Shown here piece after piece: positions 1-49,826 of a stretch of 49,826 nt of DNA (the stretch's first letter is position 1; every line of letters starts with the position of its first letter). This DNA comes from an uncultured Flavobacteriales bacterium (lineage in GTDB: Bacteria; Bacteroidota; Bacteroidia; Flavobacteriales_E; Vicingaceae): assembly GCA_913048175.1 (NCBI GenBank), contig CAJWVX010000006.1, positions 1 to 49,826 of the forward strand, in the 5' to 3' direction. The notes beneath the pieces were generated by a model. It was given only the letters and a program-made list of their open reading frames with translations. It did not search any database and was not told where the DNA came from. The position numbers and the translations under genes are program-made.

Positions 1-147
1 TTAATTAATAATTTAGCAGACAGCTTATCTAAAGAACAAAAAGTAAAAAAAGAAGAGACCGAAATACTTCTAAAAGGAATTATTCAACAATATAACAACA
101 GGCTAATTAACAATCAATTATCAACTTCAAACCAACAAAGTCATTAA
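1..147 (+). CDS. 3' end of an unidentified CDS (N-terminus outside window)
   Basis: Open frame from base 1 (LINNLADSLSKEQKVKKEETEILLKGIIQQYNNRLINNQLSTSNQQSH) ending at TAA 145-147; no recognisable domain. Confidence 0.55.
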   Translation, partial: LINNLADSLSKEQKVKKEETEILLKGIIQQYNNRLINNQLSTSNQQSH

Positions 148-1021
148 AACAAAACAAAAAATATTATTTATTATCAATCCTATTTCAGGAGTTGGCAAAC
201 AAAAAGTCGTTGAAAAATTAGTTAGTCTACATTTAGATATTAACCAATTTGACTACACAATAAAATATACAGAAAAAGCAAAACATGCTATAGAAATCAC
301 TAAAAATAATACTCAAAATTTTGATGTTATTGTAGCTGTTGGTGGGGATGGATCAGTTAATGAAATTTCTAAAAGTTTAGTTGGTACAAATACTACTTTA
401 GCAATAATTCCTACAGGATCTGGAAATGGACTTTCTCGGAATTTAGGTATTCCTATGAATATAAAAAAAGCAATTCTATTGCTTAATCTAGGGGAAACTA
501 AACTAATTGATATTGTTAAAATTAATGATGATTATTTTATTGGTACTGCTGGTGTTGCATTTGATGCTTACATAAGTTGGAAATTTGATGAAGCTCCAAC
601 TAGAGGTATTCTAACTTATTTAAAAGTAGCCTTGAAAGGGTTTTGGACTTATAAATCGGCTAATTATACTGTTATATATAATAACATAGAAAAGAAGATT
701 GAAAAAGGAATGCTCGTTACCTTTGCTAATTCAAAGCAATATGGCAATAACATATTTATTTCTCCTAAAGCAGAAATTGATGATGGTTTAGTAAGGCTAG
801 TAGCTGTAAAAAAGTTTCCCTTAACCTCTTTACTATCCTTCGGTTATTATTTATTGAGCAAACAGATTACTAAGTTCAAGTATACAGAAGAAATTGAAAG
901 TAATAAGATGACACTTATAAACCCAGGAACAAAAATTCATGTTGATGGAGAACCCCTAGAATTAGATAATACACTAGAAATTGAAGTACTACCTAAAGCA
1001 CTAAAAATAATTGTACCGTGA
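143..1021 (+). CDS. Diacylglycerol/lipid kinase family protein (DAGK_cat, YegS-like)
   Basis: The frame extends upstream of the listed 455 ATG: IKTKQKILFIINPISGVGKQKVVEKL...FDVIVAVGGDGSVNEISKSLVGTNTTLAIIPTGSGNGLSRNLGIPM. It carries the family motifs NPxSG, GGDGS and PTGSGNG. No ATG/GTG/TTG lies in frame before 455; ATT at 143 is the likely start. Confidence 0.85.
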   Translation: MKTKQKILFIINPISGVGKQKVVEKLVSLHLDINQFDYTIKYTEKAKHAIEITKNNTQNFDVIVAVGGDGSVNEISKSLVGTNTTLAIIPTGSGNGLSRNLGIPMNIKKAILLLNLGETKLIDIVKINDDYFIGTAGVAFDAYISWKFDEAPTRGILTYLKVALKGFWTYKSANYTVIYNNIEKKIEKGMLVTFANSKQYGNNIFISPKAEIDDGLVRLVAVKKFPLTSLLSFGYYLLSKQITKFKYTEEIESNKMTLINPGTKIHVDGEPLELDNTLEIEVLPKALKIIVP

Positions 1022-1350
1022 GTAAAAAAAGAAATATTGTTTATTCTACTAATCCAAACTACGATTATGATGATGAAAATGAGGATTTAGAAACATTAGA
1101 ACCTAGAGAACAAAAACTAAAAGTACTAATTGATCGTAAGCAACGTAAGGGAAAATCTGTAACTATAATTACCGGCTTTAAAGGGTCTAATGATGATATT
1201 AAAGATTTAGCTAAAACGTTAAAATCTAAGTGTGGCGGTGGCGGTTCTACTAAAGATGGAGAAATATTAGTTCAAGGTGAATTTAAAGATAAAATATATT
1301 CCTTCTTGATAGATATGGGTTATCAACAAACAAAGAAGGTTGGTGGATAA
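1018..1350 (+). CDS. Translation initiation factor, SUI1/eIF1 family (YciH-like)
   Basis: GTG start overlapping the upstream TGA (GTGA). KVLIDRKQRKGKSVTIITGFKGSNDDIKDLAKTLKSKCGGGGSTKDGEILVQGEFKDKI is typical SUI1. Confidence 0.9.
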   Translation: MSKKRNIVYSTNPNYDYDDENEDLETLEPREQKLKVLIDRKQRKGKSVTIITGFKGSNDDIKDLAKTLKSKCGGGGSTKDGEILVQGEFKDKIYSFLIDMGYQQTKKVGG

Positions 1351-1383
1351 TTATTTTTTTGTAACTTACTTATTTAAACTAAC

Positions 1384-4300
1384 ATTGTACTTACTAAACT
1401 AACTCTCATTAAAATCCTAAAACACAATATTGCTCTATTACTTACATTAATTGTAAGTCTTTCTTCGTTTGCTCAAACGTATAACTTTGAGTACTACAAT
1501 GTTGAAGAAGGGCTTTCGCAGTCTCGAGTAAATTCTATTATTCAAGATGAAAGAGGCCATTTATGGATTGGAACTTCTGGTGGTGGAATTTGCAAGTTTG
1601 ATGGTGTTAACTTCACTCAGTACTCTGAAAAAGATGGACTTTCGGGAGATATTGTTTCTGATTTAAGTAAAGATAATGATGGTAATATTTGGATTACTTC
1701 TTCATGGGGAGGTGTTACAAAATATAATGGTCGAAACTTTTTCACCTTCACAAAAAAAGATGGGCTAGTTAATGATAATAATAACAATGTAGTATTTACT
1801 GATTCAAAAAATAGAGTTTGGATTGGGTCAGATTCAGGACTAACAGTCTATAAGGATGGAATTTTTAAAGCATATGACTATGAAAAAAAGAAAAAAATAG
1901 GTAAACATATTAATGAAATTGTAGAAGATTCAAAAGGAAATATTTGGATTGGCACTTCTAATGGAATTAGTGTCATTGGAGAAGATCAGACACTTCATAT
2001 TACTAACAAGAATGGACTCCCATCGAACAATGTTACAGTAATACAAGAAGATAGAGATGGCAATTATTTAATTGGAACAGACAAAGGAATTATTAAGCTA
2101 TTAGCAGGCGATATTTCTAACAATGTCTTTGATTTTGATCACAGCCTTTTTAAAGGTCTTAATCCTGAAATAACAGATATATTAATTGATAAAGAAAATA
2201 ATATTTGGATTTCTACTAAAAATACTGGCGCTTACCTCTTAAATAGTATTGGTGTTATTACTCACATAAGTAAACAGAACGGTTTAATAACAAACGATTT
2301 AACTACCCTCTTTTTAGATCACTCAGGAAATATTTGGATTGGAACTAATGGTGCAGGGCTTATTAAATATGGAAATAAAGCATTCACCTACTTTAATAAA
2401 ATAAACGGGCTAAATAGCCCGAGTATATTTAGTATAACCAAAGATACTGAAAACAATATATGGATATCTACTGCAGATGAAGGTATTTTTAAATATGATG
2501 GAAACACTTCTACTCAATTTAGCATTAAGAATGGTTTAGGTAGCAATATTGTTAGATCCTCAATTACAGATTCTAAAGGAGACTTGTGGTTTGCAACAAG
2601 TGAAGGATTGACAAGATATAGTAATGGAATATTTAAAAACTTTACTACAAGTGATGGGCTACCATCCAACAACACTAGAACATTATTATTAGATAAAAAA
2701 GGGAATATTTGGATTGGAACTTATGGAGGTGGTCTTTCAAAGTATGATTATAATTCTTTTCAAAATTTCACAGAAAAAGACGGACTTTCTCATAATTACA
2801 TACATACTTTATTTGAAGACTCTAAAGGAAATATTTGGATTGGTACTGGTAATGGTGCAAATAAGTATACTGATGGTAAGTTTACAAGTTATGCTGGAGC
2901 ATCAGGTTTTTGTAATTCATATATAGGCAGTATTACAGAAGATAAACATGGCAACATTTGGTTTGGTACTGACAGATGTGCAGTTATGTATGATGGACTA
3001 TATTTCAAACCAATAGCAGTTAAAGAGGGCTTGTCATCTGGAGTTATTTTTCTTATGCATAGTGATGCTAAAGGAGATTTATGGATAGGTACCAATAAAG
3101 GAATAGATAGAATAAGTTTTGACACTTATGGTCAAATTAATCGAATAAAAAACTATAAATCAAAACAAGGGTTTAGAGGTGTTGAATGTAATAGCCGAGC
3201 AATATATGAAGATTCTAAAAACAACTTGTGGATTGGCACCGTTAAGGGCCTAATTAAATACGATCCAACCCAAGATAAAACAAATGTTTTTGAACCCAAC
3301 ATTCATATTAATAACTTGAAATTATTCTTTGAAGATGTTAAATGGAGGAATTATTCTAAAAAATTAACCAAATGGAACAATTTACCTGAAGATCTTATTT
3401 TAGATTATAATCAGAATCATTTAACATTTGAGTTTTCTGCTATAAATCTAACTTTCCCTGATGATGTTCAATATAGATTTAAGTTAATTCCATTTGATAA
3501 AGAATGGTATAGTCCTACAGGAAAAAAAACAGCAACATACTCTAACCTACCACCAGGAGATTATAAGTTTCAGGTTAAAGCTAGAAATGAAGATGGCTTA
3601 TGGAACCAAAATCCGGTTTCCTATGACTTTACAATTACTAATCCTTGGTTTAAAAGTTGGTGGTTTATAATTTTCATGATTATGATTATATTTTATTCTA
3701 TTTATAAATTATCTTCTTACAGAGAAATGAAACAAAAGGAGATAAGTCAGGAACTAGAAGAGAAAGTAAGAGAGAGAACTGCTCTAATTGAAACTCAACG
3801 TGATGAAAAAGAAATTCTTTTAAAGGAAATTCACCATAGAGTAAAAAACAATATGCAAGTGATTATCAGTTTAATTAGTATTCAATCTGGTTATACTAAA
3901 GATGAAGTTGCTTTAGCCTTATTTGATGAGGCAAAAAATCGAATTCGTTCGATGGCATTAATTCACGAAAAAATGTATCAAACTGGAGATTTAACCTTGA
4001 TAGATATTCAAGATTACATAATGGCGCTGACCAATGATTTAATCGATACCTATTCTATTAATTGTGACATCTTTTTAGATATTAAAATCCATAAAACTAA
4101 ATTTGCTATTGATACGCTAATTCCTCTTGGCCTTCTATTAAATGAAATCATTTCTAACGCATTAAAATATGCCTTTGTTGGTTCTACAAAAGGGAAAATG
4201 ATCATACATCTAAGTTTAAATCCTGAAGACAACATTTTCACTCTACTTGTTGGCGATAATGGTCTTGGAATGCCTTTTGGAACATTAGAAAAAGAAGAAG

Positions 4301-4413
4301 GAACATTAGGAATGGAATTGGTAAAAATATTTGTGACACAATTAGACGGGGAAGTTAAAAGATTAGAAGAAAAAGGAACAATGTACAAAATTACATTCCC
4401 ACCAAGAGGCTAA
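1384..4413 (+). CDS. Sensor histidine kinase: signal peptide, two-component-regulator beta-propeller repeats, Y_Y_Y domain, TM, HisKA_2/HATPase
   Basis: Listed ORF starts at 2584, but the frame is open from 1378 with a signal peptide (LKHNIALLLTLIVSLSSFAQ) and repeated 'GNIWIGT..G' blades. C-terminus has TM WWFIIFMIMIIFYSIYKL, H-box LLKEIHHRVKNNMQVIISL and ATPase motif DNGLGMP. No ATG/GTG/TTG in frame before 2584, so the start is uncertain (1384 or 1408, both ATT). Confidence 0.85.
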   Translation: MVLTKLTLIKILKHNIALLLTLIVSLSSFAQTYNFEYYNVEEGLSQSRVNSIIQDERGHLWIGTSGGGICKFDGVNFTQYSEKDGLSGDIVSDLSKDNDGNIWITSSWGGVTKYNGRNFFTFTKKDGLVNDNNNNVVFTDSKNRVWIGSDSGLTVYKDGIFKAYDYEKKKKIGKHINEIVEDSKGNIWIGTSNGISVIGEDQTLHITNKNGLPSNNVTVIQEDRDGNYLIGTDKGIIKLLAGDISNNVFDFDHSLFKGLNPEITDILIDKENNIWISTKNTGAYLLNSIGVITHISKQNGLITNDLTTLFLDHSGNIWIGTNGAGLIKYGNKAFTYFNKINGLNSPSIFSITKDTENNIWISTADEGIFKYDGNTSTQFSIKNGLGSNIVRSSITDSKGDLWFATSEGLTRYSNGIFKNFTTSDGLPSNNTRTLLLDKKGNIWIGTYGGGLSKYDYNSFQNFTEKDGLSHNYIHTLFEDSKGNIWIGTGNGANKYTDGKFTSYAGASGFCNSYIGSITEDKHGNIWFGTDRCAVMYDGLYFKPIAVKEGLSSGVIFLMHSDAKGDLWIGTNKGIDRISFDTYGQINRIKNYKSKQGFRGVECNSRAIYEDSKNNLWIGTVKGLIKYDPTQDKTNVFEPNIHINNLKLFFEDVKWRNYSKKLTKWNNLPEDLILDYNQNHLTFEFSAINLTFPDDVQYRFKLIPFDKEWYSPTGKKTATYSNLPPGDYKFQVKARNEDGLWNQNPVSYDFTITNPWFKSWWFIIFMIMIIFYSIYKLSSYREMKQKEISQELEEKVRERTALIETQRDEKEILLKEIHHRVKNNMQVIISLISIQSGYTKDEVALALFDEAKNRIRSMALIHEKMYQTGDLTLIDIQDYIMALTNDLIDTYSINCDIFLDIKIHKTKFAIDTLIPLGLLLNEIISNALKYAFVGSTKGKMIIHLSLNPEDNIFTLLVGDNGLGMPFGTLEKEEGTLGMELVKIFVTQLDGEVKRLEEKGTMYKITFPPRG

Positions 4414-4494
4414 CAGTTATCTGTTCATAAACTCAAAAGAACACTCCTAATTTATTTAATAGAATAAAGCATATTTACATTCAATTATAATTAA

Positions 4495-5991
4495 ATGTAT
4501 TTAGTGCAAATCCTTATCAATACTTTAAGACTAAAATCTTTACTAACATTAACACTAGTTGTCTTATTTGGTGTTTCTTTCGCTCAAAAAGCACATCCTT
4601 CTATCTACAAAAAGGAATTTAAACAGTTTAGAAAATTAGAATACAACATTAATTTAATTAGCCGTTCTAAAACTAGACCTGATAAAAAATGGGATAATTA
4701 CAAAGGTGGAGCTATTAATACTTCAGATTCATTGTTTTTATTTGATGATATTTTTTTATCTAAAGCTTTCCCAACAAACTCTGATAAAATTAGAAATGAA
4801 TATTTAGCATTTTATTTCTCTCAAAAAACAGCAAAATGCCCTACTCTTTTCAGTTTGTTAAAATATTATGAACAGACTATAGAAAAAGGTCTTATTGAAA
4901 ATGATCTTCCCAAAGAATTAAAGTTACTTCCTGTAGTTTGTTCTGCTTTCAATCCAAATTCTGATAATGGAATTGGTGGTTATGGTTATTGGCACTTAAA
5001 TTATCCTCAAGCAATAAAATATGGTTTAACTATAAATCGTTTTGTAGATGAACGTTCTGATTTTGAAAAATCAACCAAAGCAGCTACACTATACATTAAA
5101 GATCTATATTCAATGTATAACGATTGGGAATTAACGTTAACAGCATATTCATGTGGTGTTAGCTCAGTAAACAAATTATTAAACCGCTATAAAGCTAAAA
5201 AATATAAAGAAATATTTCCTTTTCTTCCTACAGAAACTAAAGATTTAGTTCAAGCTTTTGTAGCGATGAACTATATTTATAATTATGATAATTACGGAGC
5301 TATTGATTTAAATCCAATCTTCAATTTAGATACTATTCATATTGAAAGAAAACTACAACTAGAAGCTATTAACTATGTAATTGGGGTTAAGTCAAAAGAC
5401 TTAATATTATTAAACCCGACACTGACAAGAGAAATCTTACCAAACAATTTTAAAGCTTTCTTTCCTAAAGGGAAAGGTGAAATATTTATAGAGTTTAAGG
5501 ACAGCATCTATTTCTATCAAGATTCTGTAATAAACAAACCTAAAACTAAAGAACCAGGGTTTACCATTCCTAAAGATGGAAAGCCTTATACATACACAGT
5601 TCGTTCTGGCGATGTTTTAGGATTAATAGCAGGCAAGAATAACGTTAGAGTTTCTCAAATACAAGATTGGAATGGATTAAGTGGCACAAGAATTAATGTT
5701 GGCCAGAAACTAACAATTTACGGAAAGAGTACTTCTAAAAAGAAGCCAGAAGTTAGAATTCAGAAGATAGAAAACAAAGAGGTTAAGAAAACGATCACGA
5801 AAGAAACCTCAAAACCTAAAACTCAAAACCCATCACCGAAAAGCTACTCCACTTACATTGTCAAGTCTGGTGATAATCTTTGGATAATTGCTAAAAAATA
5901 TTCAGGAGTTTCTGCACAAAACATTATGGACTATAATAGTATTGATGGGAACCTAAATATTGGTCAGTCTATAAAAATTCCAAAATACTAA
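4495..5991 (+). CDS. Lytic transglycosylase-like (MltD-type) protein with two C-terminal LysM domains
   Basis: N-terminal signal region; LPKELKLLPVVCSAFNPNSDNGIGGYGYWHLNYPQAIKYGL resembles SLT/MltD; LysM repeats YTVRSGDVLGLIAGKNNVRVSQIQDWNGL and YIVKSGDNLWIIAKKYSGVSAQNIMDYNSI. Confidence 0.8.
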   Translation: MYLVQILINTLRLKSLLTLTLVVLFGVSFAQKAHPSIYKKEFKQFRKLEYNINLISRSKTRPDKKWDNYKGGAINTSDSLFLFDDIFLSKAFPTNSDKIRNEYLAFYFSQKTAKCPTLFSLLKYYEQTIEKGLIENDLPKELKLLPVVCSAFNPNSDNGIGGYGYWHLNYPQAIKYGLTINRFVDERSDFEKSTKAATLYIKDLYSMYNDWELTLTAYSCGVSSVNKLLNRYKAKKYKEIFPFLPTETKDLVQAFVAMNYIYNYDNYGAIDLNPIFNLDTIHIERKLQLEAINYVIGVKSKDLILLNPTLTREILPNNFKAFFPKGKGEIFIEFKDSIYFYQDSVINKPKTKEPGFTIPKDGKPYTYTVRSGDVLGLIAGKNNVRVSQIQDWNGLSGTRINVGQKLTIYGKSTSKKKPEVRIQKIENKEVKKTITKETSKPKTQNPSPKSYSTYIVKSGDNLWIIAKKYSGVSAQNIMDYNSIDGNLNIGQSIKIPKY

Positions 5992-7533
5992 ATGGAAAAC
6001 AACAAAAACATAAATCCACTTGAAACGCTATTAAGCTTATTAGCTGTAATGGGTTTATTGTGTTTAATTATGTTTTTATTTCCAGAAAAAGGATTACAAA
6101 TTGGGAGCTCTAAAGTGCAATTCCCTAGCATTAATAAGTTTTTTGTTCCTGAAATGGAAAAGGATAGCTTATCTAAAATGGAAGATGACTTGGCTGAATT
6201 ATTTGATTCTACCATTATTGTTAGTCAAATAGACTCAGCAGTAATCCAATACAAATTAGATTCTTTAAAGAATTTTAGACAGAGTTTACAGCTCAACGAT
6301 AAAGGTAAATCTGCTATGCATCTCTTTTTTGCTGCTTTAGATAATGCAAAAAAGAAAAAAGTGAGAATTATGCACTATGGAGACTCTCAGATTGAAGCTG
6401 ACAGAATCACATCTTATTTAAGAAACGAATTACAAAAGAAATTTGGCGGTTATGGAACAGGGTTATTCCCGATCATACAAGTTGCTCCAAAAATGAGTGT
6501 AAATACAGAATACTCTGAAAATTGGAAAAGATACCCCGGTTTTGGCAGGAAAGATACAACGGTAAAACATATGAGGTATGGAGCATTAATGTCTTTTTGC
6601 AGATATTCTCCTGTTCCTCAAACAGATATAATAAACGATAGTATTCTGCTTGAAGGTTGGTTGAAAATAAAAAAACCAAGAGCATCTTACGGAAGAACAA
6701 AAACTTACTCTCAATTAAAAATATTTTTAAGTAATTCTCATAGTAACATCAGATATAAAATTGTTGCTGATGGAGTTGAACTTGTTAAGGGAACAATTTC
6801 TGCAAACACACCATTTCAGACTCTAAAAGCCAGTTTTATTAAAACACCAGAAGAAATTACAGTAACCTTTAGTGGTAATGATAGTCCAGATATCTATGGG
6901 ATTTCTTTAGAAGGAAATAATGGTATTGTTATGGATAATATTCCTTTAAGAGGTTCCTCTGGAACTATATTTACAAAGCAGGACGGAACACTTTTAGGTA
7001 ATATGTATGCGAACCTCTCTCCTGCTTTAATTTTAATGGAATTTGGAGGAAATACAATTCCTTACATCAAAAATGAAAAGAGTGCTTTAGATTATGGTAG
7101 ATGGTTTAAATCTCAAATCAACTTTATGAAAAAACAAAACCCTCAAGCTGCCATTATTATTATTGGTCCTGGAGATATGTCTACTAAAGAAGGAACTGAT
7201 TTTATTACGTATCCTATGTTAGAAAATGTTAGAGATGCTCTCAAAGATGCAGCAATAAGTTCTGGATGTGTTTTTTGGGATATGTACGAAGTAATGGGAG
7301 GAAAAAATTCAATGCCTATATGGGTAAATTCCGAACCTTCTTTAGCTTCCTCTGATCACATTCACTTTAGTCCCAAAGGAGCTAAAAAAATGGCAGAGAA
7401 ATTTAATGTTAAACTATTTGAAATGTATAATGAGTATAAAGAAATTAAAGTGAAAAGTCATAAAGTTGAAAAGTTAGAAAGTCATCAGTCTTTAGTTGAT
7501 AGTCTTCAAAAGAAATCAAACCTTAAACTCTAA
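5992..7533 (+). CDS. Membrane-anchored SGNH/GDSL-like hydrolase or O-acetyltransferase partner
   Basis: N-terminal TM; block I RIMHYGDSQIEADRIT; GGN; C-terminal SDHIHFSPKGA (DxxH). Confidence 0.75.
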   Translation: MENNKNINPLETLLSLLAVMGLLCLIMFLFPEKGLQIGSSKVQFPSINKFFVPEMEKDSLSKMEDDLAELFDSTIIVSQIDSAVIQYKLDSLKNFRQSLQLNDKGKSAMHLFFAALDNAKKKKVRIMHYGDSQIEADRITSYLRNELQKKFGGYGTGLFPIIQVAPKMSVNTEYSENWKRYPGFGRKDTTVKHMRYGALMSFCRYSPVPQTDIINDSILLEGWLKIKKPRASYGRTKTYSQLKIFLSNSHSNIRYKIVADGVELVKGTISANTPFQTLKASFIKTPEEITVTFSGNDSPDIYGISLEGNNGIVMDNIPLRGSSGTIFTKQDGTLLGNMYANLSPALILMEFGGNTIPYIKNEKSALDYGRWFKSQINFMKKQNPQAAIIIIGPGDMSTKEGTDFITYPMLENVRDALKDAAISSGCVFWDMYEVMGGKNSMPIWVNSEPSLASSDHIHFSPKGAKKMAEKFNVKLFEMYNEYKEIKVKSHKVEKLESHQSLVDSLQKKSNLKL

Positions 7534-7536
7534 AAT

Positions 7537-8775
7537 TTGAACATTAAGCTCCATATATTAACTTTTATTCTCATAAGTCTAAAGATTGCATGTCAAGGTC
7601 AATCTAACCCGCACTTATTACCTGATCATGATTTTGTAGTTTATGATTCTGCTGATGTCAGGTTTTACAATGACAGCTCAAATTTTGATAACTTCTTTAA
7701 AAAGTTAGATGATGCTATTTTCAATGGAAAAGGAAAAGCTAGAGTTATGCAAATTGGAGGCTCTCATATTCAGGCAGATATTTGGTCTGATCAGATCCGT
7801 AAAAACTTTCAAAAAGTATCACCAAACTTAAATGGAGGACGAGGATTCTTATTCCCATACAGATTGGCTCATACTAACAACCCTTACTATTACAAATGTA
7901 CTTCTACTGGAGAGTGGAAAGGGTTTAGAAACTCTTTAATGAAACAAGATACCACTTGGGGCGTTTCAGGAATTACTGCAGCAACCAAAGATAGCGCTGC
8001 AACACTTAAATTTTATTTTAGAGGAGAAGATACTCCTTACTATGATTTTAATAGTATTAAAATATTCCACGATGTAGATTCCAGTAATTATTGCATTGAA
8101 TTAATTTCTGACACTTGCTCATTTATTCGTGTAAATACCGAAATTGGCTATACTGAGTTTGTTTTTGATCATTATGTAGATTCTTTTGAATTGAACATAT
8201 ACAGACAAGATACCGTTGTTTCAGCATTTAATTTATACGGAATTAGCTTAGATAATAATGATCCTGGAGTAGTTTATACATCTATTGGAGTGAACGGTGC
8301 AAGTACAAAAAGTTATTTAAGGTGTGACCTATTTACCAAGCACCTAAAAGCTGTAAACCCTGACTTAGTTATTTTTTGTATAGGAATTAATGATGCTTAT
8401 GACCCTAGTTTTAACCCTCAAAATTATGAGAACAATTATGACACTTTGGTTCACTGGATAAAATCTGTTAATCCAAATGCAGAGTTTCTATTTGTTACCA
8501 ATAACGATAGTTATTACAAAAGAAGATATCCTAACAAAAGAGCATTTGAAGCTAGAGATGCTATGATAAGATTGGCAAAGAAGCATAATTCAGGAATGTG
8601 GGATATGTTTAATATTATGGGAGGTTTAGGCTCTTGTAACAAATGGATTAAAAACGGTTGTGCTAAAAAAGATAAAATCCATTTGACAAAAAAAGGTTAT
8701 ATCCTAATGGGTGATTTAATGTTCTCTGCAATAATGAAAGAATATTCTACTTATTTGAAAATTGAGAATAAATAA
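7537..8775 (+). CDS. SGNH/GDSL-like lipoprotein, paralogous in plan to the upstream gene
   Basis: TTG start; lipobox-like ISLKIAC; block I RVMQIGGSHIQADIWSD; FCIGINDAY; C-terminal KDKIHLTKKGY. Confidence 0.75.
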   Translation: MNIKLHILTFILISLKIACQGQSNPHLLPDHDFVVYDSADVRFYNDSSNFDNFFKKLDDAIFNGKGKARVMQIGGSHIQADIWSDQIRKNFQKVSPNLNGGRGFLFPYRLAHTNNPYYYKCTSTGEWKGFRNSLMKQDTTWGVSGITAATKDSAATLKFYFRGEDTPYYDFNSIKIFHDVDSSNYCIELISDTCSFIRVNTEIGYTEFVFDHYVDSFELNIYRQDTVVSAFNLYGISLDNNDPGVVYTSIGVNGASTKSYLRCDLFTKHLKAVNPDLVIFCIGINDAYDPSFNPQNYENNYDTLVHWIKSVNPNAEFLFVTNNDSYYKRRYPNKRAFEARDAMIRLAKKHNSGMWDMFNIMGGLGSCNKWIKNGCAKKDKIHLTKKGYILMGDLMFSAIMKEYSTYLKIENK

Positions 8776-8821
8776 TTATGAGTAATAAAATAGATTTTCA
8801 CTTTAATAAATTTTCAACTTT

Positions 8822-9475
8822 ATGAACTCCATTAAGGCAGTAATATATGATATGGATGGTGTTATAATTGACTCTGAACCATTATGGAGAGAAGCTTTAA
8901 TATATTGCTTTAACAAAGTTGGTTTTGACTTTAGTCAAGATAAATGTAGAGTAACCCAAGGTATGCGTTTAATCGAAGTTGTTGAATACTGGTACGCTCA
9001 ACAACCTTGGAAAGGGAAATCTATTAAAGAAGTTGATCAAGATATTCTAACAAAAGTAACAGCACTTATTTCTGAAAAAGGAATAGCAATGGATGGTGTT
9101 TATGAATCTATAGAACTATTTAAATCTAAAGGATACAAAATAGCTCTTGCCTCCTCTTCTGCTTCATCTTTAATAAATGTTGTATTAGATAAATTAAATA
9201 TTAAAGATGAATTTGAAGTAGTAAATTCTGCTGAGTATTTAAAATTTGGAAAACCACATCCTGAAGTATTTATAAAAACTGCCCAAGAATTAAATGTTCC
9301 TCCAATAAACTGTTTAGTTATTGAAGATTCATTTCATGGTGTTTTAGCTGGTAAATCTGCAGTAATGAAAGTTATCGCTATCCCTGAAGAGAAATATCAT
9401 AACGATCCAAGATTTAGTATTGCGGATTATAATTTAAAAAGTTTAAAAGAATTAGACACTATAAATTTTGACTGA
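8822..9475 (+). CDS. HAD-family phosphatase (beta-PGM/YniC-like)
   Basis: MNSIKAVIYDMDGVIIDSEPLW, ALASSSASS, KPHPEVF, VIEDSFHGVLAGKSA: all HAD motifs present. Confidence 0.88.
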   Translation: MNSIKAVIYDMDGVIIDSEPLWREALIYCFNKVGFDFSQDKCRVTQGMRLIEVVEYWYAQQPWKGKSIKEVDQDILTKVTALISEKGIAMDGVYESIELFKSKGYKIALASSSASSLINVVLDKLNIKDEFEVVNSAEYLKFGKPHPEVFIKTAQELNVPPINCLVIEDSFHGVLAGKSAVMKVIAIPEEKYHNDPRFSIADYNLKSLKELDTINFD

Positions 9476-11171
9476 AATAACTAACATATCAGAATGGTTT
9501 TCTTGGTTTTTTAGTGCCGAAAACGTAAAGAATATTTTTACTTATAACGAAGGTGAGCCTCTAATATTTACTGGTTTTTACTTTTGGGCATTTTTTGCTG
9601 TTGTCCTTACTTTCTATTCTATTATACATAAAAAGAGAGCAATGCGAAATGCTTTCTTATTTTTTGTTAGTCTCTTTTTTTATTACAAAACAAGTGGTTT
9701 ATTTATAAGTATACTTCTCTTTTCTACCCTTTGTGATTATATAATCGGACATCTGATTCATTCATCAAAAAAACAAATAGTCAAAAAAATATTTGTTGCT
9801 ACAAGTGTAATTATCAATCTTTTTGTACTCTGCTATTTTAAATATGCTTACTTCTTTACAGATGCATTTAACGCATTCTTCCAAACTAATTATGAAGTAT
9901 TTAATCACTTTGCACAGTGGACAAATAACTATGCAGATACGCACTTTAGTGTAAATAAGATCTTACTTCCAGTAGGAGTTTCATTTTATACTTTTCAAAC
10001 TATAAGTTATGCCGTTGATGTTTATCGTAAAGAGATTAAACCAGTAAAAAGTATTTTAGATTTTGGTTTCTATGTTTCTTTCTTCCCTCAATTAGTTGCA
10101 GGACCAATTGTACGAGCAGCAGATTTTATTCCTCAGCTTTATAAACCTTACAGCTTATCTAAATACAACTTTGGTTTAGCCCTATTTTGGATTTTAAAAG
10201 GTCTAACTAAAAAAGTAATTATTGGAGATTATATAGCCGTAAATTTTATTGATAGAATTTTTGATAACCCAATGATGTTTACAGGTTTTGAAAACCTTAT
10301 GGCTTTATATGGTTACTCCTTACAGGTTTATGCCGATTTTTCTGGATATACAGATATGGCCATTGGAATAGCACTTTTAATGGGCTTTACGTTACCTAAG
10401 AACTTTGATTCACCCTACAAGGCTAAAAACGTTGGAGAGTTTTGGAAACGTTGGCACATTAGTTTATCTGGCTGGTTAAAAGATTACTTATACATTCCTT
10501 TAGGAGGAAACCGTGGAGGTAGTGTTGGAACTTGGATTGCTTTAGTCTTCATATCTGCTTTTATAATAATGCTTTCAGGTAAAATGATTGTTCTCTATGG
10601 CTTTATTTGGGCAACGCTACTAATTACTTTCTTAGCCATTTGGATAAAATCTTTTAGAGCTTGGTTAACCACCAATATCAATCTTTTAATTACTATGTTA
10701 TTAGGTGGTTTATGGCATGGCGCAAGTTGGCAATTTGTTATTTGGGGTGGTCTAAATGGTTTAGGACTTATCGTATATAAACTTTGGCGAAAAATTAGTC
10801 CTTACGAGAAGTTCGACAATGCTATTGGAATAGTAATTAAAGTATTTGTAACATTCAACTTTATCACTTTTACCCGTATTTGGTTTAGAGCAGAAAACAT
10901 GGAATCTACTTGGCAAATAATTAATCGAATCGGTACAAGTTTTAACGCATCATTAATTCCTGGAATATTAGTTTCTTACAGTAATGTTTTTGTAATGATG
11001 TTACTTGGTTTTGTTATTCACTGGCTACCTGTTAAGGTTAAAGATTGGTATAGAGATGCGTTTATTAGGTTACCATTGGTAGTGAAAATAATTGTTTCAG
11101 CAATTACTGTATTTGCTGTTTACCAAGCGATGTCTTCAGAATTACAAGCTTTTATCTACTTTCAGTTCTAA
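9468..11171 (+). CDS. MBOAT-family membrane O-acyltransferase (AlgI/PatA-like)
   Basis: Polytopic; VAGPIVRAADFIPQL, YADFSGYTDMAIGIALLMGF, FWKRWHISLSGWLKDYLYIPLGGNRGG, GGLWHGASWQFVIWGGLNGLGL. TTG start overlaps upstream gene. Confidence 0.93.
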   Translation: MTEITNISEWFSWFFSAENVKNIFTYNEGEPLIFTGFYFWAFFAVVLTFYSIIHKKRAMRNAFLFFVSLFFYYKTSGLFISILLFSTLCDYIIGHLIHSSKKQIVKKIFVATSVIINLFVLCYFKYAYFFTDAFNAFFQTNYEVFNHFAQWTNNYADTHFSVNKILLPVGVSFYTFQTISYAVDVYRKEIKPVKSILDFGFYVSFFPQLVAGPIVRAADFIPQLYKPYSLSKYNFGLALFWILKGLTKKVIIGDYIAVNFIDRIFDNPMMFTGFENLMALYGYSLQVYADFSGYTDMAIGIALLMGFTLPKNFDSPYKAKNVGEFWKRWHISLSGWLKDYLYIPLGGNRGGSVGTWIALVFISAFIIMLSGKMIVLYGFIWATLLITFLAIWIKSFRAWLTTNINLLITMLLGGLWHGASWQFVIWGGLNGLGLIVYKLWRKISPYEKFDNAIGIVIKVFVTFNFITFTRIWFRAENMESTWQIINRIGTSFNASLIPGILVSYSNVFVMMLLGFVIHWLPVKVKDWYRDAFIRLPLVVKIIVSAITVFAVYQAMSSELQAFIYFQF

Positions 11172-11202
11172 AAGTGGTAATTTCGAACTTAGATTTAAGC
11201 TT

Positions 11203-12561
11203 ATGAAAAAATTACTGCCATTACTATTTATTGTTATTTCAGCAAATTCTTTTGCTCAAACAGATTCTACTTTTATTAGAAAAATATATGATGAAGCTCT
11301 AGAACAAGGAGAATCACATAAAAACCTAAGAAGTCTTTGTAAAGATATCGGAGCAAGAATAACTGGTTCTGCAGAGGCTCAAATGGCTATAAAATGGGGC
11401 GAAAAACTGCTAAAATCGTATAATTTTGACACCGTTTATTTACAAGAAATAAAAGTGCCTCATTGGGAACGTGGAACAACTGAAGCAGCTTGGATAGAAA
11501 ATGAAGACGGAGAAATTATTAAACTTGATATTTTAGCCTTAGGTGGTTCTGTTGGTACAAATGGCTTAATTTCTGGTGAAGTAATTGAAGTATCAGATCT
11601 TAAAGCGTTAAAACAACTTACAGAAGATGATGTAAAAGGCAAAATCGTTTTTTTAAGTCAACCTTTTGATAAAAAGAATATACAGACTTCTAAGTCTTAT
11701 GGCGCTTGTTATCCAATACGAGGACTTGGAACAAATGAAGCTGGAAAACTAAATGCTAGAGCTGTTGTAATTCGCTCTTTAGCAACTCCAGAAGATGATT
11801 TTCCGCACACAGGAACAATGAGTTATGATACGGATGTAAATAAGATTCCTGGCGCTGCAATGAGTACAAATAATGCTACATTACTTTCAAACTGGTTAAA
11901 AAAGGGAAAGGTTACTTTAAAAATAGAAATGGATTGTAAAACATATCCTAATGTAACTTCTTATAATGTTATTGCTGAAATAAATGGGAAAGATGATAAA
12001 GTAATCACTTGGGGTGGACACTTAGACTCTTGGGATGTTGGTGAGGGTGCACATGATGATGGTGCTGGAATTGCTCATAGTATTGAAGCATTAAGAATTT
12101 TAAAAAAACTAGGTTATCAACCAAATCATAAATTACGTTGCGTGCTATTTATGAATGAAGAGAATGGTAATATGGGTGGAAAAAGCTATGCTAAAATTGT
12201 TTCTGAAAAAAAAGAAGAACACATTTGTGCTATAGAAAGTGATAGAGGAGGTTTTTTACCTGTTGGTTTTGATGTAAATGGAACTAATGAACATCTAAAA
12301 ATGGTTCAAAGTTTTGAGACCTTATTGAGCAGTTTTGAGTTATACCGTTTTCGCAAAGGTTTTGGAGGAGTTGATATCGGTCCTTTAAAAGAATATTACC
12401 CTAATATGATTCAATTAGGATTAGCTATTAATTCTCAAGCTTATTTCAATTATCATCATACTCATAATGATGTTTTTGAGAATGTTAACAAACGTGAACT
12501 GGAACTTGGAAGTGCAGCAATGGCTTCAATGATTTACTTAATGGATAAAACGTTAGAGTAA
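11203..12561 (+). CDS. Secreted M28-type metallopeptidase (carboxypeptidase Q-like)
   Basis: Start trimmed from 11092 to 11203 because MKKLLPLLFIVISANSFAQ is a signal peptide. Metal-site motifs ITWGGHLDSWDVGEGAHDDGAGIAHSIEAL, FMNEENGNMGGKSYA, HHTHNDVFE. Confidence 0.88.
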   Translation: MKKLLPLLFIVISANSFAQTDSTFIRKIYDEALEQGESHKNLRSLCKDIGARITGSAEAQMAIKWGEKLLKSYNFDTVYLQEIKVPHWERGTTEAAWIENEDGEIIKLDILALGGSVGTNGLISGEVIEVSDLKALKQLTEDDVKGKIVFLSQPFDKKNIQTSKSYGACYPIRGLGTNEAGKLNARAVVIRSLATPEDDFPHTGTMSYDTDVNKIPGAAMSTNNATLLSNWLKKGKVTLKIEMDCKTYPNVTSYNVIAEINGKDDKVITWGGHLDSWDVGEGAHDDGAGIAHSIEALRILKKLGYQPNHKLRCVLFMNEENGNMGGKSYAKIVSEKKEEHICAIESDRGGFLPVGFDVNGTNEHLKMVQSFETLLSSFELYRFRKGFGGVDIGPLKEYYPNMIQLGLAINSQAYFNYHHTHNDVFENVNKRELELGSAAMASMIYLMDKTLE

Positions 12562-12661
12562 CGTTAAAACCTTATTTCAAAAGTTAAATACACCTAGTTA
12601 AGGATGAACGGTTTGTCTTATATTATTCAAATATCCTATATTTACTTACTAATTTAGATAT

Positions 12662-13549
12662 TTGAACACAATTCTTAACATAAACGGTATTTCCAAAAGC
12701 TACGGAAAGGTGAAAGCCTTAAATAATCTTAGCCTTAAAATTAATAAAGGCGAAATTTATGGTATTCTTGGTCCTAACGGCAGTGGAAAAACAACTACCC
12801 TCGGAATTATTCTTAATGTTTTAAATTCAGATTCGGGATCTTTCGAATGGTATGGAGAACCTCCATCTAAATATAGTAGAAAAAAAATTGGTTCTCTTTT
12901 AGAAACACCTAATTTCTATCCCTATTTATCTGCTCGTCAGAATTTATCAATTGTTTGTAAAATAAAAGAGGTTTCAGAAAAAGAAGTAGATAGAGTTTTA
13001 AGTACTGTCGGTTTAATCAACAGAGCCAATTCTAAATTTGAAACCTACTCTTTAGGCATGAAGCAAAGATTGGCCATTGCTTCTGTACTTATGGGAGATC
13101 CAGAGGTGTTGGTTTTAGATGAACCAACCAATGGGTTAGATCCCCTAGGAATATCTGAAATAAGAACTATTATACTAGATTTAGCTACTGAAGGTAAAAC
13201 CATTATTATGGCAAGCCACATTTTAGATGAAGTTGAAAAAACATGTTCTCATGTTGCAGTATTAAAAATGGGTAACCTATTAACTTTTGGACCTATACAA
13301 ACCGTATTAAATAACCAAGAACAATTATTTGTTTCTTCAGATAATTTAGACCTTCTAAAACTAACATTAAGTCAGATTGATGGTATTAGTGGAATAAACC
13401 AAGTTAGCAATAAAGTATATTTAATGCTTGCTGAAGGAAAAACGAGTGCATATCTTAATAAAGCACTATTTGATAAAGGAATTATTGTTTCTGAAATTGG
13501 AGTTCATAAATCTAACTTAGAATCTAATTTCTTAGAACTGATAAAATAG
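12662..13549 (+). CDS. ABC transporter ATP-binding protein
   Basis: Walker A GPNGSGKTT, signature YSLGMKQRLAIASVL, Walker B VLVLDEPTNGLDP. Confidence 0.95.
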   Translation: MNTILNINGISKSYGKVKALNNLSLKINKGEIYGILGPNGSGKTTTLGIILNVLNSDSGSFEWYGEPPSKYSRKKIGSLLETPNFYPYLSARQNLSIVCKIKEVSEKEVDRVLSTVGLINRANSKFETYSLGMKQRLAIASVLMGDPEVLVLDEPTNGLDPLGISEIRTIILDLATEGKTIIMASHILDEVEKTCSHVAVLKMGNLLTFGPIQTVLNNQEQLFVSSDNLDLLKLTLSQIDGISGINQVSNKVYLMLAEGKTSAYLNKALFDKGIIVSEIGVHKSNLESNFLELIK

Positions 13550-14329
13550 ATGTTAAACTTACTACACATAGAATATAAAAAATTGATTCCTTACTCTACC
13601 TTTTGGATGATTTTTGGATTATTTTTTTTTTTTACTCCTATTGTATTTTATGGTGCAGGGCAAATTAAAATTGAAGGATTTCCTATTGATTTTACGACAA
13701 TGTACAACTTTCCAAATATTTGGAATAACATTACCTATATAGCAAGTTGGTTTAATTTGTTAATGGGAATGCTCATAGTTATTTTAGTATGTAATGAGTT
13801 TTCTTTTAAAACATGTAGACAACATATTATTGATGGACACAGTAAGGCTGATTTTATAGTTTCTAAGATTCTTTTAATGACTTCTTTTGCTCTAATCTGT
13901 ACAGTTTACCTATTTATTACTGGAAGTCTATTTGGATTTATCTCTGGAGGAAATGGTTCTTTTACAGCACAAATTAATTATCTCTTAGTTTATTTTATTC
14001 AAGCTTTAGGGTATATGTCTGTTGGCTTGATAATAGCTGTTTTAATTAGATCTTCAGCTCTATCCATAATTATGTTTCTATTCTCTATTCTTGCAGAGAC
14101 AATTATTAGAACGTTAGTCCCTGATTTTATTGGACAGTATTTCCCAATGAAAATAATTTCTAACCTTACTCCTGTTCCTACTCCAGAAGGAATGATTACT
14201 GAACAAATGAGAAATACTATAATGCAAGAAGAAATGTGGTTAAATACAACCTTATTAATTGCTATTATATACATTTTAGCATTCTGGAGAGTAGCTTATT
14301 TTATCCTAACAAAAAAGGATATTAAATAA
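13550..14329 (+). CDS. ABC-2 type permease
   Basis: Polytopic membrane protein starting directly after the ATPase stop codon. Confidence 0.85.
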   Translation: MLNLLHIEYKKLIPYSTFWMIFGLFFFFTPIVFYGAGQIKIEGFPIDFTTMYNFPNIWNNITYIASWFNLLMGMLIVILVCNEFSFKTCRQHIIDGHSKADFIVSKILLMTSFALICTVYLFITGSLFGFISGGNGSFTAQINYLLVYFIQALGYMSVGLIIAVLIRSSALSIIMFLFSILAETIIRTLVPDFIGQYFPMKIISNLTPVPTPEGMITEQMRNTIMQEEMWLNTTLLIAIIYILAFWRVAYFILTKKDIK

Positions 14330-14332
14330 AAT

Positions 14333-14848
14333 ATGATAAAAATTATAAAGGCAACAGAAAAAGATGCTTCTGTTATAATCAATATTGGAAGAAAATCTTT
14401 TATAGAAACTCACCAAACCAGTGCCCCAGAAAAAATTATTAATTCTTATTTAAATGATAAACTTTCGCTAGCTATTGTTACTGACGAGCTTTCAGATTCT
14501 TCTAATCATTTTTATCTCATTTATTATAAAGATAAAATTGCTGGTTATTCTAAAATAATATTCAATAGTACTCACCCTAACATTAATACTGAGAATATTA
14601 CAAAATTAGAAAGGCTTTATTTATTACAAGAGTTTTATGATTACAAACTGGGATACCACCTTTTCCAATTTAACCTAGCACTTTCTAAAAAGAATAAGCA
14701 GAATGGAATGTGGTTATTTGTTTGGATAGAAAACAAAAGAGCAATTAATTTCTATAAAAAGACAGACTTTAAAATTATTGGAGAACATGATTTTGCGTTA
14801 TCTAAAAATCATTCTAATCTTAACCACCAAATGTTGTTAACCTATTAA
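14333..14848 (+). CDS. GNAT-family N-acetyltransferase
   Basis: IIKATEKDASVIINIGRKSFIETH...LERLYLLQEFYDYKLGYHLFQF...VWIENKRAINFYKKTDFKIIGEHDF is GNAT-like. Confidence 0.85.
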   Translation: MIKIIKATEKDASVIINIGRKSFIETHQTSAPEKIINSYLNDKLSLAIVTDELSDSSNHFYLIYYKDKIAGYSKIIFNSTHPNINTENITKLERLYLLQEFYDYKLGYHLFQFNLALSKKNKQNGMWLFVWIENKRAINFYKKTDFKIIGEHDFALSKNHSNLNHQMLLTY

Positions 14849-14892
14849 TTCTATTATAAGAAATCTTGTACTGAGAATGCCTAGGGAAAGGA

Positions 14893-15699
14893 TTACTTAA
14901 TTGGACTATCTACTTCTTTAGCCATATGGTTAAACACTTGCTTTTCTACAAAACCAGGAAACCATTTACTTAAGAACACTACTAATTTACCCTGTGTAGT
15001 TAAAACTAGTGTTCGTTTTCTTTTCTCAACACCTTTAACTATATGATTAGCCACTTCTTCAGAAGTCATCATTTTTTGCTCATCTCTTGGTGATTCTCCC
15101 TGTACAGAACCATCTGAAGATAATGCCGTATTTCTTATATTAGAAGCTGTAAATCCAGGACAAGCAACCATAACATGTAAGTTATTCTTTAAGTTTTCTG
15201 TTCTCAAAGCCTCTAAAAATCCTTGCATAGCAAATTTAGATGCCGAATAACCCGTTCGAGCAGGTAAACCAACATAACCAGCAATTGAAGATACACCAAC
15301 CACAGAACCTTTATTTTTTAAAATGTGTGGTAAAGCATATTTAGTACAATAAATAGTTCCATAAAAATTGATATTCATTACTTTTTCTAATACCTCAACA
15401 TCCATATCATTGAACACTGCACGCATAGATATCCCTGCATTATTAATTAATGTATCTATTCTCCCAAATTTAGAAATAGTCTCTTTAACCATATTTTCGC
15501 ATTCAGATTGAATAGAAACATCACATTTAACTACTAAAACCTCTACTCCTATTTTTTTTATTTTAGCTGCAACAGCATTTAATTTATCCAAGTTACGTGC
15601 CGCAATAACAATTTTTGCACCTCTATTTGCAAATTCAATAGCACATGCCTGCCCAATTCCTGATGATGCTCCGGTAATAATTACAATTTTGTTCTTCAT
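14893..15699 (-). CDS. Short-chain dehydrogenase/reductase (SDR)
   Basis: Start moved to 15699 (MKNKIVIITGASSGIGQACAIEFANRGA); TGxxxGIG, NNAG, YSASK motifs. Confidence 0.93.
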   Translation of the reverse strand: MKNKIVIITGASSGIGQACAIEFANRGAKIVIAARNLDKLNAVAAKIKKIGVEVLVVKCDVSIQSECENMVKETISKFGRIDTLINNAGISMRAVFNDMDVEVLEKVMNINFYGTIYCTKYALPHILKNKGSVVGVSSIAGYVGLPARTGYSASKFAMQGFLEALRTENLKNNLHVMVACPGFTASNIRNTALSSDGSVQGESPRDEQKMMTSEEVANHIVKGVEKRKRTLVLTTQGKLVVFLSKWFPGFVEKQVFNHMAKEVDSPIK

Positions 15700-15816
15700 A
15701 ATAACATAAAATAGGCTGCAAATATAGTTAAGAACAAGATAAAACAACTTATTTCATTTCCTAAATCACTCTTAACCAAGCAATAAAAAAAAAAGTGAAA
15801 AAAAGTGAAAAAAAGG

Positions 15817-15847
15817 TTTAACAATATGAAAAACACTATTATATTTG
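15817..15847 (+). promoter_or_regulatory. Bacteroidetes-type promoter for tRNA-Lys copy 1
   Basis: TTTA (15817-15820), 19-nt spacer, TATATTTG (15840-15847); fits TTTG-N19-TAnnTTTG. Confidence 0.7.
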
Positions 15848-15863
15848 CAATCCTTAAACGGAA

Positions 15864-15936
15864 GATCTGGTAGCTCAGTTGGTAGAGCATCTCCCTTTTA
15901 AGGAGAGGGTCCTGGGTTCGAGCCCCAGCCAGGTCA
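15864..15936 (+). tRNA. tRNA-Lys (anticodon TTT), copy 1
   Basis: GATCTGG...CCAGGTC acceptor stem, D-arm, anticodon arm CTCCCTTTTAAGGAG, T-arm CTGGGTTCGAGCCCCAG, discriminator A; CCA not encoded. Confidence 0.96.
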
Positions 15937-15938
15937 CT

Positions 15939-15971
15939 AAAAAATCCCGAACTTTGTTCGGGATTTTTTTA
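15939..15971 (+). terminator. Intrinsic terminator after tRNA-Lys copy 1
   Basis: AAAAAATCCCGAAC-TTT-GTTCGGGATTTTTTT perfect hairpin plus U-tract. Confidence 0.88.
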
Positions 15972-16006
15972 TGGCTAAAACTTTTATTTTTTTATACTTA
16001 AAAATA

Positions 16007-16037
16007 TTTGCAATGTTAAAAAACACTAGTATATTTG
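16007..16037 (+). promoter_or_regulatory. Bacteroidetes-type promoter for tRNA-Lys copy 2
   Basis: TTTG (16007-16010), exactly 19 nt, TATATTTG (16030-16037). Confidence 0.75.
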
Positions 16038-16053
16038 CAATCCTTAAACGGAA

Positions 16054-16126
16054 GATCTGGTAGCTCAGTTGGTAGAGCATCTCCCTTTTAAGGAGAGGGT
16101 CCTGGGTTCGAGCCCCAGCCAGGTCA
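16054..16126 (+). tRNA. tRNA-Lys (anticodon TTT), copy 2
   Basis: Identical 73-nt sequence to copy 1. Confidence 0.96.
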
Positions 16127-16128
16127 CT

Positions 16129-16161
16129 AAAAAAATCCCGAACTTTGTTCGGGATTTTTTT
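16129..16161 (+). terminator. Intrinsic terminator after tRNA-Lys copy 2
   Basis: AAAAAAATCCCGAAC-TTT-GTTCGGGATTTTTT. Confidence 0.88.
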
Positions 16162-16361
16162 ATACCCAAAACTTTCTTCTTTTTCGGCTCAGCAAGCATC
16201 AAGTAAGAAAGTTGTGAGATTTAAGAGAAAATATTTGTAAGTCTATATAGCCAAAAGTCTATGTTCCTAACCTCCTCTATATCTTGATGCAGTCTGTATT
16301 TCTCAAGATTCACTCACATGCTTTAACTTTTCTGTAGGAATAAATAAAGAAAATAGAGGAG

Positions 16362-16588
16362 ATAAAAATCACACTTTACACTAACCCTACATATGGGCAA
16401 CTCAGCATCACGTTAAAAGAAGCTAAATCAATAAACATTAGAAACAGCTTAGGCCAACTTATGCTAGTTCATAATCATACATCCACAGATATACTGAAGT
16501 TAGATATATCGTATTTCCCAAAGGCATATACTTTTTACAGTTAAAATTGGATGAAAATTTAATAACTAAAAAGTTAGTAAAACAATAG
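16362..16588 (+). pseudogene. Orphan, frameshifted remnant of a T9SS type A C-terminal sorting domain
   Basis: Frame 1: IKITLYTNPTYGQLSITLKEAKSINIRNSLGQLMLVHNHTSTDILKLDISYFPK. It continues in the shifted frame as GIYFLQLKLDENLITKKLVKQ*. No parent protein upstream (in-frame stop at 16341). Confidence 0.7.
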
Positions 16589-16594
16589 GATAAT

Positions 16595-17287
16595 TTAATT
16601 AAACTGTCTCACAGGCCTAATATAACCAGGCGTTTGAAAGAAATTACCTGATATATCATGGTTAGTAAATGTAACCTTTGCTCCTAAGTCAAAACGAATC
16701 CCTATTTCCCTGTGGGCAAAAAAAACAGGGTTTGTGTTTACTAATACTGAATCTTTACTTGAACTCATATATCCTAAAGATTCAAAATTAGCTTTTGCCT
16801 TATCTCCAATATGGATATACATCCAGCTTAACTCATCCTGACTTGGCATAAACCAGTCTGAATATCCAGAAAAATTTAGAGTATCGCAATAATAAGCGGC
16901 ATAATCTCCATCAGCCTGCGTGTTAACTATAATATCTGTGTTATTCTGACCAGACCAAACTGAGACATCTAAACCATGAAGAGAATATCCATGAATATGC
17001 CACCAATTCATCAGAGGGTCAGCTTTATTTACATCTTGTATAGCTACTAAACCAGTTGCATTAACTGAATCCACATAAAATATCAATCCTCCCTGATAGT
17101 TTACTCCGTATAAATCTGATACTGAAAAATTTGCTAAAATAGATACCATAGTCTCTCCATTAAATATTGCTAGTTCAACTCCAGTAAGAGGTTCCGAAAT
17201 ATCCATAGGTTCTAGTGTATTTTCCTCTTTAAAACAGCCAACAAGTACTAAGCAGCTAATAATTATAGGAAAGATACATCTCATCAC
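16595..17287 (-). CDS. Lipoprotein with DUF1566/Lcl-like domain
   Basis: MMRCIFPIIISCLVLVGC lipobox; GGLIFYVDSVNATGLVAIQDVNKADPLMNWW...YSDWFMPSQDELSWMYIHIG...YIRPVRQF. Confidence 0.75.
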   Translation of the reverse strand: MMRCIFPIIISCLVLVGCFKEENTLEPMDISEPLTGVELAIFNGETMVSILANFSVSDLYGVNYQGGLIFYVDSVNATGLVAIQDVNKADPLMNWWHIHGYSLHGLDVSVWSGQNNTDIIVNTQADGDYAAYYCDTLNFSGYSDWFMPSQDELSWMYIHIGDKAKANFESLGYMSSSKDSVLVNTNPVFFAHREIGIRFDLGAKVTFTNHDISGNFFQTPGYIRPVRQFN

Positions 17288-17574
17288 TACTTTAGTTTTT
17301 TAATCAATTTAGGATAAAATATCGCAAATCCCACCATAAGTAACCCAATAATGATGAGTAAAATAGATTTTGTTTGCTTTAAACTTTTAATCTCATTTTG
17401 CTGAATTTCAACTAAAGCTTTAAACTCTTCAATTGCAAATGATTCTGTCTCATTCTCAGATTGACTCATCTGATCGATCACCTTAACAGTTATCCCCTCT
17501 TGTCTATGGTTAGTATCTTGAGCACTCATGCTAATTATAGTTAGCAAAAAGAATATGGCTATAATATTTTTCAT
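17287..17574 (-). CDS. Small exported/membrane protein (signal peptide, short helical segment, C-terminal TM)
   Basis: MKNIIAIFFLLTIISMSAQ signal; ILLIIIGLLMVGFAIFYPKLIKKLK TM tail; stop/start overlaps the downstream lipoprotein. Confidence 0.65.
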   Translation of the reverse strand: MKNIIAIFFLLTIISMSAQDTNHRQEGITVKVIDQMSQSENETESFAIEEFKALVEIQQNEIKSLKQTKSILLIIIGLLMVGFAIFYPKLIKKLK

Positions 17575-17759
17575 TTACCAAAAGTAGTTAAACTTAAACA
17601 GTAAATACTTCAATTTTATAACCCACAAAATTTGAAATAAATTAATTAACTATCAATAATTTAATTTACACAAATTATCCCTCTTTTTTTAAAAGCTCAT
17701 ACAATATTTTTCAGCATCCTTGCAGAATTTTCAGAAATGTAGGGTTTAGGCCTTGTCTC

Positions 17760-17983
17760 CTATCTCCGTTTAGATTTTAGTCCATATTCATAGAACTTTA
17801 CCTGAAGCTTCCTTGAACCACCTCCTTCTTTTAATTTATAGGTAAACTTGTTTACCTCATATGCAAAAATATTTGATAGAAAGTTTTAGATCTTATCCTT
17901 ACTGAATAATTATCTTCAGTATAAACATCATTTTCTTTAAAATAAGAACGAAGCTCTTCTCCTTCAACTTTATAATGAATCAA
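17760..17983 (-). pseudogene. Possible decayed gene remnant (unknown family)
   Basis: Minus strand: LIHYKVEGEELRSYFKENDVYTEDNYSVRIRSKTFYQIF, then after a +1 shift at a T-run AYEVNKFTYKLKEGGGSRKLQVKFYEYGLKSKRR*. Confidence 0.4.
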
Positions 17984-18339
17984 TTAATATTATTTGTAAC
18001 AATAGTTTTACAAAAGCTATAAATAAGATCCTGTCTATAGCGTTATACTGATAGAATATTCATCAATTCATTACGCTACTCTAAAATTTTGGGCTTGATC
18101 ATTTTTTTTATAGTTAATATCCACTTATTAATTCATTCTTATTAGATAAGAAAAAATATTTTTTTCTCTTATTTTACTATTATAGTTTTAATTAATTATT
18201 GAGACTATATAACTCTCTAAGAGTTTAATAACCAATAGTTTTATTTGATTTTAATATATATTTCATACAGCCTCTTTTTTGAATCCTATTTTTTTCTGAT
18301 TTTTTTTTTAAGAAATGTGTCCTTTTTTGAAAAAAGAAC

Positions 18340-18347
18340 TATATTTG
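18340..18347 (+). promoter_or_regulatory. -7 element of the tRNA-His promoter
   Basis: TATATTTG, 14-nt leader to the tRNA; upstream -33 element is weak. Confidence 0.55.
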
Positions 18348-18360
18348 CCGTCCTTAAATG

Positions 18361-18434
18361 GTGGTTGTAGCTCAGTTGGTTAGAGCGCTGGTTTGTGGTG
18401 CCGGAAGTCGTGGGTTCGAATCCCATCTTCCACC
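18361..18434 (+). tRNA. tRNA-His (anticodon GTG), with templated G-1 at 18360
   Basis: GTGGTTG TA GCTC...CTGGT TTGTGGT GCCGG...GTGGG TTCGAAT CCCAT CTTCCAC C. Confidence 0.92.
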
Positions 18435-18444
18435 CTTAAAAAGT

Positions 18445-18475
18445 AAAAAGCCGATTCTTATGAATCGGCTTTTTT
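18445..18475. terminator. Bidirectional intrinsic terminator between tRNA-His and the convergent DUF4249 gene
   Basis: AAAAAGCCGATTC-TTAT-GAATCGGCTTTTTT, with A-tract and T-tract on both sides. Confidence 0.85.
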
Positions 18476-18501
18476 GTTTCTATTAATATTTCCCTCCCTT
18501 T

Positions 18502-19296
18502 TTAAGGCTCTATTAAAATTGATACTTCACTCTTTGCGTAAGCTCCAAAGTAACCTACAACATTATCTCCACTTAAATTACTCTGAGGGTTCCCAGGAAC
18601 TTCTCCTTCTTGAGAAGAACTTAATCCTACAAAATACCTGAAATTTGGCTCATCTACTGATATTAATTGAATAGTAGCTACCTCTTCAGCAGTATAAGAG
18701 GAATTAAACACAGGTAAACCCGTTGAAGCTCCATCTATTGCATCATCACTCCAATTTACAAACCCATCTAATTGTTCCTCACCTAGGAAAGACTTCATTC
18801 TATAAAAATTGATAACATTTAAAGGATCAGTAAAGTGACATATAATGCTATATTCTACTTCATCATTACTGCCAAAACTAGGATCTTCATTATAAGTAAG
18901 AGAGTCTATTTCAATTCTTGGATTCATAAAAGAAGTAGCAGTAATTATTTCACCGTTAATATTTACGTTTAACTCATAAGCTCTTCCTGCTACTCCTATT
19001 AGGTTAGAATTTGTGTAATAACCAGGCATAGTATAAACTTCTGTCAAGTTAAACACACCACCAACCCCATCTTTTATTTGTACCGAAGCGTTAGATACTA
19101 TCTCAATAGCATCATTATTATCAAACGGACGAGTTTTAGAGATAGAAACAAAATTATCTCCCAAACTATCATAAACAATTCCTTCAATCACAAAAAGTTG
19201 TTCAGAATCTTTTAAATCTAAATCAATTTCTTTTTCACATGCTGAAAATATTACGAGAATTGAACTAATAATTAATATCGTTTTAAAGGTTTTCAT
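18502..19296 (-). CDS. DUF4249 family lipoprotein
   Basis: MKTFKTILIISSILVIFSACEKEIDLDLKDSEQLFVIEG lipobox and DUF4249 N-terminus; follows a TonB receptor gene. Confidence 0.85.
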   Translation of the reverse strand: MKTFKTILIISSILVIFSACEKEIDLDLKDSEQLFVIEGIVYDSLGDNFVSISKTRPFDNNDAIEIVSNASVQIKDGVGGVFNLTEVYTMPGYYTNSNLIGVAGRAYELNVNINGEIITATSFMNPRIEIDSLTYNEDPSFGSNDEVEYSIICHFTDPLNVINFYRMKSFLGEEQLDGFVNWSDDAIDGASTGLPVFNSSYTAEEVATIQLISVDEPNFRYFVGLSSSQEGEVPGNPQSNLSGDNVVGYFGAYAKSEVSILIEP

Positions 19297-19300
19297 ATTC

Positions 19301-21643
19301 TTAAAATTTAAAATTATAAGTAACTGATGGTATCATCTTAAACAGTGAGGTTTGGGTAATCTTTGAATCTTCAAAAGAGATAGAATATGCGTTTTCACGA
19401 GCATAAAGATTGTAAACAGAAAAATTCCAACTCGATGTAAATCTCTTTTTCGTTTTTTCAGTTTCGCCAGTTTCTAAATTCTTTACCTCTTTATATTTCT
19501 TACCGTCCCAAGTAAGCCCAATATCCATCCTATGATAATTAGGCATTCTAGATCCGTTCCTATCAGAATATAAATTAACAGTTTGATTATCAATTTCATA
19601 TTTACCTGTTGGAAATGTTACTGCATTACCAGTATAATAAACAAAAGTTGACGAAATCTTTACCCTATCACTTAATGAATACATACCCACAAGAGATAAA
19701 TCATGTGTTCTATCTTGTTTTGTAGAAAACCATTCTCCATCATTTAACACCTCAAATTTGTTCTGGCTTTTAGCCAATGTATAACTTATCCATCCTGTAA
19801 ATTTCCCTTTTCTCTTTTTTAGAAATAACTCTATACCAAAAGCTCTTCCTTCGCCATATAATAGCTCACCTTCTACAATAGGGTTTAATGAAACTTCTGC
19901 CCCATTTTTATAATCAATAGTATTATCTAAAATCTTATAATATACTTCGGTAGAAAACTCATACACGTTATTTTTAAAGTTCTTAAAGAAACCTAAAGCT
20001 ACTTGATCAGAAACTTCTGGTTTAATGTTATTGCTACTAGGCATCCAAGTATCCGTTGGACTTTCACTTGATGAGTTAGATAACAAATGTAAATACTGGT
20101 TACTTCTTGCATAGGAAGTTTTTAAAGAACTTGATTCGTTCAATTGATATTTAACAGACACACGAGGCTCTAATCCATTATAAGAAGATACTTTTTGCCA
20201 ACTTGTATAGTTTGTTGTATCAGAAATTGAACCATCATCTTCAAATGAATAAATTTCTCCGGGACCTACCTGTGTGAAATTTGAATATCTAAGACCATAA
20301 GTAACTGATAATAAGTCATTAATTTTTTGTTCATTTGATAAATACAAACCACTTTCTATAGAATATCTTTTTTCAATTTTAAGTTCATTAATATTCTCTA
20401 ATTCTCCTGTAGATGAAAACTCACCAGGTGCAAAAGTATGGTGTACTAAACTACCTCCGAATTTAATTTTATTCTTATCATTTAAATAGAAGTCAAGATC
20501 TTCTTTGATAGTTAAATCTTCAATTTTAGAATCTATTTGAAACTCTGCTGCATCAATACTAAATTTATAATTATAATTACTATAAATAAGCGATGTGTTA
20601 CTGAAGAGCTTATCATTAAACAAATGGTTCCATCTTAATGTTGCAGTAGTATTACCCCAATTAATACCAATTCGATCTTTAATGCCAAGCTCATCTTTCC
20701 CAAAATAACCTGACAAAAACACTCTATCTTTTTTGCTCAACCTATAATTAGCTTTTAAATTTAAATCATAAAAATATAGTGTTGTATTTTTGATATTTTC
20801 ATTGCTAGATAATCTAGTAAACTGATCAACATATGTTCTTCTTCCAGAAATTATAAAAGAACCTTTATTTTTAACTATGGGAGCTTCAATCGTTAATTTT
20901 GATGAAATCAAACCCAAGCCACCACTAACAGACAATTTTTTAGAGTTTCCATCTTTCATTTTGATATCCAATACAGATGATAGTCTACCTCCAAATTGAG
21001 CTGGCATACCTCCCTTGTATAATGTTAAATCTTTAATTGCATCCGAATTAAAAACAGAGAAAAAACCTAATAAGTGAGAGGCATTATATACGGGTGCTTC
21101 ATCTAATAAAATAAGATTCTGATCAGCACTCCCACCTCGAACAAAGAAACCTGCGCTTCCTTCTCCTCCGGTAGCTACTCCAGGTAATAGTTGTATCGTT
21201 TTTAAGACATCTCTTTCTCCAAATAGAACAGGAATACTTTCAATCTCTTTCATATCAATTTTAGTAACACTCATTTCTGTAGAACGAATATTTTCATCTT
21301 CTTTTTTAGCGTTAACCTCAAAAGCTTCCAATTCATTAGCACCACTTCCTAATTCAATATCTTTTTTGTTATTTTGATTAAAATTGATTTTATACTCTTG
21401 TGTTTGAAATCCTACATAACTATACTGTATTGTATATTCACCTTTCGGAAGTGTTAATGAGTAAAAGCCATAAACGTTACTAATAGTTCCTGTTCCAGGA
21501 AGTTCTTTAACAAAAATAGTTAAGCCAATTAAATCCTCACCATTACTTAAATCTTTAACTGTTCCACTAAGCGTATACTTTTCTTGAGCAAGAATATTAA
21601 TTGAATAAAGAAACACTAATATAAAAAGTCCATTTTTCATCAT
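19301..21643 (-). CDS. TonB-dependent receptor with N-terminal carboxypeptidase-regulatory-like domain
   Basis: YTLSGTVKDLSNGEDLIGLTIFVKE...; plug PVLFGERDVLKTIQLLPGVATGGEGSAGFFVRGGSADQNLILLDEAPVYN. Confidence 0.95.
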   Translation of the reverse strand: MMKNGLFILVFLYSINILAQEKYTLSGTVKDLSNGEDLIGLTIFVKELPGTGTISNVYGFYSLTLPKGEYTIQYSYVGFQTQEYKINFNQNNKKDIELGSGANELEAFEVNAKKEDENIRSTEMSVTKIDMKEIESIPVLFGERDVLKTIQLLPGVATGGEGSAGFFVRGGSADQNLILLDEAPVYNASHLLGFFSVFNSDAIKDLTLYKGGMPAQFGGRLSSVLDIKMKDGNSKKLSVSGGLGLISSKLTIEAPIVKNKGSFIISGRRTYVDQFTRLSSNENIKNTTLYFYDLNLKANYRLSKKDRVFLSGYFGKDELGIKDRIGINWGNTTATLRWNHLFNDKLFSNTSLIYSNYNYKFSIDAAEFQIDSKIEDLTIKEDLDFYLNDKNKIKFGGSLVHHTFAPGEFSSTGELENINELKIEKRYSIESGLYLSNEQKINDLLSVTYGLRYSNFTQVGPGEIYSFEDDGSISDTTNYTSWQKVSSYNGLEPRVSVKYQLNESSSLKTSYARSNQYLHLLSNSSSESPTDTWMPSSNNIKPEVSDQVALGFFKNFKNNVYEFSTEVYYKILDNTIDYKNGAEVSLNPIVEGELLYGEGRAFGIELFLKKRKGKFTGWISYTLAKSQNKFEVLNDGEWFSTKQDRTHDLSLVGMYSLSDRVKISSTFVYYTGNAVTFPTGKYEIDNQTVNLYSDRNGSRMPNYHRMDIGLTWDGKKYKEVKNLETGETEKTKKRFTSSWNFSVYNLYARENAYSISFEDSKITQTSLFKMIPSVTYNFKF

Positions 21644-22020
21644 AACACAAAAGTATTCTTAAAAAAACATATACAATAAATTCTATTATGAATTAATTGT
21701 TAATTTTTTATAATTTATCTCGCTATATATCGATCTATATTTTGAATAGCTCAAATACTTATTTACCCGGTATATCATATTTTAAAAAAACAGCATCTTT
21801 TGTGTTAACGCACACTATTTAAATGGGTATTTAACTACTTCTTTTGGAAATGGCTTTAAACATATTTTCTTGGTTCTTTTAATATTATTTAGACATTCCT
21901 GCTTAAGCTATATTTCTTTCAGTGCTTTTGTTATTTAGCCAAAATAGATGTTAACATACAAATAATATTACTATCTTAGATAGGTGATTAAGAAGTTTAT
22001 GAATGATTGTTTATCTAAGT

Positions 22021-22072
22021 AATAGAATTCGTTTGTAGCTGGAAGCTACAAACAACAATTCTTAATTCTATT
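22021..22072. repeat. Large imperfect inverted repeat (hairpin) in an 840-bp intergenic region
   Basis: Inner perfect stem GTTTGTAGCT-GGA-AGCTACAAAC (22031-22053), flanked by AATAGAATT / AATTCTATT (22021-22029 / 22064-22072). Confidence 0.6.
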
Positions 22073-22484
22073 TTAGAATACACTTATTTTTAAATACTTA
22101 TTGTACTTAAAGTGGTTTTTATTCATGTAGATTGCAGTGCATATTATTCTCAATTACTGCAGCAAACTGAAACATCGAACTTTGAATGGTCGGATGGTCA
22201 ACATTAACAACTTGATATTTATAAAAACTCTTTTATATATTTGTAGTTTAGAGTGAAAATGAACTTAAAGCATACTTTTTGAAGAATAAATGTTTTCGTC
22301 TAAAGATGTATTTTAAACCTAGTGATGAGATTTTAGCTAACGAAATTATGTATCTTTGTTTACATAAAATAATGCGAAATAACCTTGTTTTTCAACTACC
22401 AAATTTAATTTTAAAGTCGGCAGAAATAGTATCATAATTAATGACGGATAATTAACAATCATTTAACTTTACTTTGTTTTCATT

Positions 22485-25400
22485 TTGAGTTTAAGCAAAT
22501 ACATATTATTCCTTTTAACCTTTTTAATTATTTTAAAAGGTAAAGCTCAAAACCATGATGTCTATTTAATTGGGAATTTAAAAGGCCCTAAAATGGAAAA
22601 ACGTTTACGCCACCTTTCCCAATCTATAAAACAACAAAGTAATGGAAAGGAATTCACTTTACTTCTTCTAGGTGATATCAGACAAAAAAATCTAATCAAA
22701 GAAGACTCACTCATCTCTTTTTTAAAAAAAATTGAACAAAAAAACGGAAAAATAATTGCAGTTACTGGTGATCGGGATTGGGACAAATCAAGTAACCATG
22801 GCTTAGATACTGTAGCTGCTTTAGAACATCGTTTTAACACCAAATTAGGGCATCATATATTTATCCCTTCAAAAGATTGTCCTGGCCCAACGATTAGAGA
22901 TATTGGAAATAATATTAGAATCATAGGAATTAACTCTCAATGGTGGTTACACCCATTCAGAAAAGCTTTACCTGTTGATTCTGATTGTAAAAACAGTACT
23001 AAAGTTCAAATTTTAGATGAGTTAAATGAAGCTATAGAGTCCGCAGCAGGAAGGCAAGTAATTATTATGACTCATCATCCAATCATTTCTGGAGGAGTTT
23101 ATGGAGGAGCTCTAAATATGATTGAGCATATTTTTCCTTTCAAGCATGATAAACCGAATAACAAAACTTTTTTGCCTTTTTATGGCTCATTTTATATGAA
23201 CTACCGAAGAAACATTGGTAGCACTCAAGATATGAGCAGCGAGGTCTATGACTCTTTTATTAAAGATATTGATGGCGTAGTACGAGATTATAAAAATATA
23301 ATAATTTGCTCGAGTCATGAGTATGATATGGAAGTATTAAAGACTAATAATAATTATCAAATTATTTCTGGAGCATTATTAAAAACTTCAAAAGTTAATA
23401 ATATTGAAAACACACTATACGCTTCAGATAAATTAGGTTATATTAAACTAGAAGTAGGAAAAGATAGTGTTTGGAGTAAAATTTTACTTTATGATAAACT
23501 GACAAACACTTATAATGTAAAGTCGAAATTTGTTTTAAATGATCACCTCCTAAAACAAAAGCAAAAAGAGATTACAATATTAAGTGATAATTCTAAAAAC
23601 AAAAAAGGAGACTTATTTTATGGTGGTAATTACAAAGCAAATTCACTAAAAAAAGTATTTTTCGGCAACTTATATAGAGATGCTTGGACTACCCCTATAG
23701 AAATTCCTACCCTTAATTTAGACACAATTTTTGGTGGCCTAACCCCATTAAAAGAAGGTGGCGGTTTACAAACTGTTTCTTTAAAATTTGTAGATAAATA
23801 CGGAAGAAAATATGCTTTCAGATCTATTAATAAAAACCCTATTAAATCTATTCCAATAGAATTTAGAATTGATTTAGTTGAGGGTATAACTCAAGATATG
23901 ACAGCAACACAGCATCCCTATGGAGCACTATTCGTTTCTAATTTATTAGATTCTACCAATTTGGAACACGAAAAAGCTAAACTCTTTGTAATGCCAGATG
24001 ATCCTAAATTAGGTATTTACCGAGAAAAGTTTGCAGGAATGTTTGGTATGTTAGAACAAAAACCAACCGAGCTTAAAGATTTGAAATACAGTTATGCCAA
24101 GGCTAATTCTGTAAAAGGTTCATTCAGTGTTTTTAAAAAGATTTATGATTCTCCAAAACATCGAATTGATACTGCTCTATTTGCTAAAGCAAGGATTTTT
24201 GACATCTTTATTGGAGATTGGGATAGACATGAAGATAATTGGAAATGGTTAGGTTATAAAAAAGATAGCACCTCTACCTCTTATAAAATTTATCCAAAAG
24301 ATAGGGATCATGCATTTTCAAGAATGGATGGTTTATTTTATTTTTTAGCTGATAGAGAATGGGGAATTCCTTTTCGAGAAAATTTTGATTATAAATTTAC
24401 TGGTCTTACCAGTTTAACTAATAAAGGAAACCATATGGATAGGATGTTACTATCTGGGTTAAGTAAAGAAAAATGGCTAAGCATTACAGACGAACTCATG
24501 TCAGAGATTACGGATGAAACAATTGATAGAGCCCAACTCTCTTTTCCTAAAGAAATACAAAATAAATCAGGCCAAATTATTGCTGAAAAACTAAAATCAA
24601 GAAGAAAAAAATTAAGCAAATTTATAGAAAAGTACTATTACTTAATCTCAAAAGAAGTTGACATTTTAGGTACTAATAAAAAAGAAATATTTGATGTTGA
24701 ACGTTTTATGGATGGAACAACAGTTGTAAAAGTTATTAGCAAAAAACGAAACAATGAAGTGCTTTATAAAAGAACTTTTAAATATTCTGAAACTAAAGAA
24801 ATTAGGCTGTTTGGGCTAGGCGGAGTAGATAGTTTTTATGTGCATGGCACAAGTTATAGAAACTCTTTAATTAGAATTATAGGAGGTTCAGAGCAAGATA
24901 TTGTATTGGACAAATCTTATGTTAAAGAAGGCTCTAAGAAGACTTTGGTTTATGATTATTTTAACGATGTAATTGTAACTTCAGAAAGAGAGACTAGAGT
25001 TGTATTTTCGGATGATAGTGAAATCAATGAATACGATCAAAAGTCTTATAAAAACAACATATATGTTCCTCTTCCTATATTTTTAACGAATCCTGATGAT
25101 GGAATTAGCGGAGGTTTTGCATTAAAACAAATAAGATACGGTTTTGGACATAAAAAGTACAAAAGCATTAGTAACTACAAAATGTTTTCATCAACTAATG
25201 GAGCAACACAAATAGAGTTAAACCACAAACAAAATATAGCAAGAAGTAATTGGTTTGCCACTGGGAATATAGACTTTGGTCAATCCTTTAGATTTTACCG
25301 GTTTTTTGGTGAAGGAAATACTACAACTTTCAATGATAGTATTAATGATGGAGGTTTTTATAAAACACGATACAAGGGTGCTATTCTTTCGGCAGGAGCC

Positions 25401-26090
25401 GAATTAGAGTTTCTAGAAAAAAGTCGATTCTCCATAAATGGTATAATAGAAGCTTTAGTTAAAAATCAATCAGATGAATCTTATTTTGACGCCTTTCCTG
25501 ACAAAAGCCTAGAAGCTAAAAATGCTGGAGGAGCAGCAATTAAGTTAGATATTGACTTTAGAGATAATCCAAGCTTCACTAATAGAGGAATGCGTCTTAC
25601 TATTAGTAACAAATCACTGATCTCTAGAGGGCAACTTTTTGGAAATATTAAAGGAGAACTAAGTTATTATGGAACTAGCAGTCTATTAATACCTATCACT
25701 TTAGGTGTTACTATTGGCAGTGTAAGAACTTTTGGTGATGAAATACCTTATTATCATTTGGCTAATTTGGGGCAATCAAACAATCTTAGAGGATATCTAC
25801 AAAACAGATTTTCAGGAAAAGGATCTAACTATTTAAATACTGATTTAAGATTCCATTTTGGAAAATTAAAATCTGACTTTTTACCGATATACTATGGTTT
25901 TTCACTTTTTAATGACATTGGTCAGATTTTAAATAAAAATCAGTTTATAGCTTCTAAATGGCATCATGGTTATGGAACCGGTATATATATTACACCAATA
26001 AATAAAGAATTTGTTACGCTACACATTAATGTTGAAAGGTCTAAAGAAAAATCGACCTTTTTAAAAATTAAGTTTGGAGTATTGTTATGA
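22485..26090 (+). CDS. Metallophosphoesterase-like, kinase-like central region and Omp85/BamA-like barrel fusion protein (copy 1)
   Basis: TTG start, signal peptide; MPE-like LLLGDIR, VTGDRDWD, MTHHPIISGGVYGG; central FDIFIGDWDRHEDNWKW...YPKDRDHAF; C-terminal barrel with IDFRDNPSFTNRGMRL and LRGYLQNRFSGKGSNYLNTDLR (Omp85 RGF-type motif). Confidence 0.8.
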   Translation: MSLSKYILFLLTFLIILKGKAQNHDVYLIGNLKGPKMEKRLRHLSQSIKQQSNGKEFTLLLLGDIRQKNLIKEDSLISFLKKIEQKNGKIIAVTGDRDWDKSSNHGLDTVAALEHRFNTKLGHHIFIPSKDCPGPTIRDIGNNIRIIGINSQWWLHPFRKALPVDSDCKNSTKVQILDELNEAIESAAGRQVIIMTHHPIISGGVYGGALNMIEHIFPFKHDKPNNKTFLPFYGSFYMNYRRNIGSTQDMSSEVYDSFIKDIDGVVRDYKNIIICSSHEYDMEVLKTNNNYQIISGALLKTSKVNNIENTLYASDKLGYIKLEVGKDSVWSKILLYDKLTNTYNVKSKFVLNDHLLKQKQKEITILSDNSKNKKGDLFYGGNYKANSLKKVFFGNLYRDAWTTPIEIPTLNLDTIFGGLTPLKEGGGLQTVSLKFVDKYGRKYAFRSINKNPIKSIPIEFRIDLVEGITQDMTATQHPYGALFVSNLLDSTNLEHEKAKLFVMPDDPKLGIYREKFAGMFGMLEQKPTELKDLKYSYAKANSVKGSFSVFKKIYDSPKHRIDTALFAKARIFDIFIGDWDRHEDNWKWLGYKKDSTSTSYKIYPKDRDHAFSRMDGLFYFLADREWGIPFRENFDYKFTGLTSLTNKGNHMDRMLLSGLSKEKWLSITDELMSEITDETIDRAQLSFPKEIQNKSGQIIAEKLKSRRKKLSKFIEKYYYLISKEVDILGTNKKEIFDVERFMDGTTVVKVISKKRNNEVLYKRTFKYSETKEIRLFGLGGVDSFYVHGTSYRNSLIRIIGGSEQDIVLDKSYVKEGSKKTLVYDYFNDVIVTSERETRVVFSDDSEINEYDQKSYKNNIYVPLPIFLTNPDDGISGGFALKQIRYGFGHKKYKSISNYKMFSSTNGATQIELNHKQNIARSNWFATGNIDFGQSFRFYRFFGEGNTTTFNDSINDGGFYKTRYKGAILSAGAELEFLEKSRFSINGIIEALVKNQSDESYFDAFPDKSLEAKNAGGAAIKLDIDFRDNPSFTNRGMRLTISNKSLISRGQLFGNIKGELSYYGTSSLLIPITLGVTIGSVRTFGDEIPYYHLANLGQSNNLRGYLQNRFSGKGSNYLNTDLRFHFGKLKSDFLPIYYGFSLFNDIGQILNKNQFIASKWHHGYGTGIYITPINKEFVTLHINVERSKEKSTFLKIKFGVLL

Positions 26091-29000
26091 GGAATTTAAT
26101 CACTTTGTTTACCATACTGTTATTACAACTCAACGCAAAGGCTTTAAATAGGGACAGCATTAATTATAGAATTTTTAATATTGGAAATATTGTTGATGTT
26201 AAAAATAAACCTGATTTTGCTCATTCTTTAAAGGGTTTAATTTCCTCATCTTCAGAACCTGCTCTTTTAATCCTGAATGGTGATCTTATAAAAAAAAATA
26301 AGTCTAATTATTTAGGGTATGATTCTTTAAATATATTCAACATGCTTAAGGTTTTTTCTACAATCTCAAATTGTAAAACAATGGTTATTCCTGGGGATAG
26401 GGATTGGAATAATTCAGGAAAACATGGCCTTGAAAAAGTAAATAAATTAGAAACGCTTATTGAGCATAAAAGTTTAGAAAATGTTAAATGGGTATTAGAC
26501 AATGGATGCCCTGGACCAATTCTCATCGAGTTAGACAGTAATCTTTTATTTATGGCAATTAATACACAATGGTGGAATCATCCTCATGATAAACCTACAT
26601 CAGTTGATGGACTTTGTAAAATTAACACAAAAAAAGATTTTATCATCGAATTTGAAAATGCTTTATCTGAATCAGAAGATAAGAACTTAATAATTGCCGG
26701 GCACTTTCCGCTAGTCATTCAAAGAAAACCTTCTTTAAAAGATTTTATTCTTCCACTTCCAATTCTCGGGAGTTTTACGGCTTCCTTTCATCAAAATATT
26801 GGTGGCCATAAAGATATAGTTAATGACTTATTTAACTCTATTCGAAAAAAACTATTAAAAAAAATATCTTTAAAACAGGGGGTAATTTACCTTTCAGGTC
26901 ATAATTATAATACTCAAATAATTAAGGACGAAAAAAACTATTTCATCAACAATGGATTACCAAATAAATCTAAAAATAATAGAGGAATAAATACAGCCTT
27001 ATACTCCTCTAACTCTCCTGAAATTATTGAGGTCGTCTATTATTCTAATGGTAAAATTTCGAGTAATATATATTCCTTTATTAATTCCAAATTTCAACTA
27101 AAAAAAGAAGTGCCTTTATATCGTTCTATACATGATTCTAATCAAAAAAAATCTATAAAAAACGGAAACAATCTAACACCTTTCAATTACTCTAACAAGT
27201 GTTGCTTATCTGATGTTTCAAATATTATTGCTAATAAAAGTGATACTTCACTCTTTACTTCTGCAGGAAATTATAATGCAAGATTTATTAAAAAGCTCTT
27301 TATAGGCAATCATTACCGAACTAGCTGGAATGCTATAATTGAAGCCCCTATCCTTAATATGGATACTACAAAAGGTGGTTTAAAGGCCTATAATATAGGC
27401 GAAGGACACCAAACAACTTCAGTAAAAATGTATGGAAAAGATGGTTATGCCTATACTTTTAGATCAGTAAATAAAGATGCTACAAGGGGATTAGGAGGTG
27501 ATCTTATCAAATCATTAATAGCAAGACAATTACAAGATAACGTTTCGATGCAACATCCTTATGGAGGGCTTATTGTAAGTAAATTACTAGATAACACTTC
27601 AATTTTACATGCTCAACCTAAACTTTACATGTTACCTAAAAGTGATAACTTAGGTAGTTTTGTTGAGTATGAAGGACTTTTGGGCATTTTAGAAGATCAT
27701 CCAAAAAATCCAAAAAAAGTCAACAAAACATTTGCTAATGCTGATAAAATTTTACGAGGCCATCAGCTAAACAAAAAGCTTTATGAAAACTACAATCATA
27801 AAGTTGATGCTAAAGAGTACACTAAAGCCAGAGTCTTTGATATCCTAGTTAATGATTTTGGTAAACATGAAGACAATTGGAAATGGGCCGGTTACAAATC
27901 TGATACAGGAACAATTTATCGTCCTATACCCCGAGATAGAGATCTAGTTTTCACTAAAAGAGATGGTATACTTCCTTGGATAGCAGATAGAGAATGGATG
28001 TTAGAGTCAGGAGAAAATTTTGGTTATAAAATAATTGATATTAAAAGCTTAATGTGGGCAGCCCGTCATCCTGATCGTTTCTTAACTAATGAAATGGACA
28101 AACAAGATTGGTTAGATGCAAGTAACTACATTAAACATCAAATTACCGATAGTGTAATTCATACTTCTATCCTTGCATTACCCAAGGAAATACAATCTCT
28201 TTCTGGCTCTACAATAGAGGCTAAACTAAATACACGAATTAAAGAGTTAGATAGGTATACACTTCAATATTATATGCTTCTTGCAAAACAGGTGGATGTT
28301 ACGGGGTCAAACAAACCAGAGTATTTTGATATACTAAGAAATAAAGATAATTCTGTAGATGTATCTATATTTAATATAAAGAAAAATTCTATTAGTCTAA
28401 AAGGAGATAAACTAATTTATCACAGAAAATTTAATCTAGATGAAACAAAAGAAATTCGGATTTATGGTCTAGGATCTATTGATGTTTTTAACATTTCTGG
28501 AAGTGCTAAAAAATCAATTAAACTTATTATTATCGGTGGAGATGGAGCTGACATTATTGCTGACTACTCTAAAGTTAATGGAATAAATAAACTCAGCAAA
28601 ATTTATGAAAATAATTTAAATAGTCAGATCAATTTAGGCACTGAAGCAAGGATGGTAAAAACCTGGAATGCCGATTTATACGATTTCCAACCTTCTATTT
28701 TTGAGTACAACAGATATACACCTATAGCATCTGCTAGTTACAGTGTAGATAATGGTTATAAGCTAGGAGGTGGAGTTCAATTTACCAAGAAAGAAAAATT
28801 CGGAAATATAGATTTTTCTGCTAAACATAGATTTTTATTAGAAGCTTCAACACAACAGAACAATATATTTCATCATTACAGTAGATACCACAATATGTTT
28901 AGAAAATGGGATCTTGAGTTTGGAACATTTTTAGCCAATCATAATAATTTAACTAACTTTTTTGGTATGGGCAATAACACCGAAAAGAATGAGAATTTAG

Positions 29001-29767
29001 TAAAGATGAACTATTACAAAACAACTTACAATACTTATTCATTTAATATAGGAGTTATCCGATTTTTTTGGAAAAAAAGTAGCTTTTCTATTAATAGCAA
29101 ACTTGAGCACAACACTTCACAAATTGGAAAAAATTCTTTAGTAAAGAGCCAAAATACTCTTGACAATAATTTCATCTCAGGAACTACTCGTAATAATATA
29201 TTAATCTCATCAGCCAATTTAGAAATAGACTTTAGAGACAAAAAAGATCTTCCTGAAAAAGGAATAAAAAGTAGTATAAGCTATAAAAATGGTCTATTTA
29301 CAACAGAAAAGAATAATTCCTATCATATATTAACTGGAAATTTAGAACATTTATTTACCGTATACATACCTTCTCCAGTAACTTTAGGATTAAAGTCTGG
29401 TGGATCAGTTAGTAGTGGTAAAATTCCTTTTTACAAACTCAACTATTTAGGAAACAACAGTCATTTAAGAGGTTTTAGTAATAATAGGTTTACTGGAAAA
29501 TCTACACTTTTCGTAAATACCGAATTAAGAATTCAACTTAAAAATTTTACAACTACTTTTATACCAATTAAGGTAGGTTTTAAGGCATTCTTTGATAGCG
29601 GAAGAGTTTATTCTAGCTTTGATAAATCAGGGTTATGGCATAACGGATATGGAGCTGGAATTTATAGTGTTTTTTTAGATGAGCGATATACTGCAAACTT
29701 ATCTTTCGCATATTCTAAAGAGGAGAATAACTTAATTATATTTAGTTTAGGGAAATCTTTTAATTAG
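26087..29767 (+). CDS. Metallophosphoesterase-like, kinase-like central region and Omp85/BamA-like barrel fusion protein (copy 2)
   Basis: ATGA overlap with copy 1; homologous full length: IPGDRDWNNS, INTQWWNHP, FDILVNDFGKHEDNWKW...IPRDRDLVF, IDFRDKKDLPEKGIKS, LRGFSNNRFTGKSTLFVNTELR. Confidence 0.8.
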   Translation: MRNLITLFTILLLQLNAKALNRDSINYRIFNIGNIVDVKNKPDFAHSLKGLISSSSEPALLILNGDLIKKNKSNYLGYDSLNIFNMLKVFSTISNCKTMVIPGDRDWNNSGKHGLEKVNKLETLIEHKSLENVKWVLDNGCPGPILIELDSNLLFMAINTQWWNHPHDKPTSVDGLCKINTKKDFIIEFENALSESEDKNLIIAGHFPLVIQRKPSLKDFILPLPILGSFTASFHQNIGGHKDIVNDLFNSIRKKLLKKISLKQGVIYLSGHNYNTQIIKDEKNYFINNGLPNKSKNNRGINTALYSSNSPEIIEVVYYSNGKISSNIYSFINSKFQLKKEVPLYRSIHDSNQKKSIKNGNNLTPFNYSNKCCLSDVSNIIANKSDTSLFTSAGNYNARFIKKLFIGNHYRTSWNAIIEAPILNMDTTKGGLKAYNIGEGHQTTSVKMYGKDGYAYTFRSVNKDATRGLGGDLIKSLIARQLQDNVSMQHPYGGLIVSKLLDNTSILHAQPKLYMLPKSDNLGSFVEYEGLLGILEDHPKNPKKVNKTFANADKILRGHQLNKKLYENYNHKVDAKEYTKARVFDILVNDFGKHEDNWKWAGYKSDTGTIYRPIPRDRDLVFTKRDGILPWIADREWMLESGENFGYKIIDIKSLMWAARHPDRFLTNEMDKQDWLDASNYIKHQITDSVIHTSILALPKEIQSLSGSTIEAKLNTRIKELDRYTLQYYMLLAKQVDVTGSNKPEYFDILRNKDNSVDVSIFNIKKNSISLKGDKLIYHRKFNLDETKEIRIYGLGSIDVFNISGSAKKSIKLIIIGGDGADIIADYSKVNGINKLSKIYENNLNSQINLGTEARMVKTWNADLYDFQPSIFEYNRYTPIASASYSVDNGYKLGGGVQFTKKEKFGNIDFSAKHRFLLEASTQQNNIFHHYSRYHNMFRKWDLEFGTFLANHNNLTNFFGMGNNTEKNENLVKMNYYKTTYNTYSFNIGVIRFFWKKSSFSINSKLEHNTSQIGKNSLVKSQNTLDNNFISGTTRNNILISSANLEIDFRDKKDLPEKGIKSSISYKNGLFTTEKNNSYHILTGNLEHLFTVYIPSPVTLGLKSGGSVSSGKIPFYKLNYLGNNSHLRGFSNNRFTGKSTLFVNTELRIQLKNFTTTFIPIKVGFKAFFDSGRVYSSFDKSGLWHNGYGAGIYSVFLDERYTANLSFAYSKEENNLIIFSLGKSFN

Positions 29768-29800
29768 ATAATAATTTATTAAAAATAAAGTTTATATAGA

Positions 29801-30673
29801 GTGTTTATTCTACCTAAATATCTTTCCACTATTCTTGCTTTAGGATTCTGTTTGAACTTAATCGCTCAGAAATCTATCCATAAAAAGGATTGTGAGCGCT
29901 GTATACATGGAAAACATTCTAGTGAGAGTCCTTATACTGTTAATCTTAAATCTGAACTACCCTATATAGCTGCAAGTGCTGGATTATTAGGTTCAGGATT
30001 ACTAGTTAAGTCTATAAATGAAGAGAAACCTTTTACACTTGAAGAATTAAATAATTTAGATCTAAGTAAAATAAATAAATTTGATAGAGGTGCAGTTTTC
30101 AATAATTCATCTAGTGCAAGAGCATACAGTGATTACGCTTTAATGACAGGAGCATTATTACCACTTTATTTTTTATCCAACCACAATACACGATCTGATT
30201 TTATTCCGCTAATAATTATGGGTGCTGAAGTCTATGCAATTACAAGCACGTTAGCTTTAAATTCTAAATTTGCTTTTAACCGATCACGACCTTTGGCTTA
30301 TAACCCTGAATTTTCAGATAAATTCCGCATGGGTAAAACAAGCAAACTTTCTTTCTTTTCTGGACACACCGCTCAAACTGCTGGGTTTTCCTTTTTTATG
30401 GCAAAAGTTATTTCAGATTACCATCCCAATATGGCCACAGGTCAGAAAATCGGATTATGGTCTTTTGCAGTTTCACTTCCAGCTGTAACAGGGTATTTAA
30501 GAGTGAAAGGTGGTAAACACTTTAATACAGATGTTATTACGGGCTATGCTATTGGAGCTTTTCTTGGTTGGGCTATTCCACATTTGCATAAGAAAAAAGA
30601 AAGCAAACTTTCTATTGCTCCTTTTAACTATCAAAATTCTAGCGGACTTAGCTTTACGTTTAGATTAGACTGA
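29801..30673 (+). CDS. PAP2-family phosphatase
   Basis: GTG start; KFAFNRSRPLAY, SFFSGHTAQTAGFSFF, GYLRVKGGKHFNTDVITGYAIGAFLGW. Confidence 0.88.
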   Translation: MFILPKYLSTILALGFCLNLIAQKSIHKKDCERCIHGKHSSESPYTVNLKSELPYIAASAGLLGSGLLVKSINEEKPFTLEELNNLDLSKINKFDRGAVFNNSSSARAYSDYALMTGALLPLYFLSNHNTRSDFIPLIIMGAEVYAITSTLALNSKFAFNRSRPLAYNPEFSDKFRMGKTSKLSFFSGHTAQTAGFSFFMAKVISDYHPNMATGQKIGLWSFAVSLPAVTGYLRVKGGKHFNTDVITGYAIGAFLGWAIPHLHKKKESKLSIAPFNYQNSSGLSFTFRLD

Positions 30674-32686
30674 TTTTTGGTCTTCTAAAAAATGGTGGAA
30701 ATCAAACTGAGCTCTAACCTTATTTTTAGCTGTTGATTTTTTGTAAGGATTACTTTGTGTTTTATTTAAACTTCGAGCCTTAACATTATCTTTTAATTGC
30801 AAATTAATTAAGGTCTTAATCTCATTACTTAAACTTTTTTCTAAAATTGGAAAACCAACCTCAACTCTTCTACTCAAATTTCTTGTCATCCAGTCTGCTG
30901 AAGCTAAATACAGTTTTTCATCACCATTATTATTAAACCAATAAATTCTACCATGCTCTAAATAACGATCAACAATACTAATCACTTTAATATTTTTACT
31001 CATATCTTCCACTCCTGGAATCAGGCAGCAAATGCCTCTTACAATAATTGTAATTTTAACACCAGCATTGCTTGCTTCATATAATTTAAGGATCATTTGT
31101 TTATCCTGAAGACTGTTCATCTTTAAAGTCATCTTACCTACTCTACCAGCTTTTACATGAGCTATTTCATTATCAATTAAAGATTCAAATTGATTACGCA
31201 TATTAAAAGGTGCCACCAATAAATGTTTAAATGTGGGCGTTTTAATATTTCCTTTTAAAAATTCAAATACCTTATTTAACTCATTGGTAAGATCTGTATT
31301 CTTTGTAAGCAAAGCATGATCACAGTAGATTTTAGCTGTAGCTTCATTAAAATTACCTGTTCCAAAATAAGCGTAATCAACTAAATCTTTACCTTCTCTA
31401 CGTTTAATCAAACATATTTTAGAATGCACCTTAATTTCATCAAAACTGTATAAAACATCAATACCAGCAGCTTTCATTTTTTCTCCCCAATGCATATTTA
31501 GTTCCTCATCAAACCGAGCTTTCACTTCATTAAATACAGTAACCTTTTTACCCAATTCTTTTGCTTTGATTAAGGCTTTACAAACACGAGATTCTTCTGC
31601 TACTCGATATAAAGTAATATTGATTTCTTCCACCAAACTATCAGTAGCAGCTTCTTCAACAAACTCTAATACATGATTATAATTTTGGTAAGGAAAATGT
31701 AATACTACATCCTCTTTAGCAATCGTTTCAAGATAATTTTTACCCTCTAATTTTGGATGATTAATTGAATCGAAGTTCTCATAAACCATGCTTGAACCAG
31801 CCTTTACTGGCAAACCAAAAAAGTCGTTAAAATTATGGTATCGTCCTCCAGGGATAACTTCATTTTTCTTAACACCAAACTTCTTTCTAAAACCCTTCAA
31901 CAATGGTTTTGGCATTCTTTCATCATATAAGAAACGAGAAGGACTCCCTATATCTCTTTTATGAAGACTTGAACTTATTCTTTCCTCTATTGTTTCTGCA
32001 ATTTCTTCTTCTAAATAAAGCTCAGCATCTCTTGTTAGTTTAAGTGCATAGCATTCTGAACTAACAGGTTCTCCTACTAATTCAGTTAAATAAAGCCTAA
32101 GTACATCAGACAATTGAATAATAACTTGTTCTGACTCTTTACTCGGTAAAACGATAAATCGCTTCGTTTTATCCGTTGGAATATTCACTAAGAACTGATT
32201 CTTTAAATCACTCTCTATGGCTAGGTACAATCCCTTATTCTTAAGAAACTCTGTAGTATTCTCTGGTAATTTTTTAACTACTAATAATGATTCTACTTCT
32301 TTCTTAAAGTAAGCATCTAGATATTCTTTTTGCTCAACATTAATTTTTGTTTGGTCAATTAAATAAATTCCTTCTTTTTTTAATAAAGGAATTAATTCTT
32401 CTCTAAAAATTCTTCCAAATTCATCTTGTTGTTTATGAACTGTTTTTTTTATCTTCTTTAACAGCTTTTTAACGTTAACATCAGGCTCTAAACCTTGATC
32501 CTTTTGCATGGATAACACATGAATATAGGAGGCTACTCTAACTCTATAAAACTCATCTAAATTAGATGAATAAATAGCTAGGAACCTTAACCTCTCAATT
32601 AAAGGAACTTCTACATTAATTGCCTCTTGTAATACTCTATAATTAAAAGATAACCAGCTTAATTCTCTATCAAAATACTTTTTCAT
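30665..32686 (-). CDS. ppk1: Polyphosphate kinase 1
   Basis: MKKYFDRELSWLSFNYRVLQEA, LRFLAIYSSNLDEFYRVRVA, VHSKICLIKRREG...YFGTGNFNEATAKIYCDHALLT. Confidence 0.95.
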   Translation of the reverse strand: MKKYFDRELSWLSFNYRVLQEAINVEVPLIERLRFLAIYSSNLDEFYRVRVASYIHVLSMQKDQGLEPDVNVKKLLKKIKKTVHKQQDEFGRIFREELIPLLKKEGIYLIDQTKINVEQKEYLDAYFKKEVESLLVVKKLPENTTEFLKNKGLYLAIESDLKNQFLVNIPTDKTKRFIVLPSKESEQVIIQLSDVLRLYLTELVGEPVSSECYALKLTRDAELYLEEEIAETIEERISSSLHKRDIGSPSRFLYDERMPKPLLKGFRKKFGVKKNEVIPGGRYHNFNDFFGLPVKAGSSMVYENFDSINHPKLEGKNYLETIAKEDVVLHFPYQNYNHVLEFVEEAATDSLVEEINITLYRVAEESRVCKALIKAKELGKKVTVFNEVKARFDEELNMHWGEKMKAAGIDVLYSFDEIKVHSKICLIKRREGKDLVDYAYFGTGNFNEATAKIYCDHALLTKNTDLTNELNKVFEFLKGNIKTPTFKHLLVAPFNMRNQFESLIDNEIAHVKAGRVGKMTLKMNSLQDKQMILKLYEASNAGVKITIIVRGICCLIPGVEDMSKNIKVISIVDRYLEHGRIYWFNNNGDEKLYLASADWMTRNLSRRVEVGFPILEKSLSNEIKTLINLQLKDNVKARSLNKTQSNPYKKSTAKNKVRAQFDFHHFLEDQKSV

Positions 32687-32788
32687 ACTTTTTTTGGGAT
32701 GCTAACAACTCATTTTGTAAATTGAGTAATAATTACGACAAAATTACACCTATAATGTTTAGTAACTTTATACTCTAAAATTAAATAT

Positions 32789-33882
32789 TTGGATTCAAAT
32801 AACTCCTTAAAAAAGTCACTATTACTAATCCCAGACATAAGTGGATTTACAAAGTTTATAAATGAAACTGAAATTGTTCACGGGGTTCATATTATATCAG
32901 AGCTTTTAGAAATAATTATCAAAGAAAATACGATGGGACTTAAATTAGCCGAAATTGAAGGTGATGCTGTTTTGTTTTATAAGTACACAGAAAAACCAAC
33001 TCTAAAGGAGCTTTATGAACAGTGTAAAGACATGTTTCTTGCCTTCCATCAGCATATTAAATTATATGAAAGAGATCGTATTTGTGATTGTGGCTCCTGT
33101 TCTGGAACTCCAGATTTAACTTTAAAATTCATTATGGAGATGTTATAGAAAGGAATATTTTAGGGCATTTTCAATTAATGGGAGCCGATGTAACTACTGC
33201 TCATAAATTAATGAAGAATAATGTAGATAATGATGAATACCTCCTAATCTCAGAAAATTCTATCTTAAAAAATGACATGAGCAAAGTTCCTTCTTGGTTT
33301 AAACTACAAGCAAGTAGCATGAACTATGAGAATGTTGGAAAGATCAATTATCACTATGAGAAATTCACAGAACTACTGAATGAAATTCCAGAATTACCTC
33401 CAAGAAAAAAATTAATGGACGAACCCGTTCAATTTACAATTAGTTACTCTATGCCACATTCATTAGAATCTACATTTAAATTATTGAGTAGTCTAGAAAG
33501 AAAGCATGAATGGATTGAAGGTGCTAAGAAAATTAATTTTGATGAAATCAAAATTGAAAGAATAAGAACAACTCATGAATGTATTACTCCTTTAAATAAA
33601 TTACACATTGAAACTACTATTATTGATAAAAAAGGGAGTAATAAAATTTTTGGATAAGAAGCTGATGCAGTAGGTATTTTTCCTGCAGCAAACCAACTTT
33701 ATAGTTTAACAAAAATAGGAGATAATGAATGTAAAATACAACTAGAGGTACGTTTTAAATCGAGTTTATTCAATAATCTGATTTTTAAGAACCTATTTAA
33801 ATCAGGGCTTACAAAGTCTTTAAGAAAACTAGAACTGATATTAACTCATGATAGATCTAAACCGGAACATTTGATTGATTAG
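32789..33882 (+). pseudogene. DUF2652 (nucleotidyl-cyclase-like) family protein, disrupted by a frameshift and an in-frame stop
   Basis: SLLLIPDISGFTKFINETEIVHGVHIISELLE...LAEIEGDAVLFYKY in frame 1. A -1 shift at the A-run 33124-33127 (IHYGDVIERNILGHFQLMGADVTTAHKLMKN) and an in-frame TAA at 33655-33657 follow; the reading frame resumes (EADAVGIFPAANQLYSL...) to TAG 33880-33882. Confidence 0.75.
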
Positions 33883-35080
33883 ACATCATCATAAATACTC
33901 CGAAGAGAACTACTGAGACAATCATTCCATACATAAAAACAATATAACAGATTCTAAGGTAATTGTATTTTCTAGCTAATACAACACCAAGGAAATAAAG
34001 ATCTCGAATTAATGAACTGTAAAGATATTCTTTGTCTTTCATTATTTCTTTCATTCCCCATTCGTAATCTTTCAATTCCATTTTATGAAAATTTCCAAAA
34101 AACAACAAATTAGCTTTTCTATTTTTTACATCTTCGGTAGAAAATTTACCTGCAAGAATTTTTGGTTTAGTAGAAAGCGTAGCTAAGACTATAGTAATTA
34201 AACACACTACTAGCATAAATACACTTGGAATCATTAACTCAGGATGCTTATCAAACTTTGAAAATAATGTGGATATTATTATCGATAATATAAGCGCATT
34301 AATACTCAACATTATATTCGCCTTATTATCTGCTATTGCACTCAACTCCATATGGTTTTTAAGTGCTGTTCTAAACATTGTTTCAATTCCCTTTTCAGGA
34401 ACTTCAGCTTTTTGAGTCTTTAATTTTAATTCTTTTTCCTTTAATTGGTTTTTCTTATCAGCACCTTTATCTTTAGTCTTAAGCTTCTTTAATTCGTCAT
34501 GTTTTCCAATTAAATTACTAATCTTTTGCTGATTGTATTTTAAAAAAGCCGTTTTAGTGTTGTATTGATGTCCACTTAAAAAGGCAATTTCTTGTTCTAA
34601 CCATTCAACATCACTGTCTACTTTACCAATACAACAGCCCCATTCTACTCTTAAAAGTTTAGAACGATCTTCATAAAATTTAGAGCCTAAACCATACATA
34701 TCTGCATCACATAGAATCTCTTCTAAAATAGAATTAGGTTCAACTCCCATTTCGGTAGCAGCAATACAGATTTCAATCTGCTTTATTTTATCTTTAGAAT
34801 AGTTGTTTTGAATTAGAAATTCCTTAGCAACTTCTATACTTTTTTCCTCATGTTTTTTAAGAGTGGTTAAATATCCCACATCATGAAAGTAAGCTGCTAG
34901 TAAAACAACTTCCTTATCTTCTTTAGACAATTTTTCTCCATCACAAATTAAATCTGCAGACTCTACAACATCATGTGTATGTCTATAATCATGAAAGGCT
35001 AATTTAGTTGTATCAGATTTTTTGAATAAATCAAAAACAAAATCTTCTGATAATTTTAATATATCTTTTGAATTACTCAT
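33857..35080 (-). CDS. HD-domain protein with C-terminal DUF5706 (Pycsar effector PycTM-like) membrane domain
   Basis: HD motifs FHDYRHTHDVV...AAYFHDVGY...HEEKS...CDADMYGLG; C-term FRTALKNHMELSAIADNKANIMLSINALILSIIISTLF, further TM segments. Confidence 0.85.
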   Translation of the reverse strand: MSNSKDILKLSEDFVFDLFKKSDTTKLAFHDYRHTHDVVESADLICDGEKLSKEDKEVVLLAAYFHDVGYLTTLKKHEEKSIEVAKEFLIQNNYSKDKIKQIEICIAATEMGVEPNSILEEILCDADMYGLGSKFYEDRSKLLRVEWGCCIGKVDSDVEWLEQEIAFLSGHQYNTKTAFLKYNQQKISNLIGKHDELKKLKTKDKGADKKNQLKEKELKLKTQKAEVPEKGIETMFRTALKNHMELSAIADNKANIMLSINALILSIIISTLFSKFDKHPELMIPSVFMLVVCLITIVLATLSTKPKILAGKFSTEDVKNRKANLLFFGNFHKMELKDYEWGMKEIMKDKEYLYSSLIRDLYFLGVVLARKYNYLRICYIVFMYGMIVSVVLFGVFMMMSNQSNVPV

Positions 35081-35091
35081 TCTCTTATAAA

Positions 35092-37473
35092 TTATGACTG
35101 AATCTCTTTTATTAACTCATCCATTGCTTTAGCAGATTGTTTCTCATGATCATCTTGATAGATTATTTTAACTCTCAACGCTTTTAATCCAGAAACACCT
35201 TGTAAATCTTCCAATTCTAATTCTTCAATCTTCCCAAAGATATGCTTTGATTGTAGAAATTTCAAATATTTTCTATATTCTACTGCTTCCCTCTCCTGAG
35301 AATAAACAATAGAGAGCTTTCCTGGAACTGTAATTCGCTGATCTGTACACTTTATATGAGCTTTATCTATTCTTTTCTTAATAATAGCATACCGAATATT
35401 GTAAGCTCCATCCACATCAAATTGCTTCTCATCCATTCTAAATCGAATTGCCAATGGATTACTATGTACTAGTATCATTGAAGCAATTTCCAATTTATAA
35501 TCCATATTAGTTAATGCTAATCGAGCCACATTCTCCATATCATACATCATTTGCAATTGCCATAAACGTATATTATCTAAGTATAACTTATCATATATTT
35601 TATTCTTAACCAATGATTGACCTATGTAAATATTGTGCTCTATTCCATCTGTTTTGTAACGTTCAAAATAATGTGGAAACATATTTTGAGCTTCTTCCTG
35701 ACCATTATCAATAAATTTAGCCAACTGATCATTTAAAAAAGTTACACTTGTTTCATATGATTTCCTTTTTTCATAAACTACTTGCAATTCAGGATCAAGT
35801 CGATCCATATAGGTCTTAATCTGATCAGACAATTGATTATTGATAGCTTCAATATGAGTAAATGTTGGGTAAATATCTTTTTTAAGAAATTCTAAAACAC
35901 CAACTTCATCTCCAGCCTTTAAACCGTTTTTAACGCTAGTAAAAAACTCATTTACTCTAAATATAAGTTCCTCATATATTGGTAGCTTTTCTATTTTTAA
36001 AGCCTCCAATAAAACATTTTTAGCCAAATTAAGTTGAGTTAATAAATCCTCCTTTATAGTCTCATTTCTTGCAACAGATGATCCTTTAATATCTGCTTGT
36101 CCAAAAAGTGGTTGAACATTTTCAAATACTATTTCCTCTAGCTTAACTCGTTCTGATTTCTCTTCAGTTTGATTGATAAACTTACTAGCTGCATCAGTAA
36201 ACTTCCATTTTACAGTAGGATGTATTGCTGTATAATGCTCTTGAATAGATGCCTCTATAGTATTCTCCATTTCTTTTGATGCACGTTCAACAGCATATTG
36301 AAACATTGGAATAATATCGCTCAACTTTTGCAAGTTAATAGAATTTAATTCAAAAGCTCTTGGAGATGCAATTTCTAAAACAGCCAAATCAGAATTTCCA
36401 CTTGCTTGGATCGGTATTAAAATGATACTTTGAATGCCTTTTTCAAGCAGCCGTTTAGAAAAAGGAACATTGTTAGATAACTCAGCATATTTATTAACAT
36501 CAGAAATTGCTACTGACTTTATCTCATCAAATACATTTCCTAAAAGACCTTTGCAATAAAAATAACTATTTTCAACTTCTTCTTTATCCTCAAAAATGAT
36601 ACTCGCAGTTTTCTTTATTTTTGCATTATCAGTGTTACCTTCAGATATATCAAATATCGTAAAGCCTAATGATAGATCATCTATATCATAAAACTTTCTA
36701 ATACTCTGCTGAAGTTCTTCAATCATTTTATCTTCGTCTCCTTTTAATAAGTTGGTTCTTATTTCCGAGATAGATTCATCTGCTGTAACATCAAATAAAT
36801 TCATTATTCCAAAACCTTTAAAAAGGTAACTTCCTTGAGGAAATTTCTCTCTCCATACATCTAAATTATCAAAACTATTAATCAGTAACTTAAAGTCTTC
36901 ATCAGTTATTTCTGGGGCACTATCAGTCTTTTCAATACTTGCCATGTCAGCATTAAAAGCAACACGATAGTTTAATTCATTACCTTTTTTATTCGGTATA
37001 TTAAAATAAAATGGTCTTTTAAGATCAACAAACTTACCGTAAACAACTCCCAAAATCATTATGCATGCATGAACGTAAATTAACTCCTCTTCTCTTTCAG
37101 ATATTGACAACTCAAAATCCACACCAGCATCTTTAATAATATTTCCAAATCTTTCTGAGTATCTAAATTGATTAAAACTAAAAGGTACAGATGCCGCTTT
37201 TATCTCATTCAAAGATAGTGCTTCAGGAAACAAAGGATCAACCATCAAATTAACCACATCTTTATGCTTATCTAACCAGTTCAAATCCTCAATACCATCT
37301 ATTAATTTAGGGTATTTCTTTACTGCTGCAACCATCTTTGTTGCTAAAGAATGATTTACATGATCCGTATATTTTACTGATGCATATTTACTGTATATAT
37401 TATAAATTTTATCAAAACTGATTTTAAATTTTAATGGTAAACCGGAATGTAGTCTGTTTTTATTGGCCAACAT
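35092..37473 (-). CDS. 793-aa cytosolic protein with probable GAF-like domain
   Basis: CKGLLGNVFDEIKSVAISDVNKYAEL...KGIQSIILIPIQASGNSDLAVLEIASPRAFELNSINLQKLSDIIPMFQYAVERA looks GAF-like; no TM. Ends just upstream of the HD-DUF5706 gene on the same strand. Confidence 0.65.
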   Translation of the reverse strand: MLANKNRLHSGLPLKFKISFDKIYNIYSKYASVKYTDHVNHSLATKMVAAVKKYPKLIDGIEDLNWLDKHKDVVNLMVDPLFPEALSLNEIKAASVPFSFNQFRYSERFGNIIKDAGVDFELSISEREEELIYVHACIMILGVVYGKFVDLKRPFYFNIPNKKGNELNYRVAFNADMASIEKTDSAPEITDEDFKLLINSFDNLDVWREKFPQGSYLFKGFGIMNLFDVTADESISEIRTNLLKGDEDKMIEELQQSIRKFYDIDDLSLGFTIFDISEGNTDNAKIKKTASIIFEDKEEVENSYFYCKGLLGNVFDEIKSVAISDVNKYAELSNNVPFSKRLLEKGIQSIILIPIQASGNSDLAVLEIASPRAFELNSINLQKLSDIIPMFQYAVERASKEMENTIEASIQEHYTAIHPTVKWKFTDAASKFINQTEEKSERVKLEEIVFENVQPLFGQADIKGSSVARNETIKEDLLTQLNLAKNVLLEALKIEKLPIYEELIFRVNEFFTSVKNGLKAGDEVGVLEFLKKDIYPTFTHIEAINNQLSDQIKTYMDRLDPELQVVYEKRKSYETSVTFLNDQLAKFIDNGQEEAQNMFPHYFERYKTDGIEHNIYIGQSLVKNKIYDKLYLDNIRLWQLQMMYDMENVARLALTNMDYKLEIASMILVHSNPLAIRFRMDEKQFDVDGAYNIRYAIIKKRIDKAHIKCTDQRITVPGKLSIVYSQEREAVEYRKYLKFLQSKHIFGKIEELELEDLQGVSGLKALRVKIIYQDDHEKQSAKAMDELIKEIQS

Positions 37474-37559
37474 AAATTTATTTTACATGTATAGACATAC
37501 AAATTTACTTAATTTTTCACTCTCTCAAAATCATATTGAATACAGAATTCAAAAAACAC

Positions 37560-37567
37560 TATATTTG
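37560..37567 (+). promoter_or_regulatory. -7 element (TATATTTG) of the cyclase gene, 5 nt before the ATG
   Basis: TATATTTG at 37560-37567; TTGA about 20 nt upstream (37536-37539). Confidence 0.5.
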
Positions 37568-37572
37568 AATAA

Positions 37573-38679
37573 ATGATAATCACTCCTCAACAAAAAATTA
37601 ATCTAAGGATTATCCTAACTATTATGTTAACTTGGACTATTGTTGGAGTATTTATAGTGTTTTATAATAACACCCTATTAAATACACCATACCTAAGTAT
37701 AGGGCCATCAAAAATCTATAAGCTAAATGTTCAACTATTAATATGGTCTTTTATCAGTGCTTTAGGTGGTTTAATAGCTGGTTCTTTTTTAGTTTATACT
37801 AATAGCAAAGTTTTTAGAAAAAAATCATTTATATATGCACTAATTACCACCCTCTATTCTTATGTGATTTTATTTATTTTTTTAATGTCTGCCTATTTAA
37901 CAATCCGATCATATTCGGCACTTGGAGAGAATGCTAACTTAAAAAGTGTTTTAACATTAGCATTAAGTATGGCTCAAAACATCTACCCTTTTGTACAATT
38001 TATATTGTGGGGTGGAATAACATTACTTACTCTTTTCATGTTACAAATGAACGATAAATTTGGTCCTGGGATTTTAAAAAAATTTTTATTAGGCCAATAT
38101 TATCATCCTAAAAAAGAAGATAGAGTCTTTATGTTTTTAGACATGAAATCCTCTACAACAATTGCAGAAAGAATTGGAAATGAAAAATACTTCAATCTAC
38201 TTAGTAATCTATTTTCAGACTTAACTGATACTATTTTAAATAATGAAGGTGAAATTTACCAATATGTTGGTGATGAAATTGTTATCTCTTGGCCAACGAA
38301 AAGTGCAATTAAAAATGCAAATTGTATAAATTGCTATTTTGATATTAAAAACAAGCTAATAGAATTAAGCTCTTATTACCAGAGTAAATATCAAACAATC
38401 CCTAGCTTTAAAGCTGGTTTGCATTGTGGAATAGTAATGGCTGGAGAAGTTGGTGTTATTAAAAAAGACATTATTTATTCGGGAGATGTTTTAAATACAA
38501 CTTCAAGAATACAAGCTAAATGCAACGAGTTTAAAACAGATTTGCTCATTTCTCAACACATCTTACAGAGGTTCGAATCTAAAGATCTTACCTCTTTTAA
38601 AACAGAGAAAATAGGAAGCATAGCTCTTAGAGGAAAAAAAGAAGAAATTATAATCAATAGTATAGCTTATTTAAGCTAA
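37573..38679 (+). CDS. Membrane class III adenylate/guanylate cyclase
   Basis: N-terminal hydrophobic segments; RVFMFLDMKSSTTIAERIGNEKYFNLL, GEIYQYVGDEIVISW, KAGLHCGIVMAGEVGVIKKDIIYSGDVLNTTSRIQ. Confidence 0.92.
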   Translation: MIITPQQKINLRIILTIMLTWTIVGVFIVFYNNTLLNTPYLSIGPSKIYKLNVQLLIWSFISALGGLIAGSFLVYTNSKVFRKKSFIYALITTLYSYVILFIFLMSAYLTIRSYSALGENANLKSVLTLALSMAQNIYPFVQFILWGGITLLTLFMLQMNDKFGPGILKKFLLGQYYHPKKEDRVFMFLDMKSSTTIAERIGNEKYFNLLSNLFSDLTDTILNNEGEIYQYVGDEIVISWPTKSAIKNANCINCYFDIKNKLIELSSYYQSKYQTIPSFKAGLHCGIVMAGEVGVIKKDIIYSGDVLNTTSRIQAKCNEFKTDLLISQHILQRFESKDLTSFKTEKIGSIALRGKKEEIIINSIAYLS

Positions 38680-38788
38680 ATAAAAAAAGCTCTATTGTAT
38701 TAACAATACTTAATTTTAAAAATGAATATTTTCTTCAAATAAAAATTTCGACCTTTGTCTAAACAAAAGTGTTAATAAAATTTTAATA

Positions 38789-39061
38789 ATGGCAGAAGAT
38801 ATTTACGCTAATCTCAGAGAAAAACTAATAGAGCAAGGTGGTTGGCCTCAACCATATATGTTCAAATTTATTATTCCTTCAGATAATAAAAAACTTGCAC
38901 AAGTAGAAGCTGTATTTGGAGAAGATGCAGAAGTTACAACACGACAATCTAAAAGCAATAAATATATTAGTATTACTGCTAAAGAGGTTATGATTTCTCC
39001 AGAAGAGGTTATCAACACTTACAAAAAAGCGGAAGGTATTAAAGGCCTAATGTCTTTATAA
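38789..39061 (+). CDS. DUF493 family protein (YbeD-like)
   Basis: WPQPYMFKFIIPSDNKKLAQVEAVFGEDAEVTTRQSKSNKYISITAKEVMISPEEVINTYKKAEGIKGLMSL. Confidence 0.88.
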   Translation: MAEDIYANLREKLIEQGGWPQPYMFKFIIPSDNKKLAQVEAVFGEDAEVTTRQSKSNKYISITAKEVMISPEEVINTYKKAEGIKGLMSL

Positions 39062-39120
39062 CAGAAAAGGGATGCTTACGCACCCCTAATCACTCACCTA
39101 ACTTACACTAAAAACTATCT

Positions 39121-39636
39121 TTAATTACTCAAAAATTTTGGTTGTTGAGCAGGTCTTATTTTTGTATTCCCTTTTTGGATTGTTATTTTATAATTGAATT
39201 CTCCTGATTTTTGTTCTAAAACAATTGGTTCATTAGAATCTGTTTTATATCCACTTGAATGCTCATGGTAACCATCAGGGTCTGCTATAAACATTAAATA
39301 AGTATCTGTTCCATTATACCCATGTTCTCCATGCGAGCCACCAGGTCCTCCTCTATTAATCCAAACTTCATAAGTCCCATAATAATAATCGTATGGGTTT
39401 ATAAAATATTCAAATTCATAAACTCCAGGTCTTGTGTTATAATACTCCCCTAAAATTGGATTAAAAGGAATTGAGTTATTATTATCCCAATAACTATATG
39501 GTGCAACATGTTCATAATCCACTCCAAAATAGGCACGGCCATCATGTCCGTTAGGTCCTGGGGTATTATCTACTACTATGCAACTTGTAAAAAAAAACGG
39601 TACAATTAATGCTAATATGATTTTTAAATTTCTCAT
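39121..39636 (-). CDS. Small lipoprotein, unknown function
   Basis: MRNLKIILALIVPFFFTSCIVVDNT lipobox; G/Y-rich body. Confidence 0.7.
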   Translation of the reverse strand: MRNLKIILALIVPFFFTSCIVVDNTPGPNGHDGRAYFGVDYEHVAPYSYWDNNNSIPFNPILGEYYNTRPGVYEFEYFINPYDYYYGTYEVWINRGGPGGSHGEHGYNGTDTYLMFIADPDGYHEHSSGYKTDSNEPIVLEQKSGEFNYKITIQKGNTKIRPAQQPKFLSN

Positions 39637-39770
39637 AAATTCTAATTTCTACATCAACATTCAAAAGCTATGCCAAAAAATAAATTTTATTTTAGTTTGT
39701 TGATTTTCAATAATTAACTTGTCTTTTATTAATGCATTATTAAGTAGTTTTGATATATAAAATTTCAATT

Positions 39771-42380
39771 ATGAGACTAATTATTCTTCCTTTAATTATA
39801 ATGCTTGGAGCATTTTCAGTTAAAGCTCAAAATGCAACACTTACACCTAATTTAACTCAACAATTAAATAGTTTAAATACTACAGATTATGTTAAGGTAA
39901 ATGTTGTTTTAGGAAATCAAGTGCAGTATGGTATAATTAACGCTCAGTTTAAGAATGAAAATACTCCGTTAAATGAAAGAGCAAAAATAGTAATTAGAAA
40001 ATCCATGAAAATGGCTAAACTTTCTCAAGCATCTATAATTAACTTATTAGAAGCTAATACTAGCAAAGTGAAATCCTACAAATCGCTTTGGATTATTAAT
40101 ATGATGACTATAGAAGCAACAAAAGATATTATTGAGCAACTAGCCATAAATATTGAGATTGATTACATTGAAGAGTACACTCATTTTACAGTTAAACCAG
40201 CAAAAATTTTATATGGAGAAACCTCAAATTCTAAATCTGTCGGAGGAAATGAACCTGGATTAGCAGCAATAAATGCTCCAGCACTTTGGGCATTAGGTTA
40301 TACTGGTAAAGGTAGAAAGTATTTAAATTATGATACTGGTATGTGGACAGAACATCCTGCTTTAGCAGATGCTTGGCTAGGAAATCACCAACCGTTAAGC
40401 CAAGCATGGTATGGTGTTGACTCTCCTACTCCAACTGATAAAAATGGTGCACATGGTACTCATACTGCTGGAACTGTTTTAGGTTTAGATCCTGCTACAA
40501 ATGATACTATTGGTGTTGCATTTAATGCTTACGTAATGGCAACAGATCCAATTGTTACAAGTGCTGCTGACATTAAACCATTGCCAGAATATATTGATGT
40601 TTTTGAATTTGCACTTAACCCTGATGGAGATACCACTACCACAAATGATATTCCTGATGCAATTAATAACTCATGGGGAATAGATATTCATGATGATACA
40701 ACTCTTTGTGCAGGTTATATCACTCAAATGTTTGATGCTATTGAAGCTGCAGGAATTGCTAATGTCTTTTCAGCAGGAAATGAAGGTCCAGGAAACACAA
40801 CAATAGGTCAACCTCAATATGTTAGCACAGGTTTAGTAAATACATTTACTGTTGGAGCAGTTAACGGAGCTAATCCAGCATTTCCTATAGCAGGGTTTTC
40901 TAGTGAAGGTCCAACAATTTGTAATGTCCCAGCTGGCCCATTAAAAATTAAGCCAGAAGTAGTTGCTCCGGGTTTAAATGTAAGATCATCTGTTGAAGAT
41001 AATAATTATGCTTCTTACAGCGGAACATCAATGGCTGGACCTCATGCAACTGGAGGAGTTCTTTTGTTAAAGGAGGCTTTTCCAAATGTAAGTGGAGAAG
41101 AAATTTTATTGGCTTTATATAACTCGTCAATAGATTTAGGTGTGGCTGGAGAGGATAATATTTATGGTAAAGGAATGATTGATGTTTTAGCTGCATTTAA
41201 CGAATTAGCATTAACACATACTCCTACGCCTCCCAATCAATATACTTATGATGTAACTGTTAATGATATTACGAGCCCTGCAACTAACTTTATTTGTTCT
41301 CAAACAATCATTCCTACTTTTATTCTGGAAAACAAAGGAGATAGCTCAATTACAAGTGCCGAAATTATATATCAACTTAATGATGAACCTCAGAATGTAT
41401 TTAACTGGTCAGGAAATTTAAACACTGGAAATACAACAACAATAAACCTTCCTTCAATTATTGCTTTAGGATATGGTAATTATGAGCTAAAAATAAAAGC
41501 AATTATTGATACTACTAATATTGAATGTGATTATATCAACAATCAAAGAATACAACGGTTTAACATTAGAGAAACTATTGCAGCACTTCCTTATTCAGAA
41601 GATTTTGAAAACATGACTATTGACACTTCTGAATGGATAGTTAATAATCCTGATGGATCAACTACATGGGATACTATCCCTACTGCAGGTTTGACAGGAA
41701 GCTCTTACTCTGCTTCAATGCAATTATTTAATTATAACAATCTTAATCAAATGGATGATTTAGTATCAACTAATATAACTTTACCAAATCAAGATTCAAT
41801 TTTTTTACGTTTCGATTTGGCTTATCAGTACTATATACCAATTGCAAGTTTAGCTGACACATTAGAAATATTCATTTCTACAGATTGCGGAATTAGCTAT
41901 AGTTCAATTTATAAAAAAGGTGGATCAGTTTTAGAAACTTATACTACATCAACATCTAATTTTGTTCCCCAAGCATCAAATCAATGGAGAACTGAGTATA
42001 TTGATATTACTTCTTATGCTAATAATGATGCAATTATAAAATTTGTTTGTTTTAATAGAAGTGGTAATAATCTATACTTAGATAACATCTGGGTATATGA
42101 AGGTGAAGAACCTCTTATTACAAATATCAATGAAGCAAAACTAGAAGTGTTATCAATTTATCCAAACCCAACCAATAGTAATATAACTATTGACCTAGGT
42201 AAAAATATTACTGATAATGCTACTATTGAAATTATTGATTTATTAGGAAAAAAGCTTTATGTAAAAGAAGTTTCCACAAAAACGAATAAAATTAATTTAG
42301 AAGGTTTTACTAATGGTATTTACATTGTTAAATTCTCTAATAATAATGGAATAATCACAAAAAAAATTATCAAAGAATAA
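39771..42380 (+). CDS. Secreted S8 (subtilisin-like) serine protease with T9SS type A sorting domain
   Basis: Start at 39771 (MRLIILPLIIMLGAFSVKAQ) preferred over TTG 39750; triad region YLNYDTGMW, HGTHTAGTV, GTSMAGPHATGG; C-term LSIYPNPTNSNITIDL...NGIYIVKFSNNNGIITKKIIKE. Confidence 0.92.
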   Translation: MRLIILPLIIMLGAFSVKAQNATLTPNLTQQLNSLNTTDYVKVNVVLGNQVQYGIINAQFKNENTPLNERAKIVIRKSMKMAKLSQASIINLLEANTSKVKSYKSLWIINMMTIEATKDIIEQLAINIEIDYIEEYTHFTVKPAKILYGETSNSKSVGGNEPGLAAINAPALWALGYTGKGRKYLNYDTGMWTEHPALADAWLGNHQPLSQAWYGVDSPTPTDKNGAHGTHTAGTVLGLDPATNDTIGVAFNAYVMATDPIVTSAADIKPLPEYIDVFEFALNPDGDTTTTNDIPDAINNSWGIDIHDDTTLCAGYITQMFDAIEAAGIANVFSAGNEGPGNTTIGQPQYVSTGLVNTFTVGAVNGANPAFPIAGFSSEGPTICNVPAGPLKIKPEVVAPGLNVRSSVEDNNYASYSGTSMAGPHATGGVLLLKEAFPNVSGEEILLALYNSSIDLGVAGEDNIYGKGMIDVLAAFNELALTHTPTPPNQYTYDVTVNDITSPATNFICSQTIIPTFILENKGDSSITSAEIIYQLNDEPQNVFNWSGNLNTGNTTTINLPSIIALGYGNYELKIKAIIDTTNIECDYINNQRIQRFNIRETIAALPYSEDFENMTIDTSEWIVNNPDGSTTWDTIPTAGLTGSSYSASMQLFNYNNLNQMDDLVSTNITLPNQDSIFLRFDLAYQYYIPIASLADTLEIFISTDCGISYSSIYKKGGSVLETYTTSTSNFVPQASNQWRTEYIDITSYANNDAIIKFVCFNRSGNNLYLDNIWVYEGEEPLITNINEAKLEVLSIYPNPTNSNITIDLGKNITDNATIEIIDLLGKKLYVKEVSTKTNKINLEGFTNGIYIVKFSNNNGIITKKIIKE

Positions 42381-43019
42381 TTAAGAAAATTTTCCAAAGT
42401 TTTTACAGAAATGAGTGATTTTACACTCCTCACACTTAGGCTTTCTTGCCTGACAAACATATCTACCATGAAGTATTAACCAATGATGAGAAAGATGCAT
42501 TACCTCATCTGGAATATGTTTAACCAATTGCTTTTCTGAATCTAAAGGAGTTTTAGCATTTGTTGTTAAACCTAAGCGTTGCGAAACTCTAAAAACATGT
42601 GTATCAACTGCCATTACAGGTATTTGATAAACAACACTCGCAATTACATTAGCAGTTTTCCTTCCTACTCCAGGCATTTTTTGTAAATCATCAACATCCG
42701 AAGGAACAACATTGTTAAAGTCGTTAACCAACATTTTTGCCATTCCTACCAAATACTTAGACTTATTATTAGGATAACTAATACTTCTTATATATTCAAA
42801 AACTTCTGCAGAGTCTGCCTCAGCTAAGGATTCCGCTTCTGGAAACCTCTTGAACAAATCTTTAGTAACAATATTTACCCGCTTATCTGTACACTGGGCA
42901 GAAAGTATTACAGCTACTAAAAGCTCGAAAGGATTTGTATATTCTAATTCAGTTTCTGCCACAGGCTGATGTTCACTAAAATAATCTACAAATAACTCAT
43001 AACGTTCTTTCTTCTTCAT
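42381..43019 (-). CDS. nth: Endonuclease III
   Basis: Start at 43019 (MKKKERYELF); VILSAQCTDKRVN, MPGVGRKTANVIASV, VDTHVFRVSQRLGL, CQARKPKCEECKITHFC Fe-S motif. Confidence 0.95.
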   Translation of the reverse strand: MKKKERYELFVDYFSEHQPVAETELEYTNPFELLVAVILSAQCTDKRVNIVTKDLFKRFPEAESLAEADSAEVFEYIRSISYPNNKSKYLVGMAKMLVNDFNNVVPSDVDDLQKMPGVGRKTANVIASVVYQIPVMAVDTHVFRVSQRLGLTTNAKTPLDSEKQLVKHIPDEVMHLSHHWLILHGRYVCQARKPKCEECKITHFCKNFGKFS

Positions 43020-43068
43020 AACACAAAAATACAGCAATTTTAACTACTTTTATTCTCATCAAACAGTT

Positions 43069-44379
43069 ATGATAGAATTTTTACTCAGCACTTTTTACTT
43101 CCTTATTTTTTGTTTGATAATTAGCAAATCATCATTCTTTCAAGACAAAACCATTCCCCGTAATTGGGTTATTGGAGCGTTTGGACTTAAGGTAATTATT
43201 GGAGTTATTCTAACCCTTATCTACTCTAAATACTATACTGATAGAAGTACATCAGATATTTTTAAATATTTTGACGATAGTAAAATTCTCTTTGATGCAT
43301 TTGAATCTAACCCCACAGATTTTTTTAAGATGATGATTGGCGTGGATAATTACAGTGAATATTTTACAACTAATTATTATCAAAAAATGAGGTTCTGGAC
43401 ACGAAATTATGAAGATGAATTAGTTAGTGATACCCATATTATAATTCGATTTAATGCACTCGTTCAATTCTTTTCATTCGGACATTTTAATGTGCATAAT
43501 GTATTTATGAACTTTATTTCCTTTATAGGTTTAACACTATTATTTAAAGCATTTAAAACGTATCTTAAAGAAAAGGAGAGAATTCTATTTATTGTTATAC
43601 TTTTAGCACCTTCAACTCTTTTTTGGGGATCTGGTTTACTTAAAGAAGGAATAATTTTGCTTGGATTTGGATTATTCCTTTATTCATTTTTTAACTTTAC
43701 AACTAAGTTTAAACTTATTTATGTTCTGTTTGGTCTTCTAGGGTTTACTCTAATCATTTACACCAAATTGTACTTATTAGTTGCTCTTTTCATACCAATT
43801 CTAGGTTACTCTATAAATTCAATATTCAAATTAAAACATATATTTTACGGATATGTTCTATCAACTATAGTTTTCTTATTGTCTATAAACATTATGCCTT
43901 TAATTAATCCACAACTAAACTTTGTAAACCAAATCGTTGGAAAACAGCTTGCATTTTCAAGGTTTATAGCTTCCGTAGAAACCAATAGCGGATTTCAGAT
44001 ACCTGAATTATCAAATAGCTTTTCATTACTAAAGAACATTCCAAACGCTTTATTAAACACTATAATAAGGCCATTCTTATGGGAATGTAATTCTGTATTT
44101 ATTCTGATGAGTTTTGTGGAAAACATCTTAGTATTAGCCTTTATTGTTATGTGCATTTTAATCCGTAAAAAGATAACTAAAATTCAGAAGAATGTATTTT
44201 ACTTCTGTCTTATTTTTGCTTTTTCCTTATATATAATAATTGGGTTAACAACCCCTGTTTTTGGAGCTATAGTAAGGTATAAAATTCCTGGATTATTACT
44301 AATCACAATATCTTTACTACTTATCTTAGATATCCAAAAACTAAAAATTAAATTTCCTTTCATTTCAAAAATACTATGA
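43069..44379 (+). CDS. Polytopic membrane protein, unknown function
   Basis: Many hydrophobic helices (LIYVLFGLLGFTLIIYTKLYLLVALFIPILGY etc.); DTHIIIRFNALVQFFSFGHFNVHNVFMNF. Confidence 0.8.
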   Translation: MIEFLLSTFYFLIFCLIISKSSFFQDKTIPRNWVIGAFGLKVIIGVILTLIYSKYYTDRSTSDIFKYFDDSKILFDAFESNPTDFFKMMIGVDNYSEYFTTNYYQKMRFWTRNYEDELVSDTHIIIRFNALVQFFSFGHFNVHNVFMNFISFIGLTLLFKAFKTYLKEKERILFIVILLAPSTLFWGSGLLKEGIILLGFGLFLYSFFNFTTKFKLIYVLFGLLGFTLIIYTKLYLLVALFIPILGYSINSIFKLKHIFYGYVLSTIVFLLSINIMPLINPQLNFVNQIVGKQLAFSRFIASVETNSGFQIPELSNSFSLLKNIPNALLNTIIRPFLWECNSVFILMSFVENILVLAFIVMCILIRKKITKIQKNVFYFCLIFAFSLYIIIGLTTPVFGAIVRYKIPGLLLITISLLLILDIQKLKIKFPFISKIL

Positions 44380-46100
44380 CCAAATTTTTAAAACTTATTT
44401 CAGTACTTTTTGTAGTAACATTAATAAGTTGTACAGAAACTGAAACCGCTGATTTAATAGTGCATAATGCAAAAATTTACACAGTTAATAATGCTTTTGA
44501 TATTGCTGAAGCAATGGTAATTAAAGATGGAAAAATCATAGCTATTGGACCTGAACATGAAATCCGAAATAAGTATAATGCAAAAGAAATTATTGACGCT
44601 AGAAAACGACCTATTTACCCTGGATTTATAGACAGCCATTGCCATTTTATAAATTACGCTTTAAGTAAAAATCGTGTTGATCTGATTGGAACAACATCTT
44701 TTGAAGAAGTTCTCTCAAAACTTGAGAAAGCCTCTAAAGAAAATGAAAACACTTGGATTTTTGGATCAGGATGGGATCAAAACGACTGGACAATAAAAGA
44801 ATTTCCAACAAGAGCAAAACTAGATAGTTTATTTCCCAACAATCCAGTTGTACTAACTCGAATTGATGGCCATGCACAATTGGTAAATGGAGAAGTTCTT
44901 AGAAGATCAAACATTAATTATCAATCTAAAATTAAAGGAGGAGCAATTTTACAATACAATCTTGACGATCAGAATAATAATAACCTCAATATCTCAAAAA
45001 TAAAAGAAGGACAACAAAAAAATAACAGTAACATTCTTCCATTAACTGGATTATTGATAGATAAAGCTATGAACTTAGTTTCTTATGAAACTACTCCCAA
45101 AATGACAGATACTAAGCTTTCAAAATTGCTTATAGAGGCTCAAAATGATTTATTTGGTGTTGGTTTGACAACAATTGATGAGGCAGGTTTGGATAAAGAT
45201 GCTATAAATCTGATAGATAGTCTACATCTAAATAAGCTACTTAAAGTTAAAATGTACATTATGGCCTCTTCAGAAGAAGAAACAATTAATTACTTCTTAA
45301 AATCAGGACCATACAAAACAGAGTTGCTTAACGTTTGTTCTTTTAAATTTATAGCCGATGGAGCTTTAGGATCTCGTGGGGCTTGTTTAATTGAGCCTTA
45401 TTCTGATGTTTTAAATCAGCATCACGGATTAATGCTACATGACAAAGAATATTTTGAGAAATATGCTCCTTTAATAGTTGAAAAAGGTTTTCAAATGAAT
45501 ACCCATTGTATTGGTGATTCTGCTAATAGAATGATTTTAGATGTTTATGCTAAAACTTTAAAAGGAGTAAATGATAAGCGCTGGAGAATAGAACACGCAC
45601 AGATAATCCATTCAGAAGATTTTAAATACTTTAAAAAGTATACAATTATACCTTCAATTCAATCAACACATGCAACATCTGATATGTATTGGTCAGAAGA
45701 AAGATTAGGCCCTCATCGAATTAAAGGAGCTTATGCATATAAAAAATTATTAAAACAAAATGGAATTATTGCTTTAGGTACTGATTTTCCAGTAGAAGGA
45801 ATAAATCCAATTAACACCTTTTATTCTGCAGTAGTTCGAAAAGATAAAGAAGGTTTTCCTACAAAAGGTTACCAAATGGAAAATGCCTTAACAAGAAAAG
45901 AAGCTCTTAAAGGAATGACAATTTGGGCAGCTCTTTCTAACTTTGAAGAAAATGAAAAAGGAAGCTTAGAAGTAGGTAAAGCTGCAGATTTTGTAATGCT
46001 AAACGATGATATTATAACAACTAATCAAGAAAATATCTTAAAAGTAAAAGTTCTACAAACTTTTATTAATGGAGAAAATGTATTTTCGCTTAAAAAATAG
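44376..46100 (+). CDS. Amidohydrolase family 3 (YtcJ-like) lipoprotein
   Basis: Lipobox LISC; YPGFIDSHCHF, ADGALGSRGACL, MNTHCIGDSANRMILD, RIEHAQII, ALGTDFPVE; ATGA overlap with upstream gene. Confidence 0.9.
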   Translation: MTKFLKLISVLFVVTLISCTETETADLIVHNAKIYTVNNAFDIAEAMVIKDGKIIAIGPEHEIRNKYNAKEIIDARKRPIYPGFIDSHCHFINYALSKNRVDLIGTTSFEEVLSKLEKASKENENTWIFGSGWDQNDWTIKEFPTRAKLDSLFPNNPVVLTRIDGHAQLVNGEVLRRSNINYQSKIKGGAILQYNLDDQNNNNLNISKIKEGQQKNNSNILPLTGLLIDKAMNLVSYETTPKMTDTKLSKLLIEAQNDLFGVGLTTIDEAGLDKDAINLIDSLHLNKLLKVKMYIMASSEEETINYFLKSGPYKTELLNVCSFKFIADGALGSRGACLIEPYSDVLNQHHGLMLHDKEYFEKYAPLIVEKGFQMNTHCIGDSANRMILDVYAKTLKGVNDKRWRIEHAQIIHSEDFKYFKKYTIIPSIQSTHATSDMYWSEERLGPHRIKGAYAYKKLLKQNGIIALGTDFPVEGINPINTFYSAVVRKDKEGFPTKGYQMENALTRKEALKGMTIWAALSNFEENEKGSLEVGKAADFVMLNDDIITTNQENILKVKVLQTFINGENVFSLKK

Positions 46101-46103
46101 AAT

Positions 46104-47372
46104 ATGCCAACAACTACAGAAACTGTTACAGAAATATTGAATAAACCATTTATAACAGATGATGCTGTTGTCTTTGGACTACTAATGTGTTGTTTAGGAA
46201 TTGTTTTCTATACCTCTCAATTAAAAAACTTAAAGTGGTTTTATAAAATAGTACCTGCTCTATTAATGTGTTATTTATTACCTGCTTTGCTGAGTACTTT
46301 TAATATTATATCTCCTAAGTTCTCTGGATTATGGCCAATTGCTAAAAATTATTTCTTGCCTGGATCTTTAATTCTAATGACTTTAAGTACTGATTTAAAA
46401 GGAATTTTAAAGTTAGGTCCAAAAGCGTTAATTATGTTTTTTACCGCTACAGTAGGAATTATTTTAGGAGGACCAATAGCAGTTATGGCAACATCTGTAA
46501 TTTCTCCAGACACTTTAAATGGTGCTGGTCCTGATGAAGTATGGAGAGGATTAGCTACGCTTGCAGGAAGTTGGATTGGTGGTGGTGCAAACCAAACTGC
46601 CATGCTCGAATTGTACAAATTTAATGTTGACAAGTATGGTGCTATGCTTGCCGTAGATGTTGTTGTTGCCAACATTTGGATGGCTTTTATCTTATTTGGA
46701 GCAGGGAAATCGGATAAAATTGACAAATGGTTAAAAGCCGATTCTTCTTCTATTGAAAAGTTAAAAACTGATATGGAAAATTATACGGAAAGTGTTAAGC
46801 GCGAAGCAACACTAACTGATCTAATTAAAATTTTCGCTATTGCCTTTGGAGGTGTTGGATTAGCTCATTTTTTAGCAGGAATATTTAGTACTTGGGCACA
46901 AGCTTCAAGTATGTCTGAAACAGTATTATCAAGTCAATTTTTCTGGATAGTTGTAGTATCAACTACTTTTGGTCTAGCGTTATCATTTACTAAAATGAGA
47001 AAACTAGAAGGTGCAGGAGCATCTAAAATGGGAAGTGTATTTATTTACATTTTGGTAGCTATTATTGGTATGAAGATAGATCTATCTCAACTCGTACAAT
47101 ATTGGGATTTTATTATAATTGGTTTAATTTGGATGGCGTTTCATGTTGGTTTATTATTTTTAGTAGCAAAAATTATTAAAGCTCCATTTTTCTTTTTAGC
47201 AGTAGGAAGTAAAGCAAATGTAGGCGGGGCAGCTTCTGCACCTGTTGTAGCTTCAGCATTCCACCCTAGCCTAGCTCCAGTAGGAGTTCTATTAGCCGTT
47301 TTAGGATATGCTTTAGGAACGTACGGTGCAATTATTTGTGCTACACTAATGGAAATTGTTAGTCCTGGATAG
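46104..47372 (+). CDS. DUF819 family membrane protein (YjcL-like)
   Basis: Polytopic; ATLAGSWIGGGANQTAMLE and KANVGGAASAPVVASAFHPSLAPVGVLLAVLGYALGTYGA. Confidence 0.9.
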   Translation: MPTTTETVTEILNKPFITDDAVVFGLLMCCLGIVFYTSQLKNLKWFYKIVPALLMCYLLPALLSTFNIISPKFSGLWPIAKNYFLPGSLILMTLSTDLKGILKLGPKALIMFFTATVGIILGGPIAVMATSVISPDTLNGAGPDEVWRGLATLAGSWIGGGANQTAMLELYKFNVDKYGAMLAVDVVVANIWMAFILFGAGKSDKIDKWLKADSSSIEKLKTDMENYTESVKREATLTDLIKIFAIAFGGVGLAHFLAGIFSTWAQASSMSETVLSSQFFWIVVVSTTFGLALSFTKMRKLEGAGASKMGSVFIYILVAIIGMKIDLSQLVQYWDFIIIGLIWMAFHVGLLFLVAKIIKAPFFFLAVGSKANVGGAASAPVVASAFHPSLAPVGVLLAVLGYALGTYGAIICATLMEIVSPG

Positions 47373-47645
47373 ATATTATTTTCTTAAGAAAATCATTAAA
47401 AAATATAATTTTTAACAGTTAACATAACTCAGAATTAAAACTTATTGACAAATCTTATATCAATAGTTAATTGTATTTCTTGAAAAGATTCCAATAATAA
47501 ATGATTAATGCCAAGTAAATCCTAATGTTAAAACTTAAATTAGTTGAAAATTGAAGCAACTAATATCAAATTTTTACGTCTTGTAAGTGTTGAAATTTTA
47601 AATATTTAAAAAGTCTGATGACTTATTAACACAAAGAACATTATC

Positions 47646-49826
47646 ATGAAAACATCAAAACTAGCTAGTCTAATAATAATAGCGCTATCTTTTTTACTTT
47701 TTAACAACGCTTTTGCCCAATATGAAATTGATCAGCAGGGTACTGTTAATGATTGTTCTGCCAATTTTTGGCATAGCGATAGTAACAGTAATTATTTAGA
47801 CAATGAAACTTATATAATGACTATTTGTTCTGATGGATCAGGAAATTCATTAAATATTGGGTTTGGATCTCTATTTGACATTGACCCTTCAGACACATTG
47901 TTTGTTTATGATGGTGCTACAGTAGGATCCCCTTTAATCGGTGCTTACAACAACGACAGTATTTTAACTGGTATTTCAACTCAAACTTCTGGAGATGGGT
48001 GTTTAACTTTTAAATTTGTTTCTGATGGTGCTTTAACTGGTGCTGGCTGGAAAGGAATTGTTAATTGTTTAACAATTTGTCAACCAGTTGATGCAATAAT
48101 TAGCACAACTCCTACAGCTACGAATTATGGACCTGATTCAAATTACACCAATATTTGTGTAGGTGATGTTGTTCAGTTTTCCGTTGCAGGAACTTATCCT
48201 GATATAACAGCCAATGCTGGTAGTTACCTTCAGAATGATGCCAACACCACTTTCGATTGGGAATTTGGAAACGGCTCAGTAGATACTGGAACAAACGTGA
48301 ACTCAACATATGCAAACGAACAAGGGTATTTAGTACTATTAACTATCACAGACACAAATGGTTGTGTAGAAACAGTAAGACATAAAGTAAGAACTGGAAT
48401 TACTCCTGAGTTCGCTAGTGTATTGGCTACACCAGACACCTCATGCTTTGGTGACACCGTGAACCTTTTAGGGGGGTTTACCCAAACGATTGGATTTAAC
48501 TCTACTGTTACAGTAGATACTGGATATGTTTCTGCAGGAGGAATTGTTTCAGGCCAGACTTTTTTACCTGATGGAAATGGTAATTCTTATACAACATCAG
48601 TTAACATTAGTGGATTTAACGGTCAAACTATACAAAATGGAACTGATGTAGCAACTGTTTGTTTAAATATGGAACACTCTTACCTTGGAGATTTAGATAT
48701 GACATTGACCTGTCCAAATGGTACTACTACTATAATTTTAATGGATGGAAATGCTGGTGGTGGTGGTGGAACTTTTTTAGGAGATGCTCTTGACGATGGA
48801 ACTTTAAATGCTGGAGTTGGCATGGACTATTGCTTTGATTTATCAGCTGCATGGGGAACAATGAGTGACGAAAACAATAATAGTAATTGGATTCCTTCAA
48901 CGATATCACCTGGAAATAATATTTTAAACACTGGAAGTTTCCAACCTTTAGAGAGTTATAATAACTTAATTGGCTGTCCTATTGATGGAAACTGGACTGT
49001 TACTATTACAGACAATATTAACTTTGATAATGGTTTTATTTTTGAATGGGGGATACAATTGAACCCCGCAATTACCCCAAATATTGAAGCATATACAGTT
49101 GATATGCTATCAGGAATCTGGTTACCTCATGCTGATATTATTTCTGATTTTGATACTGTGGCAATAGCCTATCCTTCTATTACTGGTGACAATAACTACA
49201 TTTTTCAGGTAACAGATGAGTTTGGTTGTTCATTTGATACAATTGTTACTGTAACATCTTTACCTCAATTAGTAGTAACTACTTTGGATACAACTTTAAA
49301 TTGTGGAGAACAAGTTACTTTACCCCTAGAAATTCAAGGATCTACTGATATTTGTATAGATAATGTTTCTGTTTCGGGTGACGATGATGATGCAGCAACA
49401 GTAGCAACTATTACAAACTTTAGTTGCGTACCTTCAAGTGGTGTAATTTCTGCAATGACATTAGATGCGACTATTGGAGGTTTTTGTGGTGCAACTAGTT
49501 GGTATTCTTATGATATAATTATTAATGGTGTAACCCAATTTACGCAACAATGTGATCAAACCGCTTTAGACCTTACTCCATTTCTACCTATAACATCAGT
49601 ATCAATTGATGCGAATGATGAAGATGCATTTAGCGATAATGTTACGCTTGATTTGACTCTAAATATAACTTACAGTGATTATCCCTATTCTTACTCTTGG
49701 GCTCCATCAAGTTTTTTAAATGACTCAACATTAAGAAACCCTGACGCCTTTCCAATTGAAGACATAGATTATATTGTAACCGTTTTAGATACCAACTTTG
49801 GTTGCTTAGCTTATGATACTGCTTCT
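47646..49826 (+). CDS. Large secreted multidomain protein (CUB-like, PKD-like and proprotein-convertase P-domain-like), truncated by window end
   Basis: MKTSKLASLIIIALSFLLFNNAFAQ signal; SGDGCLTFKFVSDGALTGAGWKGIVNC (CUB-like), NTTFDWEFGNGSVDTGTNVNSTYANEQGYLVLLTITDTNGC (PKD-like), SYLGDLDMTLTCPNGTTTIILMDG...IDGNWTVTITDNINFDNGFIFEWGIQLN (P-domain-like). Appears open to the last base; absent from the ORF track because no stop is in the window. Confidence 0.8.
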   Translation, partial: MKTSKLASLIIIALSFLLFNNAFAQYEIDQQGTVNDCSANFWHSDSNSNYLDNETYIMTICSDGSGNSLNIGFGSLFDIDPSDTLFVYDGATVGSPLIGAYNNDSILTGISTQTSGDGCLTFKFVSDGALTGAGWKGIVNCLTICQPVDAIISTTPTATNYGPDSNYTNICVGDVVQFSVAGTYPDITANAGSYLQNDANTTFDWEFGNGSVDTGTNVNSTYANEQGYLVLLTITDTNGCVETVRHKVRTGITPEFASVLATPDTSCFGDTVNLLGGFTQTIGFNSTVTVDTGYVSAGGIVSGQTFLPDGNGNSYTTSVNISGFNGQTIQNGTDVATVCLNMEHSYLGDLDMTLTCPNGTTTIILMDGNAGGGGGTFLGDALDDGTLNAGVGMDYCFDLSAAWGTMSDENNNSNWIPSTISPGNNILNTGSFQPLESYNNLIGCPIDGNWTVTITDNINFDNGFIFEWGIQLNPAITPNIEAYTVDMLSGIWLPHADIISDFDTVAIAYPSITGDNNYIFQVTDEFGCSFDTIVTVTSLPQLVVTTLDTTLNCGEQVTLPLEIQGSTDICIDNVSVSGDDDDAATVATITNFSCVPSSGVISAMTLDATIGGFCGATSWYSYDIIINGVTQFTQQCDQTALDLTPFLPITSVSIDANDEDAFSDNVTLDLTLNITYSDYPYSYSWAPSSFLNDSTLRNPDAFPIEDIDYIVTVLDTNFGCLAYDTAS

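Follow-up and report, generated by a model that had tools for sequence, protein, structure and literature searches.

Two tandem genes in the window (the whole stretch of DNA analyzed, 49,826 nucleotides from an uncultured Flavobacteriales bacterium) encode outer-membrane proteins, termed p1 and p2, in which about a third of each chain near certainly adopts, according to structure modeling, an atypical kinase fold, akin to those of HipA, CotH, and FAM20, that is invisible to Pfam. Based on this fold, on the domains joined to it, and on the neighboring genes, we consider it reasonably probable that the proteins serve as an outer-membrane-anchored, periplasm-facing phosphotransferase/phosphatase system tied to polyphosphate. 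They belong to a large outer-membrane group filed as “metalloprotease Omp85,” as hypothetical proteins, or as Omp85 only. If active, such proteins would combine kinase and phosphatase on a single outer-membrane anchor, and the family points to a phosphate chemistry of the bacterial outer membrane that is as yet unexplored.

An earlier note on this DNA had described two adjacent proteins of ~1200 aa, homologous end to end and coupled by ATGA. The open reading frame coordinates (Table 1) agree with this description, as does a nearly full-length protein alignment (34% identity, query 14-1195, 563 bits, E 2.7e-169), and the stop/start junction reads ...TTATGAGG, i.e. ATGA. No third copy is present in the genome. 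A recent duplication was rejected as the origin of the tandem, given that the identity is only 34% and that the copies fall in separate subclades of the tree, where p1 clusters with L032, whereas p2 joins Zobellia and a Cytophagales sequence.

Table 1. Coordinates of the tandem genes, their predicted domains and motifs, and neighboring genes in the window.
Feature	Position	Strand	Details	Basis
Copy 1 (p1)	22485..26090	+	1201 aa, TTG start; signal peptide, phosphoesterase fold, kinase fold, beta linker, Omp85 barrel
p1 predicted Sec signal peptide	22485..22550	+	aa 1-22; MSLSKYILFLLTFLIILKGKAQ	Sequence inspection
p1 purple-acid-phosphatase-like domain	22551..23504	+	aa ~23-340	Foldseek GAP50 E 4.3e-8, TMt 0.60; ligand table
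p1 kinase-like domain	23607..24689	+	aa 375-735 (~360 aa)	AF2, Foldseek, hhalign vs CotH
p1 glycine-rich segment and RSxxK	23754..23834	+	K450 is the beta3-Lys candidate	K450 and R446 in 86/86
p1 catalytic-loop motif	24198..24242	+	FDIFIGDWDRHEDNW; D578 and H582 invariant; D580 at CotH catalytic Asp position	Alignments
p1 metal motif	24291..24317	+	YPKDRDHAF (contains PKDRD); D606 and D608 invariant	Alignments
p1 beta-rich linker	24690..25070	+	aa 736-862; RTX-like GGxGxD repeats	DSSP of AF2 model
p1 Omp85 barrel	25071..26087	+	aa 863-1201; NLRG..RF motif	Foldseek TamA/BamA/Sam50 E 2e-9; NCBIfam NF047779 sub-threshold
Copy 2 (p2)	26087..29767	+	1226 aa, ATG start; p1 architecture repeated; ATGA overlap with p1
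p2 kinase-like domain	27248..28342	+	Loop NDFGKHEDNW; IPRDRD kept	Alignment of relatives
p2 Omp85 barrel	28937..29659	+		Pfam PF01103, E 1e-9
PAP2-family phosphatase	29801..30673	+	Directly downstream of p2; recurrent family neighbor	Pfam; neighbor counts
Polyphosphate kinase PPK1	30665..32686	-	Single-copy gene in this genome, ~0.9 kb from p2; recurrent family neighbor	Pfam
HD phosphohydrolase fused to PycTM membrane domain	33857..35080	-	Recurrent family neighbor (35 loci)	Pfam

The kinase assignment draws on fold and profile comparisons. The AF2 model of the p1 kinase-like region with its linker is confident (pLDDT 92.0, pTM 0.92), and the best 20 of 624 Foldseek matches in the PDB are all CtkA, HipA, or HipT kinases (best E 4e-5, probability 0.99-1.00). 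PI4K, mTOR, and Fam20C are among the matches that follow, with FAM20C at rank 29; by TM-score, the resemblance to known kinases is moderate (TMt 0.55, TMq 0.35). In hhalign, the family profile scores 40.5 over 167 columns against CotH, while none of 60 column-shuffled controls exceeds 22.7, and each half-alignment scores 38-41; as a yardstick, CotH scores 35.1 against HipA. The alignment places D580 on the Asp of the CotH N-x-D motif and D606 on the WDxD/N Asp. The comparison with the HipA profile gave 20.6, which is not above the shuffles, though the local alignment met the right motif, and kinship with HipA is thus read from the fold only. These results bear out the likeness to HipA/FAM20/CotH-type kinases that the earlier note had drawn from motif order.

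Sequence models are silent on this domain. All 86 members escape the Pfam kinase models, the HipA_C model (PF07804) does not match them, and the CotH model (PF08757) is absent among the 25 families listed for the 86 members and matches neither 18 members at E <= 1 nor a window copy. In the window copies, Pfam and NCBIfam recognize only the barrel, and querying the sequences of the PDB with single sequences or profiles returned nothing useful. This lack of sequence-level matches would suit a central region that plugs the barrel or forms an unrelated scaffold, as the earlier note had allowed. We regard this idea as most improbable and rule it out at the level of the models, given the confident, independent kinase fold, the CotH profile match, and the occurrence of the same domain in exported proteins that have no barrel.

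All of the central motifs quoted in the earlier note were recovered in place. In p1, EGGGLQTVSLKF spans 23754-23789, YAFRSINK spans 23811-23834, and the hinge-like GMLEQKP (GILEDHP in p2) spans 24045-24065; the p2 counterparts of these and of the catalytic-loop and metal motifs (Table 1) are at 27398-27475, 27683-27703, 27836-27880, and 27926-27952. Twelve residues (R446, K450, P478, E524, D578, H582, W586, W588, P604, D606, D608, and G616) are identical in 86/86 aligned relatives, and therefore the motifs are far from chance. Roles assigned through the CotH alignment make K450 the putative beta3 Lys, D578/D580 the presumed catalytic Asp, and D606/D608 the presumed metal Asp residues. In p2, the D578 equivalent is retained and Gly replaces the Asp of DRH (DFGKH), as it does at the presumed catalytic Asp of 22/86 members; thus, the tandem should not be taken for a pair of equivalent active kinases. 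Additional kinase residues are missing from L018 and L019.

The domain has features that set it apart from each known kinase group. It resembles CotH kinases in profile across the catalytic loop, the metal motif, and the C-lobe to the LKxRRxxL end. However, members fall below the Pfam model, have DxDRH with an invariant His and two Trp in place of NxDxY, lack a universal D580, and are fused to a barrel and a phosphatase. HipA, CtkA, and HipT supply the best fold matches and share a DxH..N-type loop, but HipA-type kinases are cytoplasmic and belong to toxin-antitoxin systems, whereas the members are exported. FAM20C shares the DRH motif and the fold of secretory-pathway kinases, but is eukaryotic, carries no barrel, and is a weaker match.

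The N-terminal domain had been likened to calcineurin-like phosphoesterases. No Pfam match was found there in p1 or p2, and the identity is backed by the GAP50 fold match and by stand-alone relatives that match PF00149. The metal site is another matter, since both copies have lost part of the ligand set: p1 reads N-D-Q/D-R-D/H/H-Y compared to the intact D-D-Y/N-H-D/H/H-H, and p2 reads ND--DRD-H-HY. The seven-ligand purple-acid-phosphatase set (DDY-NHD-H-HH) occurs in 13/13 stand-alone proteins and in roughly half of the fused ones, and ligands are lost in 40/80 fused entries including p1 and p2 (one entry being a contig-truncated second copy of p2). The window copies share the fold of purple acid phosphatase/TRAP and GAP50, and intact members also share the seven ligands, but p1 and p2 lack part of this set and carry a kinase fold and a barrel in the same chain. 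Given these degenerate ligands in both copies and the Gly at the presumed catalytic Asp of p2, we treat any activity of the window proteins as putative.

The C-terminal Omp85 assignment of the earlier note holds through PF01103 for p2 and through fold for p1, with NCBIfam Omp85 matches sub-threshold for both. POTRA domains, which are typical but not universal in the Omp85 superfamily, are not evident in p1 or p2, and scanning the 86 members with Pfam turned up a single chance-level match. That note had also proposed tethering at the cell surface. We find instead that the N-terminal domains most likely face the periplasm, because an Omp85 barrel orients them in this direction and because a periplasmic location was demonstrated for PlpD, the closest enzyme-Omp85 fusion studied so far (PMC11116518). 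This patatin-Omp85 protein likewise holds an enzyme domain in the periplasm on its barrel, but the enzymes here are different, PlpD has a POTRA domain, and losing PlpD changes the lipid composition of the membrane (PMC11116518).

The family was found in 72/198 sampled genomes of the phylum Bacteroidota, or about a third, and extends to Ignavibacteriota, Chlorobiota, Gemmatimonadota, and Rhodothermota. Its modules occur in fused, kinase-barrel, kinase-only, and phosphatase-only forms. The kinase-like domain is also found as separate exported proteins without a barrel, and one locus (L208) encodes the three modules as adjacent separate genes. The forms inspected carry signs of export, which include signal peptides, lipobox-like segments, or N-terminal membrane segments. 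Pfam gives weak RTX/serralysin matches in single family members, in line with the RTX-like repeats of the p1 linker.

PPK1 lies within 15 kb of the family in 27/73 genomes that carry it, compared to 0/31 genomes with only a stand-alone phosphatase (p 1.1e-5). Counted by taxonomic family, linkage is 9/20 compared to 0/13 (p 0.004). It is missing in 46/73 family-bearing genomes, and 15/27 linked genomes come from one taxonomic family with uniform spacing. Because stand-alone phosphatases are near PPK1 in none of the 31 genomes, the association follows the kinase-barrel part, and the idea that PPK1 tracks the phosphatase was rejected. Kinase-barrel forms that lack the phosphatase also adjoin PPK1 (L054, L090, L093, L104, L105, L209, and L210). 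Other recurrent neighbors are PPX/GppA (with PPX at 12 loci lying in the same orientation and no more than 1.6 kb downstream), a SixA-like phosphatase, and a phytase-like lipoprotein that is immediately or nearly immediately upstream at 23 loci. Since these neighbors, together with PPK1, PAP2, and HD-PycTM proteins, adjoin the family at rates far above chance, we infer a role in polyphosphate and phosphate handling. The recurrent pairing with PPK1 makes polyphosphate a concrete candidate for the donor and offers a genetic handle.

We therefore favor a system in which the Omp85-type barrel would serve as the anchor for a CotH/HipA-like kinase-fold domain, with the purple-acid-phosphatase-like domain N-terminal to it. 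The kinase-fold domain may transfer phosphoryl (or nucleotidyl) groups to an envelope acceptor, and the phosphatase domain, where intact, may strip phosphate from the same pool; a mammalian phosphatase with the same fold as this domain, TRAP, degrades polyphosphate (PMC3817253). Under this arrangement p1, which keeps every kinase-motif residue, would be the likely enzyme, while p2 would be a modified enzyme or else partner p1 as a pseudokinase. Against this reading, the periplasm is commonly regarded as free of ATP, which raises the question of how a kinase works in such a compartment. The ligands lost in half of the fused entries, the Gly in 22/86 members, the incomplete and taxonomically uneven PPK1 linkage, and the moderate TM-scores also count against it. 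One speculative solution, to which we give little weight, is that polyphosphate rather than ATP feeds the kinase, as the product of PPK1 and with a polyphosphatase as partner, for targets among envelope proteins, lipids, and glycans.

It is somewhat unlikely, though a serious candidate, that the barrel protein and its neighbors instead liberate phosphate beyond the inner membrane, with organic phosphate or polyphosphate as its source and PPK1 storing it, and with the kinase-like domain as a substrate-binding or regulatory part. The phosphate-releasing neighbors (phytase-like lipoprotein, PAP2, and phosphatase), PPK1/PPX, and the ligands intact in half of the fused family would fit such scavenging. 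However, it does not sit well with the PPK1 linkage, which is absent for stand-alone phosphatases and present for kinase-barrel forms without the phosphatase. We judge it unlikely that both folds are pseudo-enzyme scaffolds used for binding or assembly without chemistry, whether as a sensor of nucleotide, polyphosphate, or phospholipid or as a POTRA replacement. Such a scaffold would accommodate the incomplete ligands of both window copies, the residues lost in p2, L018, and L019, and the degenerate phosphatase of all 22 Gly-type fused entries; moreover, the best fold match of the phosphatase, GAP50, is a phosphatase-fold protein that serves as an anchor. Yet scaffolding alone does not explain the invariance of K450, E524, D578, H582, D606, and D608 across 86/86 members. 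Also against it, 40 fused members retain the phosphatase ligands; 39 of these members have D580 by motif search and the other (L011) has DRH in the alignment.

A further alternative is an assembly or translocation factor akin to BamA or TamA, with the enzyme-looking domains as periplasmic substrate-binding arms. The barrel fold is nearest to TamA, Sam50, and BamA, its LRG..RF motif is conserved, and this function is the default hypothesis of Heinz and Lithgow for non-POTRA Omp85 subfamilies (PMC4104836). We nonetheless find it rather improbable for these proteins, which have no POTRA, whose kinase and phosphatase modules are also encoded by separate genes or exported on their own, and whose neighbors are phosphate enzymes rather than outer-membrane protein assembly genes.

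The fusion of a phosphatase to an Omp85 barrel has been known since 2014, under the name of a metalloprotease. In the portion of their account considered here, Heinz and Lithgow described an expanded Omp85 diversity in Bacteroidetes/Chlorobi and a “Metallo” subfamily with an N-terminal PF00149 domain and a POTRA-less C-terminal barrel (PMC4104836). Judging from this architecture, which the window copies match by fold and not by Pfam, the subfamily is very likely the same group of proteins. However, PF00149 is named a metalloprotease there and is a phosphoesterase family, and that portion does not mention a kinase domain, split forms, or gene neighbors. No earlier report of the kinase domain or of the PPK1 link was found in the open-access literature, and the kinase fold appears to be new as far as that literature was searched. 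The metalloprotease name for PF00149-Omp85 proteins was repeated in a 2024 paper.

The p1 and p2 ORFs overlap by ATGA and share 34% identity end to end (E 2.7e-169), in agreement with the earlier note's description of two adjacent, coupled and homologous proteins of about 1200 residues; the motifs it quoted were all found at, or very close to, the positions it gave. No further copies of the gene occur in the genome. An AlphaFold2 model of mature p1, built with 57 full-length relatives (pLDDT 84.8, pTM 0.73) and compared with the PDB using Foldseek, bears out the proposed C-terminal Omp85 barrel (TamA, Sam50 and BamA; best E 2e-9). The N-terminal phosphoesterase is upheld as a purple-acid-phosphatase fold (GAP50, E 4.3e-8, TMt 0.60), but its ligand set in p1 and p2 is degenerate.

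The central region was predicted to be atypical-kinase-like, and the structural comparison supports this assignment. For p1 residues 375-866, which include the beta linker (AlphaFold2 from 86 sequences; pLDDT 92.0, pTM 0.92), the best 20 PDB matches are all bacterial CtkA/HipA/HipT-type kinases (best E 4.4e-5, probability 0.99-1.00), followed by PI4-kinase, mTOR and Fam20C, among others. TM-scores to known kinases are moderate, in part because the query contains ~130 residues of beta linker. Pfam lists no kinase model for any family member, and a PDB search by sequence returned no relatives. Profile-profile comparison with CotH proteins of Bacteroidia scored 40.5 over 167 columns (38.4 and 41.3 with the alignment split in halves), against at most 22.7 for 60 column-shuffles, 15.8 for the reversed profile, and 35.1 for CotH versus HipA as a yardstick. 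This alignment pairs D580 (GDWD580RH) with the Asp of CotH NxDxY and D606 with the first Asp of WDxD/N, positions that we take to be D228 and D251 of Bacillus subtilis CotH. The D228Q and D251A variants of that enzyme are catalytically inactive (PMC7821199). The score against HipA is no higher than that of shuffled controls, and thus the suggested likeness to HipA rests on fold. In our judgement, the domain adds a new branch to a known fold.

Twelve residues are identical in 86/86 sequences: R446, K450, P478, E524, D578, H582, W586, W588, P604, D606, D608 and G616. At D471, a candidate alpha-C acidic residue, 82 sequences have Asp and 2 have Glu. Position 580 carries Asp in 64 sequences and Gly in 22, p2 (NDFGKHEDNW) among the latter. 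The tree requires three changes to Gly, and supported branches force at least two, pointing either to D578 being able to take over catalysis or to another role for the Gly forms. Two remote relatives (L018, L019), ~860-aa kinase-barrel proteins without phosphatase, have lost the glycine-rich loop, RSxxK lysine and DRH motif while keeping the fold region and barrel.

The central region might instead be a barrel plug. However, the ORFs examined comprise 80 phosphatase-kinase-beta-barrel, 18 kinase-beta-barrel and 4 kinase-beta forms (a few loci enter twice), plus phosphatase alone. In one locus (L208), kinase-beta, phosphatase and barrel are split over three adjacent same-strand genes, and another (L080) has the order phosphatase, kinase-barrel, PPK1. 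Stand-alone kinases, ~400-545 aa long, show by eye an N-terminal membrane segment, lipobox-like Cys or signal peptide. The kinase-like domain is thus a unit exported in its own right and not a plug. Several stand-alone kinase-fold genes (e.g., loci L205 and L206) are clustered in twos or threes, arranged divergently or in tandem. Some of them have the sequence DWSRREDQW, in which Ser replaces the catalytic Asp and Arg the otherwise invariant His, and are likely pseudokinases next to intact ones.

Omp85 N-termini face the periplasm. In PlpD, a homodimeric enzyme-Omp85 fusion, the enzyme was long believed to be displayed and proved exclusively periplasmic (PMC11116518). On these two grounds, both enzyme-like domains are expected to sit inside the outer membrane, in the periplasm, contrary to the surface tethering first proposed. 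Separately, a subtilase with a Por_Secre_tail sorting domain points to a probable type IX secretion route in the organism.

The phosphatase ligand set D-D-Y/N-H-D/H/H-H is present in 13/13 stand-alone relatives and 40/80 fused entries (two of these 40 lack only its Tyr; p2 is counted twice, as one locus truncates it). Neither p1 (NDQ-DRD-H-HY) nor p2 (ND--DRD-H-HY) has the full set. All 22 Gly-type fused entries are degenerate, and none is among the intact ones. Both proteins fall in a 26-member clade (support 100/99) whose phosphatase is degenerate in every member scored, which counts against p1/p2 as a working kinase-phosphatase couple. This degeneration belongs to the p1/p2 branch, not to the whole family.

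In the window and 80 loci retrieved by similarity, the recurrent neighbors are HD-PycTM (35 loci), PPK1 (29), an SdiA-regulated/phytase-like lipoprotein (23; same strand, immediately or nearly immediately upstream), PPX/GppA (12, Hymenobacter; same strand, just downstream), PAP2 (12) and a SixA-like phosphatase (9). To avoid selection, PPK1 linkage was scored in genomes that came solely from the protein or profile search. Of 73 genomes having both a family gene and PPK1, 27 have the two within 15 kb of each other (distances taken by hand from coordinates; 15 of the 27 represent one taxonomic family with uniform ~11-14 kb spacing, and genome G103 enters via a contig-broken fragment), versus 0/31 control genomes, many of them fragmented drafts, that have PPK1 and, of the family modules, only the stand-alone phosphatase (Fisher p 1.1e-5). 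Per taxonomic family, the counts are 9/20 versus 0/13 (p 0.004); chance expectation is ~0.75% per genome. Because gene order and strand differ among groups, the association speaks for a kept functional link over frozen synteny alone. In the window, the genome's sole PPK1 is 0.9 kb from p2.

The fold, domain order, conservation, export signals (by eye) and gene association are observed; periplasmic position, phosphotransfer and donor are inferred from them. In our preferred model, a phosphotransferase/phosphatase anchored in the outer membrane would act in a pathway for envelope phosphate or polyphosphate, p1 being the enzyme and p2 an altered partner. Human TRAP, which shares the phosphatase fold, degrades polyphosphate (PMC3817253), and by analogy a polyphosphatase role is plausible for intact members. 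We speculate that polyphosphate could also be the kinase donor, which, if true, would solve the missing-ATP problem.

The architecture is partly known already: a 'Metallo' Omp85 subfamily, marked by PF00149, was defined in 2014 by Heinz and Lithgow, who took this domain as a protease (PMC4104836), a reading retained in a 2024 paper. Plasmid records annotate family genes as hypothetical proteins. A search of the open-access literature, which leaves out most subscription papers, found no prior report of the kinase fold or PPK1 association.

Features of the window
Feature	Position	Strand	Remark
tRNA-Lys(TTT), two genes	15864-15937; 16054-16127	+	equal Rfam scores, ~116 bases apart
Inverted repeat	22032-22052		perfect, 9 bp: TTTGTAGCT-GGA-AGCTACAAA
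p1	22485-26090	+	1201 aa, TTG start
p2	26087-29767	+	1226 aa
DUF2652 ORFs	32789-33148; 33088-33657	+	profile 1-81; 78-118
HD-PycTM	33857-35080	-	HD phosphohydrolase fused to Pycsar effector membrane domain
793-aa protein	35092-37473	-	no Pfam match
Adenylate/guanylate cyclase	37573-38679	+
Subtilase	39750-42380	+	type IX C-terminal sorting domain

Since HD-PycTM recurs beside the kinase-barrel family, its role may lie in phosphate signalling and not in defence; the 793-aa protein and cyclase genes lie near it. The overlapping DUF2652 ORFs, in different frames, cover consecutive parts of the profile, which probably reflects a frameshift in a single gene or an error in sequencing. The inverted repeat, within the ~840-bp AT-rich gap between p1 and a divergent TonB receptor gene, is a possible terminator or operator.
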